Positions 1-64,000 of a stretch of DNA of 64,000 nt are shown piece after piece (positions within the stretch are counted from its first letter, which is position 1; every line of letters begins with the position of its first letter). The translations under genes were made by a program, and so were the position numbers. The notes under the pieces were generated by a model, which had not been told where the DNA came from, did no database searches, and saw only the letters and a list, made by a program, of their open reading frames with translations. This DNA comes from an uncultured Pelagibacteraceae bacterium (GTDB lineage: Bacteria; Pseudomonadota; Alphaproteobacteria; Pelagibacterales; Pelagibacteraceae), in contig CACBYV010000006.1 of the NCBI GenBank assembly GCA_902543575.1, forward strand, positions 1 to 64,000, read 5' to 3'.

Positions 1-888
1 CGAGAAAATTTAGAAATAGTTTTTCAAAATACTAACAATCAAGAAATTTCTAAGAAGAAAATAAAATCTTATAAACCTAAATTATCGGGTAAATCACAAA
101 ATATATTACTAACTTATGAATTTACTTTAAATAATTTTAAAAAAGTAATCAAAGATAAAGCTTTCATAGATCTATTATCAACAACTTTTTATTATACTTT
201 TTTTGGAACCATAGGTGCAATAGTTTTTGGAATTTTGGCTGCACAAATGGTAAATCAAAAGTTTTTTGGAAGAACATTTATGAGAAGTGTTTTGTTATTT
301 CCTTATGTTGCGCCAGTTGTTGCTCTTGCTTATACCTGGGAACTATTACTTGATCCAACAAGCGGAACTTTAAATAATTTATTAATTAACTATCAAATTA
401 TTGATGGGCCAATAAATTTACTAGGACAAAAATATGTAACTTTAAACATACTTGGTTTTGATTTTAAGTTGAGGCTAGCATTAACAACAGTAATTATTTT
501 TGAAATTTGGAGATATTTTCCTTTAGCATTTCTATTTATTCTTGCCCGTCTTCAAGCAGTTCCAAAAGAGCTATATGAAGCAGCTGATGTTGATGGTGCA
601 AATCCTGTCCAAAAATTTCTTAATATTACTTTACCCCAAATATTAGCAGTGATTTCAATTCTATTTATGATTAGATTTATTTGGAATTTTAATAAATTTG
701 AAGACATCTTCTTACTCACTGGTGGGGCATCAGGAACAAGAACATTGCCAATCAATGTATATCAACAAGGATTTTCAATCGGGGATATTGGTATGGGATC
801 TGCAGTTTCTATTGTGATTGTTGTGTTTCTATTAATTTTTATGTTTATCTATTTTAAACTTTTAGGAAAAAGAGCTGATGAAAATTAA
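1..888 (+). CDS. Sugar ABC transporter permease, MalF/UgpA type (5' end outside window)
   Basis: The reading frame is open from base 1, so the gene begins upstream and only its last 295 residues are seen. It contains several hydrophobic segments and a MalF-type EAA loop (ELYEAADVDGA, near 571-600) that would contact the ATPase. The protein would be one half of the membrane channel of a carbohydrate importer. It overlaps the next permease gene by 11 bp, a standard arrangement for CUT1-family transporters. The binding protein and ATPase must lie elsewhere, probably upstream. Substrate cannot be read from the sequence; the GH13 phosphorylase downstream suggests a glucoside. Confidence 0.9.
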   Translation, partial: RENLEIVFQNTNNQEISKKKIKSYKPKLSGKSQNILLTYEFTLNNFKKVIKDKAFIDLLSTTFYYTFFGTIGAIVFGILAAQMVNQKFFGRTFMRSVLLFPYVAPVVALAYTWELLLDPTSGTLNNLLINYQIIDGPINLLGQKYVTLNILGFDFKLRLALTTVIIFEIWRYFPLAFLFILARLQAVPKELYEAADVDGANPVQKFLNITLPQILAVISILFMIRFIWNFNKFEDIFLLTGGASGTRTLPINVYQQGFSIGDIGMGSAVSIVIVVFLLIFMFIYFKLLGKRADEN

Positions 889-2071
889 AAATATATTAAC
901 TTATTGCTTTATCTCATCATTATTTTTGTTTTCATTAATTTGTATTTGGAAAATCTTAGTTACATTACAAGGAATTGAACTAACAAATTTTAACTTTAAT
1001 AAATTATTTATCTTTGGAATATTTCTCTGTGTAATAAATCTTTTAATTGGAAAAAAATTTAATTTAAATATCAAAATAATTTTACTTGCACTTTTATTTT
1101 CTATCTTTGATTATTTCATTTCAATAAACTTACCTGTTTGGTATAGTCTTGGCATATTCCTAATTTCATTGTTTTTTTTCAATAACATAAAAAACTACGA
1201 CAAAAACTTTTTGTTAAAAAATCATTCGTCTCAAAAATTATTCTTTAATTTTTTAACATTATTTGGAATTACACTTTTCTCTTTTGTAATTCTTTTCCCT
1301 TTTTACATGATGTTAGTTACAAGCTTTAAAACTCAAGCATTATTATTATTAAACCCTTTAGACTTTAGTATTAATTTTGCACAAGGGTTGCCAGAATTAT
1401 TCAAGTCTTATTTTGTAGTTTTCAAAGATTACAATTTTGGAAGATATATGCTTACGAGTACAATAGTCTCCTTAGGCACAGTCATTATAACATTAATTTT
1501 TGCAATCCCGGCCGCTTACGCAGTCGCTAGACTTAACTTTTTTGGGAAAAATTTTTTATCAACATCTATATTGATAATTTATTTATTTCCAGCGATAGTT
1601 TTAGTGATACCTTTATATACAATTTTTAGTCAACTTGGTTTACGAAATTCTATTGAGGGTTTACTGATAGTTTATACAGCTACCACTTTACCTGTAGCAA
1701 TTTATATGCTGCAAGGTTACTTTAAAAGCATACCAAAAGAACTTGAAGAAGCTGGGATTATAGACGGTCAAAATTGGCTTGGTATAATTTTTAAAATTAT
1801 ACTTCCACTAAGTTTACCTGCAATATCATCAGTAGCCTTATATGTATTTATGATAGCTTGGAATGAATTTTTATTTTCTTTAATGTTTTTAGATCGGCCA
1901 AATACATTCACATTATCAAGAGCTATTCAGTTTCTGAATGTTGGAGCTGAAACACCTAGACAATATTTGATGGCAGGGTCTGTAGTTGTAACTTTACCTA
2001 TTTTAGTAATTTTTGTTTATTTTGAAAAATACTTAGTAAGTGGTCTTACGGCTGGAAGTGTTAAAGGTTAA
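878..2071 (+). CDS. Sugar ABC transporter permease, MalG/UgpE type
   Basis: This 397-aa inner-membrane protein is the second channel subunit of the sugar importer. The C-terminal part is a standard MalG-like domain with an EAA loop (KELEEAGIIDGQ, near residues 287-298). The first ~120 residues add several extra hydrophobic segments, making it longer than the usual ~280 aa. The start at 878 lies inside the previous gene (11-bp overlap), indicating translational coupling. The ending GLTAGSVKG matches the usual C-terminus of this family. The extra N-terminal membrane part is the only odd feature. Confidence 0.92.
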   Translation: MKIKNILTYCFISSLFLFSLICIWKILVTLQGIELTNFNFNKLFIFGIFLCVINLLIGKKFNLNIKIILLALLFSIFDYFISINLPVWYSLGIFLISLFFFNNIKNYDKNFLLKNHSSQKLFFNFLTLFGITLFSFVILFPFYMMLVTSFKTQALLLLNPLDFSINFAQGLPELFKSYFVVFKDYNFGRYMLTSTIVSLGTVIITLIFAIPAAYAVARLNFFGKNFLSTSILIIYLFPAIVLVIPLYTIFSQLGLRNSIEGLLIVYTATTLPVAIYMLQGYFKSIPKELEEAGIIDGQNWLGIIFKIILPLSLPAISSVALYVFMIAWNEFLFSLMFLDRPNTFTLSRAIQFLNVGAETPRQYLMAGSVVVTLPILVIFVYFEKYLVSGLTAGSVKG

Positions 2072-2159
2072 TAAAAAATGGAACTTACAAGGAAAATTTA
2101 ATTTATGGATTTTGGAAAATTATATAAGATTAAGATAATTAATTTCTGATAAATATTTA

Positions 2160-3890
2160 ATGGATCAATCTATTTACATATCAAAAATAAATAAAATTTT
2201 TCATGATTTGTATAAAAGTTATGAGGATAAAAATGATTTAAAATTTTATTCATCTGAAATATCTAATTTAATAAAAGATTTTAATAGACGAATAAAGTTA
2301 TCCAAAAATCTAATAATTGACGAGAAGTTATCAGTTCTAATAACTTATGCAGACAACATTACTGCTGGAAAAAATAAAAAAAAACTTAAAATTTTTAAAA
2401 GTTTTTATGCAAGATTTTTAAGAAATTACTTTAATACAATTCATTTTTTACCATTTTATCCCTCAAGTAGTGACAGTGGTTTCTCAGTTAAAGACCATTA
2501 TGAAGTAGACAATAAATTAGGTACCTGGGAAGATATTAAAGATTTGTCAAAATATAATTCAATTATGGCAGATATCGTAATAAATCATTCTTCTTCACGT
2601 GGTATGTGGTTTAAAAATTTTTTGTTGAATAAGTCACCAGGGAACGATTACTTTTTTACGATAGATAAAAAATTTAATTCTAAAAACGTTGTAAGACCAC
2701 GTGAACATAAATTATTAAAAAGAATAAAAATTCGTAATAAGACCACTTATCTGTGGAGAACTTTTAGCCCTGACCAAATAGATTTAAATTTCAAAAATCC
2801 AAAAGTATTAATTAGATTTATTAAAATAATGTTCTTTTTAATAAATCGTGGAGTGAATATTTTTAGATTAGATGCGATAGCATATTTGTGGAAAGAAAGT
2901 GGCACAAAATGTATTAACCATTCAAATACACACAAAATAATTAAACTATTAAGAATAATTTGTTCTAATCTTAAACAAAAAAAAATTTTAATTACTGAAA
3001 CTAATTTACCTGAAAAACAAAATCTTAGTTACTTTGGAAAAAATGATCAAGCGAATTGGATTTATAATTTTTCACTACCTCCTTTAATAATTAAAAGTTT
3101 GTTATTTGAGAATGGCTCTGAACTTACTAAATGGAGTAAAAAATTTCCATGTTTAAAAAAAGGAACTAGCTATCTAAATTTTTTAGCCTCTCATGACGGT
3201 GTCGGTATGAGACCAGCTGAAGGATTATTATCCAAACCAACTTTAAATAAATTATTTAATCGACTAAAAAAAAATGGAGGTGAATTTTCATATAGAAAAA
3301 TAAATGGTTTAAAAAAGCAAGTGTATGAAGCAAACATTACCTTATTTAACGCTTTTAAAGCAAGTGATTTTGATGAAAGTGGAAATTATTCATTAGAACG
3401 CTATTTAGCTGCACATAGTATAATTCTTTCATTTGAAGGAGTTCCTGCTTTTTATTTCAATTCCCTTTTTGGAACTTCAAATGACATTAGTAAATTTATA
3501 ATTACAGATAATAAAAGAGATTTAAATAGATATAAATGGAACAATCAGAGACTAATAAAAAATTTAAAAATAAATAATTCCAAACAATCAGTATTTTATA
3601 ATGAAATGACAAATTTAATAAAAATTAGGAGAAAGCAAAAAGCATTTCATCCAAACGCACAAAGAAAAAATCTAAATTTTGGGTCAAAATTCTATGCACT
3701 GGAAAGAATAAGTTTAGACAAATCACAAAAAATATTAGCAATCACAAATTTAACATCAAAAACTCAAGTTTTAAAAATCAACTCAAAATACTTAAAATCA
3801 AAAAATTTATTAGGTCAAAAATTTAAGATTACTTTTGATAAAGAATTAGTTTTTAATCCTTTTCAAACTTTTTGGTTGAGTATTAATTAA
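2160..3890 (+). CDS. GH13 sugar phosphorylase (sucrose/glucosylglycerate phosphorylase-like, GH13_18)
   Basis: This 576-aa cytoplasmic protein has the alpha-amylase-family signature regions: ADIVINHSSS near 137-146, FRLDA with the likely nucleophile Asp238, TETN with the likely acid/base Glu280, and SHDGVG with Asp346. The sequence after the nucleophile (AIAYLWKESGT) resembles the GH13_18 subfamily, which phosphorolyses alpha-glucosides such as sucrose or glucosylglycerate to glucose-1-phosphate. Family membership follows from the motifs; the substrate is inference. It sits 88 bp downstream of the two sugar permeases, so it probably degrades the imported glucoside. An ordinary hydrolase is less likely. 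Confidence 0.85.
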   Translation: MDQSIYISKINKIFHDLYKSYEDKNDLKFYSSEISNLIKDFNRRIKLSKNLIIDEKLSVLITYADNITAGKNKKKLKIFKSFYARFLRNYFNTIHFLPFYPSSSDSGFSVKDHYEVDNKLGTWEDIKDLSKYNSIMADIVINHSSSRGMWFKNFLLNKSPGNDYFFTIDKKFNSKNVVRPREHKLLKRIKIRNKTTYLWRTFSPDQIDLNFKNPKVLIRFIKIMFFLINRGVNIFRLDAIAYLWKESGTKCINHSNTHKIIKLLRIICSNLKQKKILITETNLPEKQNLSYFGKNDQANWIYNFSLPPLIIKSLLFENGSELTKWSKKFPCLKKGTSYLNFLASHDGVGMRPAEGLLSKPTLNKLFNRLKKNGGEFSYRKINGLKKQVYEANITLFNAFKASDFDESGNYSLERYLAAHSIILSFEGVPAFYFNSLFGTSNDISKFIITDNKRDLNRYKWNNQRLIKNLKINNSKQSVFYNEMTNLIKIRRKQKAFHPNAQRKNLNFGSKFYALERISLDKSQKILAITNLTSKTQVLKINSKYLKSKNLLGQKFKITFDKELVFNPFQTFWLSIN

Positions 3891-3898
3891 AATTAATC

Positions 3899-5233
3899 TC
3901 ATTTATTATTCATGAAAGTTTCAGATGAGTCATCCATTGCTTTTGCCCATGGTGTATGATGAACAGGAGCCATTGACCCTGTAACTGGAGATGAAAAAGA
4001 TTTATTTCTGTAAGTTGATATATCTTCAACCTTATGATGCTCCCATTCTTTAAAATGTTTTCTGATTAATTCAAAATCTATCTTTGGATAATCTGACATC
4101 TCATGTAATTCTTTTGTGTATTCAGTTTGAAAATCAATCATCTGATCAGGATTTTCTAGTTTTTCTTCTAAAGCAACCCATTTGTTTATATCTTTATCAA
4201 TTTCCTCGCCACTTGGCATGTTTATTTTCCCCATTATTACATCCCTTGCGTACCAAGCTTGGCAATCAAACATATTGAATGTGTGAAACTGATCTTGCAT
4301 TCCTAGATATAAAAGTTTGTGATTATCCTGCCAAACAACACCTTTGTATAATTTTGGAGGATAAAGTCTATTTCTTGTTTTAAGTTTTAAATTTTCTTCC
4401 AAGAAAGGAAAATGATGCAGGTAACCAGTACATAATATTATTACATCTGCTTCCTGTTCTGTACCATCTTTGAAAATTGCTTTTTTTCCTTCTAGTCTAT
4501 CTAAATAGAATACCTCTTTCATACCTTCGGGCCATTTAAAACCCATAGGATTATGTCTGTAGCCAATTGTTACACTTTTTGCTCCATATTTATTGCATTG
4601 AAGAGCAATATCCTCAGCGGAATAACTGCTTCCTAAAACTATAATATTTTTTCCTCTAAATTCTTCTGCATCTCTAAAATCATGTGAGTGCATTATTCTT
4701 CCAGGAAATGAACTCATACCTTTATATTCCGGTATAAAAGGTACTGAAAAATGGCCAGTGGACACTACAACGTAATCAAAATGATCAGTTAAAATTTTAT
4801 CATTTTCTTTATCTTGATAGCTAACTTCAAATTTATTTGATTTAAAAACTGTATTAACTACTCTTGTGTTAAATTTAATTTTATTTCTTAAATTTCCTTT
4901 ACTTACCCTACTAGTGATATAATCATAAAGTACTTCTCTAGGTGGGAAAGAAGGAATTGGCTTTCCAAAATGTTCATCAAAAGAATAATCTGCGAACTCA
5001 AGACATTCTTTAGGTCCATTTGACCAAAGATATCTATACATACTATTATGAACTGGATCTCCATATTGGTCAGATCCCGTTCTCCAGCTATAATTCCAAA
5101 GACCACCCCAATCACTTTGTTTTTCAAAGCAAACTATTTCAGGGATTTTGTCACCTTTTTTTTCGGCATGTTCAAAAGCCCTCAGTATTGATAACCCACA
5201 TGGTCCAGCACCGATAATAGCGACTTTAGTCAT
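3899..5233 (-). CDS. tmm: Flavin-containing trimethylamine monooxygenase
   Basis: This 444-aa flavoprotein would oxidise trimethylamine to trimethylamine N-oxide with NADPH and O2. Visible motifs are the FAD-binding GAGPCG at residues 8-13, the FMO fingerprint FPGRIMHSHDF, and the NADPH-site GSSYSAED, which includes the Tyr conserved in bacterial Tmm. Length and motif set match bacterial Tmm, an enzyme characterised in SAR11. It is transcribed away from the iron alcohol dehydrogenase across a 76-bp gap, with AGAGG upstream of the ATG. No Tdm (TMAO demethylase) gene is in this window. A related FMO with another amine or sulfide substrate cannot be excluded. Confidence 0.9.
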   Translation of the reverse strand: MTKVAIIGAGPCGLSILRAFEHAEKKGDKIPEIVCFEKQSDWGGLWNYSWRTGSDQYGDPVHNSMYRYLWSNGPKECLEFADYSFDEHFGKPIPSFPPREVLYDYITSRVSKGNLRNKIKFNTRVVNTVFKSNKFEVSYQDKENDKILTDHFDYVVVSTGHFSVPFIPEYKGMSSFPGRIMHSHDFRDAEEFRGKNIIVLGSSYSAEDIALQCNKYGAKSVTIGYRHNPMGFKWPEGMKEVFYLDRLEGKKAIFKDGTEQEADVIILCTGYLHHFPFLEENLKLKTRNRLYPPKLYKGVVWQDNHKLLYLGMQDQFHTFNMFDCQAWYARDVIMGKINMPSGEEIDKDINKWVALEEKLENPDQMIDFQTEYTKELHEMSDYPKIDFELIRKHFKEWEHHKVEDISTYRNKSFSSPVTGSMAPVHHTPWAKAMDDSSETFMNNK

Positions 5234-5247
5234 GATAATTTTTCCTC

Positions 5248-5263
5248 TATAATTAAAATTATA
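5248..5263. promoter_or_regulatory. Possible divergent promoter element (TATAAT-like on both strands)
   Basis: A near-palindrome TATAATT-AA-AATTATA lies in the 76-bp gap between tmm and the iron alcohol dehydrogenase. It presents a TATAAT-like -10 hexamer on each strand. On the minus strand it would leave a short leader containing AGAGG before the tmm ATG. I see no convincing -35 boxes, and AT-rich palindromes are common in this genome, so this is a weak call. Confidence 0.25.
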
Positions 5264-5309
5264 AATATATTGTACTAAGAAAAATAGAAAAATTAAATAT
5301 TATTTTAAT

Positions 5310-6467
5310 ATGAAAACTAATTGGAATTATCCTACTACAATTTGGGTTGGAGAGAATAGAATTCAAGATTTAAGCATAGCCTGTAAAAATTTGAAAATTA
5401 ATAAACCATTATTTGTCACTGATAAGGATTTAATTAATCTAAAAATGGTTCAAGATATAATTAAAGATTTAAAAAAAACCCATAATCATCTTCAAGTTTT
5501 TTCAAATTTTTCAGGTAATCCTTTAGGCGAGAATGTGGAAGAGGGTGTAGGGGAGTTTAAGAAATTAGGTTGTGATGGAGTTATTGCATTTGGTGGTGGC
5601 AGCGGTCTTGATGTAGGTAAAGCTATTGCTTTTATGTCAGGACAGTCTAGACCAATATGGGATTTTGAAGATATAGGTGATTATTGGAAAAGAGCAGATG
5701 AAACTAACATTGCACCTATCATTGCTGTACCCACTACAGCAGGCACAGGATCAGAAACTGGCAGAGCATCAGCTATAATCAATAAACAAACAGGTATAAA
5801 AAAAATTATTTTCCACCCGAAATTTTTACCTTCAATTGTAATTTTAGATCCTAATTTAACTTTAGATCTTTCTCCAAGATTGACTGCAGCGACAGGTATG
5901 GATGCTTTAGCACACAATTTAGAAGCTTTTTGTGCACCAGGATTTCACCCGATGGCTGATGGAATTGCGATTGAAGGAATGAAGTTAATTAAAAACTCGT
6001 TAATTAAAGCAGTTAAGAACGGTAAAGATTTAAATGCTAGAGCAGAATTATTAGCTTCAGCTAGTATGGGTTCTACCGCTTTTCAAAAAGGGCTTGGTGC
6101 TATTCATTCTTTAAGCCACCCTATTAATGCCCAATTTAATGTTCACCACGGTTTATCAAATGCAATATTTATGCCTTATGTATTAACTTTTAATAAACAA
6201 ATGATTGAAAAAAGGATACTTTCTATATGTGATTATCTCGAACTGGATAAAAGTTTTGATAGTTTTTTACAATGGATTTTAGAACTAAGAAAAGAATTAA
6301 AGATACCACATAAATTATCAGAAATTATTGATGTAAATAAAATAAATTTAGAGCAGTTATCAGTTATGGCATTAGAAGATCCATCTACCTCTACCAATCC
6401 AAGGACAATGAGCAAGGATGACATGAAAGCACTTTATGAACATAGTATTTCAGGTAAATTATTTTAA
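5310..6467 (+). CDS. Iron-containing alcohol dehydrogenase (group III)
   Basis: This 385-aa protein has the NAD-binding GGGSGLDVGK motif (about residues 93-102) and TTAGTGSETG. The four expected metal ligands are Asp198, His202 (GMDALAHNLEAF), His266 and His280, with spacing matching E. coli FucO (196, 200, 263, 277). It would interconvert an alcohol and an aldehyde with NAD(P). Methanol or another short alcohol fits the surrounding C1 genes, but that is inference. Its last base is shared with the ATG of the glutamine amidotransferase (TAATG), so the two are translationally coupled. Confidence 0.9.
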   Translation: MKTNWNYPTTIWVGENRIQDLSIACKNLKINKPLFVTDKDLINLKMVQDIIKDLKKTHNHLQVFSNFSGNPLGENVEEGVGEFKKLGCDGVIAFGGGSGLDVGKAIAFMSGQSRPIWDFEDIGDYWKRADETNIAPIIAVPTTAGTGSETGRASAIINKQTGIKKIIFHPKFLPSIVILDPNLTLDLSPRLTAATGMDALAHNLEAFCAPGFHPMADGIAIEGMKLIKNSLIKAVKNGKDLNARAELLASASMGSTAFQKGLGAIHSLSHPINAQFNVHHGLSNAIFMPYVLTFNKQMIEKRILSICDYLELDKSFDSFLQWILELRKELKIPHKLSEIIDVNKINLEQLSVMALEDPSTSTNPRTMSKDDMKALYEHSISGKLF

Positions 6468-7249
6468 TGAAAAGAATTCTTATAGTTGAAGGTAATCTTA
6501 GGGAAGAAAATCAAAGCTTTACTGATGGTGGAATTAAAACTCATACTGAAAGTTTAAAAGACAGTATTAGTTATTTTACAGATCAATTAGATATTGATGT
6601 TGTTAATCCTTCTTCAGATGAAAACATTAACGAAGTAGCTAAAGATTTAACTAAATATCATGGAATGATATGGGGTGGTAGTAGTTTAAATATTTACAAT
6701 GATACTCCAGAAATAAGAAGACAAATAAATTTTATGAGGGAATGTCAAAAGAATATAAAAAATATATTCGCAATATGTTGGGGAATGCAAGTTGCTGTGA
6801 CCGTTGCTGGTGGTGAAGTAAAGAAATGCCCCAATGGTGCTCACAGAGGAATAGCTCATGATGTAGAAATAAATGAAAACGGACTTAAACACCCACTATA
6901 TAAAAATAAAAATAAAAAATTTAATACTCCTGCGTTTAATTTTGATGAAGTTGTAAAATTACCCGAGGGCTCTACATTACTTTCATCAAACCCAATAAAT
7001 AAAGTCATGGGTATAAATTTTAAAGTTGGTTCAACAAATATATGGGGAATTCAATATCACCCAGAGATAACCTATGCCAAAATGATAAGCTTAATTCATT
7101 TTAGGAGAGATCGACTATTAGAAAAAAAAGCCTTTATTGACCAAATGGAAATAGACTCTCATGTTAAAATTATAGAGGATGAAAATAAAATTTCTAATAA
7201 AGATGCAAGAATGAGAGAATTAGAAAATTGGCTAAATAATTTAAATTAG
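6467..7249 (+). CDS. Class I glutamine amidotransferase-like protein
   Basis: This 260-aa cytoplasmic protein has a complete class I amidotransferase triad: Cys104 in AICWGMQ, and His198 and Glu200 in QYHPEI. It resembles the stand-alone GMP-synthase-type GATase group. Such proteins hydrolyse glutamine or gamma-glutamyl amides, but the acceptor here is unknown. It is coupled to the alcohol dehydrogenase by a 1-bp overlap, and its stop interlocks with that of fhs on the opposite strand (TTAG, 7246-7249). A role with gamma-glutamylated amines is conceivable given the methylamine context, but nothing in the sequence proves it. Confidence 0.8.
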
Positions 7250-8925
7250 AACAAGCCTTCTATTTCACCTTTTTCATTAAGCTTAATAGAGTCTGCTGCA
7301 GGAACTCTTGGAAGTCCAGGCATTGTCATAATGGCTCCACATATAACAACAATAAATTCTGCACCTGAAGATAATCTTACTTCTCTAATTGGTAATGAAT
7401 GGCCTGTTGGAGCACCTTTTGCATTTGGATCAGTAGAAAAACTATATTGTGTTTTCGCTACACATATAGGTAAATTCCCATAACCCGCTTCTTCAAAAGA
7501 TTTTAATTGATCTTTTATTTTACTGTCAGCAACAACTTCGTTTGCTCGATATATTTCTTTTGCAACAGTTTCAACTTTCTCTAACAAAGGTGTTTTTTCA
7601 TCATATAAAAATTTAAAATTTGCTTGTTTTTGATCAATTAAATCTACAACATGTGAAGCAAGTTCTTTTGTCCCTTCGCCACCATTTGACCAATGAGTGC
7701 ATAAAGTAGCTTTTACTCCCATATTATCACAAGCATTTATTAACTCTTTTACCTCATTATCTGTATCAGCAACAAAATGATTAACAGCAACCGCTACCGG
7801 TAAACCAAATTTTTTTACGTTTTCAATATGTCTTTCTAAATTTACTAAACCTTTTTTTAACGCTTCTACATTTTCATTTTTTAAATCATCTTTAGCTACA
7901 CCGCCGTGCATTTTTAATGCTCTGATTGTTGCAACAATAACTACACACTCAGGTTTTAAATTTGATTTTCTACATTTAATATCTAAAAATTTTTCTGCTC
8001 CTAGGTCTGCTCCAAATCCAGCTTCAGTTACAACATAATCAGCTAGTTTTAAACCTGCTTTAGTTGCTATTACAGAGTTACAACCGTGCGCAATGTTTGC
8101 AAAAGGACCACCATGAATAATTGCTGGATTATTTTCTAACGTTTGAGTTACGTTAGGCCTGATTGCTTCTTTTAACAAAACAGTCATTGGTCCGTTGGCA
8201 TTTAAGTCTTTTGCAAAAATAGGCTTTCTATCTCTAGTATAAGCAACAGTAATATTACCGATTCTCTTTTCCAAATCTTCAAGATCATTTGCTAAACAAA
8301 AAATAGCCATTATCTCAGATGCTACTGTAATATCAAAACCATCTTCTCTTGGAAAACCATTTGCTACTCCACCTAAATTAATATTGATAGATCTTAAAGA
8401 TCTATCATTCATATCCATAACTCTTCTCCAAACTACTCTTCTTACATCTATGTTTAATTTATTTCCCCAATAAATATGATTATCAATTAACGCTGACAAT
8501 AAATTGTGAGCAGATGTAATTGCATGGAAATCCCCTGTAAAATGTAAATTGATTTGTTCCATTGGAACAACTTGAGCATATCCTCCACCTGCTGCTCCAC
8601 CTTTCATTCCAAATGAAGGACCTAAACTAGGTTCACGTAAACACACTATAGAATTTTTACCAATTTTATTTAATCCATCATTTAAACCAACTGACGTAGT
8701 AGTTTTCCCCTCACCTGCAGGAGTTGGTGTAATAGCAGTAACTAAAATTAATTTTCCATTTTGTTTGTCTTTTAAACTATCTAAATATTCTAAATTTATT
8801 TTAGCAATATGACGTCCCATAGGGCTAAAAGCACTTGGTTCGTCTGGAACATTAATTTTACCCAAAATCTCATTAATGGGTTTCATTTTTGCTTCTCGTG
8901 CAATTTGGATATCTGATTTTGACAT
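7246..8925 (-). CDS. fhs: Formate--tetrahydrofolate ligase
   Basis: This 559-aa protein has the family P-loop near residues 66-76 ([11 protein letters not shown]) and is highly conserved throughout. It joins formate to tetrahydrofolate using ATP, giving 10-formyl-THF, or runs in reverse to conserve energy. The usual length is about 556 aa, so it is intact. It lies between Tmm/alcohol dehydrogenase and sarcosine oxidase, two sources of C1 units. It is divergent from soxB across a 121-bp gap in which I see no recognisable riboswitch. Confidence 0.97.
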
Positions 8926-9046
8926 AAATCTAATTACTTATTAATGAGCAGAATTACTATCCTTTTTTGTCACGTATTTAAACATCTAAAAAATATATAT
9001 AAAAAAAATTAGCAAAAACTTATATTTAATTTTATAAAACTTACCG

Positions 9047-10303
9047 ATGCAGAAATATTCAGTATTTAGTCTAATCAAAAACGCTTTCTCCAATCACCAA
9101 AATTGGGAAGTTGCTTGGAAAGATCCAACTCCAAAAAGTGAATATGATGTAGTCATCATTGGAGGCGGAGGACACGGTCTTGCTACTGCATATTATTTAG
9201 CAAAAGAACATAATATTAGAAATGTAGCTATAATTGAGAAAGGCTGGATTGGGGGTGGAAATGTTGGTCGAAATACAACGATCATAAGATCTAATTTTAT
9301 GTACGATGCTAATGCAAGATTTAATGAATTTGGAATGGATTTATGGAGAAACTTAAGTCAAGAACTGAACTTTAATGTGATGTTTTCTCCAAGAGGAATA
9401 ATAAACTTAGCCCACTCAGATGCTCAAATGAACGCATATGCTCGTAGAGGAAACTCTATGAGATTAAATGGAATAGATGCAAAATTATTGGATAGAGACG
9501 AAGTTAAAAAATTAATTCCAATGGCTGACTTTAGCGATGAAGTACGTTTCCCAATTTTTGGAGGCTTAATGCAACCAAGCGCTGGTACCGCAAGACATGA
9601 TGCTGTTGCTTGGGGTTATGCGCGTCAAGCAGATGATATGGGAGTAGACATAATACAACATTGTGAGGTCACTGGTTTTGATGTTGTTAACGGAAAGATA
9701 AAAGGAATTAGAACTTCAAGAGGAGATATTAAAGCAAAAAAAGTTGGATTATGTGTTGCAGGTAGCACAAATATTTTAGCTGAAAAATTAAATATGACAC
9801 TGCCAATAGAAACTCATGTACTGCAAGCTTGTGTTTCAGAACCTGTAAAACCATTATTAGACGGAGTAGTAACTTTTGGTGCAGGCCACTTTTATATAAG
9901 TCAATCAGATAAAGGTGAGATGGTAATGGGTGGTGATCTTGATGGATATAATAGTTATGCTCAAAGAGGCAACTTGCCGACTATACAACATGTATTGACA
10001 GGTGGCTTAGCTTTGTTTCCATTTTTAAGTAGATTAAAAATGTTAAGGACATGGGGAGGGATCATGGATATGTCTATGGATGGTTCCCCAATAATTGATA
10101 AAACTCATATTGAAGGTTTATATTTAAACTGCGGATGGTGTTATGGAGGTTTTAAATCTACTCCTGTCTCAGGTTGGACATTTGCTCATACAATTGCGCA
10201 AGATCAAGTTCATGAATTAAATTCAGAATTAAGATTAAATAGATTTTCTACAGGCCATCTTTTAGATGAAAAAGGTTTAGGAACTAAAACCTGGATTGGT
10301 TAA
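9047..10303 (+). CDS. soxB: Sarcosine oxidase beta subunit
   Basis: This 418-aa flavoprotein is the catalytic beta chain of heterotetrameric sarcosine oxidase, which demethylates sarcosine to glycine. An FAD-binding GGGGHG (39-44) follows a short N-terminal extension. His184 in TARHDAVAWG corresponds to the residue that binds FMN covalently in characterised SoxB. It heads the soxBDAG operon, with 3 bp before soxD. Start: ATG at 9047; there is no strong Shine-Dalgarno, as is common here. Confidence 0.97.
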   Translation: MQKYSVFSLIKNAFSNHQNWEVAWKDPTPKSEYDVVIIGGGGHGLATAYYLAKEHNIRNVAIIEKGWIGGGNVGRNTTIIRSNFMYDANARFNEFGMDLWRNLSQELNFNVMFSPRGIINLAHSDAQMNAYARRGNSMRLNGIDAKLLDRDEVKKLIPMADFSDEVRFPIFGGLMQPSAGTARHDAVAWGYARQADDMGVDIIQHCEVTGFDVVNGKIKGIRTSRGDIKAKKVGLCVAGSTNILAEKLNMTLPIETHVLQACVSEPVKPLLDGVVTFGAGHFYISQSDKGEMVMGGDLDGYNSYAQRGNLPTIQHVLTGGLALFPFLSRLKMLRTWGGIMDMSMDGSPIIDKTHIEGLYLNCGWCYGGFKSTPVSGWTFAHTIAQDQVHELNSELRLNRFSTGHLLDEKGLGTKTWIG

Positions 10304-10306
10304 AAA

Positions 10307-10576
10307 ATGTTATACATCAAATGTCCTTATTGCGGTTTAAGAGCACAAAAAGAATTTTCATATGGAGGTGATGCAACTGTAAAAAGACCTAATATAAATG
10401 AAGAAATATCAAGCGAGGATTGGGATAATTTTGTTTATATGAGAAAAAGTCCAAGAGGGAAACATATAGAGTTATGGCAACATATAGCTGGATGTAGACA
10501 ATGGATTAAGGTGCAAAGAGACACCGCTACACATGAAATTTTCCAAACAGCAAAAGTCACAGAAGAAATAAGATGA
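10307..10576 (+). CDS. soxD: Sarcosine oxidase delta subunit
   Basis: This 89-aa subunit has the expected zinc ligands Cys6 and Cys9 (CPYCG) and His59 and Cys63 (HIAGC). Delta is a small structural zinc subunit of the heterotetramer. It lies between soxB and soxA and overlaps soxA by 4 bp (ATGA). Length is normal for the family. Confidence 0.96.
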   Translation: MLYIKCPYCGLRAQKEFSYGGDATVKRPNINEEISSEDWDNFVYMRKSPRGKHIELWQHIAGCRQWIKVQRDTATHEIFQTAKVTEEIR

Positions 10577-13569
10577 GCCAACCATTTAGATTAAATAAAG
10601 AGGGATTAATTAATCGAAACAAAAAAATATCTTTTACTTTTAATGGTAAAAAATTATTTGGATATGAAGGTGATACAATTGCATCCGCTTTAATAGCAAA
10701 TGGAATACATTTGGTCGGTAGAAGTTTTAAATATCATAGACCGAGAGGTTTTTTTGGTGCAGGAGTAGAGGAGCCAAATGCAAAACTTCAAGTAGAATTC
10801 AATGGTCATTCAGAGCCAAATGTTAACGCAACAGAAATGGAACTCGTTGAAGGTTTGTCTGCAACGAGCCAAAATTGTTGGCCATCAGTTAATTTTGATG
10901 TTGGTGCAATTAATAATTTTTTAAAAATGTTTTTCCCTGCTGGGTTTTATTACAAAACATTTATGTGGCCTAAAAGTTTCTGGTATAAAATTTACGAACC
11001 TTTCATAAGAAAAGCTGCAGGTTTAGGGGTTGCTTCGATAGAAAAAGATAAAGAAAGATACGAACATAAATTTGAGTATTGCGATTTGTTGGTTACTGGA
11101 TCTGGACCCTCTGGATTAGCAAGTGCTTATGCTGCTGCAAAAAATGGAGCAAAAGTAATTTTAGCTGAGGATAAGCCAAGATTTGGAGGAACACTTTTAA
11201 CTGATGACGTAAGCATTGATAATTTATCAGGAAAAGATTGGGCAGAAAAAATAATTAGTGAATTAAAATCTATGCCTAATGTAACTGTAAAAAATAGATC
11301 TCAAGTTTTTGGTTACTATGATCATAACATGCTAGTTATGTTTGAAAGAGTTAGTGATCATTTAGAGAAAAAATCAAAGTTCATTCCAAGACAAAGACTT
11401 TGGTATATTAGAGCCAAAGAAACAATTTTATCAACGGGTTCAATTGAAAGACCAATTGTATTTGGCAACAATGATACTCCAGGAATTTTTTTATCAGCAG
11501 CTGCAAAAGAATATATGAAAGTCTACGGAGTTTTAGTAGGAAAGAAACCTTTAATATTTACTAATAATGATAGTGCATATGAAACAGCATTAGAGTTCAA
11601 AAAAAATAATGTTGAACCAATTATATTAGATACAAGAGAAGAACATTCTTCAGAATTAATCGATGAAGCTAAATCAAAAGGAATTGATATAAGATTTACT
11701 CACGGTGTTATTGTTGCTAATGGATACAAAAAAGTTAAATCTGCAAAAATTGGCAAACTGAATAAAGATAAAAATTCTTTTGAGAAAATTGAAACTATAG
11801 AATGTGATTGCATTTGTGTGTCTGGATTTTGGACACCATCTGTTCATTTAGCATCACAATCAGGAAATAAACTTAAGTATGAAGAAAAAATTGATGCATT
11901 TATTCCCGATAAGAAAAAACAACACGAGACATCAGTTGGTGCAGCAAATGGATCATTTACATTAGAAGAAAGTTTAAAACATGGTTTTGAAAATGGTTCA
12001 AATCTTTCCGCAAAAATTACAGAGACTAAAACAGAAATCTCAATTCCAAATGTAAATGAAAAGAAATACGGTGCTCATGATAAATTTTGGTGTATGCCGT
12101 TACCTAAAAATGAAAATCCTAAAAGATTTGTTGACTTTCAAAATGATGTATCTGTCTCTGATATAGAAATCGCACTAAGAGAAGGTTACAGATCAATAGA
12201 GCACGTCAAAAGATATACAACTCTTGGAATGGCAACAGATCAAGGCCGTACAAGTAATTTAAATGGTCTTCAGTTGGTATCTAATATAGAAAATAAAATA
12301 GTTCCTGAAGTGGGACACACAACATTTAGACCACCTTTTACACCAATTACAATCGGGACAATAGTTGGTCGTGAAGTTGGTATGGAATATATGCCGACTA
12401 GAAAAACTCCAATGCATGAATGGCATGAGAAAAATAATGCTGTATTTGTTGATGCAGGTGTTTGGAAAAGACCTCGATATTATAAGCAAGGAAGCGAAAC
12501 TTTATTTGAAGCTTCAAAGAGAGAGGCAAAAAATGTTAGAGAGAATGTTGGTATATGCGATGTAACAACATTAGGAAAAATTGATATTAAAGGTCCAGAT
12601 GCGGCAGAATTTTTAAATAGAGTTTATACAAATGCTTGGATGAAATTACCTGTTGGAAAAGCAAGATATGGATTGATGCTTAGAGAAGATGGAATTGTCA
12701 TGGACGATGGAACAACAACAAGAATTTCAGAAAATCATTATCATATGACAACAACAACTGCACAAGCTGCAAATGTTTTATCTCACTTAGAATATTATCT
12801 TCAAATTGTTTGGCCAGAATTAAATGTAAATGTTGTCTCTACAACTGAGCAATGGGCAGGGGCTGCAATTGCTGGACCTAAATCTAGAGAAATGTTATCA
12901 AAATTATATCCGGACTTAGACGTATCAAATGAAGCTTTGCCTTTTATGGGTTATAAAGAAGCAGAATTTTTTGGTGTTCCATCAAGAATTTTTAGAATTT
13001 CATTTTCTGGCGAGCTTGCATATGAGATTAATGTAAAATCAGATCATGGTATGTTCATGTGGGAGAAAATGATGGAAGTAGGAAAAGAATTTGGAAATCA
13101 GCCTTACGGAACTGAAGCTTTATCAACATTAAGAATTGAAATGGGACACGTTGCAGGACCAGAATTAGATGGACGAACAATTCCATCAGATGTTTCATTA
13201 AATGGATTAGTTTCAAAGAAAAAAGATTTTATTGGCAAAAATTCTTTAGGAAGAGAAGCATTTAATGTTGAGAGCAGACAAAAAATTGTCGGACTTATTC
13301 CAATTGATAGAAAGTCTAGTATTCCTGAAGGATCTCATATTGTTCAAGATCAGAATGCAAAATTACCTAATCCTAAACTTGGTCACGTTTCTTCTTCTTG
13401 TTGGAGTGTAGAAAATAATAATCCATTTTCTCTAGCAATTATGAAAGATGGAAAAAACATGATTGGCAAAAAGTTTTTTGCGGTATCACCATTAAAAAAT
13501 AAATCAATTGAGGTAGAAGTTATATCTTCACACTACGTTGACCCAGAGGGAAAAAGAGTTAGATCATGA
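10573..13569 (+). CDS. soxA: Sarcosine oxidase alpha subunit
   Basis: This 998-aa protein combines an N-terminal ferredoxin-fold domain (about 15-100), an NAD/FAD domain starting at GSGPSG (near 177), and a C-terminal GcvT-type folate domain (about 615-990). The folate domain captures the sarcosine methyl group as 5,10-methylene-THF, so electrons pass through the flavins while carbon enters the THF pool. Length matches the family. It overlaps soxG by 4 bp. It is one of four large GcvT-domain proteins in this window. Confidence 0.97.
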   Translation: MSQPFRLNKEGLINRNKKISFTFNGKKLFGYEGDTIASALIANGIHLVGRSFKYHRPRGFFGAGVEEPNAKLQVEFNGHSEPNVNATEMELVEGLSATSQNCWPSVNFDVGAINNFLKMFFPAGFYYKTFMWPKSFWYKIYEPFIRKAAGLGVASIEKDKERYEHKFEYCDLLVTGSGPSGLASAYAAAKNGAKVILAEDKPRFGGTLLTDDVSIDNLSGKDWAEKIISELKSMPNVTVKNRSQVFGYYDHNMLVMFERVSDHLEKKSKFIPRQRLWYIRAKETILSTGSIERPIVFGNNDTPGIFLSAAAKEYMKVYGVLVGKKPLIFTNNDSAYETALEFKKNNVEPIILDTREEHSSELIDEAKSKGIDIRFTHGVIVANGYKKVKSAKIGKLNKDKNSFEKIETIECDCICVSGFWTPSVHLASQSGNKLKYEEKIDAFIPDKKKQHETSVGAANGSFTLEESLKHGFENGSNLSAKITETKTEISIPNVNEKKYGAHDKFWCMPLPKNENPKRFVDFQNDVSVSDIEIALREGYRSIEHVKRYTTLGMATDQGRTSNLNGLQLVSNIENKIVPEVGHTTFRPPFTPITIGTIVGREVGMEYMPTRKTPMHEWHEKNNAVFVDAGVWKRPRYYKQGSETLFEASKREAKNVRENVGICDVTTLGKIDIKGPDAAEFLNRVYTNAWMKLPVGKARYGLMLREDGIVMDDGTTTRISENHYHMTTTTAQAANVLSHLEYYLQIVWPELNVNVVSTTEQWAGAAIAGPKSREMLSKLYPDLDVSNEALPFMGYKEAEFFGVPSRIFRISFSGELAYEINVKSDHGMFMWEKMMEVGKEFGNQPYGTEALSTLRIEMGHVAGPELDGRTIPSDVSLNGLVSKKKDFIGKNSLGREAFNVESRQKIVGLIPIDRKSSIPEGSHIVQDQNAKLPNPKLGHVSSSCWSVENNNPFSLAIMKDGKNMIGKKFFAVSPLKNKSIEVEVISSHYVDPEGKRVRS

Positions 13570-14144
13570 AAAATGTTTCTGCACTAGAAAATATTCATAA
13601 ACATGGATTGTTTGGCAATCACGATAGTAAAGATAAGCTAATAAATATTAGAGAAATCAAAGATGTTTTGATTTATCAAATTGTTAAATATAAAAAATCT
13701 TCAATTAGTATTGATAAAATAAAAATAGATAATTTAAATTTACCTGAGACACTTTTGGTTTCTTCAAATAAAAATACAAGAATTTTATGGATGGGACCTG
13801 ATAATTGGTTAGTCGTTTCAAAAAATAAAGAAATAGAAAAATCTATTTTAGAGAACTTAAGTCATGATGATTTTGCATTAACAGATTTATCTCATTCAAG
13901 AACAATACTGGAATTGGAAGGTTCTTTAGTAGATGAAGTATTGAAAAAAGGTTGTCCGTTAAATTTAGATGGTCTTGATGAAGGAAAATGTTCTAATTCT
14001 GCTTTTCATGCAATTACAATAACTATTGATTTTATTAGTTCAAATCCAAGAAAAGTAAGAATATTCGCTTTAAGAAGTTTTGGTGAATCTCTTTATCATT
14101 CAATAACTGATGCTTGTTTAGAATTTGGCTATAAAGCTGAATAA
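13566..14144 (+). CDS. soxG: Sarcosine oxidase gamma subunit
   Basis: This 192-aa protein follows soxA with an ATGA overlap and has the weakly conserved gamma-subunit pattern, including RILWMGPDNWLV and a C-terminal ALRSFGESLYH segment. Gamma is a partial GcvT-fold structural subunit that assembles with alpha, beta and delta. It closes the operon; the next gene runs toward it, with 3 bp between the two stop codons. Confidence 0.93.
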   Translation: MKNVSALENIHKHGLFGNHDSKDKLINIREIKDVLIYQIVKYKKSSISIDKIKIDNLNLPETLLVSSNKNTRILWMGPDNWLVVSKNKEIEKSILENLSHDDFALTDLSHSRTILELEGSLVDEVLKKGCPLNLDGLDEGKCSNSAFHAITITIDFISSNPRKVRIFALRSFGESLYHSITDACLEFGYKAE

Positions 14145-14147
14145 AAA

Positions 14148-15764
14148 TTATTCTGAAGTTTTAAATTTAGTTTTTTGAATAATAACCACAAACACAATTG
14201 GAATTATTAAAGTTATTAGTGTTACTGTTATCAACAAAATACCTAGATCTGAATAATCGGCAGTGGTAAGAATAGCGTTTGTTACCTTATCCTTTACCTC
14301 TCTAGTAATAACATAAATTTCATTTAAATATTTAGTTCCTAAAGCACTTGCTGATAAAGCAAGATTTGTAAAAGATGCGAATACTGCAAAGAAAGTTGCT
14401 TTTAAGTGCGACGGAGCATTTTTAGCAATCCACGCGAGCAAAGGTATCATTGAGACTTGTCCCAAAGGTGACTCAAGTGCAGTATTTAATATTGCAATAA
14501 ACTTGGCATCAACAACTCCATTAGTAATTGATGATGTCCAATTGTGAAATCCATAATACATACCAACACTTGGTAAAAATAAAATTGCGCCTGCAACAGA
14601 TAAAATTACTATTATTCTAGCTATAGAGTTGTTTGCCATAAATGGTCTTAATAAAATAATACCAACAAGCGTTAAAACAGAGGCTATAAGAGATAATACA
14701 GAAAAAAATTGTTCATTGAATTCAAGTACATCAATTTCAAACCAAGATAAACCCGGACCAGGTCCAGGCATTGCTCTAAAAATAAATATTATTATTGCTG
14801 TCCCTACAACAGTAAGTCTTAAATCCTGAGGAAGTTCTTTAACTAATTTATTCATTAAAAATAGAATAATTGCCATTGAACCCACGAAAACAATTTCTTG
14901 AGCAAATGGTACTTTGAATGATCCAATACCTAAAGTGAAAATAACAAAAACTAAACTTCCACCTAATATCCACCAGTTTATTTCAGTTTTTTCTGAAGGA
15001 GCATAATCTTGATCACCCTCAAGACCTTGTTCAATAAGTTTTCTTTTCTTTTGATTTTTTAAATATGAAGCGAGAAATATTCCAAGAACGGATACAATTG
15101 GTATAATTAAAGCATATATATAGATTGAACCGTATAAACTTATCTTATCTGCTTGTTCAAGATCGTCTACTCCTTTAAAGAGGATAACGTTAGCTAAAGC
15201 AACTAAAACAGTTCCACCAATTATTGCAAATCTTCCAAGAGTTTGCATTGTTGTATGCATAAGCTTGATTTCATCTCTTGAAAATTTATTTCCACTGTCA
15301 TCAACTAAAGGAACAGCCTCTACAGTCATAGCATCAGCCACAACATCTTGAACAACATAACCAATCGGAGCAAGTAAAACACTGATCACAAACCATGTTT
15401 CTACTGAAAGAATTGATGACATCCACTCAGTATGAATTATTAAACCGTACATTATAATTAAACTTAATGAGATTAAGGATGCTCCAACAAAAACCATGTA
15501 ATTTTTTTTATTCCAGATTAGATCAACAAGATGACCTAAAGGCATCTTCAATGCCCATGGAATTCCAGCCCAAAAACCCAGTCCAGCAAGAAAAGCAGCA
15601 GATAAGTTTAGATAGTCTTTAACAAAAAAAGTTCCAACAATACCTGTTAGTCCTGAAATACCAGCAGCAAGATAAATCATCAATGGTGGTAGATAGGTCC
15701 ACTTAAACTGTCTTCCTAAATCTATTAAAGTACTATCTATAAATCTCAAAATTTTATTACTCAT
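14148..15764 (-). CDS. BT1 (folate/biopterin transporter family) MFS membrane protein
   Basis: This 538-aa protein has about 12 hydrophobic segments. Two short motifs point to the BT1 branch of the MFS: GIPWALKMPLGHLVD near residues 65-80 and QDVVADAMTVE near 138-150. BT1 proteins of protozoa, plants and cyanobacteria carry folates or pterins. In this organism the substrate is unproven, but its position directly against soxG, near fhs and other THF-dependent genes, makes a folate-type substrate attractive. It is last of a three-gene minus-strand operon and begins 3 bp after the upstream stop. Confidence 0.7.
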   Translation of the reverse strand: MSNKILRFIDSTLIDLGRQFKWTYLPPLMIYLAAGISGLTGIVGTFFVKDYLNLSAAFLAGLGFWAGIPWALKMPLGHLVDLIWNKKNYMVFVGASLISLSLIIMYGLIIHTEWMSSILSVETWFVISVLLAPIGYVVQDVVADAMTVEAVPLVDDSGNKFSRDEIKLMHTTMQTLGRFAIIGGTVLVALANVILFKGVDDLEQADKISLYGSIYIYALIIPIVSVLGIFLASYLKNQKKRKLIEQGLEGDQDYAPSEKTEINWWILGGSLVFVIFTLGIGSFKVPFAQEIVFVGSMAIILFLMNKLVKELPQDLRLTVVGTAIIIFIFRAMPGPGPGLSWFEIDVLEFNEQFFSVLSLIASVLTLVGIILLRPFMANNSIARIIVILSVAGAILFLPSVGMYYGFHNWTSSITNGVVDAKFIAILNTALESPLGQVSMIPLLAWIAKNAPSHLKATFFAVFASFTNLALSASALGTKYLNEIYVITREVKDKVTNAILTTADYSDLGILLITVTLITLIIPIVFVVIIQKTKFKTSE

Positions 15765-15767
15765 AAA

Positions 15768-16208
15768 TTATTCTGTTAAATTTAATAATATTAATCCATT
15801 TTGTTTAGTTTCTTTACACCAAAGTTCATAACTTTCACAAACTCTCCACAAATGATCAAATGCTCTTTGAGATAATTCCAAAGGAAAGTGACTTTTTGCA
15901 TAATATAATTTTGGGATTTTCATTAATTGTTTAATCATAGTATCTTTTTGTATTTGTAAAAGTCTTATAGTTTCTTGATTAATCTTTTTTTTTGTAGATT
16001 TATCTACGTAGTCATTGCTCTCAAGTTCTTTAAACCATTTATCATGAAAATTTCCTGAACTAATTTCATTATAATCATCTGATGCAATAAATATTTCAAA
16101 AGCTTGAATATTAGTTAAATTAGGGTTCTTAATTTTGATTTCATATATCTTTTGATAAATGATTTCGGCAACATATAATACAAATGGTCTCGATTTATCA
16201 GTTTCCAA
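15768..16208 (-). CDS. Hypothetical protein, 146 aa, with TTG start
   Basis: I do not recognise this protein. The open frame extends upstream to 16352, but that part lies inside the acetyltransferase gene. A GAGGAG sequence (16215-16220) sits 6 bp before a TTG at 16208, just after the acetyltransferase stop (16219), so TTG is the likely start and gives 146 residues. The product looks soluble and mainly helical, rich in Lys, Ile and Glu, with no obvious motif or signal peptide. It lies between a GNAT gene and a BT1 transporter in one operon. Confidence 0.7.
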   Translation of the reverse strand: METDKSRPFVLYVAEIIYQKIYEIKIKNPNLTNIQAFEIFIASDDYNEISSGNFHDKWFKELESNDYVDKSTKKKINQETIRLLQIQKDTMIKQLMKIPKLYYAKSHFPLELSQRAFDHLWRVCESYELWCKETKQNGLILLNLTE

Positions 16209-16214
16209 ACTAAA

Positions 16215-16220
16215 CTCCTC
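16215..16220 (-). promoter_or_regulatory. Shine-Dalgarno site deciding a TTG start
   Basis: GAGGAG on the minus strand overlaps the acetyltransferase stop region and ends 6 bp before the TTG at 16208. It is the strongest ribosome-binding sequence nearby and argues for the shorter form of the downstream gene. Confidence 0.65.
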
Positions 16221-16689
16221 AAATATCAACTGAATAATAGCATGAATTAGGATCATCTTTATAGTGCGCAAAAGGCCCACACTCTTTAAAACCAAAACTT
16301 TTAAAAAGTTTTCTAGCGGGTGCAAAAAAATCACCTGCACCAGTTTCGACACTTAGTTTAGTAATTCCTATTTGTTTAGATTTTTCAATAAGATGTGAAA
16401 TTATTTTTCCACCATATTTTTTATTTCTAAATTTATCTGAAACTCTTATAGATTTAAATTCTCCATGCGTTTCATCAAATAATTTTAAAGCTCCACAACC
16501 AATTAATTCATTATTTTCCCATAAACTCCAGAATTTTATACTTGGAACCTTTAATCCAGGAATATCTAATACATGCGAACTCCCCTCAGGAGAAACTGAT
16601 CTCAATTCAATAAAATGCTTAGTTAGCAACTCATTTACCTGCGGATCATCAAAATTATTTTCTATTGATTTCATAGTTTTGAAAAACAT
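16219..16689 (-). CDS. GNAT-family N-acetyltransferase
   Basis: This 156-aa protein carries the GNAT core: ELIGCGALKLF as beta strands, EFKSIRVSDKFRNKKYGGKI as the acetyl-CoA loop (R/Q-x-x-G-x-G/A variant), and FFAPARKLFKSFGFKECGPF near the end. It would transfer an acetyl group from acetyl-CoA to an amine of unknown identity. Either Met1 or Met6 could be the start. It heads a minus-strand operon with a hypothetical protein and the BT1 transporter, and diverges from the SRAP gene across 36 bp. Confidence 0.85.
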   Translation of the reverse strand: MFFKTMKSIENNFDDPQVNELLTKHFIELRSVSPEGSSHVLDIPGLKVPSIKFWSLWENNELIGCGALKLFDETHGEFKSIRVSDKFRNKKYGGKIISHLIEKSKQIGITKLSVETGAGDFFAPARKLFKSFGFKECGPFAHYKDDPNSCYYSVDI

Positions 16690-16725
16690 ATAATCTAAAT
16701 TTAGATTAAACCAAGAAAATTAAAT

Positions 16726-17349
16726 ATGTGTGGAAGATACGTAATAACTAGCCCTGTTACAAAAACAAAAAAACTTGTTAAGTCAGCTATACAAGTTGAA
16801 GATAATGAAAATTATAATGCACATCCATTTCAAAAATTACCTGTAATTAAAAAATATAATAATGGAAATACTCTAGAAAATTTAAAGTGGGGAGTAGTAC
16901 CTAGTTGGGCTAAGCAAAAAGATTTTAAACCTTTAATAAACGCAAGACTAGAAACTATTGATGAAAAAGTGTCTTTCAAAAAATTAATTCGATTACATAG
17001 ATGTGTAGCTGTAGCAGATGGTTTTTATGAGTGGAAAAGAGAAAAAGAAAATAAAACACCTTATTATTTTTTAAGAGAGGATAAAAAGCTTATGTATTTA
17101 GCGGCTATCTATGACAATGATCAATTTTGTTTAATAACCGAGGATGCAGATGAAAATATTAAAGAAATACATCATAGACAACCTGTTATAATCAATGAAA
17201 ATGATGTTAATAGATATTTAAATCTTGAATTGACAGGATCGAGTTTTCTTAAAGAGTGTAAAAAAACAAAATTAAACTTTCATGAAGTCTCAAAGGAAGT
17301 TAATAAACCTACAAACAATAATATTTCTTTGATACAAACTATATCTTAA
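16726..17349 (+). CDS. SRAP family protein (YedK/HMCES-like abasic-site DNA-protein crosslinker)
   Basis: This 207-aa protein starts MCGRY, leaving Cys2 as the residue that crosslinks to abasic sites in single-stranded DNA after Met removal. Asn72 (INARLET), Glu102 (ADGFYEWKR) and His149 match the active site of E. coli YedK. The last motif reads HHRQP where most relatives have HxRMP. The protein shields abasic sites at replication forks. It is a lone gene between divergent GNAT and convergent purK. Confidence 0.92.
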   Translation: MCGRYVITSPVTKTKKLVKSAIQVEDNENYNAHPFQKLPVIKKYNNGNTLENLKWGVVPSWAKQKDFKPLINARLETIDEKVSFKKLIRLHRCVAVADGFYEWKREKENKTPYYFLREDKKLMYLAAIYDNDQFCLITEDADENIKEIHHRQPVIINENDVNRYLNLELTGSSFLKECKKTKLNFHEVSKEVNKPTNNNISLIQTIS

Positions 17350-17351
17350 AA

Positions 17352-18395
17352 CTATTTTTCTATAGTTGTTAAATGTCCCATTTTTCTTTTAGCTTTAACT
17401 TCTTTTTTTAAATAATCATAAAAAAATTCATTTTCTTTAAATTTTTTATTTTTATATTCTAATATATCCTCACCAATCAAATTTAGCATTTTTGCATTAT
17501 AAATTTTTTTTGTTTCTAATTTTTCAAGTCCACATACAGCTCTTATATGATTTTCAAATTGGCTAATGTTGTGTGAATTTATAGTTAGGTGTCCAGAATT
17601 ATGCACTCTTGGCGCAACTTCATTAGCATATAAATTATTATTTTTATCTATAAAGAATTCAACGCACATAGTACCAATATAATCAAGCTCTTCAGCTACT
17701 TTTTTTGCCCAGTCTAATGCTTTATTTTTAATTTCATCACTTATATCAGCAGGAATTTTGGAGTGTTTTAAAATCTGGTCTTCATGATAATTTTCAATTG
17801 GATCATAAATTTCATATTTTTGGTGACCAAATCTTGTAACCACAACTGAAATTTCTTTTTTTAAATTTACTATCTTTTCTAAGATGTAGCCTTTTGAAAA
17901 ATCGAAATCATTGTTTAAATCATTTGCATTATTTATTTTATATTGGCCCTTTCCATCGTAACCTAGTGTACAAGTTTTCAATAAACCAGGTATAAATTTA
18001 TCGTTTATTTTTATATCATCTAAATCATTTATACTTACATACTGAGTTGTAGTTATATTGTTTTTATTCAAAAATTCTTTTTCAGTTAGTCTATTTTGGA
18101 TTAATTTATTTATTTCAGGGCTAGGTAATACAGACTTTATTTCATTAATTTTTTTCAATATTTCATATGGAATATTTTCAAACTCATATGTTACAAGATC
18201 AACTTTTTCTAAAAAGTTATTGATAATATTTATGTCTTGGTAATCTCCATAAATAAATTCATCAGCAAAATTGATTGCAGGTGCATCTTTATCGTCAGAT
18301 AAAATAACCGTTTTAATATTTAGTTTTTTTGCTGCGGATGCTAATAGACTTCCTAATTGTCCACCGCCTATTATTCCTAGATCAGGTTTAGACAT
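17352..18395 (-). CDS. purK: N5-carboxyaminoimidazole ribonucleotide synthase
   Basis: This 347-aa ATP-grasp enzyme begins with the N-terminal GIIGGGQLG motif (about 7-15) and contains YEFENIP and the ATP-grasp region EVAPRVHNSGH typical of PurK. It converts AIR, ATP and bicarbonate to N5-CAIR in purine synthesis. It is 3 bp downstream of purE in one operon. Its 3' end faces the SRAP gene with 2 bp between stops. Confidence 0.96.
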   Translation of the reverse strand: MSKPDLGIIGGGQLGSLLASAAKKLNIKTVILSDDKDAPAINFADEFIYGDYQDINIINNFLEKVDLVTYEFENIPYEILKKINEIKSVLPSPEINKLIQNRLTEKEFLNKNNITTTQYVSINDLDDIKINDKFIPGLLKTCTLGYDGKGQYKINNANDLNNDFDFSKGYILEKIVNLKKEISVVVTRFGHQKYEIYDPIENYHEDQILKHSKIPADISDEIKNKALDWAKKVAEELDYIGTMCVEFFIDKNNNLYANEVAPRVHNSGHLTINSHNISQFENHIRAVCGLEKLETKKIYNAKMLNLIGEDILEYKNKKFKENEFFYDYLKKEVKAKRKMGHLTTIEK

Positions 18396-18398
18396 TAA

Positions 18399-18893
18399 TT
18401 ACTTTGGTTTTTTTTTTACTTTTGATGTTTGTTTTTTTCGCCAATTTAAAAGTGTTTTTTTTACATTGTTATCATAAGTAGCTATAATTGAAGCGGCATA
18501 TAAACCAGCATTGATTGCGCCATCTTCTCCAATAGCAACTGTACCAACAGGAATTCCTTTTGGCATTTGAGCAATTGATAGTAGGCTATCTAAACCTTTT
18601 AACTTTTTACTTTCAATGGGAACACCTATAACTGGAATTCTAGTTATTGCAGCAATCATACCAGGTAAATGTGCTGATCCCCCAGCTCCAGCAATAATAA
18701 TAGAAATATTATTATTTTCTGCTTTCCTTGCATAGGTATAAAGTCTATCAGGCGTTCTGTGTGCAGAGACGATATTTGTCTCATAATTAACTTTTAAAAT
18801 CTTAAGAACCTTTTCACAATTCTTCATTGTTTTGTAATCAGACTGACTGCCCATTACAATTGATACTTTATGTGATTTTTTTTTGTATTTCAT
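18399..18893 (-). CDS. purE: N5-carboxyaminoimidazole ribonucleotide mutase
   Basis: This 164-aa protein has the class I PurE motifs: IVMGSQSDYKTM near residues 12-23, SAHRTPD, and AGAGGSAHLPGM. It moves the carboxylate of N5-CAIR to C4. The last ~20 residues are a Lys-rich tail (TSKVKKKPK) beyond the usual end. It is first in the purEK operon, with a 104-bp gap to the divergent M19-like gene. Confidence 0.97.
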   Translation of the reverse strand: MKYKKKSHKVSIVMGSQSDYKTMKNCEKVLKILKVNYETNIVSAHRTPDRLYTYARKAENNNISIIIAGAGGSAHLPGMIAAITRIPVIGVPIESKKLKGLDSLLSIAQMPKGIPVGTVAIGEDGAINAGLYAASIIATYDNNVKKTLLNWRKKQTSKVKKKPK

Positions 18894-18997
18894 GAAACCA
18901 ATATCAATTTACAGATATTTCCCTTAAATTGCAATTTTTAGCTCAGGACAGTTTAAGTTAGTGACAATCATAATAATAATAATAGTGTATATCAAAT

Positions 18998-19966
18998 ATG
19001 AATTATCGAATTGATAATCTTCAGTATTGTAAATGGTCTAGAGAAATCTTTGAAATAAATAATAAAGCTGGATTAAATGCGGTTCACGTAACTTTAGTTT
19101 ATCATGAAGACTATGATGAATTACAACAAAGAATACAAGAGTGGAATAAACATTTTGAAGAAAATAAAGATCTTATATTTCTAGGCAATAACTACAATGA
19201 TATTACAAAAGCAAAAGAAGAAAATAAAACTGCAATTTTTTTTGGATTTCAAAATTGTTCTCCAATTGAAGATGACATAGGTCTTATAGAAAAAGTACAC
19301 TCACAAGGTTGTCGATTTATGCAATTAACTTATAACAACCAATCTTTATTAGCCACTGGATGTTATGAAAAAAATGATAGCGGAGTTACTAATTTTGGAA
19401 AAGAGGCTATTAAAGAAATGAATAGAGTAGGTATCGTTGTTGACATGTCTCATTCAGCAGAGAAAAGTACACTTGATGCAATTGAAATTAGTCAAAAACC
19501 TATTGCGATCACTCATGCAAATCCTACTTTTTGGTTTGAAGCTAAAAGAAACAAATCTACAGAATTATTGAAAGTTTTATCTGCAAGTGGAGGAATGTTA
19601 GGCTTATCATTGTATGCTCACCATTTAAAAGATGGAACGAATTGTAAATTAGAAAGTTTTTGTGAAATGGTTGCGAGAACAGTTGAAATTATGGGTATTG
19701 ATAATGTTGGAATAGGATCAGACTTATGTTTGAACCAACCAGATAGTGTAGTTGAGTGGATGAGAAATGGAACATGGTCAAAATCAAAAAATTTTGGTGA
19801 AGGCAGTAAAGATAAACCTGGTTTTCCAAAACAACCAGATTGGTTTTTGGATGCAAGAGGATTTAATAATATAAACACAGAACTAAAAAATAAAGGTTTT
19901 CACGAAGAAGAGATAAATAAGATACTTGGCAATAACTGGTTTAATTTTTATAAAGGAATTAATTAA
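18998..19966 (+). CDS. Membrane-dipeptidase-like protein (peptidase M19 fold, altered metal site)
   Basis: This 322-aa protein resembles the M19 renal-dipeptidase family, with FMQLTYNNQSLLATGC, VVDMSHSAE and AITHANP carrying two of the usual metal histidines. The N-terminal HxD pair is absent (it reads IDNLQY) and the usual Glu region reads FGFQNCSP, so the classical two-zinc site looks incomplete. I recall a distinct alphaproteobacterial subgroup with this appearance. Its substrate is unknown. It starts an operon, sharing one base with the following 550-aa unknown gene. Confidence 0.75.
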   Translation: MNYRIDNLQYCKWSREIFEINNKAGLNAVHVTLVYHEDYDELQQRIQEWNKHFEENKDLIFLGNNYNDITKAKEENKTAIFFGFQNCSPIEDDIGLIEKVHSQGCRFMQLTYNNQSLLATGCYEKNDSGVTNFGKEAIKEMNRVGIVVDMSHSAEKSTLDAIEISQKPIAITHANPTFWFEAKRNKSTELLKVLSASGGMLGLSLYAHHLKDGTNCKLESFCEMVARTVEIMGIDNVGIGSDLCLNQPDSVVEWMRNGTWSKSKNFGEGSKDKPGFPKQPDWFLDARGFNNINTELKNKGFHEEEINKILGNNWFNFYKGIN

Positions 19967-21618
19967 TGCAAGTTCCACTAAGAGATCCTAAAATTGTAAT
20001 GAAACTTTCTAGGCTTGGATCGTTTCATCAATCTAAATTATCTTTTCTAAGATCATTTTTAAATGAGTTCAAAGATTGGAAATATAACAGAGATTTGTTT
20101 GACTTGAATGATAGGGGATATGGAGTAGCTATTTATTCATTCTCAAAAGATAAAAAAACATATTCTCTAGTTTGTTTTGCTAATGAGCTTAAAGATGAGG
20201 AAAGATCTGATAGAGTAATAGCAACCAAATGGGATGCTGCATTTGCTTTGTATGATGGCATTCCTTCAAAAATTGATATTGATAGACTTTCACAAAATGT
20301 CCCTAAACAAGAAGTAGGGAGACTTTCTTATAAAGAACTAACTCTCTCAAGAGCAAATAGATCAATTAGAGCATTTAATTATGTGGTCGAGTGTTTATCA
20401 AAAGGTATCCAGCCCAATACTAATGAGCTTTCAAAAGTTGGATACTTGTACAGAACAACTGCAGTATATGGCTCAGGAAAATTTGGATTAGCAGACAGGT
20501 TTAGAATTAAAAATAGAGATGAAATTAATGGTCCTTTTAGATTGGAAATGATGTTAGTTTACCTTGTAAGACAATTTACTTTCGATCAAGTCAATCATAT
20601 AGCAAAACATAAAAATCCTAAAGACGCTGTAGAATTAGACTTGAATATTTGCAGAAATTTAGGAATTGGTAATTCAACTGGATTGGGAATGGCACCATTT
20701 ATTGTAAACCACCCTTCATTGTTAAATAATTGGATTCTAGCTAAAGAAACAGCTTTAAAAAAAATAAGAGAAATAGAAAAAGTATCAGAAGAAGAGTTTA
20801 AAATCTTTTACAACTGTTTAACAAAATCTTTAAAAAATGTAACTTCATGGAATACTGATAGTGAATATCAAAAGAAGAAAATTGAGAATTTAATTAATGA
20901 TTTACAAAATTTAATCAATTATTTGAAAGACAATATTCATAAATCAAATTTTTATATATTCGACAAATTATATAATTGGGCAGAGGAAAATTTATCCGAA
21001 GAAGGAGTTGAGTATTTGGTTTCTATAATGATGGAGCCATATAATAAAATAACCGATCCTTTAATTTCTCAAATGAGTTCAGATGAGGATAGTAGTTTTA
21101 ATATACCTGTAGACAGAACTATAAATGACCTAAGAGAAATAATTGAAAAAAATTATTCAGATATTTTAAAAATTGATTTTTCAAAAAATGAAAATAATAA
21201 AAAATTTTGGTTCATTTCAAAAAATAAGGAAGAACCTAGGATTGGAGATCGGTTTGAAGATAATGGCTCAGAACTTGAGCAGCCTACAGCTATTGCTAGA
21301 GATATTAAAAAACTTTATGAAACTATTTTTACATTAAAAAACAGCTTAAAGATTGGCAATTTTCTAGTACAGAACAATGATTTAAGACATATTGTAAGAA
21401 GAGTGTTTATAACAGAGAAATATCCATATTCTGAAATTCAAGATAACACCATTGGCTCAAAATTAGTTCCTATTGATATGTTAAGACTTAAACTATCTTT
21501 TTTTGGGGCGGTAAAGTTTGATCCAAGATCTGACAAATGGTTAAGGATTTGTATGTTTCAAGGAGCTCCATTACCAAATGAACTAAATTCATTTAATCAA
21601 TATTGGATATATAACTAA
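19966..21618 (+). CDS. Conserved hypothetical protein, 550 aa
   Basis: I do not recognise a domain. The protein is soluble in appearance, with no signal peptide or membrane segment. The N-terminal half has well-formed, evolutionarily conserved-looking blocks (RDPKIVMKLSRLGSFHQSKLSF, then YRTTAVYGSGKFGLADR near 161-178, and a Gly-rich stretch near 236-246). The C-terminal half is more charged. It is coupled by one base to the M19-like gene and followed after 8 bp by a DUF3726-like gene, so the three probably act together. Function is unassigned. Confidence 0.85.
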   Translation: MQVPLRDPKIVMKLSRLGSFHQSKLSFLRSFLNEFKDWKYNRDLFDLNDRGYGVAIYSFSKDKKTYSLVCFANELKDEERSDRVIATKWDAAFALYDGIPSKIDIDRLSQNVPKQEVGRLSYKELTLSRANRSIRAFNYVVECLSKGIQPNTNELSKVGYLYRTTAVYGSGKFGLADRFRIKNRDEINGPFRLEMMLVYLVRQFTFDQVNHIAKHKNPKDAVELDLNICRNLGIGNSTGLGMAPFIVNHPSLLNNWILAKETALKKIREIEKVSEEEFKIFYNCLTKSLKNVTSWNTDSEYQKKKIENLINDLQNLINYLKDNIHKSNFYIFDKLYNWAEENLSEEGVEYLVSIMMEPYNKITDPLISQMSSDEDSSFNIPVDRTINDLREIIEKNYSDILKIDFSKNENNKKFWFISKNKEEPRIGDRFEDNGSELEQPTAIARDIKKLYETIFTLKNSLKIGNFLVQNNDLRHIVRRVFITEKYPYSEIQDNTIGSKLVPIDMLRLKLSFFGAVKFDPRSDKWLRICMFQGAPLPNELNSFNQYWIYN

Positions 21619-21626
21619 AGTAATTA

Positions 21627-22235
21627 ATGAGAAGTTATAGTGAAATTGACACGATTGTTAAACGTTCAACAAAAGCGAAAGGTTTCTCCTGGGGAGTTGC
21701 AGAAGAAATAGGAAAGAACATCAAGCAACTCGAGTTATTTGGTTTACCAGGAATAAAACATATAAACCAATATTTTAAGATTTTTAATAATGAGAAGTTT
21801 GAAAATTGCCAATCTTTTAACAAAAGCAACAGACCTCAAAACTTTTACTGCCCAATTAAACTTGGATTAAGTTTTTTTGATCAATCTATCTCTATCCAAG
21901 AACTAAATGATATAGAAATTGAAAAAATGGTTTACCCATTGATATTTTTGCCGTTCGTCAGCAGATCTTCGGAAATAACAGGAAAGAGAATTTTTTTAAA
22001 GATAGATCAAAAAGAATTTTTATTAAATTTCAATCAATCAATTTATTCAAATTATTTAAGTAGTGAGGTTGTAGAAAAAGCTGATGTAATTAAAATCCAA
22101 TTCTTAGAAAACAAGAATAATTTTTCCGAAGAAGATTGGAAAGAATTAACAAAATTATCTGAAAACACATTTGTTGAAGAAACAGATGAGTTAAAACAAA
22201 AAACCGCAGGAGCAGGATTAACAGATAATGACTGA
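21627..22235 (+). CDS. DUF3726-like protein
   Basis: This 202-aa protein begins with SEIDTIVKRSTKAKGFSWGVAEEIGKN and LFGLPGI, a pattern I associate with the DUF3726 family; the assignment is from memory of family style. It looks soluble, without catalytic motifs I can name. It is the third gene of the M19-like operon and overlaps the following 55-aa Cys4 gene by 8 bp. Function is unknown. Confidence 0.65.
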   Translation: MRSYSEIDTIVKRSTKAKGFSWGVAEEIGKNIKQLELFGLPGIKHINQYFKIFNNEKFENCQSFNKSNRPQNFYCPIKLGLSFFDQSISIQELNDIEIEKMVYPLIFLPFVSRSSEITGKRIFLKIDQKEFLLNFNQSIYSNYLSSEVVEKADVIKIQFLENKNNFSEEDWKELTKLSENTFVEETDELKQKTAGAGLTDND

Positions 22236-22395
22236 TAACTTTGAATATAAATCGGACAAATCAGATAAAAATGAATTAAATGAAATTTGTGATGAATGTA
22301 AAAAAGAAGATGAGACAGTAACTCAAAATTTAATACTCACAGGATATAAACTTTGTAACTCCTGCAGAACATCTAAAACTTTATTTCCGCTTTAA
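22228..22395 (+). CDS. Small Cys4 zinc-ribbon-like protein, 55 aa
   Basis: An ATG at 22228, inside the last codons of the DUF3726-like gene, opens a 55-aa frame. It contains two CxxC pairs (CDEC near 20-23 and CNSC near 45-48) separated by ~21 residues, the layout of a zinc ribbon. The N-terminus is acidic. The 8-bp overlap upstream and 4-bp stop overlap with the Yip1 gene on the other strand suggest a genuine, tightly packed gene. It is probably the fourth member of the M19-like operon. Partner and function are unknown. Confidence 0.75.
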   Translation: MTDNFEYKSDKSDKNELNEICDECKKEDETVTQNLILTGYKLCNSCRTSKTLFPL

Positions 22396-22937
22396 ATATT
22401 TGTACTTATAGGTAATGAATTAATTTTTGTCATTACAAATGAAATTGTCAAAAAAGAAATAATTAAAAAAGACAAAAATACAATTCCAAATGCTTTTAAA
22501 TTTGATTTTAAATTTAAAATATGTCGTGTTGCAATGATTAATGAAGCAAAAATCCAAAATTGAGTAAGAAAAATAATTAAAAGAACCAGTTCTGGTGTGA
22601 CAGCAAAAAATCTTATAAGGCCTGGAGCATGTGCGTACCCAACAGCTATAAGAACTCTTTTAAATGGAATTTTTCTATCTTTATCAGGAAAAATTTTAAC
22701 TCCAATTACAAATATAAAAATTGCCCACACCAGCCAGGTTAATAATGCTGTTAAACCAGATATACCAACAGACGTTTTAACAATTGTGTTCGCTGCGATA
22801 GCACCAGCAACCCCATCTAAAATCATGATAAGAATTGCAAAATAAATTCCAGCTTCTCCATAATATCTTGGAGTTCTATAAAGAGTTTTATCAAGCTTTA
22901 ACGATTTAAAAACAATTTCTAAAAACTGAGCAAACAT
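22392..22937 (-). CDS. Yip1-domain membrane protein
   Basis: This 181-aa protein has about five hydrophobic segments and the look of bacterial Yip1-domain proteins (FAQFLEIVFKSLKLD at the start, AVGYAHAPGLIRFF in the middle). Molecular role is unknown. Its ATG overlaps the stop of a 35-aa membrane peptide gene (TAATG), so the two are translationally coupled. Its stop interlocks with that of the small Cys4 gene on the plus strand. Confidence 0.8.
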   Translation of the reverse strand: MFAQFLEIVFKSLKLDKTLYRTPRYYGEAGIYFAILIMILDGVAGAIAANTIVKTSVGISGLTALLTWLVWAIFIFVIGVKIFPDKDRKIPFKRVLIAVGYAHAPGLIRFFAVTPELVLLIIFLTQFWIFASLIIATRHILNLKSNLKAFGIVFLSFLIISFLTISFVMTKINSLPISTNI

Positions 22938-23044
22938 TAATTATCTTTATTTTTTTTTTGCGCCTTATATGAAACGACTAATGGGAATATTATTAGAGCA
23001 ATAGCGATTATAATGCAAACAACTATGAAAAAGGTTTTCGTCAT
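22937..23044 (-). CDS. Small single-span membrane protein, 35 aa
   Basis: An ATG at 23044 opens a 35-codon frame: a hydrophobic stretch of about 20 residues (FFIVVCIIIAIALIIFPLVV) followed by a Lys-rich tail (KAQKKNKDN). This implies one membrane helix with a positive cytoplasmic end. The stop shares a base with the Yip1 start. There is no visible Shine-Dalgarno because a strong GC hairpin lies directly upstream. It is probably a partner or leader of the Yip1 protein. Confidence 0.6.
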   Translation of the reverse strand: MTKTFFIVVCIIIAIALIIFPLVVSYKAQKKNKDN

Positions 23045-23045
23045 A

Positions 23046-23072
23046 TTTAGGGGGAATTAAATTCCCCCTAAA
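23046..23072. terminator. Strong hairpin between the DmdA-like gene and the 35-aa gene
   Basis: Perfect 13-bp arms TTTAGGGGGAATT / AATTCCCCCTAAA flank a single base. The run of five G-C pairs is striking in this AT-rich DNA. It lies 10 bp after the DmdA-like stop and 1 bp before the ATG of the 35-aa gene. On the minus strand no long T-tract follows, so it may be a weak terminator, an mRNA 3'-end stabiliser, or a translation block. On the plus strand it is followed by A then T runs. Confidence 0.65.
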
Positions 23073-23082
23073 AAAATTTTTA

Positions 23083-24438
23083 TCACTTACTGACTACTTC
23101 TCTTGTATTTGCGTTGTAAGATTCTGTAAATGGAATATCAACTACAACTGCATCAACTGGTTCCCCAGGTTTATCAGAATATTTTTCTGGTAGGTGGACT
23201 TTAAATTTCGATCCAACTTTACCTCTTGGAAAACCATTTGCATTCAGCGTGCCATCAAAAGGTACATATCCCATAGCAATATTTTTCCCTTTTTCTGGGT
23301 GATACCAAGGAGAAGTTACAAATCCTACAGGCTCACTGCCATTTTCTGAAATCAACCAAAAATCTGGAGCGTATTCTTCAATAGGTTTTCCACCTAATTC
23401 AAGTCCAACTAATTGAAGCTTGTAAGGTTTATGACCTGCTTTTAAATCAGCTTTCATTTTCTCGAGGGCTTTTTTACCAACATAATCTCCTTTTTTGTTC
23501 CATTCACCTTTTCCAGATAAAGAAACTTGATATCCAAGATTACATTGAAAAGGATTATGCTCATGATCCATATCTTGTCCCCATGAAAGAATTCCAGCCT
23601 GAATTCTTCTATGGTGTGCAGGAGCAATCACCATTAAGTTATGTTTTTTACCTGCTTCAAGAACAGCATTCCACATATCTTCGGCATATAAAGTTGCTTC
23701 TCTTAAATATATTTCAAATCCAGACTCGCCTGAAAAACCTGTTTGAGAAATAATACAACTTCTTCCACCAACTTTTGCAGACGCCAATCCATAAAAAGGC
23801 ATGTTGTCTATGTCAACTTCACTTCCACAAAGATCTTTCATTAAAGCTTTTGCTTTAGGACCTTGAATTTGTACAGGACAAGCATCTATTTCATTAATTT
23901 GAACATTAAACCTTTCATCTGCATTTACTCCTTGCAAATATAATCCAATATCACTATCTGATAAACTAAACCAAAATTCATCTTTAGATATTCTTAAAAG
24001 AATAGGATCATTTAATACTCCTCCATATGCATTACACAAAATTACATATCTTCCTCTCATTGGAGAAATTTTTGTAGCATCTCTTGTAATTACATAATCA
24101 ACAAATTTTTCTGCATCTGGTCCTTTAACTTGTATTTGTCTTTCAACTGCAACATTCCACATTGTTACATGGTTTTTAATTGCTTCGTACTCCACCATTG
24201 CACCACCATCTTCAGGTTTAACATAACCTCTTGGATGATAAATTCTGTTATATACAGTTGCTCTCCAACATCCTGCTTTCATTGATAAATGCCAGTATGG
24301 AGACTTCCTTACTCTTGTTGATATTAGCATTTCAACTTTAGTAGGTCCGCTTTGTCTTAAATTGTATGGTACTTTTCTATCAGACTGATCTACTGATGTT
24401 GTATGTCTTATTTTACTATAGTCAAATTCATTAGACAT
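23083..24438 (-). CDS. DmdA-like GcvT-family tetrahydrofolate demethylase
   Basis: This 451-aa protein belongs to the GcvT/aminomethyltransferase superfamily. Blocks such as WNVAVERQIQVKGPDA, GGVLNDPILLRISKDEFWFSLSDSD and CPVQIQGPKAKALM resemble DMSP demethylase DmdA more than GcvT itself, but it is ~80 aa longer than DmdA, with an N-terminal extension. A DmdA-type enzyme moves a methyl group to THF, giving 5-methyl-THF. The 8-bp overlap with an upstream MetF-like gene, which could oxidise 5-methyl-THF, supports that chemistry. The methyl donor is unknown. Confidence 0.8.
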   Translation of the reverse strand: MSNEFDYSKIRHTTSVDQSDRKVPYNLRQSGPTKVEMLISTRVRKSPYWHLSMKAGCWRATVYNRIYHPRGYVKPEDGGAMVEYEAIKNHVTMWNVAVERQIQVKGPDAEKFVDYVITRDATKISPMRGRYVILCNAYGGVLNDPILLRISKDEFWFSLSDSDIGLYLQGVNADERFNVQINEIDACPVQIQGPKAKALMKDLCGSEVDIDNMPFYGLASAKVGGRSCIISQTGFSGESGFEIYLREATLYAEDMWNAVLEAGKKHNLMVIAPAHHRRIQAGILSWGQDMDHEHNPFQCNLGYQVSLSGKGEWNKKGDYVGKKALEKMKADLKAGHKPYKLQLVGLELGGKPIEEYAPDFWLISENGSEPVGFVTSPWYHPEKGKNIAMGYVPFDGTLNANGFPRGKVGSKFKVHLPEKYSDKPGEPVDAVVVDIPFTESYNANTREVVSK

Positions 24439-25159
24439 AGTTATTCTCCTTCAACCACTTGTTAGTTTCCTTCAAGCCGCCGAATGTATAAATGTGGAAA
24501 TAATCAGTATGCGATTTAACTTTCCCAATTAAATCATTAGGGTCTTTAGGTTTCAATAAATCTAACGCCTTACTAAAATTAGATTTAAGAAAGTTAATGG
24601 AATTTTTTGCCCCTACAATATTAGCAAATTTAATTAAGCTAGATATTTTCATTGGCCCAGTTATTCCAACATGAACTGGTATTGTTTGTTTTGATATAAA
24701 ATCTATAATAGGCTGAGTATCCATTAGCCACTGTGTAACTATATAATCAGCATAAGGCTTTTTATCTATCATAGCTTTTTCTAAATCAGAGTCGGATATA
24801 TCAGGACTCCCCTCGGGATGTCCAGCAATTCCAATCTTAATACCATCAAAAAATCCTGTCTCTAACATTTGATACGAGCTATCAAATTTTCCGATCGGGT
24901 CACGACTTCCACCTATCACCAAGACCTGCTTAACACCCAAATCTTTACATCTAGAAACATAATCTTTTAGCTGATTTTCATCATTTATTGACCTTGCTGG
25001 GAAGTGAGGAACTGGATTAAATCCCTCTTTAACTAACTCTCCAGACTGTTGAGCGGTCTCTTTATAATCACCCCCAGGTAGCATTGTAACATAAACATCT
25101 TTTACCTTTGGCAACGTGCTTAAATCAGTTTTAGGACCTATTTCTAAAGAAAAATTCAT
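24431..25159 (-). CDS. Methylenetetrahydrofolate reductase-like protein (MetF family)
   Basis: This 242-aa protein is shorter than typical MetF (~290 aa) but retains LVIGGSRDPIGKFDSS, IGIAGHPEGSPDI and the terminal TFGGLKETNKWL, all characteristic of the TIM-barrel flavoprotein. MetF interconverts 5,10-methylene-THF and 5-methyl-THF. Overlapping by 8 bp with a DmdA-like demethylase, it most likely works in the oxidative direction, recovering methylene-THF from methyl-THF. A separate biosynthetic MetF may exist elsewhere. Confidence 0.83.
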   Translation of the reverse strand: MNFSLEIGPKTDLSTLPKVKDVYVTMLPGGDYKETAQQSGELVKEGFNPVPHFPARSINDENQLKDYVSRCKDLGVKQVLVIGGSRDPIGKFDSSYQMLETGFFDGIKIGIAGHPEGSPDISDSDLEKAMIDKKPYADYIVTQWLMDTQPIIDFISKQTIPVHVGITGPMKISSLIKFANIVGAKNSINFLKSNFSKALDLLKPKDPNDLIGKVKSHTDYFHIYTFGGLKETNKWLKENNYV

Positions 25160-25263
25160 AAGTAAATTCTTAATTATTTTATATTCGGTGTCTATAAAAA
25201 TATTAAACAGATAAACACATTGTAACCCATTGTCATGATCTGAAAATTTAATTAAGTTTAGTC

Positions 25264-26481
25264 ATGGAAAATAAATTATCTCAAATTACAGAATTATTCT
25301 CCAAAACAAGACAACAAACTCTATCTCTGTGCGAGAACTTAGAGGCTGAGGATATGGTCATACAGCCCAGCAAAAATGTTAGTCCTCTTAAGTGGCATCT
25401 TGGTCACACCACATGGTTCTTCGAAAAATTCATATTGTCAGAATTGGATGAAAGTTACAAACCATTTAACAAGGATTATAATTACATATTTAATTCTTAT
25501 TACAATTCTGTAGGTGAGTACAATCCTCGAAATAAGAGAGGTTCACTAAATAGACCCATCTTAAAAGATGTTGTAAAATACAGACATTATGTAACTGAAA
25601 ATATTATTGATTTTTTAAAAAGGACAAAAAATAATAGAACATCATTTTTAGTTGAACTAGGTTCAAATCACGAACAACAGCATCAAGAATTAATGTTAAT
25701 GGATATTAAAAATATTTTTTTCAACAATCCATTGATGCCGACTTATAATTCTAACAATGATAAACCAACTGCTAAAGAAGAAAATGAATTGACATTAGAA
25801 ACTAGTAAAAAATTTAAATATGGAAACAACGAGGATATTTTTTGTTACGATAATGAATTACCAGTATCAGAAACACAATTAGATCCTTTTAAAATACATT
25901 CATTTGTAACTAATGGAGAGTGGAAAGAATTTATTAATGATGGTGGATATAAAAACCATGAATATTGGTTATCTGATGGATGGGACTTTGTAAATAATAA
26001 TAAATTAGAAAGACCAATGTATTGGATAGATAATAATAATTATTTTACATTAAATGGTTTAAAAAAAATTGATAATGAAAAACCAGTTTCTCATATAAGT
26101 TTCTATGAAGCAGATGCTTATGCAAGATACAAAAATAAAAGATTACCAACTGAATTTGAATTAGAGTATTTTTTAAAACAATCTGATAAAAAAGGTAATT
26201 TTTTAGAAAATAAAATTTTTCATGAAGTTGAAGAAAAAGCAGACGATGTTTATGGAAATTTATGGGCATGGACAAGCAGTAATTACACACCTTACAAAAA
26301 ATATAAACCATATGAAGGAAATTTAGGAGAATATAATAACAAGTTTATGTGCAATCAGTTTGTCTTAAAAGGTGGTTCGCATTCTACATCTATTAATCAT
26401 ATTAGAGCATCTTATAGAAATTTCTTTTATCCAAGTGATACTTGGCAGTTTTGTGGTGTCAGACTAGCTGATGACATCTAG
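25264..26481 (+). CDS. egtB: Ergothioneine biosynthesis sulfoxide synthase EgtB
   Basis: This 405-aa protein has an N-terminal DinB-like domain with the three iron ligands expected from mycobacterial EgtB: His48 (GHTTWFF), His136 and His140 (NHEQQHQE). The C-terminal domain is FGE-sulfatase-like, with FVLKGGSHST and WQFCGVRLADD. It joins cysteine or gamma-glutamylcysteine to hercynine using O2. Its last base is the first base of the GTG start of egtD. Genes for EgtC or EgtE are not nearby, as in many proteobacteria. Confidence 0.93.
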   Translation: MENKLSQITELFSKTRQQTLSLCENLEAEDMVIQPSKNVSPLKWHLGHTTWFFEKFILSELDESYKPFNKDYNYIFNSYYNSVGEYNPRNKRGSLNRPILKDVVKYRHYVTENIIDFLKRTKNNRTSFLVELGSNHEQQHQELMLMDIKNIFFNNPLMPTYNSNNDKPTAKEENELTLETSKKFKYGNNEDIFCYDNELPVSETQLDPFKIHSFVTNGEWKEFINDGGYKNHEYWLSDGWDFVNNNKLERPMYWIDNNNYFTLNGLKKIDNEKPVSHISFYEADAYARYKNKRLPTEFELEYFLKQSDKKGNFLENKIFHEVEEKADDVYGNLWAWTSSNYTPYKKYKPYEGNLGEYNNKFMCNQFVLKGGSHSTSINHIRASYRNFFYPSDTWQFCGVRLADDI

Positions 26482-27443
26482 TGACTAATTTAAAACTAAT
26501 AAATATAAACAATCAAATTCAAGACGATAAAAAATTAATCTTACAAGGATTATTAAATAAAAAACAAAAATATTTATTACCTAAATATTTTTATGATGAA
26601 AAAGGTTCAAAGTTATTTAATAAAATTACAAATGTTAAAGAATATTACCCAACAAATAAAGAGTTAGAAATACTAGGTAACTTACAAAAAGAGATAAGAA
26701 AGAAATTACCAATTAATTCAACAATTGTAGAATTTGGTAGTGGCTCAAATAAAAAAATAAATAAATTTATAAAATTATTAAATGAACCCAAAGAATACAT
26801 TCCTATAGATATTAGTAAGGAATATTTGTTTGAAAATGCATCAATAATTGCAAAAAAATTCTCAGATTTAAAAGTAACAGCAATATGTGCAGATTTTAGT
26901 CAGACAAACAGATTAAATAAAATTTTAAAAAATAAAAAAAAAATAGTCAGTTTTTTTCCAGGATCGACCATAGGAAATTACTTGCCCAAAAATGCAAAAA
27001 AAATATTAAAAAATTTTTCAAAAATCATAGGCAAAAATTCTTATTTAGTAATTGGGGTTGATTTGATCAAAAATAAGAAAACTCTTGAAAATGCTTACAA
27101 TGATAAATTGGGAGTTACAGCAAAATTTAATAAAAATATATTAAATGTAGTAAACAAAATTTGTAATTCAAATTTTCAAACTAAAAATTTTGATCATAAA
27201 GCATTCTACAATTTAAAAAAAAACAGAATTGAAATGCACCTTATTTCAAAGAAAAATTTCACATTAAAAATTAAAAAAAAGAAAATTAAATTTACTAAAG
27301 ATGAAAGCATTCATACTGAAAATTCTCATAAATATACAAAAAATAACTTTGTTAAATTAGTTAATAAATCTGGCTTTAAAGTCTTAAAATATTTTTCAGA
27401 TAAAAAAAATTATTTTGGAGTTTTTTTATTAAAAGTGAAGTAA
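26481..27443 (+). CDS. egtD: L-histidine N-alpha-methyltransferase EgtD
   Basis: This 320-aa SAM-dependent enzyme trimethylates histidine to hercynine. Conserved pieces are PKYFYDEKGSKLF and EYYPTNKE near the N-terminus, VEFGSGSNKK for SAM, FFPGSTIGNY, the LENAYND block, and SIHTENSHKY near the end. Start is GTG at 26481, overlapping the egtB stop by one base. Together with egtB it forms a minimal ergothioneine module. It is rich in Lys and Asn, as expected for this genome. Confidence 0.94.
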   Translation: MTNLKLININNQIQDDKKLILQGLLNKKQKYLLPKYFYDEKGSKLFNKITNVKEYYPTNKELEILGNLQKEIRKKLPINSTIVEFGSGSNKKINKFIKLLNEPKEYIPIDISKEYLFENASIIAKKFSDLKVTAICADFSQTNRLNKILKNKKKIVSFFPGSTIGNYLPKNAKKILKNFSKIIGKNSYLVIGVDLIKNKKTLENAYNDKLGVTAKFNKNILNVVNKICNSNFQTKNFDHKAFYNLKKNRIEMHLISKKNFTLKIKKKKIKFTKDESIHTENSHKYTKNNFVKLVNKSGFKVLKYFSDKKNYFGVFLLKVK

Positions 27444-27451
27444 GTTTTAAT

Positions 27452-28081
27452 ATGGCGCAAAAAGACGTAGGTAATAAAATTCCCATCTATAAGTTGAAAG
27501 ACACCGATCAAGTAATGAAATATTACGATGAGTGGGGAGATGGCAATAAATATGATAAGGATATGGTCGATTGGAATTACACAGGACCAAAAGAAACTAC
27601 AAAAGTATTCTCAGAATTCCAAAAAAACAAAGATGCAAAAATTTATGATGCTGGTTGTGGAACTGGATTGGTGGGTGTCGAATTAAAAAAATATGGTTTT
27701 AAAAATTTTCATGGGGCAGATCTTTCAAAAAAGTTATTAGAATTAGTACCAAATGACCTTTATGAAAAGCTTGAACAAGTAGACTTGAATAAACCCATTA
27801 ATAAAAAAGATGATGAATATGACTCTGTTATGTGTGTTGGTACATTTACTTTTGGACATGTAAAGCCACAAGCCTTGGAGGAATTTATCAGGATTACAAA
27901 GAATAATGGACTTATTTGTTTTACCATCAATGAGGGAATACATGAAGAATATGGTTTTGATAAAAAAATTGAACAACTTAAACAGCAAAATAAATGGAAA
28001 GAAATAAAATTTTTTAAATCAGATTACATTGCGAGCAAAGACGTAAATGCTTGGTTAGGTTTATATCAAGTGATAAAGTAA
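27452..28081 (+). CDS. Class I SAM-dependent methyltransferase
   Basis: This 209-aa protein has SAM motif I (IYDAGCGTGLVG, near 63-74) and the acidic GADLSKKLLE loop. The N-terminal VMKYYDEWGDGNKYDKDM segment resembles small-molecule methyltransferases. It starts 8 bp after egtD and ends 3 bp before the Rieske oxygenase, so it is probably cotranscribed with them. The acceptor is unknown. Confidence 0.85.
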   Translation: MAQKDVGNKIPIYKLKDTDQVMKYYDEWGDGNKYDKDMVDWNYTGPKETTKVFSEFQKNKDAKIYDAGCGTGLVGVELKKYGFKNFHGADLSKKLLELVPNDLYEKLEQVDLNKPINKKDDEYDSVMCVGTFTFGHVKPQALEEFIRITKNNGLICFTINEGIHEEYGFDKKIEQLKQQNKWKEIKFFKSDYIASKDVNAWLGLYQVIK

Positions 28082-28084
28082 TTC

Positions 28085-29260
28085 ATGTCAGAAATTTACA
28101 ATATTATAGATAAACAAAAATTAGATATTGTATCGAAACCAATTAGTGAAGCTCACGGTTTACCAAATGAATGTTACATCAGTAAAGAATACACTTTAAT
28201 CGAAAGAAAAAAATTATTTGAAGATAAGTGGATAGTAATTGGAGTTGGAAGTTCTATTCCGGATGAAGGTGATGTGAAACCAATTGATTTACTTGGAATA
28301 CCCTTACTTATTGTTAGAACAAAAAACAAAGAAATAAAAGTTTTTCATAATATTTGTAGCCATAGAGGAGTTAAATTAGTTAAAGAAGCTGGCAAAATTA
28401 GAAATGTTATTAGGTGCTCATATCATTCATGGTCTTATGACTTAGAGGGAAAATTAATTGCTACACCTCATATAGGTGGCATGAATATTCATCAAACTCC
28501 TGGATTTGATAAATCAAAAAGTAATTTAAAAGAGATAAGATCATATATTTGGTTAGATCTAATTATGATTAATATTAACAACAATGAAATGTCATTTGAG
28601 GATTACATTAGTCCTTTAAGTCAAAGGTGGGAAAAATTTTGGTCATTAAAAGATAGAGAATTAATTTATCATGCAAATGACTATGGTTATTTTAAATTAG
28701 ATGCAAAGTGTAATTGGAAATTTGCAATTGAAAATTATTGTGAGAGCTATCATTTGCCTTGGGTTCATCCTGGATTAAATTCTTATTCAAAATTAGAAGA
28801 TCATTATCATATTCAAGGACTGCCAAATCGTTTTGCTGGACAAGGAACTGTGGTCTACAATCCAAGGTTTGAAGGAAAAGAAAAGTTTCCATGCTTTCCT
28901 AATTGGCCCAAACATAAAGAAAATATAGCTGAGTATGTAGCGCTATTTCCAAATGTAATGTTAGGAATTCATAAAGATCATTATTATGCTTATTGGTTAG
29001 AGCCAATCAATCATGAGTTTACAATAGAACATATGGAAATTTATTATGTTGGAGATGAGGCGGCAACCTCAACAAAGTATAAAAATTTAAGACAAAAAAA
29101 TCACAAACAATGGAAAGATATTCAAAAAGAAGATGTAGATATAATTCAAAGTATGCAAATAGGTAGAAACTCTCCAGCTTATAATGGTGGTAATTTTTCA
29201 CCTAAGATGGACAATCCAACTCATCACTTTCATAAGTGGGTTGCTGGTAATTTAATTTAA
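28085..29260 (+). CDS. Rieske non-heme iron oxygenase, quaternary-ammonium type
   Basis: This 391-aa oxygenase alpha subunit has the Rieske cluster ligands Cys91-His93 and Cys111-His114 (CSHRG, CSYHSW). In the catalytic domain ENYCESYHLPWVH supplies His223 and His228, with Glu220 at the bridging position. Most Rieske oxygenases have Asp there; Glu is characteristic of those acting on quaternary amines such as glycine betaine, carnitine or stachydrine. The likely chemistry is demethylation or cleavage of a betaine, releasing formaldehyde. Electrons may come from the ferredoxin at 32241. The exact substrate is inference. Confidence 0.87.
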   Translation: MSEIYNIIDKQKLDIVSKPISEAHGLPNECYISKEYTLIERKKLFEDKWIVIGVGSSIPDEGDVKPIDLLGIPLLIVRTKNKEIKVFHNICSHRGVKLVKEAGKIRNVIRCSYHSWSYDLEGKLIATPHIGGMNIHQTPGFDKSKSNLKEIRSYIWLDLIMININNNEMSFEDYISPLSQRWEKFWSLKDRELIYHANDYGYFKLDAKCNWKFAIENYCESYHLPWVHPGLNSYSKLEDHYHIQGLPNRFAGQGTVVYNPRFEGKEKFPCFPNWPKHKENIAEYVALFPNVMLGIHKDHYYAYWLEPINHEFTIEHMEIYYVGDEAATSTKYKNLRQKNHKQWKDIQKEDVDIIQSMQIGRNSPAYNGGNFSPKMDNPTHHFHKWVAGNLI

Positions 29261-29275
29261 AGCTAAAACCTAAAA

Positions 29276-29686
29276 ATGAAAATTATATTAATTATGGGAC
29301 TACCAGGAGCAGGCAAAACAACTTTAGCTGATGAACTTGCACCTTTATTAAATGCTAAAAGATTAAATGCAGATGAAGTAAGAAAAGCTGCAAACGATTG
29401 GGATTTTTCAGAAGAGGGAAGGACAAGACAAGCAAAAAGAATGGCAGACTTTGCATTAAAATTAAAAGAAGAAGGAAATTATGTGATTGCGGATTTTATT
29501 TGCCCAACTCCAAAGGCAAGAAGTTTATTTCCTGCAGATTATGTAGTTTGGGTAGATACAATAAAAGAAGGTAGATTTGATGACACTAATAAAATGTTTA
29601 TTAAACCAGAAAAATATAATTTTCATGTTACCACACAAGATGCTAAGTCTTGGGCACCAAAGATTTTAAAGGAGATAAGCAAATGA
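29276..29686 (+). CDS. Small P-loop kinase, APS-kinase-like
   Basis: This 136-aa protein begins with a Walker A motif (GLPGAGKTT, about 7-15) and continues with LNADEVRKAANDWDFSEEGR, the pattern of adenylylsulfate kinase and related small kinases. At 136 aa it is shorter than CysC (~180-200). It overlaps a nucleotidyltransferase gene by 4 bp (ATGA). The pairing suggests successive phosphorylation and nucleotidyl transfer on one metabolite, but the substrate is unknown. Confidence 0.8.
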   Translation: MKIILIMGLPGAGKTTLADELAPLLNAKRLNADEVRKAANDWDFSEEGRTRQAKRMADFALKLKEEGNYVIADFICPTPKARSLFPADYVVWVDTIKEGRFDDTNKMFIKPEKYNFHVTTQDAKSWAPKILKEISK

Positions 29687-30057
29687 CATATCAATGGGAT
29701 AATAAAAAACCAACAGCTCAAATGTTAGGAAGATGGCAACCGTTTCATGATGGTCACTATACTCTATTTAAGGAAATTATAAAAAAAACTGGACAAGTAT
29801 GTATTCAAATTAGAGATGTACAAGGTGTTGATGATAACCCATTTGATTTTGAAACTGTCAAAAAAAATATTGAGGAAAAACTTAATCCAGAGTTTGAGGG
29901 CAGGTTTAAAATTATGCTTGTACCAAATATTACGAATATTTGTTATGGAAGAGGTGTTGGATATAAAATTGAAGAAATAGTTTTGCCTGAAGAAATTCAA
30001 AAAATTTCAGCGACAAAAATTAGAGCTAAGATGAGAGAAGAAGGTAAATTAAAATAA
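29683..30057 (+). CDS. Nucleotidyltransferase, cytidylyl/adenylyltransferase-like
   Basis: The 124-aa product has GRWQPFHDGHYTLF (the HxGH nucleotide-binding motif) and, near the end, ISATKIRAKMREE, equivalent to the ISSTxxR motif. An in-frame ATG lies at 29650, but the one at 29683 is preceded by AAGGAG and overlaps the kinase stop as ATGA, so it is preferred. The enzyme should transfer NMP from NTP to a phosphorylated acceptor. It is coupled to the kinase and followed directly by the ECH gene. Confidence 0.8.
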   Translation: MTYQWDNKKPTAQMLGRWQPFHDGHYTLFKEIIKKTGQVCIQIRDVQGVDDNPFDFETVKKNIEEKLNPEFEGRFKIMLVPNITNICYGRGVGYKIEEIVLPEEIQKISATKIRAKMREEGKLK

Positions 30058-30831
30058 GTGACCATAAAAATAAATAAATTATCACCAGGCGTTAAAAGAG
30101 TTTTAATTAATGATCCAAAAACTTATAATTCATTATCCTATAAAACTCTTTCATCTTTATTAAAGGCATTCAAAAAATTAGATAATGATAAAGAAACAAG
30201 GGTCATTATTTTAGAAGGAGCTGGAAAAGGATTTAGCGCAGGCCATAACTTAAAAGAGGTAAGAGGTATAAAAAATAGATCTAATCATCTAAAACTCTTT
30301 AAACTTTGTTCAAAATTAATGATGCAAATAGTAGAAGGAAACAAACCAGTAATAGCAAAAGTTCATGGTGCTGCTTATGCAGCTGGATGTCAATTAGCTG
30401 CCAGTTGTGATCTTGCATATAGTACGAACTCAGCAACGTTTGCAACTCCTGGAGTAAAAATTGGATTATTTTGCAGTACACCAATGGTAGCTGTCAGCCG
30501 AAAAATTAGCAGAAAAAGAATGATGGAAATGCTACTTACCGGTGATCCAATTAGTGCAAAATATGCAAAGGAAATCGGATTAATTAATGATCATTACAGT
30601 CCAAAAACTTTAAATAAAAAAGTTTTGGATATCGCAAAAAAAATATCTTCAAAATCAAATTTAACTATCAAAATAGGTAAAAAGGGTTTTTATAAACAAT
30701 TAGAAATGCCCCTTAACAAAGCTTATGATTATACAAGTAAGATGATGACACTTAATATGTCATCTTATGATGCCAAAGAGGGTATAAGTGCATTTATCGA
30801 AAAAAGAAATCCAAGTTGGAAAAACAAATAA
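30058..30831 (+). CDS. Enoyl-CoA hydratase/isomerase family protein (ECHDC3-like)
   Basis: This 257-aa crotonase-fold protein has the oxyanion segments GKGFSAGHNLKEV and AYAAGCQLAASCDLAY, plus FATPGVKIGLFCSTP, a pattern close to animal ECHDC3. The usual catalytic Glu positions are not obvious, so hydratase activity is uncertain. The start is GTG at 30058, immediately after the previous stop. A 60-bp gap precedes the SBP56 gene. Confidence 0.85.
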   Translation: MTIKINKLSPGVKRVLINDPKTYNSLSYKTLSSLLKAFKKLDNDKETRVIILEGAGKGFSAGHNLKEVRGIKNRSNHLKLFKLCSKLMMQIVEGNKPVIAKVHGAAYAAGCQLAASCDLAYSTNSATFATPGVKIGLFCSTPMVAVSRKISRKRMMEMLLTGDPISAKYAKEIGLINDHYSPKTLNKKVLDIAKKISSKSNLTIKIGKKGFYKQLEMPLNKAYDYTSKMMTLNMSSYDAKEGISAFIEKRNPSWKNK

Positions 30832-30891
30832 CCATTAAGTTGAAGTCACTTAAAAAAAAGATTAAGTTGTAATTAAAGGAGAAAATCAATC

Positions 30892-32244
30892 ATGGATGGA
30901 TGTTGTGGTCCTGGATATGCTAGTCCTGCAGAAGCAATAAAAGCACCAAAAGAAAAGCTTTTATATACTATAGCTATTTACACAGGGACAGGAATACAAA
31001 AACCAGACTATTTGGCAACTGTCGATGTTGATCCTCAAAGCCCCACATATTCTAAAGTAATTCATAGACTTGAAATGCCAGGTATTGGAGATGAATTGCA
31101 TCACATGGGATGGAATGCATGTTCTTCTTGTCATGGCGACTCAAAAATGAGCAGAAAATATTTATTAGTTCCAGGTGTTAGATCAAATAATATTTATGTT
31201 GTTGATACTGCATCCGATCCTAGAGCTCCAAAAATACATAAAGTAGTAGATGGATCTGAAATAAAGAAAAAAACTAATTTATCAGGACCACACACAGTTC
31301 ATTGCTTAGGTTCTGAAATTATCATTTCTTTTCTTGGAGATGCACGAGGAGAAGCGCCAGGAGGATATTTACATTTAAATAAAGATTTTGAAATTGTAGG
31401 TAGGTGGGAAAATTCAATGGGAGATATACCTTTTAGTTATGACTTCTGGTATCAACCAAGACACAATGTAATGGTTAGTTCTGAATGGGCTGCCCCAAAT
31501 ACTTTCATGCCTGGATTTGATTTAGAGGAAGTTGGTCATTTAAAATATGGTAGAAGACTTCATGTTTGGGATTTTAAAAAAAAAGAGCCAGTTCAAACAA
31601 TGTATTTAGGTGAAGATGGTTTAATACCATTAGAAGTTAAATTTATGCATAATCCTGACAGTAGTCATGGATTTTGTGGTGCGGCGCTAAGTGCAAATGT
31701 AATTCATTTTTGGAAATCAAAAGAAGGTAAATGGGAATGGGAAAAAATAATTGATGTTGAAAATGAACCACATCCTGATTGGCCAATTCCTGTACCTGGA
31801 GTTATGTCGGCAATATTGGTTTCTATGGATGATAAATATCTCTATATAAATAATTGGCTTCATGGAGATATGAGACAATACGATATTTCAGATCCACACA
31901 AACCAAAATTAACAGGCCAAGTTTGGATGGGTGGATTGTTAGGAAAGGCTCCAGAAGTAAATGGCGTTAAAATTGCTGGCGGACCCCAAATGTATCAATT
32001 ATCTTTAGATGGTAAAAGAATGTATGTAACAACATCATTATTTTCTACTTGGGATAATCAATTTTATCCTGAAATAAGAAAGCAGGGTGGAGCAATGATC
32101 ATGATCGATTGTGATGTTGAAAATGGTGGGATGAAAATTAATAAAGATTTTATTGTTGATTTTGGTAAAGAACCAAATGGACCTAGTAGGTGCCATGAAA
32201 GTAGATATCCAGGTGGAGATTGCACAAGCGACATCTGGCTATGA
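30892..32244 (+). CDS. SBP56-family protein, methanethiol oxidase-like
   Basis: This 450-aa protein matches the selenium-binding-protein-56/methanethiol oxidase family: a CCGPGYASP start, HHMGWNACSSCHGD near residues 72-85, and several conserved His-rich loops (GPHTVHC, HNPDSSHGFCGAA). Bacterial MtoX oxidises methanethiol to formaldehyde, H2S and H2O2 and uses copper. No signal peptide is visible, whereas the Hyphomicrobium enzyme is exported. AAAGGAG precedes the ATG. It overlaps the ferredoxin gene by 4 bp. Methanethiol would come from DMSP demethylation elsewhere in the genome. Confidence 0.87.
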   Translation: MDGCCGPGYASPAEAIKAPKEKLLYTIAIYTGTGIQKPDYLATVDVDPQSPTYSKVIHRLEMPGIGDELHHMGWNACSSCHGDSKMSRKYLLVPGVRSNNIYVVDTASDPRAPKIHKVVDGSEIKKKTNLSGPHTVHCLGSEIIISFLGDARGEAPGGYLHLNKDFEIVGRWENSMGDIPFSYDFWYQPRHNVMVSSEWAAPNTFMPGFDLEEVGHLKYGRRLHVWDFKKKEPVQTMYLGEDGLIPLEVKFMHNPDSSHGFCGAALSANVIHFWKSKEGKWEWEKIIDVENEPHPDWPIPVPGVMSAILVSMDDKYLYINNWLHGDMRQYDISDPHKPKLTGQVWMGGLLGKAPEVNGVKIAGGPQMYQLSLDGKRMYVTTSLFSTWDNQFYPEIRKQGGAMIMIDCDVENGGMKINKDFIVDFGKEPNGPSRCHESRYPGGDCTSDIWL

Positions 32245-32606
32245 CAAAGATTACAATCTCAAACAGAAATAACAGTGCATTTGAAGTCAGTGGAAAAAAA
32301 CCTTTATTAAACGAATTAAGAGATCAAGGTGTCGATCTTCCATACGGATGTCAGTATGGAGGATGTATTACATGTGCAGCTAAACTAATAAATGGAGAAG
32401 TAGATCAACGTTCTCAAGTTGCTTTAAATAACAGACAAATAAATGATGGATATATTATTTTATGTGTTGCTAAAGCAAAAACAGATTGCACAATTGAGAT
32501 AGGAGTTGAAAGTCATGATAAATTATACCGAAATCCTTTTCTTGATCCTTTAGAGCCACACGAATTAAAAGCAGATATTGCAAGTAAAAAGGATGAAAAA
32601 AAATAA
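32241..32606 (+). CDS. [2Fe-2S] plant-type ferredoxin
   Basis: The 121-aa product starts MTKITI at 32241, overlapping the SBP56 stop as ATGA; an in-frame ATG at 32220 lies inside that gene and is less likely. Cluster ligands are Cys37, Cys42, Cys45 (CQYGGCITC) and Cys75 (ILCVAKA). It is a small electron carrier. The nearby Rieske oxygenase (28085) is a plausible partner, though the adjacent SBP56 or another oxygenase could be served. No reductase gene is in this cluster. Confidence 0.9.
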   Translation: MTKITISNRNNSAFEVSGKKPLLNELRDQGVDLPYGCQYGGCITCAAKLINGEVDQRSQVALNNRQINDGYIILCVAKAKTDCTIEIGVESHDKLYRNPFLDPLEPHELKADIASKKDEKK

Positions 32607-32608
32607 AA

Positions 32609-33058
32609 ATGAACCATAACGAACCTTATAGCGCTGAATATTTAAAAGATATTTTAAGCTCAGTTAAGACAATTGCTATGGTTGGTGCTAGCCCAGATAA
32701 AACTAAATTTAGTTATGGTGTGCTAAGAGTTTTGCATGAGACTGGTTATGACATGATACCTGTAAATCCTAAACCAGGTATAAAGGAAATCAGAAATTTG
32801 AAAGTTTATCCAAATTTATCTGCTATCGATAGACCTGTTGATATGGTTGAAGTATTTAGAAAATCTGAGGATCTTTATGGAATTGCTGAAGAGGCAATAT
32901 CAATTGGAGCAAAAGTATTATGGGGACAAATAGGTGTAATTAATCATGATGCAGCAAAAATTGCTGAAGATGCAGGTTTAAAAGTAGTTATGAATAGATG
33001 TCCAAAAATTGAACTCTTCAGACCATTTTGGAAACCGCGACTAGATCTTAAAATTTAA
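32609..33058 (+). CDS. CoA-binding domain protein (YccU-like), copy 1
   Basis: This 149-aa protein is a single Rossmann-type CoA-binding domain, with TIAMVGASPDKTKFSYGV at the start and VLWGQIGVIN and MNRCPKIE near the end. Stand-alone members such as YccU have no firmly assigned reaction. It is followed after 8 bp by a homologous gene, and it sits 2 bp after the ferredoxin gene in what looks like one operon. Confidence 0.88.
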   Translation: MNHNEPYSAEYLKDILSSVKTIAMVGASPDKTKFSYGVLRVLHETGYDMIPVNPKPGIKEIRNLKVYPNLSAIDRPVDMVEVFRKSEDLYGIAEEAISIGAKVLWGQIGVINHDAAKIAEDAGLKVVMNRCPKIELFRPFWKPRLDLKI

Positions 33059-33066
33059 ATCAAATT

Positions 33067-33492
33067 ATGGATACAACACTTTTAGATGAAAAAATAAAAG
33101 AACTATATTTAAGTTATAGGACGATAGCAATTGTTGGAGCAAGCCCAGACTCAAAAAAAACTTCCAATATAATAATGAAATATTTAAGAAATACAGGTTA
33201 CAAAGTTTTTCCTGTTAATCCAGTAACAGATAATAAAATAATACATGGTGAGCCAGTTTATAAAAAATTAACGGACATAAAAGATCATGTAGGAATTGTT
33301 AACGTATTTAGACCCAGCGAAGAAGCCGAGGAAATAGCAAAACAAACAATAGAAATTGGTGCAAATGTATTATGGTTGCAATTAGGAATTCATAACGAAA
33401 ATGCAGCAAAATTAGTCTCTCAAAATAAAATTTATTATATCTCTAATAAATGTATTAAAAACGAATACGATAGATTATTCAAAACTATATAA
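33067..33492 (+). CDS. CoA-binding domain protein (YccU-like), copy 2
   Basis: This 141-aa protein repeats the layout of its upstream neighbour: TIAIVGASPDSKKTSNI, GYKVFPVNP, VNVFRPSEEAEEIA, VLWLQLGIHNE and SNKCIKNEY. The two are clearly paralogous but well diverged, so the duplication is old. Differences in the glycine loop and at the C-terminus suggest separate ligands or a heteromer. Function is unknown. Confidence 0.87.
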   Translation: MDTTLLDEKIKELYLSYRTIAIVGASPDSKKTSNIIMKYLRNTGYKVFPVNPVTDNKIIHGEPVYKKLTDIKDHVGIVNVFRPSEEAEEIAKQTIEIGANVLWLQLGIHNENAAKLVSQNKIYYISNKCIKNEYDRLFKTI

Positions 33493-33531
33493 TAACAAAT
33501 TATTGAGTGTGATATTAAGACCTTTTATTTC

Positions 33532-33558
33532 ATTTTAAATTTAAGATAAATTTAAAAT
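33532..33558. repeat. AT-only inverted repeat abutting a start codon
   Basis: Perfect 12-bp arms ATTTTAAATTTA / TAAATTTAAAAT flank the 3-base loop AGA. The right arm ends at 33558, directly before the ATG of the DUF4864 gene. It could be an operator or an mRNA hairpin that hides the start. AT richness raises the chance of coincidence. Confidence 0.45.
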
Positions 33559-34020
33559 ATGAAATCCAAAATTCTATTTATTTTAATTACATTTTTTTAT
33601 TTTAATTCTTCATTTGCCGATGTTTTAAAACCAAGTGTAAATATAGATCCGAAACAAGTTGTTTTAATTCAATTAAAGGCGTTAATGAAAAATGACAGTC
33701 CATACAAAGATAGAGGAATTGAGCAAACATGGGAATTTGCACATCCAAATAATCAAAGGATGACAGGTCCCTTAGATAGATTTAAAAGAATGTTAAAGGG
33801 GGCTTCATACTCAATGTTGATTGATCACAAAGAAAATACAGTAACTGAAATTTACAAATCAAGTACTATGGCAACTTATGAAGTTGTTGTTTTGGATAAG
33901 GATAAACAATATTTTAAATTTAAATGGAGAGTTGAAAAGAATAATAAAGAGGGCAATCTTTTAGATTGCTGGCTAACAACAGCAGTTTCACAACCAATAC
34001 CGATGGGATCATCAATATAA
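33559..34020 (+). CDS. DUF4864-type exported protein
   Basis: This 153-aa protein has an N-terminal signal peptide (MKSKILFILITFFYFNSSFAD, likely cleaved after residue 20). The mature part, with QLKALMKNDSPYKDRGIEQTWEFAHPNN, GPLDRFKRML and WLTTAVS, fits my memory of the DUF4864 family. It is probably periplasmic; its function is unknown. Its stop shares one base with the ATG of a small membrane protein (TAATG). Confidence 0.75.
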   Translation: MKSKILFILITFFYFNSSFADVLKPSVNIDPKQVVLIQLKALMKNDSPYKDRGIEQTWEFAHPNNQRMTGPLDRFKRMLKGASYSMLIDHKENTVTEIYKSSTMATYEVVVLDKDKQYFKFKWRVEKNNKEGNLLDCWLTTAVSQPIPMGSSI

Positions 34021-34223
34021 TGAAAAAGCCTCCAATGTATATTAGGTACGCAATACTAATGTTTATTTTATGCTTTCCAACAATCTCATCCACTCAACTT
34101 GGATGGTATTTTTGGGGAAGTGAAGTTGGGATTAATATTGGCATGGTAGTAGGTACAATTTCTGTCATAGTTGCCGCTTATTTAATGTTCAGAATGGGCT
34201 GGCGTGACGCAGATGATGAATAA
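34020..34223 (+). CDS. Small membrane protein, 67 aa
   Basis: The frame is open from 33966, but the ATG at 34020 overlaps the preceding stop (TAATG) and is the better start, giving MKKPPMYIRYAILM and 67 residues. Two hydrophobic segments (about 7-22 and 35-57) and an acidic C-terminus (DADDE) are visible. It is conserved in position with the DUF4864 gene here, but I recognise no family. It lies 46 bp upstream of the DMGDH gene. Confidence 0.7.
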   Translation: MKKPPMYIRYAILMFILCFPTISSTQLGWYFWGSEVGINIGMVVGTISVIVAAYLMFRMGWRDADDE

Positions 34224-34269
34224 TAGAATTTTGTTTCGTTAGTAATTAAAATTTAGTAGGAATCTGATA

Positions 34270-36702
34270 ATGAAATCCAAAGCAAAAGTTGTTGTAGTAG
34301 GTGGTGGAGTAGTAGGAGTTAGTGCACTCTATCACTTAGCAAAAAAAGGTTGGTCAGATGTTGTTTTAATTGAAAGAAAAGAACTAACATCAGGCTCAAC
34401 TTGGCATGCGGCTGGCTTATTACCATTATTTAATATGAGTTATTCTGTGGGACAACTCCATAAGTATGCAGTCAATTTATATAAAACGTTGGAAGAAGAG
34501 ACAGGAAAAAATGTAGGTTTCAGTGTTGTATCTAATATTAGATTGGCAAGCACTAAAGATAGAATGGATGAATACTTTCAATACGCTGGTGTAGCTCAAA
34601 CAATTGGTGTTGATGTAAAATTTTTAACACCAGATCAAGTTAAGGAAATCTGGCCATTATGTAATACAACTGATTTAGTCGGTGCAATACAACACCCTGA
34701 AGATGGATATATTCAACCAGCTGATTTAACACAAGCTCTTGCAACAGGTGCAAGAAATAGAGGAGCAGAAATTTATAGAAATACAAATGTTGTTGGAATG
34801 AAACAAACCAAAGATGGTTGGGTTGTTGAGACAGATAAAGGGTCAATAGAGTGTGAACATATTATTTCTTGTTCAGGAAATTTTGCAAGACAAACTGGAA
34901 AGATGGTTGGATTAGATATTCCAGTTATTCCAGTAGAACATCAATACATTGTTACTGAACCCCATCCAGAAATTCAAAAAAGAAAAAAAGATGGATTACC
35001 AGAGATGGGAGTTTTAAGGGATAGTGATAGCAGATGGTATATGAGAGAAGAAGCGGGTGGATTAATTTTAGGACCATATGAAGATGGTGCACCAGCTTGT
35101 TATGTAGATGGACCATCAAAAGATTCTGAATATGAATTATTTCAGGAAGATTTGGATAGATTGGCTCCACACATTGAAGGTGCAATACATAGAGTACCTG
35201 CATTTGGTGAAGTGGGAGTTAAGAAAGTTTATAACGGTGCAATTTGTTATACACCTGATGGTAACCCAATTGTTGGTCCTGCTTGGGGATTGAAAAATTT
35301 TTGGATAAATGAAGGTCATAGTTTTGGTATCACTGCAGCAGGTGGAGCAGGATGGCAACTTGCTGAATGGATTGTAGATGGTGAACCCACAATTGATATG
35401 CTTGGTGTTGAACCAAGAAGGTATGGAGATTATTGCTCTAAATCATATTTAAAAGCTAAAAATGAAGAAGCCTACAGTCACGTTTTCATAACTCACTTTC
35501 CTGATGAAGAAAGACCAGCAGCAAGACCATTAAGAACAGCGCCATGTTATGACAGAATGAAAAATTTAGGAGCAGTGTTTGGTCAAAAATTTGGATGGGA
35601 ACGACCTAATTTTTTTGCAACTGATGGAATGGAGCAAAAAGATGATTGGTCATTTAGAAGATCAAAATGGTTCAATGCAATGGAAAAAGAATGCAAAAAC
35701 GTAAAAGAAAATGTTGGTCTTTTGGATATGACTGCATTTGCAAAATGTAGAATTAAAGGACCTGGTGCTGAGGAATTTTTAGATAATTTAGTTGCAAACA
35801 AATTACCAAAAAAAGTTGGAAGAATTAATTTATGTCATGCTTTAAATACTAAAGGCGGAGTTCATTCTGAATTTACTATTATGAGAGAGTCACATGATAG
35901 CTTTTATTTAGTATCAGCAGGAGCTTTCCAAAGATTAGATCATGATTGGATTTTAAAATGGATGCCTTCAGACGGTTCAGTGCAGTTTGAAAATTTAACT
36001 AATAGTAATGGAGTTTTGGTTGTTTCAGGTCCAAAAGCAAGAGAGTTAATGCAAAGAGTTTCAAAAGATGATTTTTCAAATGAAAACTTTAAATGGCTAA
36101 GTGCAAAAATGGTTGATGTAGGGTACGCACCAGTAAATGCTATGAGAGTTAATTTTGTTGGTGAATTAGGATGGGAACTTCATCATCCAATTGAATATCA
36201 AAATCACATTTTTGATAAACTTATGGAAGCAGGACAAGATCTTGGACTAAAGCCATATGGTATCAGAGCAATGAATAGTTTGAGAGTAGAAAAATCGTAT
36301 AAATTGGTTGGAACAGAACTATCAATAGAATACTCACCTTATGAAAGTGGTCTTGATAGATTTATACATCCTAATAAAGGAAGTTTTATTGGACTTGAAG
36401 CATTAAACAAGTGGAGAGAAAAAGGTTTTGATAACAAACTTGTTACCTTGGAGGTTCATAATCCAAAAGATGCAGATGTATTAGGCAACAATCCAATTTA
36501 TGAAAATGGAAGTGTTATAGGAAGAGCTACAGGAGGAGATTTTGGTTTTAGAATTGGAAAATCATTAGCATTAGGTATGGTTAAACCAGAATTAGCAAAT
36601 GTTGGACAAAAACTTAAAATTGAAATATTAGGTGAGAAATATGATGCTACAATTTTAGATGAAAGTCCTTACGATCCAGAAAACAATTTATTAAGAGCTT
36701 AA
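34270..36702 (+). CDS. Dimethylglycine/sarcosine dehydrogenase-type flavoprotein (copy 1)
   Basis: This 810-aa protein has an N-terminal FAD domain ([10 protein letters not shown]), STWHAAGL with His46 at the position that carries covalent FAD in mammalian DMGDH, a middle FAO_M linker, and a C-terminal GcvT folate domain (about 425-805). It would oxidatively demethylate dimethylglycine, or a similar N-methyl amino acid, and pass the C1 unit to THF. Its stop overlaps the etfB start, and etfA and ETF-QO follow, giving a complete route for its electrons to ubiquinone. Confidence 0.9.
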
Positions 36703-37451
36703 TGAAAATATTAGTCGCAGTTAAAAGAGTTATTGATTACAACGTTCAAATAAGAGTTAAAGAAGATGGTTCTGGTGTTGTTACTGACAACGTTAAAATG
36801 TCAACAAATCCACCAGATGATAATGCAATAGAAGAAGCAGTAAAAATTAAAGAGGCTGGCAAAGCTAAAGAAATAGTTGCAATTACAATCGGTGAAGAAA
36901 AAGCTCAAGAAACTGTTAGAAAAGCATTAGCTGTTGGAGCGGATAGGGGAATACATGTCAAAGTTGATAATGTGATTGAGCCATTAGCAGTTTCAAAAAT
37001 TTTGAAAAAAATTGTAGAAAAAGAAAATCCTGATTTGGTATTTATGGGAAAACAAGCAATTGACGATGATTGCAATCAAACTGGTCAGATGCTTGCAGCT
37101 TTATTAAATTGGCCTCAAGCAACTTTTGCATCGAAAATTGAAGTTAAAGATAATGCATTAGAAGTAACTCGTGAAATTGATGAAGGTTTAGAAACTATTG
37201 AAGTAAATGTTCCAGCTATTGTTACATGTGATTTAAGACTAAATGAACCAAGATATGCTTCGCTTCCAAATATTATGAAAGCGAAGAAAAAACCAATAGA
37301 ACAGTTAAATGCTTCAGATTTAGGAGTTGATATTAACCCTAGAATCGAACAAATTAAAGTTGAAGAACCACCAAAAAGAAAAGCTGGAATAAAAGTCGCT
37401 AGTGTAGAAGAATTAGTGCAAAAATTAAAAAATGAGGCTAAGGTAATTTAA
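36702..37451 (+). CDS. etfB: Electron transfer flavoprotein beta subunit
   Basis: This 249-aa protein matches Etf[20 protein letters not shown] at the start, [32 protein letters not shown] and the recognition-loop region near residue 190-200. It binds AMP structurally and forms ETF with EtfA. Its ATG shares a base with the DMGDH stop and etfA begins on the next base after its stop, so the three are a coupled set. Confidence 0.97.
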
Positions 37452-38405
37452 ATGTCAGTATTATTAATTGCAGAACATAATAATAAAGAGGTTAGACCAT
37501 TTACCTATAATGCTATAACTGCAGCTTCTCAAATAAATGAGGATCTTCATGTTTTGGTTTTAGGTCATCAAGCTGATGATGTTGCAAAATCTTTATCTGA
37601 AGTTCCAAATGTAAAAAAAGTTATTCACGTTGATAATGAAATTTATGAAAACTACATTGCTGAAAATTATACAGCAGCAATAATTAAGCATGCAGAAAGT
37701 TATTCACATATTGTAAGCTCAGCAAATACATTTGGCAAAAATTTAATGCCAAGAATTGCAGCATTACTAGATACTTCGCAAGTGAGCGATATAATTAAAG
37801 TTATTTCTGAGGATACTTTTTTAAGACCAATTTATGCAGGAAATGCTTTTGCTACGGTTAAAAGTAATGACAAAAAAAAATGTGTTACTATTAGACCGAC
37901 GTCGTTTGACCCTGCTGATAAGAGTGGTGGATCTGCTGAAATTACAAAATCTGATCCAGCAGAAGCTAGTTCATCAACTAAATTTCTAAAGAAAGAAGAA
38001 GTTAAGTCAGACAGACCAGAGCTTGGAACAGCTAGAATAGTTATTTCTGGTGGCAGAGGAATGCAAAATGGCGAAAATTTCAAATTAATAAGTGATATTG
38101 CGGATAAACTTAATGCAGCAATTGGTGCATCTAGAGCAGCAGTTGATGCAGGTTATATTACGAATGATCATCAAGTAGGACAAACGGGTAAAGTGGTAGT
38201 CCCAGATTTATATATTGCAGTTGGAATTTCAGGTGCGATACAGCACTTAGCAGGAATGAAAGAAAGCAAAGTTATTGTGGCTATAAATAAAGACGGTGAA
38301 GCTCCAATTTTTAGTGTCGCAGATTACGGATTAGAAGCAGATCTTTTTGAGGCACTTCCTCAGTTTTTGTCAGAATTGAACAAATTAAACACTATACAAA
38401 AATAG
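37452..38405 (+). CDS. etfA: Electron transfer flavoprotein alpha subunit
   Basis: This 317-aa protein carries the C-terminal FAD-binding blocks of Etf[44 protein letters not shown] and [20 protein letters not shown]. It takes electrons from the upstream dehydrogenase and hands them to ETF-QO, encoded 24 bp downstream. Length is normal. Confidence 0.97.
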
Positions 38406-38429
38406 CAAATACTGTAAGAAATTATCATT

Positions 38430-40049
38430 ATGTCCAGAGAAGTGATGGAATACGATGTTGTCATCGTAGGTGGTGGACCATCAGGACTTTCAACTGCAAT
38501 TAAATTAAAGCAGTTAAATCCAGATATTAATGTCTGCCTTTTAGAGAAAGCATCTGAAATAGGTGCACACATTTTATCAGGGAACGTGTTTGAAACACGT
38601 GCTTTAGACGAACTAATACCTAATTGGAAAGAATTAGATGCTCCCATTAAAACAAAAGTTACAAAAGAAAAATTTTTATTTTTAGGAAAACAAAAATCAT
38701 TAAGTTGGCCAACATGGTTGCTTCCTAAGGTTCAACAAAATCATAACAATTATATTATAAGTCTTGCAAATCTTTGTAGATGGTTAGCAGAGCAGGCTGA
38801 AGGATTAGGAGTTGAAATATTCCCAGGATTTCCAGCAAGTGAAGTTTTATATAATGATGATGGATCAGTTAAAGGTATTGCAACTCAAGATATGGGTATC
38901 GACAAAGAGGGAAATAAAAAAGATACTTATGAACCAGGAATGGAATTACATGCAAAAGTTACAGTCTTTGCAGAAGGATGCAGAGGTCACTTAGGAAAAG
39001 AATTAATTAAGAAGTTTGAGTTGGATAAAGGTAAAAATCCTCAACAATATGGAATTGGTTTTAAAGAAATTTGGGAGATAGATGAAAAAAATCATACAGA
39101 AGGTTTAGTAATGCATACTGCTGGATGGCCTTTAGACAATAACACCTACGGTGGAAGTTTTATGTATCATGCAGAAAATAAACAAGTTTTTCTTGGTTAC
39201 GTAATTGGATTAGATTACCAAAATCCTCATCTCTCACCTTTCGATGAATTCCAAAGATTTAAAACTCATCCAGATATAAAAAAAATAATTGAAGGTGGAA
39301 AAAGAATTTCTTATGGCGCAAGAGCTTTAATTGAGGGAGGTATACAGAGTTTACCTCAGATGTTTATGCCAGGTGCTTTGTTAGTTGGATGTGACGCGGG
39401 AACGTTAAATATGCCTAAAATAAAAGGGTCTCATACAGCAATGAAAAGTGGAATGATCGCTGCAGAAACAATTTATGAGCATCTTACAAAAAATATAAAT
39501 TTATCTACATATGAACAAAAATTTAAAGAAAGTTGGGTTTACAAAGAATTATATGAGGCGAGAAATGTAAAACCAAGTTTCTCTTGGGGTTTAATTCTAG
39601 GTATATTATTTACTGGAATTGACCAGATTTTATTTAGAGGAAAGCTTCCTTTCACATTAAAGCATAAACACGCTGATCATGAAGCTTTAAAACCAGCAGA
39701 TAAAATGCCAAAAATTGATTATCCTAAGCCTGATAACGTTATTACTTTTGATAAAACTAGTTCGGTTTATTTAACAGGTACAATTCATGATGATAATCAG
39801 CCAGTCCACTTAAAACTTAAAGATCCAGATTTGCCAATAAAATATACTTTAGAAAAATTTGATGAGCCTGCACAAAGATATTGTCCAGCAGGAGTTTATG
39901 AAGTTCAAGAAGTAAATTCTGTTCAAAAATTTGTAATAAATGCACAAAATTGCATACATTGTAAAACTTGTGATATTAAAGAGCCATCTCAAAATATTAC
40001 TTGGGTCACACCAGAAGGCGGAGGTGGACCTAAATACGGAAATATGTAA
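38430..40049 (+). CDS. Electron transfer flavoprotein-ubiquinone oxidoreductase
   Basis: This 539-aa membrane-associated protein has an FAD motif (VVIVGGGPSG, 11-20), KASEIGAHILSGNVF, and C-terminal [4Fe-4S] cysteines in RYCPAGVYE and NCIHCKTCDIK. It oxidises reduced ETF and reduces ubiquinone. Placement after DMGDH-etfBA shows it serves the demethylation pathway, and perhaps acyl-CoA dehydrogenases elsewhere. Its stop directly abuts that of the convergent DUF2237 gene. Confidence 0.97.
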   Translation: MSREVMEYDVVIVGGGPSGLSTAIKLKQLNPDINVCLLEKASEIGAHILSGNVFETRALDELIPNWKELDAPIKTKVTKEKFLFLGKQKSLSWPTWLLPKVQQNHNNYIISLANLCRWLAEQAEGLGVEIFPGFPASEVLYNDDGSVKGIATQDMGIDKEGNKKDTYEPGMELHAKVTVFAEGCRGHLGKELIKKFELDKGKNPQQYGIGFKEIWEIDEKNHTEGLVMHTAGWPLDNNTYGGSFMYHAENKQVFLGYVIGLDYQNPHLSPFDEFQRFKTHPDIKKIIEGGKRISYGARALIEGGIQSLPQMFMPGALLVGCDAGTLNMPKIKGSHTAMKSGMIAAETIYEHLTKNINLSTYEQKFKESWVYKELYEARNVKPSFSWGLILGILFTGIDQILFRGKLPFTLKHKHADHEALKPADKMPKIDYPKPDNVITFDKTSSVYLTGTIHDDNQPVHLKLKDPDLPIKYTLEKFDEPAQRYCPAGVYEVQEVNSVQKFVINAQNCIHCKTCDIKEPSQNITWVTPEGGGGPKYGNM

Positions 40050-40424
40050 TTAAGATAAATCGATTGCAAACTTTTTTAAGGTTTCAATTGGAATAAGCTT
40101 TAAAGTGTTTTTATGAGTTTTTTTTAAATAAATTGGACATCCTTTTCCAGCTTCTAAAGCTCTAGCATACCAACCTGCACACACACACCAACTATCTCCA
40201 TCTTTTAAACCCGGAAAACCAAACTCAGGATGAGGTGTAATTAAATCATTGCCTGCTTCTTTACACCATTCTAAAAATTCAGTATTTACTTTTGCACAAA
40301 CAGTGTGCACACCATGATCATTTTCATCTGTATTGCAACATCCGTCTCTATACCATCCTGTTAAAGGATCATTTGAACATAACTCCAAGTCTTCATCTAA
40401 AACGTTTTTTTGTTTATCAGCCAT
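40050..40424 (-). CDS. DUF2237 family protein
   Basis: This 124-aa protein shows the DUF2237 pattern: NDPLTGWYRDGCCNT, DHGVHTVCAKVNTEFLEW, LITPHPEFGFPGLKDGDSWCVCAGWY and TLKLIPIETLKKFA. The many conserved Cys residues suggest metal binding or redox, but no function is established. It overlaps the preceding 2OG-oxygenase gene by 8 bp and is last in a hisI-led minus-strand operon. Confidence 0.93.
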   Translation of the reverse strand: MADKQKNVLDEDLELCSNDPLTGWYRDGCCNTDENDHGVHTVCAKVNTEFLEWCKEAGNDLITPHPEFGFPGLKDGDSWCVCAGWYARALEAGKGCPIYLKKTHKNTLKLIPIETLKKFAIDLS

Positions 40425-41025
40425 GAAACAATCTTGTTAATTTTTTATCAATATCTATGTTAAAAGAAAATGATCTTCTTTCACCATCAGATTTAAATGG
40501 ATATGCAGTATGCATCAAATTATTTGGGAATAAGATAAGATCACCAACCCTTGGTTTATGATTAAATATAGAATTATTTAAAAAAGATTTAGAACCATAA
40601 ATAAAATCAATTGTCCCGTTAGTTTTAATTTTTTTATGTCCCTTTGTTAAATTGTTTGGAATTTTTAAATAACCAACTCCAGAAACATTGCCATCATGAA
40701 AATGTACAGGGTTATAATCATTTTTAAATTGTCTTACGACCCATAAATTCTTAATTTTAATATTTTTTGACTTCTTATTAAGATTTTTTTTTAAATATTG
40801 ATTTACACTTTTAGAAATAAAACTTTTTAAGTTTTTTTTAATAAATTTATTTTTTAATTCAATTTCTTGCTCAACCTGACCTACTAACTTTTTTGAGTAG
40901 TCATTTGATTTCAATTTTTTTTTATCTTTAATAATACTTTCAACTTCATCATTAATTTTTTTTACCAAGTTTAATGGAATTTTAACAACAGCAATTTTTG
41001 GTCCAAACGGACTTAAAACTTTCAT
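40417..41025 (-). CDS. Putative 2-oxoglutarate/Fe(II) oxygenase
   Basis: The frame is open from 41103, but the ATG at 41025, 7 bp after the hisI stop, is the likely start, giving 202 aa. NPVHFHDGNVSGVGYLKIP, GDLILFPNNLMHTAYPF and GERRSFSFNID follow the HxD/H...H...R scheme of a double-stranded beta-helix dioxygenase, similar to the TIGR02466 group. Likely ligands are His108 or His110, Asp111 and His172, with Arg183/184 for 2-oxoglutarate. Substrate unknown. Confidence 0.7.
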   Translation of the reverse strand: MKVLSPFGPKIAVVKIPLNLVKKINDEVESIIKDKKKLKSNDYSKKLVGQVEQEIELKNKFIKKNLKSFISKSVNQYLKKNLNKKSKNIKIKNLWVVRQFKNDYNPVHFHDGNVSGVGYLKIPNNLTKGHKKIKTNGTIDFIYGSKSFLNNSIFNHKPRVGDLILFPNNLMHTAYPFKSDGERRSFSFNIDIDKKLTRLFHG

Positions 41026-41032
41026 TAATTTA

Positions 41033-41521
41033 TTATATTTTTGTTGGATTAGGTTGTCCTTTATAAACAACCTCTGGATCAAATTTTTTTTCTTCTTCTT
41101 CAAATTTCATTTCGATTTGTCTTGCATTATCAATTTTACCCAAAGGAACAGATCTGTAAAAACAGGATCTGTACCCAACGTGGCAACTAGAGCCCTCGCC
41201 AATATCTACAGTCATCCAAACTGCATCTTGATCATCATCAATTCGAATCTCCTTTACTTTTTGAACAAACCCACTTGTTTTTCCTTTGTGCCAAATTGAT
41301 TGTCTTGATCTGCTCCAGTAATGAGCTTCTTTAGTTTCAATAGTTAACTTGAAGGCTTCGACATTCATATACCCATGCATTAATATTTCTTTTGTTTTTG
41401 AGCATGTTGTAATGACTGGAATCAATCCATCATTGTCGAATTTAGGTGATAAAAGCTTGCCTTCTTCTATTTCTGCTACATTTTCTCTTTTTTTAAACAT
41501 ATATGTGGAATTATCTAACAT
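41033..41521 (-). CDS. hisI: Phosphoribosyl-AMP cyclohydrolase
   Basis: This 162-aa protein has the HisI core: KEILMHGYMNVEAFKLTIET, AHYWSRSRQSIWHKG, and the zinc cysteines in GEGSSCHVGYRSCFYR. It opens the purine ring of PR-AMP in histidine synthesis. It is monofunctional, without the HisE domain. Met1 at 41521 or Met8 at 41500 may be the start. It diverges from folE across ~57 bp; the two enzymes catalyse related ring-opening chemistry. Confidence 0.95.
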   Translation of the reverse strand: MLDNSTYMFKKRENVAEIEEGKLLSPKFDNDGLIPVITTCSKTKEILMHGYMNVEAFKLTIETKEAHYWSRSRQSIWHKGKTSGFVQKVKEIRIDDDQDAVWMTVDIGEGSSCHVGYRSCFYRSVPLGKIDNARQIEMKFEEEEKKFDPEVVYKGQPNPTKI

Positions 41522-41578
41522 AATAATAAATATAATAAATATTTTAAAATTAAGGTTTTATATATATAAAAGCACGTC

Positions 41579-42181
41579 ATGAAATTAGTAAAAAACGAAA
41601 ACGAAAAAAAAATTAATGAAGTAACTGACAAAGAAGCTGAAGAGGCTTTTGTTAAAATCCTTAAATGGTTAGGTGAAGATCCTACTAGAGAAGGTTTATT
41701 GGAAACTCCAAAAAGAGTAACAAAAGCATTTAAAGAATATTTCAAGGGATATAAAGAAGATCCTAAAGCAGTTTTAGATAAAACATTTGGTGATGTTGAA
41801 GGCTATAGCGATATGGTTGTTCAAAAAAATATTTCAGTACAAAGTCATTGCGAACATCACATGGCACCAATTATAGGAATTGCTCATGTAGCATATATTC
41901 CAAATCAAAGAGTTGTAGGATTAAGTAAAATAGCAAGAGTTGTAGAAGTGTTTTCTAAAAGATTACAAACACAAGAAAGATTAACTGTTCAGATCGCTAA
42001 TACTTTAATGGAGTCTTTGGATGCAAAAGGTGTTGCGGTTACAATAGATTCAACTCATCAGTGTATGACTATGAGAGGTATAAAAAAAGAGCAAGCTACC
42101 ACAGTTACAAATTTTTATCTTGGACAGTTTAAGGACGACTTAAGTTATCAAAATAGATATTTGCGATTTATTGCAAAATAA
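41579..42181 (+). CDS. folE: GTP cyclohydrolase I
   Basis: This 200-aa protein has the zinc-binding SHCEHHMAP and HQCMTMRG segments and the strongly conserved VVGLSKIARVVE. It makes dihydroneopterin triphosphate, the first step to tetrahydrofolate. The N-terminal ~20 residues are a charged extension. Tetrahydrofolate demand from the many C1 enzymes in the window gives a plausible context. AcuI follows after 15 bp. Confidence 0.97.
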   Translation: MKLVKNENEKKINEVTDKEAEEAFVKILKWLGEDPTREGLLETPKRVTKAFKEYFKGYKEDPKAVLDKTFGDVEGYSDMVVQKNISVQSHCEHHMAPIIGIAHVAYIPNQRVVGLSKIARVVEVFSKRLQTQERLTVQIANTLMESLDAKGVAVTIDSTHQCMTMRGIKKEQATTVTNFYLGQFKDDLSYQNRYLRFIAK

Positions 42182-42196
42182 TATTTACTGATAAAC

Positions 42197-43198
42197 ATGG
42201 TGGACTCATTTAAAGCAGTTGTAATTAACAATCAGAACGAAAATTTTACAAGAGAAGTCAAAGAACTAAGTTTAGACCATTTTAAAGATGGGGAGGTGCT
42301 TATTAAGATAGATTATTCAGATCTTAATTGGAAAGATGCAATGATACTAAAAGATGGTGGTAAATTAGTAAAAGAATATCCAAGAATACCTGGCATTGAT
42401 TTTTCTGGAACTGTTGCACAAGGTGATGGTGAAGAATTTAAAGAAGGAGACAGAGTTATATTAACAGGTTGTAGAGCAGGAGAACTTTTTGATGGTGGAT
42501 ATTCTCAATACGCAAAAGTTAAAAAGGATCATATTACAAAAACACCTGAGGGAATGACAAATAAACAAGCTATGATTTTAGGAACTGCAGGTCTTACAGG
42601 TTTGTTATGTGCCTTTGCAGTTAAAGCAAGAGAGGAACTATTGATGCAATCAAAAGTAAACGATGTATTGGTAACAGGTTCTACGGGTGGTGTTGGAATG
42701 GTTGCAGTAATGGTTCTTGCTAAGATGGGAATTAATGTAACAGCTATAACTGGTAAGCCAGATAAAGCAGATTACTTAAAAGAACTTGGTGCAAAAAACG
42801 TTATAGATCGTAAAGAATTTGAGGGCGAAGCAAGATTAATAGATAAAGGAACATGGGATGGAGTTGTAGATACCGTGGGTGGTAACATTTTATCTAATGC
42901 AATAGCTCAAACTAAACCAAAAGGAATTGTTGCCATATGTGGAAATGCTAGTGGCAATAAATTAAATACATCAGTAATTCCATTTATATTAAGAGCAGTT
43001 AAATTATGGGGGGTAGACTCGGTTAATATCAGTAAAAAAAGAAAAGAGTTTGTCTGGGGAGAATTTCCTGCCTTGCTAGATTTTAATATTTTAGAAAAAT
43101 CTGTAAATACTATTGGATTAGATGAATTATTAAATGTCTATCCTGATATATTAAAAGGAAATTTAAAACATAAAATAGTAGTGGATGTAAATAAATAA
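42197..43198 (+). CDS. acuI: Acryloyl-CoA reductase AcuI-like (MDR/YhdH family)
   Basis: This 333-aa medium-chain reductase shows SDLNWKDAMILKDGGKLVKEYPRIPGID and GSTGGVGMVAV (NADPH loop, near 159-169). It matches the YhdH/AcuI group, which reduces acryloyl-CoA to propionyl-CoA during DMSP and acrylate breakdown. SAR11 cells demethylate and cleave DMSP, so the role fits. Its last base is the first base of the LysR gene (TAATG), suggesting that the regulator controls or senses the same pathway. Confidence 0.87.
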   Translation: MVDSFKAVVINNQNENFTREVKELSLDHFKDGEVLIKIDYSDLNWKDAMILKDGGKLVKEYPRIPGIDFSGTVAQGDGEEFKEGDRVILTGCRAGELFDGGYSQYAKVKKDHITKTPEGMTNKQAMILGTAGLTGLLCAFAVKAREELLMQSKVNDVLVTGSTGGVGMVAVMVLAKMGINVTAITGKPDKADYLKELGAKNVIDRKEFEGEARLIDKGTWDGVVDTVGGNILSNAIAQTKPKGIVAICGNASGNKLNTSVIPFILRAVKLWGVDSVNISKKRKEFVWGEFPALLDFNILEKSVNTIGLDELLNVYPDILKGNLKHKIVVDVNK

Positions 43199-44088
43199 TG
43201 GATTGGGATAAATTAAAAATATTTCATGCAGTTGCTGAGGCAGGTAGTTTTACAAGCGCAACTGTTATTCTAAACCTTAGCCAATCTGCAATTAGTAGAC
43301 AAATTCAATCTTTAGAAGAAGATTTAAAAGTTAAATTATTTGAGCGTCATGCTAGAGGTTTAACACTAACTGAAAATGGCGAATATGTATTTAAAACGGC
43401 ACATGAAGTTATCTCTAAATTAAAAGAGGTAGAAACAACTTTAGGAGATAAAAAACACAAACCTTCTGGAAAACTGTCAGTAACAACAGTAGTTAGTTTT
43501 GGAACAACCTGGTTAACACCAAGAATACAGGAATTTATGCAACTTAATCCTGAAATTGAGGTTGAACTGATATTTGATGATAGAGAACTAGATTTAAGTA
43601 CAAGACAAGCGGATATTGGTATATTTATGAGAAGACCAAAACAACTTAATTACATTCAAAAAAAGCTTATAGATATCAATTATCACATCTACGGATCACC
43701 AAAATACCTAGAAAAACATGGATATCCTAAGACAATTAATGACTTAAATAAGCACAACTTTATTTCATTTGGTAGAGGAGCTCCATCACCAGTTTATAAT
43801 CCAGATTGGGCATTAAAACTTGGAATGAAAGATAATAAAAAAAGAAAAACTGTAATGAGAGTGAATAGTGTTTATGGTTTACTATTAGCTGTTCAAAGCG
43901 GTGTAGGACTAGCTGCAATTCCAGATTACTTAACTGTGAAACAACCAAATATTGTTAAAGTTTTACCAAGCGTTCAAGGTCCAACTACTGAGGCACATTT
44001 TGTATATCCTCAATCACTTAAAAATGTTGCTAGAGTTCAAGCTTTTAGAAACTTCCTTTACAGTAAAATTTCTGAGTGGGAATTTTAA
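43198..44088 (+). CDS. LysR-family transcriptional regulator
   Basis: This 296-aa regulator has an N-terminal winged helix-turn-helix (SFTSATVILNLSQSAISRQIQSLEEDL, about 17-43) and a periplasmic-binding-like effector domain from ~90. It is coupled to acuI by a 1-bp overlap and is not divergent, unlike classic LysR genes. The likely target is the acuI region, but the effector is unknown. Downstream lies the iron-operator region. Confidence 0.95.
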   Translation: MDWDKLKIFHAVAEAGSFTSATVILNLSQSAISRQIQSLEEDLKVKLFERHARGLTLTENGEYVFKTAHEVISKLKEVETTLGDKKHKPSGKLSVTTVVSFGTTWLTPRIQEFMQLNPEIEVELIFDDRELDLSTRQADIGIFMRRPKQLNYIQKKLIDINYHIYGSPKYLEKHGYPKTINDLNKHNFISFGRGAPSPVYNPDWALKLGMKDNKKRKTVMRVNSVYGLLLAVQSGVGLAAIPDYLTVKQPNIVKVLPSVQGPTTEAHFVYPQSLKNVARVQAFRNFLYSKISEWEF

Positions 44089-44120
44089 ATAATTTATCCA
44101 AAAAACAGCACTAATTGCGA

Positions 44121-44180
44121 TTGATTATCAATTGCGACAATATTGCAATTGATAATCATTTTCATTGAGAATAGTTATCA
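44121..44180 (+). promoter_or_regulatory. Fur-box-like operator region of the iron transporter
   Basis: Inverted arms of 14 matching bp (TGATTATCAATTGC at 44122-44135 and its complement at 44145-44158) flank a 9-bp spacer. The right side continues GATAATCATTTTCATTGAGAATAGTTATCAT, containing Fur-box-like GATAATCATT and GTTATCAT. It lies 54-113 bp upstream of the iron-binding-protein ATG at 44234. Iron repression by Fur or a related regulator is the natural reading. No binding evidence can be seen from sequence alone. Confidence 0.7.
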
Positions 44181-44233
44181 TCCGCATTGCAGGACAAGTT
44201 ACGTTTAATATAAATATAAATTTAAGGAGTAGA

Positions 44234-45256
44234 ATGAGAAAATTGACAATAATTTCATTGTTTTTTGCTTTAATTTCAAGTTTTACGATTGCAGCTGAGG
44301 TCAATATTTTTAGTGCAAGACACTATGATTCTGACATTCAATTATATGAAAAGTTCACAGCAGCAACAGGAATTAAAGTAAACGTAGTATCAGGTAAAGA
44401 TAAAGCCCTGCAAAAAAGAATTACAGAAGAGGGAGTAGACTGTGTTGGAGATTTATACATCACAGCTGATGCTGGAAGATTAGGTGCATTTGCAGCCAAA
44501 GGCATGATGCAAAACGCTGGTTGGTCAAAAGCTATTAAGGATGCTGTACCTGCACAATTTAGATCTGCTAAATGGACTGGAATAGCTAAGAGAGCAAGAA
44601 TAATTTATTATTCACCTGAAAGAGTAAATGCAAATGAACTAAATGGCATGACTTACGAAGGTCTAGCTGATCCAAAATGGAAAGGTAGATTAGTAATTAG
44701 AAAATCTAACAACATTTATAACCAATCTTTAGTTGCTTCACTTGTTAAAAATAATGGTAAAGCAAAAACTGCAGAATGGTCTAAAGCTGTTGTGGCAAAC
44801 ATGGCAAGAACTCCAAAAGGTAACGACCGTGCTCAAATCATGGCTGTTGCAGCTGGAGAAGCTGATATTGCTGTTGCAAATACATACTATCATGCATTGA
44901 TGTTATCTGGAAAAAAAGGTGCTGAACAACAAGAAGCAGCAAAAAAAGTAATGCCTTTTTTCCCTAATCAACAAGATAGAGGAACGCACATTAATATTAG
45001 TGGAGCTGGAATGCTTAAATATGCACCAAACAAAGCTAATGCTGTAAAATTAGTTGAGTTTTTATTATCAACAGAGGCTCAAAATCACATTGTAAATAAT
45101 ACTTTTGAGTATCCAATGATCGGTGGTGTAACACCTAATGATTTAGTTCCAGGCAAAGAGATGAACTTTGTAATGGATACTAAAACAAGTGTTAAGTCAT
45201 ACGGTGCAAAACAAGCAGATGCATTAGAAGTAATGTTGGCTGCAGGTTGGAAGTAA
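44234..45256 (+). CDS. fbpA: Iron(III) ABC transporter substrate-binding protein
   Basis: The frame is open from 44165, but the ATG at 44234 has AAGGAG just upstream and starts a clean signal peptide (MRKLTIISLFFALISSFTIA), giving 340 aa. The mature protein has NIFSARHYDSD and the tyrosine pair Tyr218-Tyr219 (ANTYYHALM) that binds Fe3+ in FbpA proteins. It is periplasmic. The permease and ATPase follow. Regulation by iron is suggested by the operator upstream. Confidence 0.94.
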   Translation: MRKLTIISLFFALISSFTIAAEVNIFSARHYDSDIQLYEKFTAATGIKVNVVSGKDKALQKRITEEGVDCVGDLYITADAGRLGAFAAKGMMQNAGWSKAIKDAVPAQFRSAKWTGIAKRARIIYYSPERVNANELNGMTYEGLADPKWKGRLVIRKSNNIYNQSLVASLVKNNGKAKTAEWSKAVVANMARTPKGNDRAQIMAVAAGEADIAVANTYYHALMLSGKKGAEQQEAAKKVMPFFPNQQDRGTHINISGAGMLKYAPNKANAVKLVEFLLSTEAQNHIVNNTFEYPMIGGVTPNDLVPGKEMNFVMDTKTSVKSYGAKQADALEVMLAAGWK

Positions 45257-45433
45257 ATGATAGCTGTTAAAAAAAAATTTGCTACGGAAGTTGATTATTA
45301 TAATAAATCTTCCAAAGCCTGTCCTGCATGTGCTTCGGAGTGTGAAAAAATCAATAAACGTGTAAATAATAGAAAATTGTCTGAAATTAAAACTAAGGAG
45401 GTTCCGCATATCCTAAAAGTATTTAATTTTTGA
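45257..45433 (+). CDS. Small Cys-motif protein, 58 aa, in the iron transport operon
   Basis: An ATG at the base after the fbpA stop opens a 58-codon frame. It contains a CPACASEC cluster (CxxCxxxC, near residues 22-29) in a basic, soluble sequence without signal peptide. The stop at 45433 is followed by a rho-independent terminator. The position between the binding protein and the permease suggests a cytoplasmic metal or redox partner. I know no family. The frame could be coincidental, but the abutting start and Cys spacing favour a real gene. Confidence 0.55.
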   Translation: MIAVKKKFATEVDYYNKSSKACPACASECEKINKRVNNRKLSEIKTKEVPHILKVFNF

Positions 45434-45446
45434 TTTTCTAAAGTTT

Positions 45447-45486
45447 GTGCCTATGGTTTGGTCTCCTAAGCCATGGGCACTTTTGA
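45447..45486 (+). terminator. Rho-independent terminator after fbpA and the small Cys gene
   Basis: A 10-bp stem (GTGCCTATGG with CCATGGGCAC, one G-T pair) encloses a 14-base loop and is followed by TTTTGATTTT. It lies before fbpB, so it may terminate part of the transcripts and keep the binding protein in excess of the membrane components. Confidence 0.8.
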
Positions 45487-45516
45487 TTTTCATGATTATA
45501 AGGCGGATTATAATAT

Positions 45517-47127
45517 ATGAAATTTAATTCCTGGTACCTTTCTTCATTTTTAGTTTCATTTGTTGTTGCAATTCCAATTTTAACTGTGTTTGCAAGTTTC
45601 TTCCAGGAAACAACTAATTACTTTGATATTTTAAAAAATACATTTTTAATTGAATATATTTATAATTCCTTAATATTACTATTAGGAGTTTTAGTTCTTA
45701 CATTATTCTTAGGTGTTGGCAGTGCATATGTAGTTTCATTTTATGATTTTCCAGGTGTTAAATTTTTTAAATGGGCTTTAATATTATCTTTTGCAGTACC
45801 TGCTTACATTTATGCTTATTCATTAACTGCTTTTTTTGAAAACTTTGGAACACTATACTCAATATTGAAATCTTTATTTGGACCTGGTGAATATAATCAA
45901 TCCATCCCAAAATTTGATGGTATGCTTGGTGCTATTTTATCTATTTCTTTTTCACTATTTGGATATGTTTATGTTCTAACTAGAGCATCTTTTCATTATC
46001 AGTCTCAAAATTTAATAGAATTAGGACAAAATCTAGGTTTTTCAAAATATAAGTCTTTCTTTAAAATCATTTTACCATCTGCAAGACCAGCGATTGTTGC
46101 GGGTTTGGCATTAGTTGCTATGGAAACATTATCAGATTTTGGAGCAGTATCATTTTTTGGAATAGCAACTCTTACTACTGGAATTTATGATTCATGGATA
46201 TCTTTTGATGATTTAGCTTTTGCAAATCAGCTCTCATTTTTTTTACTATTATTTATATTAGGGCTTTTTTTTATTGAGAATATCTCAAGAAAAAAAGCTC
46301 AATATCACTCTCCAGTTAAGGGAGGAATTAAAGAAAAGAAGAAAATTAAATTAAACTTTTCAAAAGGATCTTTGGCATTCGGATTTTGTTTTTTAGTTTT
46401 TTTAGTCAGCTTTTTATTCCCTGTTTTACAAATGTTGTATTGGACAATAATTTTTCCAAAAAATTTATTTGATTTAAATACTTTTCAATTATTTATAAAC
46501 ACAATTTACCTGGTATTTTTATCAAGTGTGGTTCTAGTAATTTTTTCATTTATTTCAAATTATGGAAACAGAGTAACTAAAAGTAAATTCTTAAATTATC
46601 TTACAACATTTTCTATTACTGGTTATGCAATCCCTGGTGTAATTTTAGCTGTAGCATTCATCACTTTTATTGCTTGGTTTGATAATACTTTTATAAAAGC
46701 TCTTGAATTTAATTCTATAAAGAGAGTATTTATAGGATCTATTTTTGGTTTAGTGATAGTTTATTTTATAAGATTTTATTCACTAGCTTATAACGGTTTG
46801 AAAACTGGTTATGAAAGAATAAATAGGTCAATTGATGAAAGTTCTTATCTTCTTGGTTACTCGAAAATAAAAACTTTTTTAGGAATTCATGTTCCTTATT
46901 TAAAAAACTCTGTTTTTCTTATAGGGATATTGATTACTATAGAAGTAATAAAAGAATTACCTATAACTTTAATATTGAGACCATTTAACTTTGAAACATT
47001 TGCTACAACAGCATATATATTCGCATCTCAAGATCTTTTAGAAGCAGCAGCAGTTCCATCATTATTCTTGATATTGATTGCAAGTACATTTATTTTGATC
47101 ACATCTAAATTTATTTTGAAAGACTAA
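45517..47127 (+). CDS. fbpB: Iron(III) ABC transporter permease (fused double permease)
   Basis: This 536-aa inner-membrane protein has about 12 hydrophobic segments in two halves, each with a permease loop (LIELGQNLGFSKYKSFFKIILP, then INRSIDESSYLLGYSKIKTF). This is the normal FbpB/SfuB architecture. It carries Fe3+ released by FbpA across the membrane. Its stop overlaps the fbpC start by one base. Confidence 0.95.
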   Translation: MKFNSWYLSSFLVSFVVAIPILTVFASFFQETTNYFDILKNTFLIEYIYNSLILLLGVLVLTLFLGVGSAYVVSFYDFPGVKFFKWALILSFAVPAYIYAYSLTAFFENFGTLYSILKSLFGPGEYNQSIPKFDGMLGAILSISFSLFGYVYVLTRASFHYQSQNLIELGQNLGFSKYKSFFKIILPSARPAIVAGLALVAMETLSDFGAVSFFGIATLTTGIYDSWISFDDLAFANQLSFFLLLFILGLFFIENISRKKAQYHSPVKGGIKEKKKIKLNFSKGSLAFGFCFLVFLVSFLFPVLQMLYWTIIFPKNLFDLNTFQLFINTIYLVFLSSVVLVIFSFISNYGNRVTKSKFLNYLTTFSITGYAIPGVILAVAFITFIAWFDNTFIKALEFNSIKRVFIGSIFGLVIVYFIRFYSLAYNGLKTGYERINRSIDESSYLLGYSKIKTFLGIHVPYLKNSVFLIGILITIEVIKELPITLILRPFNFETFATTAYIFASQDLLEAAAVPSLFLILIASTFILITSKFILKD

Positions 47128-48182
47128 TGGCTGATAATTTTTTTGAAATTGATAATGTTTCCTTTACCGCAGGTGGGAAAAACAAAGTTAATAATGTTAC
47201 TTTAAATATTGAAAATGAAGGTGAAATAGTATGTTTACTTGGACCCTCTGGCATAGGTAAAACCACAATATTAAGAACCATTGCGGGTTTAGAAAAAATT
47301 AATAAAGGTAAAATTAATCTGAAAGGTAGAACAATTTCTTCTGAAAATATTCATATTGAGCCAGAAAACCGTAACATTGCTCTATCATTTCAAGAGAACA
47401 GTTTATTTCCTCATTACAATGTAGAAAAAAATATTAATCTTGGCTCAGATAGAGTGAAAGATGAAAAAAAAATACAAACTAAAGAAGTAATTAATTTTTT
47501 AAACTTAAACAAAATATTAAATAAATTTCCGCATGAGATAAGTGCTGGCGAAGCCCAAAGAGCTTCTTTAGCAAGATCTTTAGTTTCTCAACCTGATTTA
47601 TTGATGCTTGATGAGCCATTATCTAATGTAGATCAAAGTTTTAAGGAGGAAATTCAAGTTGAATTAAAGCAAATTTTAACAAATTCTAAAATAACTACAA
47701 TAATTGTAACACACGATTCTTATGAAGCTTTTTATCTGGGTAGTAAATGTGGAATAATATTAAACGGTGAATTAAAGCAATATGATGATCCATATAATGT
47801 TTATCATTTACCAAATTCAGTGGAAGTAGTTAATTTTTTAAATAGAGGTACATTAATACCAGCAGAAGTTACCAGTCCGAAAAGTCTTGAAAATGAAGAT
47901 TTAGGTACAATAACTGGAAATTTCGCTAGACCGTTTCCAATAGGATCTAAAGTAAAACTTTTAATACAGCCAGAAGACTTACAACACGATGATGCTAGCA
48001 ATCTCAAACTTGAAGTAGTAGATAGAAAATTCAGAGGATCAAATTTTATTTATACATTAAAAACATTAAGTAATAAATTAATACCAGTTTTTGTGCATTC
48101 TCATCATATTCATCAACATGAAGTCGATGAAAAATTTGGTATAAAAAGACCCATCCATATCGATCATATTGTTTGCTTTTAA
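47127..48182 (+). CDS. fbpC: Iron(III) ABC transporter ATP-binding protein
   Basis: This 351-aa ATPase has Walker A GPSGIGKTT (39-47), a Q-loop Gln89, a signature ISAGEAQR (138-145, in place of the usual SGGQ) and Walker B LLMLDEP with Asp162-Glu163. The C-terminal ~120 residues form a TOBE-type regulatory domain. It powers the iron importer. The Gly-to-Ala change in the signature is seen in some iron ATPases and need not inactivate it. Confidence 0.95.
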   Translation: MADNFFEIDNVSFTAGGKNKVNNVTLNIENEGEIVCLLGPSGIGKTTILRTIAGLEKINKGKINLKGRTISSENIHIEPENRNIALSFQENSLFPHYNVEKNINLGSDRVKDEKKIQTKEVINFLNLNKILNKFPHEISAGEAQRASLARSLVSQPDLLMLDEPLSNVDQSFKEEIQVELKQILTNSKITTIIVTHDSYEAFYLGSKCGIILNGELKQYDDPYNVYHLPNSVEVVNFLNRGTLIPAEVTSPKSLENEDLGTITGNFARPFPIGSKVKLLIQPEDLQHDDASNLKLEVVDRKFRGSNFIYTLKTLSNKLIPVFVHSHHIHQHEVDEKFGIKRPIHIDHIVCF

Positions 48183-48196
48183 ATTTAATCGTATAA

Positions 48197-50647
48197 ATGA
48201 CATCAAGTATGAAAGTGTTACCAAAAAGTACTAAAGTAGTTGTTATAGGCGGAGGCGTTGCCGGAACATCATGTGCTTATCATCTTGCAAAATTTGGATG
48301 GAAAGATGTGGTTTTGCTTGAAAGAGATTTACTCACCTCAGGAACTACTTGGCACGCTGCAGGTCTTCTAGGTCAATTAGGTGCATCATCAACAATTACA
48401 AAAATAAGAAAATATTCTTTAGATCTTTATAAAGATTTAGAAAAGACTACAGGTTTATCAACTGGAATGAAGCAAAATGGTGCAATCACAGTTGCATCCA
48501 CTAAAGAAAGAATGCAAGAACTACTAAGACAAGCAACAACTGCTCAATTATCAAATGTTGAAGTAGAAGTTCTTAATAAAAAACGTTTAAAGGAATTGTA
48601 TCCCGTATTACATAGTGAAGATATTGTAGGTGGTGTTTACATGCCGAAAGATGGTCAAGCAGATCCAGTTGGAGTAACCAATGTGCTTGCAAAAGCTGCA
48701 AGAATGGAGGGTGCAAAGATCTTTGAAAAAACACCTGTTAAAAAAATTTTAATTAAAAATTCTAGAATTAGTGGGGTAGAAACTAATAAAGGTGTCATCG
48801 ATTGTGAATATGTTGTTATGGCATCAGGAATGTGGTCAAGACAATTAGGTGAAGAAATAAATGTAAGTGTACCATTATATCCAAACGAGCATTTCTATAT
48901 CATCACAGAACCAATAAAAGATTTACCTCAAAATCTTCCAGTGCTGAGAGATTATAATGCTTGTTTATATTTAAAAGAAGATGCAGGAAAAATGCTTGTT
49001 GGTATTTTTGAACCAAAGGCAAAACCAGCTTTTAAAGATACAGGAAGAGTGCCAGACAATTTTTCGTTTGGTGAACTGCCAGATGATTTTGATCACTTTG
49101 AACCTTACTTAGAAAAATCATTTCATAGATTGCCAATGTTAGAAAGTGCAGGAATAAGAAAATTCTTCTCTGGTCCGGAGTCTTTTACTCCAGATACCCA
49201 ATATTTATTAGGCGAAACCCCTGAAGTTAAAAATTTATATACATGTTGTGGCTTTAATAGCATTGGAATTGCTAGTTCAGGAGGAGCGGGGAGAGTTACA
49301 GCTGAATGGATGATGAATGGACATATTAATGAAGATTTATTTTCAGTAGATATTAAAAGATTTCAAAAATTCCACTCATCAAAAAACTTTATTATGGAAA
49401 GGGTAACAGAAACACTTGGTGATCTTTATGGTATGCATTGGCCATTTAAACAGCACAATACATCAAGAAATCAAAAGCTTTTACCTTATCACGAGGAATT
49501 AAAAAATGCTGGAGCTTGTTTTGGAGTTGCAGGAGGTTTTGAAAGACCAATGTGGTATTCATTAAATGGTAAAGAGCCTAAGTATGAATATAGTTTTAAT
49601 TATCAAAATTGGTACCCATCAGCAAAGCATGAAACTTTAAATGCAAGAAAAAATGTTGGACTTTTTGATTTTTCAACTTTTTCAAAGTTTGATTTAAAAG
49701 GGGAAAAAACTCATGAAGAACTTCAAAAATTATGTACCGCTAACATTAAAAACGAAATTGGCAAAACAACATATACTCATATGCTGAATGAAGATGGTGG
49801 AATAGAAACAGATTTAACTGTTGTATGTATGGATAAAAACTTTTTTAGAGTTGTAAGCTCTGCAGCTACTAGAGAACACGATAAATACCATATCTTAAAA
49901 TATTTAGATGAAGACGTATCTTTTAAAGATGTAACAGAGGATATTTGTTGTTTAGGATTGTTTGGTCCAAAGAGTAGGGAGATGATCTCGAAAATAAGCA
50001 ATGATGATTTTAGTAACGATAAATTTAAGTTTGGAACTGGAAAGTTCATAATGATAAATGGTGTTAAAGTTTGGGCTCAACGACTTTCTTACGTTGGTGA
50101 ATTAGGATTTGAGCTTTATGTTGACTCAAGTTTAGCTAAGGATTTATATGAAATTCTAATTGAAGAGGGGAAAAAATTTGAACTATCTCATTGTGGAATG
50201 CATGCAATGGATATTATGAGAATGGAAAGTGGATTTGTTCACTGGGGTCACGATATTTCGCCAGAAGAAAATCAGTATCAAGCAGGTTTAAAATTTGCAA
50301 TTAGTTATAAAAAAAATGTAAACTTTATTGGAAAAGATGCCCTATTAAAAATTAAAGACCAAAAATTAGATAAGAGAATGATGATGTTTACTCTTAAAGA
50401 CAGCAAACCTGGTGAGCCACTTTTACTACACGAAGAACCTATTTATATGGATGACAAAATAATTGGTAGAACAACTTCAGGAAATTATTCTTTTTGTTAT
50501 GATAAAAATCTATCATTTGGATATGTCAATTCTGGAAATACGATTGAAACATTAAAAGATAAAAATATATACATTGAAATTGAAAAACAAAAATATCCAG
50601 TTGAAGTATTAGAAAAACCTCTAAACAATAAAGATTTTAAGAACTAA
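48197..50647 (+). CDS. Dimethylglycine/sarcosine dehydrogenase-type flavoprotein (copy 2)
   Basis: This 816-aa protein has the same domain order as the one at 34270: FAD motif VVVIGGGVAG (14-23), TTWHAAGL with His53 for covalent FAD, a linker, and a C-terminal GcvT folate domain. The sequence differs throughout, so it probably has a different N-methylated substrate. It has no ETF genes of its own and would rely on the etfBA/ETF-QO set. It is 14 bp after the iron ATPase, and its stop interlocks with the EamA gene. Confidence 0.88.
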   Translation: MTSSMKVLPKSTKVVVIGGGVAGTSCAYHLAKFGWKDVVLLERDLLTSGTTWHAAGLLGQLGASSTITKIRKYSLDLYKDLEKTTGLSTGMKQNGAITVASTKERMQELLRQATTAQLSNVEVEVLNKKRLKELYPVLHSEDIVGGVYMPKDGQADPVGVTNVLAKAARMEGAKIFEKTPVKKILIKNSRISGVETNKGVIDCEYVVMASGMWSRQLGEEINVSVPLYPNEHFYIITEPIKDLPQNLPVLRDYNACLYLKEDAGKMLVGIFEPKAKPAFKDTGRVPDNFSFGELPDDFDHFEPYLEKSFHRLPMLESAGIRKFFSGPESFTPDTQYLLGETPEVKNLYTCCGFNSIGIASSGGAGRVTAEWMMNGHINEDLFSVDIKRFQKFHSSKNFIMERVTETLGDLYGMHWPFKQHNTSRNQKLLPYHEELKNAGACFGVAGGFERPMWYSLNGKEPKYEYSFNYQNWYPSAKHETLNARKNVGLFDFSTFSKFDLKGEKTHEELQKLCTANIKNEIGKTTYTHMLNEDGGIETDLTVVCMDKNFFRVVSSAATREHDKYHILKYLDEDVSFKDVTEDICCLGLFGPKSREMISKISNDDFSNDKFKFGTGKFIMINGVKVWAQRLSYVGELGFELYVDSSLAKDLYEILIEEGKKFELSHCGMHAMDIMRMESGFVHWGHDISPEENQYQAGLKFAISYKKNVNFIGKDALLKIKDQKLDKRMMMFTLKDSKPGEPLLLHEEPIYMDDKIIGRTTSGNYSFCYDKNLSFGYVNSGNTIETLKDKNIYIEIEKQKYPVEVLEKPLNNKDFKN

Positions 50648-51519
50648 TTTTCTTTTTTTTTACTTTCGGCCTGAACAAATAAAACTCCAAAAACAATTAT
50701 TCCAATAACTCCAAAGGTTTTGTTAAAATCAAAAGGTACTCCAAATATATAAAAATTTATTAATGTTGACCAAATTAATTGTGAATATTGAAAATTAGTT
50801 ACAAAAGATAAATTTGATAGCTGAATTGCAAATATAATTAAAAGGTGGCTAGTAAAACCTAATACACCAAGAAATATCAACCAAACCCATAACCTTTTAT
50901 TCTCAATAGGAGTCCAGTCTAACATTACATAAATAGAGAAAACAATAGCCCCTACAACAGCAGCATAAAATAACGCCACTAAAGGATCATTATTACCAGA
51001 AATAAATTTTGTAAAAAATTGATATAAAGCCCAACATACTGGTGGTACTAAAGGAAAAATTAAGTCTAAACTTAAGACTTTCATACTAGGACTCATTGAA
51101 TAAATTATGCATCCGAAGCTTAACAACATTAAAATTATACCTTTCGGTGAAAGAATATCTTTTAAAAATAATGCTGTTAAAATTGATACTATTAATGGAG
51201 CTGAGAAAAACACTACATATATATCTACTAGGTCAAATTTTTGTAAAGAATGAATGAAAAAAAAAGTAGCAAAAACCATTAATATAGATCTAATAATATT
51301 AATTTTAAAATTGGTTTTTAAGTTTAACTTAGGTTTTAATATCGCGAATAAAATTAAAATAATCACAAAGTGAAAAAAAAATCTGCCCCAAATTACTTGA
51401 TTTAATGGCATTAATGTTCCTAGATATTTCGCAGTAGAATCTTGGCAAACTAAAATAAAAAATCCAGATATAGATAAAATTATAACTTTGGTAATAGATT
51501 TATTTTTAAGAAAATTCAT
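50644..51519 (-). CDS. EamA/DMT-superfamily transporter
   Basis: This 291-aa membrane protein has about ten hydrophobic helices in two EamA repeats, with QVIWGRFFFHFVIIL and PLIVSILTALFLKDILS typical of the family. It probably exports or imports a small metabolite; substrate unknown. It is last in a guaC-dehydrogenase-EamA minus-strand operon, and its stop overlaps the DMGDH copy 2 stop (CTAA). Confidence 0.9.
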   Translation of the reverse strand: MNFLKNKSITKVIILSISGFFILVCQDSTAKYLGTLMPLNQVIWGRFFFHFVIILILFAILKPKLNLKTNFKINIIRSILMVFATFFFIHSLQKFDLVDIYVVFFSAPLIVSILTALFLKDILSPKGIILMLLSFGCIIYSMSPSMKVLSLDLIFPLVPPVCWALYQFFTKFISGNNDPLVALFYAAVVGAIVFSIYVMLDWTPIENKRLWVWLIFLGVLGFTSHLLIIFAIQLSNLSFVTNFQYSQLIWSTLINFYIFGVPFDFNKTFGVIGIIVFGVLFVQAESKKKEN

Positions 51520-51534
51520 AATTTTGATTAAATT

Positions 51535-52608
51535 TTAGACTGAACTAAGATTATCTAAAATTTTTTTTGAACATTGTTCTGTATTACTAGAGCCTTGAAG
51601 ATCTTTTGTTCGACTGTCTCTATCTTTAAGAGTTAATTGAATTGATTTTACTATTCTATCAGAAGCTTCTTTTTCACCTAAGTAATCTAACATCATTGCA
51701 GCTGACCAAATTTGACCCACTGGATTAGCTACCCCTTGTCCCGCAATATCTGGTGCCGATCCATGAACGGGTTCAAATAATGATGGATATTTATTAGTTG
51801 GATTTATATTTCCAGACGGTGCAATTCCAATAGTTCCAGTACAAGCTGGTCCCAGATCAGATAGAATATCCCCAAAAAGGTTCGATGCGACTATCACATC
51901 AAAGCGTTCAGGACTTAACACAAATCTAGCAGCTAATATATCGATATGGTATTGATCAGTTTCAACATCAGGATAATTTTTTTTATTTTCATAAAATCTT
52001 TCATCCCAATAAGGCATTGTAATAGATATTCCATTTGATTTTGTAGCACTTGTTAGTTTTTTTCTTTTTCTTTTTTTAGCTAATTCAAATGCAAATTGTT
52101 GAACTCTATCTATTCCGTATTTTGACATTATTGTTTCTTGAATAACCACTTCTCTATCACTTCCCTGAAACATTCTTCCACCGACTGATGAGTATTCTCC
52201 TTCAGTATTTTCTCTAACAATTATCATGTCAATATCACCTGGCTTTTTATTAGCTAATGGTGCATTTACACCTTCAAAAAGTTTTACAGGTCTTAGGTTA
52301 ATAAATTGATCAAACTCTCTTCTGAATTTTAATAATGAACCCCAAAGAGTTATGTGATCTGGATATTTGTCTGGCATACCAACCGCACCAAAGAAAATTG
52401 CATCGTGTTTAGTTAATTTTTCTTTCCAGTCATCTGGCATCATTTTTCCATGTTTTTCATAATAATCACATGATGCAAAATCATAATCTTCTATCTTTAA
52501 TTTGAATTGATGTTGTTGAGAAATTTCTTTTAATATTTTTTGCGCTTCAGGTACAACTTCTTTTCCAATGCCGTCACCAGCAATAGAAGCTATTGAATAT
52601 TCTTTCAT
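51535..52608 (-). CDS. Tartrate/D-malate dehydrogenase-type beta-decarboxylating dehydrogenase
   Basis: This 357-aa protein belongs to the isopropylmalate/isocitrate dehydrogenase family. SIAGDGIGKEV at the start, YYEKHGKMMPDDW, GAVGMPDKYPDHITLWGSLLKFRR and SNLFGDILSDL are typical of the TtuC/DmlA subgroup acting on tartrate and D-malate. It uses NAD and a divalent metal. It starts on the base after the guaC stop. D-malate is a reasonable substrate, but that is inference. Confidence 0.87.
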   Translation of the reverse strand: MKEYSIASIAGDGIGKEVVPEAQKILKEISQQHQFKLKIEDYDFASCDYYEKHGKMMPDDWKEKLTKHDAIFFGAVGMPDKYPDHITLWGSLLKFRREFDQFINLRPVKLFEGVNAPLANKKPGDIDMIIVRENTEGEYSSVGGRMFQGSDREVVIQETIMSKYGIDRVQQFAFELAKKRKRKKLTSATKSNGISITMPYWDERFYENKKNYPDVETDQYHIDILAARFVLSPERFDVIVASNLFGDILSDLGPACTGTIGIAPSGNINPTNKYPSLFEPVHGSAPDIAGQGVANPVGQIWSAAMMLDYLGEKEASDRIVKSIQLTLKDRDSRTKDLQGSSNTEQCSKKILDNLSSV

Positions 52609-53643
52609 TTATTTAGTGAATGTATCGTTAAATTGCTTAGTAACTCTGACAAAAGTTGTGCACTTACTTAATTGTTTTAAAGAGGGTGCACCAACATATG
52701 TACAACTACTTCTTACACCACCTAAAATATTTAAAATGGTATCATTAATTTTACCACGGTACTTCACTCTGACTGTTCTTCCTTCGCTACTTCTGTAGTC
52801 TGATAGTCCGCCGTAATGTTTATTGTTAGCTGTTTCAGAACTCGATCCATAAAATTCGACATATTTAGAACCATTAGATTTTACTAATTTTCCTTTACCT
52901 TCATCATGACCTGCAAACATTCCTCCAAGCATAACAAAATCAGCTCCTCCACCAAATGCTTTAGCAACATCACCAGGACATGTACATCCGCCATCTGCAA
53001 TTATATGTGCACCTAATCCGTGAGCTGCATCAGCGCACTCTATCACTGCACTTAACTGTGGATATCCAACTCCAGTTTGTATTCGTGTCGTACAAACACT
53101 ACCTGGTCCAATTCCAACTTTAACAATATCTGCACCTGATAAAATTAATTCTTGAGTCATATCAGCAGTAACAACATTACCTGCTATGATTGTTTTTGTT
53201 GGATATTTATCCCTAACAGATTTTAAAAATTTACTAAAATGCTCTGAATAACCGTTTGCAACATCAATGCATATAAATTTAATGAAACTAAATTCTTTTA
53301 AAACTTTATCTAAATTTTGAAAATCTTCTTTTTTTGTTCCAATACTTAAAGCTACATTTGGATATATTGATTTAATTTTTTTAAATTGTTTAATTTTTTT
53401 TACATCATGTTGTTTTGTTAAACATGTAATCATTCCGTAATCAGATAATTTTTCGGCTACACCAAGTACGCCTACACCATCCATGTTAGCTGCCATTATA
53501 GGAATTCCAGACCATTCGTTTTTACTGTATTTAAAACGATAGGTTCTCTTTAAATTAACATCTTTTCTACTTTTAAGAGTGCTTCTTTTAGGTCTAAAAA
53601 GTACGTCCGAATAATCTAGTTTTAGCTCTTCTTCAATTCTCAC
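52609..53643 (-). CDS. guaC: GMP reductase
   Basis: This 344-aa enzyme converts GMP to IMP and ammonia with NADPH. An upstream ATG exists at 53661, but starting at GTG 53643 gives [10 protein letters not shown], matching the E. coli GuaC N-terminus almost exactly, so GTG is preferred. [35 protein letters not shown] and the catalytic Cys184 in GSVCTTR are clear. There are no CBS domains, which separates it from IMP dehydrogenase. It is first in a three-gene operon. Confidence 0.95.
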
Positions 53644-53765
53644 AAAAATGAAGGTATACATCCAATGAATGATAATTCAATTTAATAATTAAGCTTATTA
53701 ACGTTGTATTTGAACAATTTTAAAATTATTGATTGAATTATAAAAATATAAATTAAAATAAATAA

Positions 53766-54641
53766 ATGTTTGAAGGTTTTAAGAGTAGATACGTACAAGT
53801 TAAAAAAGGGAAAGTCTTTTGCAAAGTTAAAGGAGAGGGACCACCTTTATTATTACTCCATGGTTACCCTCAAACTCATTTAATGTGGCATAAAACAGCT
53901 CCAGAGTTATCTAAAAGTTTTACAGTGGTTGCAGCAGACCTAAGAGGTTATGGAGACAGTTTAGCTCCACCATCTGATAGTAAACATTATAATTATTCTA
54001 AAAGAGAAATGGCGAGTGACATGAAACAAACGATGGTAAAACTTGGATATCCTAAATTTTTTGTTGCAGGTCATGATAGAGGTGGAAGAGTTGCTCATAG
54101 ATTGGCAAGAGATCACAGAAAAAACGTGCTTGCTCTTAGCGTTTTAGATATTTGTCCAACTTTAGATATGTACGAACTAACAACTAGAGATTTTGCAAAA
54201 GCTTACTTCCATTGGTTTTTTTTAATTCAGCCAAAATGGTTACCTGAAAGAATGATAATGAGTGATCCAAGAAAATGGATGAAGTATTGCTTAGATAAAT
54301 GGTCTGGCAATCATAAATTTGGAAGAGTTGAAGAGGGTTACTTAAAGTGCTTTAAGCAACCAAAGAGAATTCATGGATCATGTGAGGATTATAGAGCATC
54401 TGCTACTATTGATCTTGATCACGACAGATTTGATCGAAAGAAAAAATTAAATATTCCTGTTCAAGTATTATGGGGAAAAAATGGTGTTATAGGTAAACAA
54501 TTTAAACCTATTAAAATTTGGCAAAAATATTCAAATAAAAAAGTTTTAGGAGTTGCTGTTAAATCTGGACATTTTATACCAGAGCAAAATCCCAAAGAAA
54601 CAATTAAACAATTAAAAAGTTTCTTTTTAAAAAATGCTTAA
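53766..54641 (+). CDS. Fluoroacetate/haloacetate dehalogenase-type alpha/beta hydrolase
   Basis: This 291-aa protein has the full active-site set of fluoroacetate dehalogenase: nucleophile Asp104 with Arg105 and Arg108 (GHDRGGR), Asp128, His149-Trp150 (halide pocket), Tyr209 and His269 (SGHFIPE). Positions fall within three residues of the enzyme from Burkholderia FA1. It would hydrolyse a haloacetate to glycolate and halide. The family equivalence is strong; the natural marine substrate (chloro-, bromo- or iodoacetate) is inference. It overlaps the TauD-type gene by 8 bp. Confidence 0.85.
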   Translation: MFEGFKSRYVQVKKGKVFCKVKGEGPPLLLLHGYPQTHLMWHKTAPELSKSFTVVAADLRGYGDSLAPPSDSKHYNYSKREMASDMKQTMVKLGYPKFFVAGHDRGGRVAHRLARDHRKNVLALSVLDICPTLDMYELTTRDFAKAYFHWFFLIQPKWLPERMIMSDPRKWMKYCLDKWSGNHKFGRVEEGYLKCFKQPKRIHGSCEDYRASATIDLDHDRFDRKKKLNIPVQVLWGKNGVIGKQFKPIKIWQKYSNKKVLGVAVKSGHFIPEQNPKETIKQLKSFFLKNA

Positions 54642-55422
54642 AATTATTCCTAATAAAAAAAATATTGGCGCAGAATTAGTCTGTGATTTAAATAAAATTA
54701 ATAACTCTACCCTAAAAAAAATTAAATCTGCCCTATCAAAGTATGGGATGATTTATTTTAGAAAACAAAAATTAAATTCTGATCATTACGTAAAATTTGC
54801 AAAAAAATTTGGAAAACTTGCAAATTATCCAAGACTTAAAGGATTGAATAAAAAATATCCTCAAATAACTGTTGTTCAAAGAAAATCTAGTGATAAAGGA
54901 CCTAGTTTTGGTGAGCAATTTCATACTGATTCCATTTATACAAAAAAGCCGCCTAGATTTACAATGTTGTTATCTAAATTAGTTCCAAAAAAAGGTCAGG
55001 CAAACACAGATTTTTGCTCTCAATATTTAGCTTATGAAAAATTACCAGCTAGTTTTAAAAGAAAGTTTAAAAACGAAAAATGTATATTTTCATCAGAAGG
55101 TCCTATTTCAGTAACAAGATTAGAAAGAGAGAAAGAAAAGGGTAAAAAAGCTAAAGAACTTATTTCAAAGCATAAATTAATAAGAAAAATAAATAGTAAA
55201 TACACTTTATATTGTAGTCCAGGTCACTTTATTGGTTTTAATAACAATAAAATTGATAAAAAATTAAAAACTTATTTATTTAAACACCAAGTAAAAAAAA
55301 GTTTTCAATATTCATTGGAGTGGGAAAAGAACCAATTAGCTATTTGGGATAATAGATCTATGCTTCATCAAGCAACGGCTTTTAAGGGAGACAGAATTAT
55401 GCATAGAATTACTGTCCAATAA
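54634..55422 (+). CDS. TauD/TfdA-family 2-oxoglutarate dioxygenase
   Basis: This 262-aa enzyme has the iron ligands His97-Asp99 (FHTDSIY) and His245 (SMLHQATAF), with Arg258 as the likely 2-oxoglutarate anchor. It resembles taurine/2,4-D dioxygenases. The substrate is unknown. It is translationally coupled to the dehalogenase gene and its stop shares a base with the AEC carrier start, so the three probably form one pathway. Confidence 0.87.
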   Translation: MLKIIPNKKNIGAELVCDLNKINNSTLKKIKSALSKYGMIYFRKQKLNSDHYVKFAKKFGKLANYPRLKGLNKKYPQITVVQRKSSDKGPSFGEQFHTDSIYTKKPPRFTMLLSKLVPKKGQANTDFCSQYLAYEKLPASFKRKFKNEKCIFSSEGPISVTRLEREKEKGKKAKELISKHKLIRKINSKYTLYCSPGHFIGFNNNKIDKKLKTYLFKHQVKKSFQYSLEWEKNQLAIWDNRSMLHQATAFKGDRIMHRITVQ

Positions 55423-56345
55423 TGTTTCAGGTCTTTCTAGGATTAACACCATTTATAGGTATCACTCTCATCGGTTATCTTTTAGGATATATTAAAATAT
55501 TTGATTTACAAAAGGCCAGAATATTTAATTTATTTTCATTTTATATCGCAGTTCCTGCTTTAATTATAAAATTAGTTTCACAAAGTGATATTGGGGAAAT
55601 AGATCTATCTCAAATTTCATCATATTTTTTAATGCAGTTAATAAGTGGAATATTTGCTTTTTTATTAACCAAAAATACTTTCAAAAGATCAATACAAGAG
55701 TCTATTATTTGGGCCTTAACTGTTGCTTTATCCAATCACGTAATATTAGTTTTACCTATTGCAGAAATATTTTTTGCAGGAAGTACCATAACGCAAATAT
55801 CAGGTATTATTTTAATGGATAGTGTAGTTTTATTATCTATAGTTAGTTTCTTTTTAGAACTTACTGTAAAAAAAAAAATTAAATTACTTCAGTTTTTAAA
55901 AAATTTAATATTAAATCCTATGATATTAGCAATATTAATTGGATTGATAATAAGAATTTCAAAAATCAATATAGACGATACCCCATTTGAGTATATACTT
56001 CAAAGACTAGCAGCATGTGTAATGCCAGTTGGTTTATTTGCAATCGGTATTATTCTTTCTTTTTACTCAAAAAAAGTTTTCAATAAATTAACAATTACTA
56101 TTTCAATATTAAAACTTATTATTTCACCACTGATTTTGCTGATTTTAGGTTACACATTTTTTAGCTTGTCAAATCCAATCAATTTTGCCGGAGCTTTGTT
56201 GGTTAGTGTTGGCCCTTGTGGAGCTACCTCAATTGTTATGTGTTCTGCATATAATGTAAGTCCAGAAAATATTATTAAGGCAATATTTATTTCAACATTT
56301 GCTTCAATATTTACCTTTTTATTTACTATAAATTTATTAAATTAA
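55422..56345 (+). CDS. AEC-family transporter (auxin efflux carrier/malonate-type)
   Basis: This 307-aa protein has about ten hydrophobic segments and the AEC pattern, with FYIAVPALIIKLVSQ near the N-terminus and SVGPCGATSIVMCSAYN near the C-terminus. Bacterial AEC members carry organic acids such as malate or malonate. Coupled to the dioxygenase and dehalogenase genes, it may move the haloacid or its product, but that is inference. Confidence 0.9.
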   Translation: MFQVFLGLTPFIGITLIGYLLGYIKIFDLQKARIFNLFSFYIAVPALIIKLVSQSDIGEIDLSQISSYFLMQLISGIFAFLLTKNTFKRSIQESIIWALTVALSNHVILVLPIAEIFFAGSTITQISGIILMDSVVLLSIVSFFLELTVKKKIKLLQFLKNLILNPMILAILIGLIIRISKINIDDTPFEYILQRLAACVMPVGLFAIGIILSFYSKKVFNKLTITISILKLIISPLILLILGYTFFSLSNPINFAGALLVSVGPCGATSIVMCSAYNVSPENIIKAIFISTFASIFTFLFTINLLN

Positions 56346-56349
56346 AATT

Positions 56350-56799
56350 ATGTTTAAAAAAATATTTAGCATTCTTTTCATTTTTCTTTTTTTATCATCG
56401 ATCTCGATAGCTAAAGATAAAATAGATGAAACTATTGATAAAACCACTGACTTTTTAAAATCAATATCTAAGAAAAGTTTGAATAAATCTCAAACCGCAG
56501 AATTTTTAAATAATTATGCAATAACACTTGAAGATGAAAGAAATCAAGGCGTTGTAACTTATATATTTGATGAAAAAAATTACAAAAGATACCAAGATGG
56601 AAACGTCATTTCAGAAGATGGATGGAGATTTACAAATTTAGGTAAATTAAGAGTTTTTTCAGGAGATATCAAATTAACTTGGAAATTTAAACTTGATAAG
56701 CAAAATGTAATAGTAATTAAGACTAAATTCCAACCACTTGGAAAAGAATATCCTTTTACCTATCAATTAAAAGATAAGTTCTTTGAACAAATAAATTAA
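56350..56799 (+). CDS. Hypothetical exported protein, 149 aa
   Basis: A signal peptide (MFKKIFSILFIFLFLSSISIA) precedes a lysine-rich mature domain of ~128 residues with alternating hydrophobic strands (VVTYIFDEKNYKRYQDG, LRVFSGDIKLTWKFKL). It is probably a periplasmic beta-rich protein. I recognise no family. It starts 4 bp after the AEC gene. Confidence 0.75.
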   Translation: MFKKIFSILFIFLFLSSISIAKDKIDETIDKTTDFLKSISKKSLNKSQTAEFLNNYAITLEDERNQGVVTYIFDEKNYKRYQDGNVISEDGWRFTNLGKLRVFSGDIKLTWKFKLDKQNVIVIKTKFQPLGKEYPFTYQLKDKFFEQIN

Positions 56800-56913
56800 A
56801 TGTCAAAAAGATATAGCGGAAAATCATTTAAAGACTCTAGTGTGATGAAAAAAGCTAAACTTTCTCTAAAGGAAAAAAGAAAAATTAAAAAAGATAAGAA
56901 AAAGAACAAGTGA
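56800..56913 (+). CDS. Small very basic protein, 37 aa
   Basis: An ATG on the base after the preceding stop opens a 37-codon frame. About half of its residues are Lys or Arg (KLSLKEKRKIKKDKKKNK), with no acidic cluster. It could be a nucleic-acid-binding peptide. The abutting start favours translation, but AT-rich DNA yields Lys-rich frames by chance. Confidence 0.45.
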   Translation: MSKRYSGKSFKDSSVMKKAKLSLKEKRKIKKDKKKNK

Positions 56914-56964
56914 AATCTTGTTTGCATCAAAAAATAAAAGTAGTATAAACCAACAATTATTTAA

Positions 56965-57041
56965 GGCGGGGTAGCTCAGTTGGTTAGAGCGCGGGACTCA
57001 TAAGCCCGAGGTCAGTGGTTCGATCCCACTTCCCGCTACCA
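56965..57041 (+). tRNA. tRNA-Met (CAT), elongator type
   Basis: A complete 77-nt cloverleaf can be drawn. The acceptor is GGCGGGG with TCCCGCT, including G1-U72 and G7-U66. The D arm is GCTC/GAGC, the anticodon loop CTCATAA (anticodon CAT), and the T arm AGTGG/CCACT; CCA is encoded at the end. The start GGCGG and G1-U72 resemble alphaproteobacterial elongator tRNA-Met. Pair 31-39 is an A-G mismatch. Its last base abuts the apt stop on the other strand. Confidence 0.95.
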
Positions 57042-57569
57042 TCAGTGACCAGGAAAATCTAATAAATTTTCAACTTTATATCCCTTTTTCAGTAAACTAT
57101 TAGTTCCACCTAAATCAAAAAGATTTATTACAAATATAAATCCAGCCACTTTACTTTTTGATATTTCAATTAATTTAGCTGCTGCTTCTGCAGTGCCACC
57201 AGTAGCAATTAAATCATCAATTATTAAAACTTTATCACCTTCATCGAATGAATCTTTGTGAACTTCTATTGTCGCAGTTCCATATTCAAGTTCAAAGTCT
57301 ACTGAATGAACATCAGCAGGTAATTTATTTTTCTTTCTCAACATTATGAATGGTTTATTAAGTACATAAGAAATAGCTGATGCAAAAACAAAGCCTCTAG
57401 ACTCCACAGCTCCAATTTTATTAAATTGGAATTTTTTTGATCTTTCAACAATTTGGTTAATACATTCTTTGAATGCTTTTTCATTTTTAATAAGTGTTGT
57501 TATATCTCTGAAAAGAATTCCCTTTTTAGGATAGTCTTGAATTGATCTAATATGTTCTTTTAAATCCAT
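57042..57569 (-). CDS. apt: Adenine phosphoribosyltransferase
   Basis: The frame is open from 57725, but that extension lies over the divergent mtnP gene. The ATG at 57569 gives 175 aa starting MDLKEHIRSIQDYPKKG, as expected for Apt. The PRPP loop VLIIDDLIATGGT is intact. It recycles adenine to AMP, including adenine released from methylthioadenosine by MtnP, its neighbour 28 bp away on the other strand. Confidence 0.96.
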   Translation of the reverse strand: MDLKEHIRSIQDYPKKGILFRDITTLIKNEKAFKECINQIVERSKKFQFNKIGAVESRGFVFASAISYVLNKPFIMLRKKNKLPADVHSVDFELEYGTATIEVHKDSFDEGDKVLIIDDLIATGGTAEAAAKLIEISKSKVAGFIFVINLFDLGGTNSLLKKGYKVENLLDFPGH

Positions 57570-57597
57570 TAATCTTAAATATAATCTAAATAAATAT

Positions 57598-58470
57598 ATG
57601 ACAAATAATAAATTAGCAATTATTGGTGGTAGTGGATTATATGATGTTGAAGAGTTTAAAGACAGAGAAACTCTTGATTTAAATACCCCATGGGGAAAAC
57701 CCTCAGATTTAATATTAAAGGCCAAATATAATAATAAAGAAATTTATTTTCTACCAAGACATGGAAAAGGTCATTTTATCTCACCATCAAAAATAAATTT
57801 TAGAGCAAATATTGGTGCACTAAAGCAACTTGGTATTACAGATATTGTATCAGTTTCTGCTGTAGGATCTTTAAAGGAAGAATTACATCCAGGGAAATTT
57901 GTTATTGTTGATCAATTTATAGATAGAACTTTTGCAAGAAATAAAACTTTTTTTGATGATGAAATTATTGCACATGTATCAATGGCTCATCCAACTTCAA
58001 ATGGATTAATGAATGCTTGTGAGGACGCGATTAAAAAGGAAACCATACCTTATCAAAAAGGCGGAACTTATGTTGTAATGGAAGGTCCTCAATTTTCAAC
58101 ATTGGCAGAATCAAATTTATATAGATCATGGAAAGCGGATGTTATTGGAATGACAAATATGCCAGAAGCTAAATTAGCAAGGGAAGCTGAAATTAGATAT
58201 GCTTCAGTTTCAATGGTAACAGACTATGATTGTTGGCATCCAGATCATGAAAATGTTGATGTTCAAAAAGTTATAAAAGTACTTTTAGATAATGCAGCAA
58301 AAGCAAAAAATATGATTAAAAATTTGATAGAGAACTTTGAAAATTACATTGATCCTAATGATCCAACTAATAATTGTTTAGATGTAGCAATAATTACTGC
58401 CCCAGAAAAAAGAACTCAAAAAACTATAGATAAATTAAACATAATTGCTGGAAGAGTACTAAAAAAATGA
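57598..58470 (+). CDS. mtnP: S-methyl-5'-thioadenosine phosphorylase
   Basis: This 290-aa protein has the MTAP pattern: IIGGSGLYDVEEF near the N-terminus, RHGKGHFISPSKINFRANI, VVMEGPQFSTLAES and VIGMTNMPEAKLAREAEI. It cleaves methylthioadenosine to adenine and 5-methylthioribose-1-phosphate. It heads the operon mtnP-fkbM-mtnA-aldolase-speDE and overlaps the FkbM gene by 4 bp (ATGA). Confidence 0.96.
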   Translation: MTNNKLAIIGGSGLYDVEEFKDRETLDLNTPWGKPSDLILKAKYNNKEIYFLPRHGKGHFISPSKINFRANIGALKQLGITDIVSVSAVGSLKEELHPGKFVIVDQFIDRTFARNKTFFDDEIIAHVSMAHPTSNGLMNACEDAIKKETIPYQKGGTYVVMEGPQFSTLAESNLYRSWKADVIGMTNMPEAKLAREAEIRYASVSMVTDYDCWHPDHENVDVQKVIKVLLDNAAKAKNMIKNLIENFENYIDPNDPTNNCLDVAIITAPEKRTQKTIDKLNIIAGRVLKK

Positions 58471-59327
58471 ATTATTTAGATTTATTTGATTTGGAAGAAA
58501 AAATTCAAATCATGGACGTTGGTGCCGCTGCTATATCTGAAATACCAGTTTATAAAAAATTAATGGATATTGGAATAGGTAAGTTAAATGCATTTGAGGG
58601 TGACCAAAGACATTCGACAAAGTTAAAAGAAGAATATGGAGATAATATCATTTTATTTACAGATTTCTTATTTGATGGAACTATTCAAAATTTATATTTA
58701 GCTAATCCTAATACTGGAATGACTTCTTTATTAAAACCCAAAGAAAATGCAAATAATTTTTTTAATGGTTTTGATAGATTTAGTAAAATTGAAAAAGTAG
58801 ATAAAGTTAATACAAAAAAATTAAATGATATCGATGATCTTCCTTTAATAGATTTTGTGAAAATGGATATTCAAGGCTCTGAGCTTACTGTATTAAAAAA
58901 TGGTTTAGATAAAATTAAAGATTGTTTAGCTATCCAGATCGAAGTTTCATTTATATGCTTATATGAGAATCAACCTAGCTTTGGTGAAGTTGATATTTGG
59001 ATGAGATCTAAAGGCTTTGTACCCCATTGTTTTCTAGACATTAAGAGGTGGTCTATTAAACCAACTATCTTCAATAATAATTTTAGAACACCAGGAAATC
59101 AATTATTAGAATCGGACATTGTTTATATAAAAGACCCTCTTCAACTTAACCAATTAAGTGATGAACAAATAAAAAAATTTATATTAATTTCCCATTATTG
59201 TTTTATGAGCATAGACTTAACTGCATTTCTAATTATTGAGTTAGAAAAAAGAAAGACATTATCAAAAGACTCTTTTAAAAACTATATTGATAACATAAAA
59301 AAATTTATTAATGAAAGTCCAAAATAA
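58467..59327 (+). CDS. FkbM-family methyltransferase
   Basis: This 286-aa protein has the FkbM-type core IMDVGAAAISEIPVYK, then IDFVKMDIQGSELTVLKNG and AIQIEVSFICLYENQPSF. Such enzymes methylate sugars or other hydroxyl groups with SAM. Its presence between mtnP and mtnA is unexplained, since no methylation is needed in the salvage pathway. Coupled overlap upstream (4 bp) and a 6-bp gap downstream show it is cotranscribed. Confidence 0.83.
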   Translation: MNYLDLFDLEEKIQIMDVGAAAISEIPVYKKLMDIGIGKLNAFEGDQRHSTKLKEEYGDNIILFTDFLFDGTIQNLYLANPNTGMTSLLKPKENANNFFNGFDRFSKIEKVDKVNTKKLNDIDDLPLIDFVKMDIQGSELTVLKNGLDKIKDCLAIQIEVSFICLYENQPSFGEVDIWMRSKGFVPHCFLDIKRWSIKPTIFNNNFRTPGNQLLESDIVYIKDPLQLNQLSDEQIKKFILISHYCFMSIDLTAFLIIELEKRKTLSKDSFKNYIDNIKKFINESPK

Positions 59328-59333
59328 AAAATA

Positions 59334-60413
59334 ATGAAAATTAATGGCGTTGAATATAAAACAATTTGGTTTGATGAAGAAAAACAAGCTGTAAAAATAA
59401 TAGATCAAACAAAGCTTCCACATAAATTTATAATAAAAGAATTAAGTTCAGTTAAAGACGCTATAAATGCTATAAAAACAATGGAAGTGAGAGGTGCTCC
59501 ATTAATCGGAGGAACAGCTGCATTTGGATTAGTTCTAGCTATAAAAGAAAATAACAGTTTAGATTTTATAAAAAAAAGTTCAGAAGAATTAGTTGCATCT
59601 AGACCAACAGCAATAAATCTTCAGTGGGCAGTTCATAGAATGAATAACAAATTGTCATTTGTTGAACCTGGAGATTTATTTAATGTTGCACTCAAAGAAG
59701 CTAAAGAAATTTGTAAAGAGGATGAGGGGTTTTGTGAAAGTATTGGTAAAAATGGATTAAATATTATTGAAGGCATATATAATAAAAAGAAAGACACCGT
59801 CAATATTCTCACACATTGTAATGCGGGTTGGTTAGCTACAATAGATTGGGGAACAGCAACTTCTCCTATTTATCATGCACATAAAAAAGGAATACCAATA
59901 CATGTTTGGGTAGATGAAACTAGACCAAGAAATCAAGGAGCAAACCTTACATCATATGAGCTTAATGAAGAAGAAATTCCAAATACTATTATAGCAGATA
60001 ATACAGGTGGAATATTAATGCAAAGAGGACAGGTTGATATGTGTATTGTTGGAACAGATAGAACATTATCTAACGGAGATGTGTGTAATAAAATTGGAAC
60101 ATATTTAAAAGCTCTTGCAGCTCATGATAATAATGTGCCTTTTTATGTTGCTTTACCAAGTTCAACGATAGATTGGAATTTAAAAAACTCTAAAGATATT
60201 CCAATAGAAGAAAGAGATCCAAAAGAACTCTCACATGTGGATGGAATTAACAAAGATAATAAAGTTGATAAAGTTTTAATATATCCTGAAAAAAGCAAAT
60301 CATTAAATTTAGCCTTTGATGTAACGCCAGCTAAGTATGTTACATCATTAATAACAGAAAAAGGAATATGCGAAGCTTCTACTGAAGGTTTAAATGGTCT
60401 CTTCAAAAACTAA
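59334..60413 (+). CDS. mtnA: S-methyl-5-thioribose-1-phosphate isomerase
   Basis: This 359-aa protein has the MtnA motifs VRGAPLIGGTAAFG, THCNAGWLAT with catalytic Cys162, and VGTDRTLSNGDV with Asp242, matching Cys160/Asp240 of the Bacillus enzyme. It turns methylthioribose-1-phosphate into methylthioribulose-1-phosphate. It overlaps the aldolase gene by 20 bp. Confidence 0.96.
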   Translation: MKINGVEYKTIWFDEEKQAVKIIDQTKLPHKFIIKELSSVKDAINAIKTMEVRGAPLIGGTAAFGLVLAIKENNSLDFIKKSSEELVASRPTAINLQWAVHRMNNKLSFVEPGDLFNVALKEAKEICKEDEGFCESIGKNGLNIIEGIYNKKKDTVNILTHCNAGWLATIDWGTATSPIYHAHKKGIPIHVWVDETRPRNQGANLTSYELNEEEIPNTIIADNTGGILMQRGQVDMCIVGTDRTLSNGDVCNKIGTYLKALAAHDNNVPFYVALPSSTIDWNLKNSKDIPIEERDPKELSHVDGINKDNKVDKVLIYPEKSKSLNLAFDVTPAKYVTSLITEKGICEASTEGLNGLFKN

Positions 60414-61038
60414 CAAAAAGAAAAATGATGTTATTAAGTTTTCCAAAATGCTTAATGACAAAAAATTATCAGCTTTAAGATCTGGCAATATATCAGTCAG
60501 ACATAACAATGGTTTTTTTATTACCCCTTCAGGAAAAAATTACTCATCACTAAAAGTAAAAGATATAGTCTTTGTAAGTCTAGATGGAAAATATGAAAAA
60601 AAAAACAAACCTTCGTCAGAATGGAGATTTCATCAAGATATTTATATCAAAAAGAAAGATGCTCAAGCAATAGTTCATTCACATTCGACTAATGCAACAG
60701 CTCTATCTGTTCACAAAAAACCTATTCCAGCCTTTCATTACATGGTTGCACTCGCGGGAGGTAATGATATTAAATGTGCGAAATACGCAACTTATGGAAC
60801 AAGAGAGCTTTCAAAAAACATTATAAAAGCTTTGAATAATAGAAAAGCCTGCTTGATTGCAAATCACGGTCAGATTGCATTTGATAAAAATTTACCTGAT
60901 GCTTTTGAATTGGCACAAGAAGTTGAAAATTTGAGTTTACAGTATATAACCGCTCTTAAGCTTGGAAAGCCAAAAATTCTTTCTATAAATGAAATGAATA
61001 AAGTTTTAAAAAAAGCTAAAAATTATAAAAGAGATTAA
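60394..61038 (+). CDS. Class II aldolase, FucA/Ald2-like (methylthioribulose-1-phosphate aldolase candidate)
   Basis: This 214-aa protein aligns with fuculose-phosphate aldolase: SGNISVR, PSSEWRFH with Glu76, VHSHSTN with His95 and His97, AFHYMVA with Tyr116, ATYGTRELS, and ANHGQIA with His158. These correspond to FucA Glu73, His92, His94, Tyr113 and His155. Right after mtnA, it is best read as Ald2 of the DHAP shunt, splitting methylthioribulose-1-phosphate to DHAP and methylthioacetaldehyde. The alternative is dehydratase MtnB of the same superfamily, but the residues favour an aldolase. Confidence 0.83.
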   Translation: MVSSKTNKKKNDVIKFSKMLNDKKLSALRSGNISVRHNNGFFITPSGKNYSSLKVKDIVFVSLDGKYEKKNKPSSEWRFHQDIYIKKKDAQAIVHSHSTNATALSVHKKPIPAFHYMVALAGGNDIKCAKYATYGTRELSKNIIKALNNRKACLIANHGQIAFDKNLPDAFELAQEVENLSLQYITALKLGKPKILSINEMNKVLKKAKNYKRD

Positions 61039-61040
61039 AT

Positions 61041-62081
61041 ATGACAAAGGTTGGGGAACACATAACTCTAGATATAATTGGAACTAAAAAAGAATATGAT
61101 CCATCTTTTTATGAGAAGTTAGTTTATAAAATTGCTAAAGCAGCAAAAGTAACAGTTTTAAAAATTTCTAAATATAAATTTGAGCCACAAGGATTTACAT
61201 TGGTTGCTTTGCTCGCTGAAAGCCACATTAGTTTTCATACTTTCCCAGAAAAAGAAATTGTAAGCTTTGATTTTTTTACATGTGGAAAAGTATCACCAAA
61301 AGTTTCTCTAGATATAATAAAAGACGAGATGGAACATACAAATATAATAATTAAAGAATTTAATAGAGATACTATTGATTTTTATCATGACAATTATAGT
61401 TCTCCAGGTTTAAAAAAATCATATGTTGTTAATAGAGTTTTAGAAAATTTTAAATCTAAAGTAGGTCAATATATTGAAATACTTGATTTAGAACAGTTTG
61501 GAAAAGCTTTATTTATTGATAATGAAATACAAGTTGCTGAAAGTGATGAACATTTATATAGCTCAACCTTTGTAAATTCAGGTCTTAATTTGAATTCAAA
61601 TAAAGAGAAAGCTGCAATTATTGGCGGAGGTGACGGTGGTGTTGCAAGAGAATGTATTTCACAAAATTTTGGATTTATAGATTGGTATGAATTAGATCCT
61701 GAAGTTGTTGATGTATGTGATAAACATTTAAGCAAAATAGGAGAAAAGGCGACAGAAAAAAATTCAGTTAAATGTGTTTGGGGTGATGCATTTGAGAGCA
61801 TTAAATCAGTCAAAGATAATACCTATGATCAAATTTTTGTTGATCTTAACGATGATCAATTTTGCATAGATTTAGCTTCAAAAAATATGTCATCTTTAGA
61901 AAGAATTTTAAAACCTAAAGGTGTAATTACTGCTCAAGTTGGAAGCCAAGATAAAAAACCAAAACAAGTTGAAAATTGGTTAAATGTTTTTAACAAAAAT
62001 TTTGGAAATACAAAACTTTCAAGAGTTTACATACCAAGTTTCGATTGTTCTTGGAATTTTTCCTCGTCAATAAATCATTAA
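61041..62081 (+). CDS. Fused S-adenosylmethionine decarboxylase and aminopropyltransferase (SpeD-SpeE)
   Basis: This 346-aa protein joins two enzymes. Residues 1-~115 are bacterial SpeD, with LLAESHISFHTFPE (Ser61 is the pyruvoyl-forming residue, cleaved after Glu60), His66 and Cys81. Residues ~130-346 are a short spermidine-synthase domain with YIEILD, GGGDGGVARE and FVDLNDDQF. The loop after the catalytic Asp differs from the usual DxxDPxGPA, so the amine acceptor is uncertain. The product methylthioadenosine would feed mtnP, mtnA and the aldolase, encoded just upstream. Confidence 0.93.
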   Translation: MTKVGEHITLDIIGTKKEYDPSFYEKLVYKIAKAAKVTVLKISKYKFEPQGFTLVALLAESHISFHTFPEKEIVSFDFFTCGKVSPKVSLDIIKDEMEHTNIIIKEFNRDTIDFYHDNYSSPGLKKSYVVNRVLENFKSKVGQYIEILDLEQFGKALFIDNEIQVAESDEHLYSSTFVNSGLNLNSNKEKAAIIGGGDGGVARECISQNFGFIDWYELDPEVVDVCDKHLSKIGEKATEKNSVKCVWGDAFESIKSVKDNTYDQIFVDLNDDQFCIDLASKNMSSLERILKPKGVITAQVGSQDKKPKQVENWLNVFNKNFGNTKLSRVYIPSFDCSWNFSSSINH

Positions 62082-62139
62082 TTTTACTTTTTAAAACAAT
62101 AATTTTATGAAATAATCTTCAAAATTTTGGAGGAAAAAA

Positions 62140-62967
62140 ATGAAAAAATTAAAAGTATTAGGACTTGGTATTTTAATATCATCATTTCTAACAATTTCTT
62201 CAATTGCAGATCAAATTAAAATAGGAACTGAAGGTGCATATCCGCCTTGGAATTCTAAAGATTCAGCTGGAAATTTGATTGGCTTTGAAGTCGAATTAGC
62301 AAATGAATTATGCAAAATTATGAATCATGATTGCACAATTGTAGAGCAAGACTGGGATGGAATGATTCCAGCTTTAGTCTCAAGAAAATTTGATGCCATC
62401 ATGGCTGGAATGTCAATAACAGGTGAGAGAATGAAAACAATAAACTTTTCTCAAGGTTATGCTGATGAGGTTGCATCATTAGCTGTTATGAAAGGATCGA
62501 AAAACGAAGGCCTTAAAACAATGTCAGCTATAAATCTATCTGACGTAAGTGCTGATGAACAAGCAACACTAGATGTTTTGACCAAAGCATTTAAAGGTAA
62601 AACTATTGGTGTACAAACAGCAACAATTCACCAGAACTTCTTAGAGTCTGGTTTAATGGGTAATGTAAAAATTAGAACTTACAAAACTCAAGACGAAGTA
62701 AACTTAGATTTATCTGCTGGTAGAATAGATGCAGCACTAGCTGCAGCTGTTGCTTTTACAGATTATGCAGAGAAATCTGGTAAAGGAGTTGTATTAACTG
62801 GACCAACATTTGCAGGTGGAGATTTTGGTAATGGTGTTGGTGTTGGTATTAGAAAAGGTGACTCTAAACTTCTAAATGATTTTAATGCAGCAATTGATAA
62901 AGCTAGAGATGATGGCATTATTAGTAAGCTTGCTATAAAACATTTTGGTTTTGACGCTTCTATGTAA
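62140..62967 (+). CDS. Polar amino-acid ABC transporter substrate-binding protein
   Basis: This 275-aa periplasmic protein has a signal peptide (MKKLKVLGLGILISSFLTISSIA) and the family-3 binding-protein pattern: KIGTEGAYPPWN, LIGFEVELANELC, DWDGMIPALVSRKFDAIMAGMSIT. It resembles HisJ/ArgT/NocT proteins binding arginine, ornithine, lysine or opines. A GGAGG lies 6 bp before the ATG. The permease follows after a 39-bp gap with a hairpin. Confidence 0.93.
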   Translation: MKKLKVLGLGILISSFLTISSIADQIKIGTEGAYPPWNSKDSAGNLIGFEVELANELCKIMNHDCTIVEQDWDGMIPALVSRKFDAIMAGMSITGERMKTINFSQGYADEVASLAVMKGSKNEGLKTMSAINLSDVSADEQATLDVLTKAFKGKTIGVQTATIHQNFLESGLMGNVKIRTYKTQDEVNLDLSAGRIDAALAAAVAFTDYAEKSGKGVVLTGPTFAGGDFGNGVGVGIRKGDSKLLNDFNAAIDKARDDGIISKLAIKHFGFDASM

Positions 62968-62980
62968 TAGATTATTTATG

Positions 62981-63000
62981 GGTGGCTATAACTAGCCACC
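62981..63000 (+). terminator. Hairpin between binding protein and permease
   Basis: A perfect 7-bp stem GGTGGCT/AGCCACC with a 6-base loop lies between the binding-protein and permease genes. No T-run follows, so it more likely protects the 3' end of a processed binding-protein mRNA than fully terminates transcription. Confidence 0.65.
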
Positions 63001-63006
63001 TATATT

Positions 63007-63699
63007 ATGGAACTTCTATATTTTGGTGATAAAGGTTGGGGAGACGAGTTATTCTTTGCAACATTAATGACAATTGCAGTTTCCATAACTGCAATGATAA
63101 TAGGCTTTATATTTGCTGCTTTATTTACTCCACTAAAATTATCTAATAATAAATTTCTTAACTCTATTGGTAATGCATATACCACTGTCATCAGAGGTGT
63201 ACCAGAGCTTCTTGTAATTTATTTATTTTTCTTCGGTGGAAGTGGAGCAATTATGTTTGTTGCTTCTATATTTGGTTATAATGAATATATTGAAATTAAT
63301 GCTTTTTTAACTGGTTCATTTTCAATAGGTATAATATCGGGGGCATATTCAACTGAAGTATTTAGAGGAGCCCTACAATCAATCGATAAGGGTCAGTTCG
63401 AGGCTGCAAAAGTTTTAGGTTTTAATAAATATATTTACTTCTTTAAAATTATTTTGCCTCAAATGCTAAGATTAGCAATTCCAAACTTAAGCAATGTTTG
63501 GCAAATTACATTAAAAGATACTTCTCTTATATCTGTAACGGGTTTAGTTGAAATAATGAGACAATCCTATATTGCAGCTGGTTCAACTAGAGATCCATTA
63601 TTTTTTTACTCATTTGCAGCAGTTCTATACTTAATGCTTACATTTTTAAGTATGCAATTATTAAATAGATTAGAAACAAAATATAGCAAAGGTTATTAA
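63007..63699 (+). CDS. Polar amino-acid ABC transporter permease (HisQ/ArtQ type)
   Basis: This 230-aa membrane protein has about five hydrophobic segments and the permease signature TVIRGVPELLVIYLFFFGG and GQFEAAKVLGFNKYIYFFKIILPQ (EAA loop). It forms one half of the importer channel. Its stop overlaps the next permease start by one base. Confidence 0.94.
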   Translation: MELLYFGDKGWGDELFFATLMTIAVSITAMIIGFIFAALFTPLKLSNNKFLNSIGNAYTTVIRGVPELLVIYLFFFGGSGAIMFVASIFGYNEYIEINAFLTGSFSIGIISGAYSTEVFRGALQSIDKGQFEAAKVLGFNKYIYFFKIILPQMLRLAIPNLSNVWQITLKDTSLISVTGLVEIMRQSYIAAGSTRDPLFFYSFAAVLYLMLTFLSMQLLNRLETKYSKGY

Positions 63700-64000
63700 T
63701 GGATATTGAATTAATGATAAATAGTTTTCCTAAGTTATTAAACGCAACTTTGATTACTCTTAAACTATTATCTGTATCTCTAATTCTTGGTCTTTTTATT
63801 GGATTAGGTTTTGCAATCTTGAGAATGAATAATAATAAGTTGATTAATAAATTTGCTTACGGGTATTCATATATTTTTAGAGGAACACCTTTATTGGTTC
63901 AAATCTTCATAATATATTTTGGATTAGGTCAAATTGAATATTTAAGAACAACCTTTTTATGGGTAGTTTTAAAAGAACCATACTGGTGTGCGATAATAGC
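63699..64000 (+). CDS. Polar amino-acid ABC transporter permease (HisM/ArtM type), 3' end outside window
   Basis: An ATG at 63699 overlaps the preceding stop and the frame stays open to the window end (100 codons). It has MINSFPKLLNATLITLKLL and YIFRGTPLLVQIFIIYFGLG, the usual N-terminal half of the second permease. The rest, and probably an ATPase gene, lie beyond the window. Confidence 0.9.
   Translation, partial: MDIELMINSFPKLLNATLITLKLLSVSLILGLFIGLGFAILRMNNNKLINKFAYGYSYIFRGTPLLVQIFIIYFGLGQIEYLRTTFLWVVLKEPYWCAII

Follow-up and report, generated by a model that had tools for sequence, protein, structure and literature searches.

Organization of the locus

The window analysed here is a 64,000-nt stretch of DNA from an uncultured Pelagibacteraceae bacterium (SAR11), the genome of which is 93.6 % complete. 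It contains one tight run of genes, consisting of mtnP, an fkbM-like gene, mtnA, a FucA-type aldolase gene, and speD and speE in fused form, next to which lies apt:

56965..57041, + strand: tRNA-Met (CAT), adjoining the 3' end of apt and given for context only (ARAGORN, Rfam RF00005)
57042..57569, - strand: apt, adenine phosphoribosyltransferase (NCBIfam NF002634, 214 bits, cut-off 170)
57598..58470, + strand: mtnP, methylthioadenosine (MTA) phosphorylase (NCBIfam NF006492, 439 bits, cut-off 437)
58467..59327, + strand: FkbM-like methyltransferase gene, 861 bp (Pfam PF05050, 53.5 bits, cut-off 22.7)
59334..60413, + strand: mtnA, methylthioribose-1-phosphate isomerase (NCBIfam TIGR00512, 411.5 bits, cut-off 279)
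60394..61038, + strand: FucA-like class II aldolase (Pfam PF00596, 166.3 bits, cut-off 22.2)
61041..62081, + strand: speD-speE fusion, AdoMet decarboxylase and aminopropyltransferase (TIGR03330, 92.9 bits, cut-off 75.65; PF02675 and PF01564 over cut-off)
60394..61039, no strand: swap slot, taken in fusion-bearing relatives by an aldolase/SDR gene of about 2.0 kb on the opposite strand (blastn)

The fkbM-like gene overlaps mtnP by 4 nt and the aldolase gene overlaps mtnA by 20 nt. As apt is on the opposite strand and diverges from mtnP, it belongs to a separate transcript outside the mtnP operon; the divergent apt-mtnP pair recurs in most of the longer loci of the family. The locus is not a chance arrangement, since its products match curated families and the gene order recurs in relatives, a conservation within SAR11 that the initial annotation of this DNA had proposed to look for. 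That annotation had listed apt, mtnP, mtnA, the aldolase, and SpeD-SpeE as a single operon. Profile matches confirm that all of these genes are present, but apt has to be taken out of the operon on account of its strand, and the fkbM-like gene at 58467-59327, between mtnP and mtnA, had been missed. A search with Rfam at gathering thresholds over positions 52000-64000 gave tRNA only and thus no riboswitch for the operon.

The fkbM-like gene is unlikely to have a role in the pathway and seems to be variable cargo at the mtnP-mtnA junction. It was ruled out as a pathway enzyme because none of 80 close relatives (the loci kept of 563 from a SpeDE scan, all titled Pelagibacteraceae) gave an fkbM hit covering 35 % of the gene at E ≤ 1e-15 and because mtnP and mtnA are separated by 183 nt or more in 23 of the 59 close relatives with both genes.

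The SpeE models PRK00811 and TIGR00417 gave 127 and 105 bits for SpeD-SpeE, both below their cut-offs. The top named matches to the fusion protein are Pelagibacteraceae records, with identities of up to 99 %. The fused SpeD-SpeE proteins of strains HTCC1062 and HTCC7211 were reported to be, by experiment, AdoMet decarboxylases combined with spermidine/spermine/thermospermine synthases (PMC11107197). In all 29 other family loci fetched via the aldolase, speDE adjoins the aldolase gene. The gene run bears out the earlier observation that the genes for making MTA (speD-speE) and for consuming it (mtnP and mtnA) are neighbours.

The FucA-like aldolase

The window aldolase is 44.8 % identical to E. 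coli FucA and 37.1 % identical to Ald2 of E. coli S88, and among solved structures those of E. coli FucA are its best matches by sequence. None of the NCBIfam models shown for it scored over its cut-off, those for FucA (213 bits, cut-off 264, and 197.2 bits, cut-off 400.25) and MtnB (TIGR03328, 66.5 bits, cut-off 137.05) included, so that the substrate is not fixed by sequence alone.

Alignment revealed that Glu73, His92, His94, His155, Tyr113, and Tyr209 of FucA, which we take to be its functional positions, are all present in the window aldolase. The set of Glu73, His92/94/155, and Tyr113 is kept in all 25 SAR11 rows of the alignment; Phe206 of FucA is retained in just three of these. Since Glu73 and the three His residues are shared with both aligned MtnB rows, the full FucA set by itself cannot separate an aldolase from MtnB. 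The position that differs is Tyr113, where both MtnB rows have either Phe or Leu instead. The initial annotation had pointed to the presence of all FucA catalytic residues; the residues are indeed there, but only Tyr113 is diagnostic with respect to MtnB.

The aldolase tree takes in two of the three MtnB loci (L139 is absent) and, as the tested Ald2, only that of E. coli S88, the Ald2 sequences of Rhodospirillum rubrum and Rhodopseudomonas palustris being left out. In this tree, the window aldolase falls among mtn-linked alphaproteobacterial FucA-like aldolases, while the MtnB sequences are well removed from all of these and have long branches. The S88 Ald2 clusters with FucA of E. coli and not with the alphaproteobacterial aldolases, and hence no experimentally tested Ald2 anchors the alphaproteobacterial clade in this tree. 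The mtnA tree leaves out L091, which is too short. Of 26 alphaproteobacterial loci from outside Pelagibacteraceae with a FucA-like aldolase, 24 have mtnA or mtnP next to it.

Replacement of the aldolase by an aldolase/SDR fusion

A new element of the locus is that the aldolase in the SAR11 mtn slot is replaced gene for gene, in close relatives, by a fusion of 677 amino acids between a class II aldolase and a short-chain dehydrogenase (SDR). In blastn comparisons with three fusion-bearing relatives (L089, L144, and L145), the homology of 94-96 % beside the slot ends at 60394, the start codon of the aldolase gene, and resumes at 61040, one base before speD, which makes the swap gene-exact. The two types are mutually exclusive: the 80 close relatives comprise 37 loci with the aldolase and 43 with the fusion, none having both or neither.

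The same holds at the level of the family, for which 118 genomes were used. Matches to mtnA at E ≤ 0.001 were found in 88 of these (83 over the cut-off), of which 54 carry the aldolase, 32 the fusion, none both, and two neither. The aldolase was matched in 60 genomes and counted in 56 after four had been dropped: G062, G087, and G101, with other class II aldolases (22-32 % identical), and G048, with a 51-residue stretch containing a stop. The fusion is present in 34 genomes. Of the 90 genomes with either aldolase type, 86 have mtnA, which is absent from 26 of the 28 with neither.

The fusion matches the two-domain bifunctional family NF006192 (887 and 908 bits, cut-off 639) and stays below the cut-off of TIGR02632 (457 and 447 bits, cut-off 567.75). 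Its Glu/His motif is conserved in 49 of 49 sequences. In a class-level sample, 64 of 289 were matched by the fusion; 53 remain when the 11 with best matches at only 30-34 % identity are taken away.

Proposed pathway and alternative explanations

Over their cut-offs, the models for MtnB, ARD/MtnD, L-fucose isomerase (FucI), and L-rhamnose isomerase (RhaA) had no match in any of the 118 family genomes. Complete methionine salvage is rejected on the basis of MtnB and MtnD, and the use of fucose or rhamnose in the sampled family on that of the two isomerases. For the MtnB and MtnD steps, this agrees with the earlier claim that an aldolase takes the place of the usual MtnBCDEK set.

The best reading, and a highly probable one, is that of an operon for MTA disposal coupled to polyamine synthesis via the dihydroxyacetone-phosphate (DHAP) shunt. 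It is based on the mtnP-mtnA-aldolase linkage, the lack of MtnB/MtnD and of FucI/RhaA, the FucA-type active site, and the second aldolase type in the slot, all of which support the DHAP shunt put forward in the initial annotation. The activities of the window enzymes, and what becomes of the methylthio group, are predictions, orthologues of SpeD-SpeE having been tested elsewhere. The SpeD-SpeE fusion would form spermidine, and probably also spermine or thermospermine, with one MTA per aminopropyl transfer. MtnP would split MTA into adenine, to be rescued by Apt, and methylthioribose-1-phosphate, which MtnA would isomerize to methylthioribulose-1-phosphate. The aldolase would then cleave the latter into DHAP, which could enter central carbon metabolism, and methylthioacetaldehyde.

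In the aldolase's place, we infer that the fusion cleaves the substrate and then oxidizes the aldehyde, as its resemblance to RhaEW predicts coupled aldehyde oxidation. More tentatively, the slot before speD-speE may be a maintained exchange between a plain aldolase releasing methylthioacetaldehyde, which would go to methylthioethanol and perhaps to methanethiol, and a fusion oxidizing it to methylthioacetate with a gain of NADH.

Alternatively, the fusion could be an unrelated catabolic gene and no functional substitute. Its strand is opposite to that of mtnA in all 32 SAR11 genomes with both genes, and no mtn gene is present even in the wider surroundings of 11 of 30 fusion loci from other families. 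Moreover, methylthioribulose-1-phosphate does not have the same configuration at C4 as L-rhamnulose-1-phosphate. A point against the DHAP shunt itself is that the fetched stretch lacks mtnA in 14 of the 43 fusion loci and 6 of the 37 aldolase loci; a contig end explains this in three of the 20 (L185, L193, and L209), and in the others mtnA is missing despite 4.1 to 7.4 kb of upstream sequence. The four mtnA-less loci that were read contain another catabolic cluster in its place. In two of them (L216 and L221), a gene resembling those for beta-keto-acid cleavage follows the fusion on its own strand; in the other two (L194 and L220), however, the same cluster adjoins a slot filled by the FucA-like aldolase. 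The exchange thus holds there too, which makes an unrelated fusion less likely, as does the fact that no genome or locus has both types (against 54 and 32, and 37 and 43, with one). Of the 30 loci from other families, furthermore, 19 have the fusion on the same strand as an adjoining mtnA or mtnP, the distance being within 100 nt in 15 of these. It occurs in mtnK-mtnA islands on three plasmids (of Shinella, Agrobacterium, and Mariluticola), and Tistrella mobilis has the order mtnP-mtnA-fusion. An unrelated fusion is, on balance, unlikely.

MtnP, MtnA, and the aldolase would probably also act on 5'-deoxyadenosine, a product of radical-SAM enzymes, yielding DHAP and acetaldehyde. This is a plausible second substrate of the same three enzymes; B. 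thuringiensis DrdA and the DHAP shunts of R. rubrum and E. coli are described as also taking 5-deoxyribose or 5'-deoxyadenosine products. That its disposal is the main duty, with MTA secondary, is quite improbable in view of the MTA source that adjoins the aldolase in all 29 other family loci.

There is very little chance that the enzyme is a FucA of sugar catabolism, or an aldolase for some other 1-phosphoketose, with mtnA as a mere neighbour. Its closeness to E. coli FucA and the relatives that keep it beside speDE without a local mtnA would fit, but FucI and RhaA are lacking from the 118 genomes, mtnA tracks the aldolase types, and the same mtn linkage is seen in other families. An MtnB-like dehydratase at the start of complete methionine salvage, suggested by the common superfamily, the four shared residues, and the weak TIGR03328 match, is scarcely credible in the light of that sub-cut-off score, the lack of MtnB and MtnD over the cut-offs in the 118 genomes, the position of MtnB in the tree, and Tyr113.

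Fate of the methylthio group and significance

SAR11 bacteria require reduced sulfur. As one MTA is formed per aminopropyl transfer, it depends on what MTA is finally turned into whether the cell retains this sulfur or gives it off, and in what form. That methionine is not regenerated, as had been claimed earlier, is not established. MetY (O-acetylhomoserine sulfhydrylase) is encoded over the cut-off in the host genome (G000:C8:62018-63271) and in 94 of the 118 family genomes. In R. palustris, the aldolase product was reported to give methanethiol in air, by enzymes described there as unknown (PMC5893883). Methionine may still be regenerated.

SAR11 are described as being among the commonest marine bacteria, and SpeE of SAR11 has been proposed to run backwards (PMC8437039). 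The present locus bears on this proposal: reverse SpeE would need MTA, which the neighbouring genes should remove. The gene-for-gene swap among close relatives provides natural matched pairs for testing the fate of MTA, and the fusion is a candidate for the enzyme that acts on the aldehyde once cleavage has taken place. If the exchange is real, the fusion would represent a second type of DHAP-shunt enzyme that has gone unrecognised although it is widespread in Alphaproteobacteria, and SAR11 cells living side by side would release different organosulfur compounds into seawater.

Comparison with known systems

The window SpeD-SpeE, a predicted enzyme, has the same fused architecture as the Pelagibacter proteins of HTCC1062 and HTCC7211, with no notable difference from these (PMC11107197).

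The DHAP shunt of R. rubrum and R. palustris (MtnP-MtnA-Ald2), the steps of which were reported to run in air in the latter (PMC5893883), uses the same three enzyme families as the window. The likeness is one of enzyme family. The window differs in that its aldolase lies beside a speD-speE fusion and is exchangeable with the aldolase/SDR enzyme in relatives. The shunt of some E. coli strains (Pfs-MtnK-MtnA-Ald2; the S88 locus was read) has MtnA and a FucA-like aldolase in common with the window, which carries MtnP in place of Pfs and MtnK; E. coli Ald2, moreover, groups with E. coli FucA.

The 5-deoxyribose salvage by DrdK-DrdI-DrdA of Bacillus thuringiensis likewise combines a kinase or phosphorylase, an isomerase, and a FucA-type aldolase, and this trio was reported to convert methylthioribose as well (PMC6079011). 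Unlike the window system, it is kinase-based and from Firmicutes, and the available sections of that paper mention no polyamine gene.

RhaEW, an L-rhamnulose-1-phosphate aldolase/L-lactaldehyde dehydrogenase, is of the same two-domain kind as the SAR11 fusion. It was reported to be always located within rha loci (PMC3870299), whereas the SAR11 fusion occupies the mtn slot in a family sample without RhaA (0/118) and matches TIGR02632 below the cut-off.

Organization of the locus

The genome from which the window comes measures 1.19 Mb and is 93.6 % complete. The gene families named in the initial annotation were indeed found side by side at 57042-62081, and this observation was largely right. 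The gene order is apt on the minus strand and then, on the plus strand, mtnP, a gene for an FkbM-like methyltransferase, mtnA, the aldolase gene, and a gene for a SpeD-SpeE fusion (SpeDE), the top named matches of which are from uncultured Pelagibacteraceae, with at most 99 % identity, which confirms the assignment to SAR11. On the plus strand, neighbouring genes either share 4 and 20 nt or are separated by gaps of 2 and 6 nt, a spacing that is operon-like. Of the single operon proposed earlier, the run from mtnP to speDE stands; apt lies outside it in divergent orientation, and the FkbM gene had been overlooked.

Features in and next to the putative operon
58467-59327, plus strand, FkbM-like methyltransferase gene at the mtnP-mtnA junction
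within 57042-62081, plus strand, class II aldolase, 214 aa
within 57042-62081, plus strand, SpeD-SpeE fusion, 346 aa
from 62140, after the operon, Lys/Arg/Orn-type ABC binding-protein gene (231.9 bits, cut-off 256.35)

What lies between mtnP and mtnA varies: the window has fkbM, the fetched loci L061, L062, and L089 have hydrolase-like genes, L079 has an oxygenase-like gene, and L080 encodes a different protein (names mostly assigned by eye, in L089 by Pfam). The spacing between mtnP and mtnA is at least 183 nt in 23 of the 59 close relatives having both genes. Locus L094 of genome G102 carries a DegT-type aminotransferase gene and a gene of ~400 aa without a Pfam match between mtnA and the aldolase gene (7192-9536).

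Identity of the aldolase

The window aldolase, the only PF00596 protein in its own genome, scored 213 and 197 bits with the FucA models, both under cut-off, and 66.5 bits with the MtnB model (cut-off 137.05). MtnB, the rival salvage step, was found above cut-off in none of the 118 family genomes; the same holds for MtnD (ARD), with three weak matches, and both L-fucose isomerase and L-rhamnose isomerase were found in 0 of 118. Using E. coli K-12 FucA as the alignment reference, it was seen that the FucA residues Glu73, His92, His94, His155, Tyr113, and Tyr209 are all kept, as had been claimed, and are invariant in 25 SAR11 rows, in 26 rows from other Alphaproteobacteria, and in E. coli S88 Ald2. 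Two MtnB rows have Glu73 and the histidines as in FucA but carry Phe or Leu at the position of Tyr113. Phe206 of FucA is kept in 3 of the 25 SAR11 rows.

In a tree of 55 rows, the SAR11 aldolases fall inside an mtn-linked alphaproteobacterial group (31 rows, support 98/96), while the MtnB rows lie far outside on long branches. E. coli S88 Ald2 (L134, 20370-21011) pairs with E. coli FucA (L133, 4042-4689), to which it is 58.2 % identical, and is therefore no close anchor for the SAR11 aldolase. Its position apart from the alphaproteobacterial mtn-linked aldolases suggests that the Ald2 function arose more than once. Matches to the aldolase at E ≤ 1e-20 occur in 90 of 289 alphaproteobacterial genomes, and outside the window's family 24 of the 26 top-ranked loci have mtnA or mtnP next to it on the same strand, each within 100 nt. 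The earlier interpretation as a DHAP-shunt aldolase was mostly right on the predicted chemistry.

Exchange of the aldolase for a fusion protein

The 118 family genomes were searched for mtnA, the FucA-like aldolase, and a 677-aa aldolase/short-chain-dehydrogenase fusion; the genome handles shown agree across the searches. MtnA was found in 88, the aldolase in 56 (after removal of four weak matches), and the fusion in 34. The mtnA-positive genomes have the aldolase only (54), the fusion only (32), both (0), or neither (2; G092 and G100, 63 and 64 % complete). Wherever a genome has both the fusion and mtnA (32 genomes), these share a contig and run in opposite directions (32/32), 40 to 2603 nt apart, and in all four loci read (L080, L081, L083, L089) the fusion sits between mtnA and speDE. 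Among 80 close relatives fetched with SpeDE (the best 80 of 563 loci), 37 carry the aldolase, 43 the fusion, and none both or neither.

Neither aldolase type is present in 28 genomes, 26 of which also lack mtnA. As some of these 26 (G026, G078, and others) are nearly complete, the whole mtnA-aldolase module seems dispensable.

The DNA directly flanking the aldolase slot on both sides is 94-96 % identical between the window and the fusion-bearing loci L089, L144, and L145; homology ends at 60394, the aldolase start codon, and restarts at 61040, one base before speD. The speD half has a mean identity of 93.4 % to 25 fusion-linked relatives versus 85.2 % to 24 aldolase-linked ones, whereas the speE half shows the reverse trend (93.8 % versus 95.2 %). 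As the halves lean opposite ways, the window appears recombinant here. A tree of mtnA with 39 SAR11 rows calls for at least five changes of aldolase type (five to six in bootstraps; two forced by well-supported branches).

Loci without mtnA

Counting against the shunt reading, no mtnA was present in the fetched stretch of 14 of the 43 fusion loci and 6 of the 37 aldolase loci. For three of these 20, a contig end lies no more than 0.3 kb from the aldolase gene; in the remaining 17, between 4.1 and 7.4 kb of upstream sequence is available and mtnA is not in it. In four loci, the slot adjoins a beta-keto-acid-cleavage-like gene and FAD-monooxygenase-like genes instead of mtnA, with TRAP-transporter-like genes where the stretch reaches (neighbours named by eye). 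The shunt genes are thus not always together, and the exchange of aldolase type holds also beside this catabolic cluster, in the same slot before speDE.

Catabolic-cluster neighbours in a related lineage
L216 (fusion), 5093-7915
L221 (fusion), 5093-7912
L194 (aldolase), 6533-7993
L220 (aldolase), 4244-5704

Fate of the sulfur

MetY was found above cut-off in the window's genome and in 94 of 118 family genomes, so methanethiol could be reused through it in SAR11, if methanethiol is formed. Excerpts of the literature report that R. palustris forms methanethiol in air, by unknown enzymes (PMC5893883), and that in E. coli methylthioethanol is left as the main end product (PMC10986504). Either outcome may apply to SAR11, and the sulfur loss suggested earlier is one possibility.

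The fusion and comparison with known systems

The fusion matches NF006192 (bifunctional aldolase/short-chain dehydrogenase) with 887 and 908 bits (cut-off 639) and the RhaD_aldol-ADH model under cut-off. The Glu/His metal-site pattern is present in 49/49 fusion rows, the dehydrogenase Ser-Tyr-Lys pattern in 19/19, and the nucleotide-binding glycine pattern in 17/19. A point against the fusion in the shunt is that RhaD-type stereochemistry differs from that needed for the SAR11 shunt substrate. For DrdA, a 3R,4R configuration, the same as for FucA, has been inferred (PMC6079011, in excerpt).

Outside SAR11, the fusion adjoins mtnA or mtnP on the same strand in 19 of the 30 best-matching loci (15 within 100 nt); the wider stretches around the remaining 11 hold neither gene. 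Class-wide, the FucA-like aldolase accompanies the fusion in 3 of the 53 genomes in which the latter was found at ≥45 % identity. Matches occur in 135 plasmid records. Four were examined: in Shinella, Mariluticola, and Agrobacterium (annotated records) the fusion shares an island with mtnK, mtnA, and genes for a sugar-type regulator and a sugar ABC transporter, and in Tistrella mobilis (unannotated record) downstream of mtnP-mtnA. On Sinorhizobium meliloti plasmid CP090105.1 (306912-308135; database hit H53), a gene annotated as class II aldolase matches the aldolase half only (query residues 3-422), and similar partial matches are listed on other S. meliloti plasmids.

Among the matches listed in the open-licence literature, neither a DHAP shunt in SAR11 nor the fusion in an mtn locus was seen; the supplement of PMC8437039 may mention methylthioribose or mtnA, as each term is counted once outside its main body.

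The tested relative of the fusion, RhaEW, cleaves L-rhamnulose-1-phosphate into DHAP and lactaldehyde and then oxidizes the latter with NAD+; in the excerpted source, it is reported always within rha loci (PMC3870299). The SAR11 fusion, in contrast, occupies the mtnA-speDE slot in a family lacking L-rhamnose isomerase (0/118 genomes). Gene content places the locus with the DHAP shunt known from R. rubrum and R. palustris. The shunt itself is of an already known kind, and the new part is its exchange of the aldolase with an aldolase/dehydrogenase fusion.
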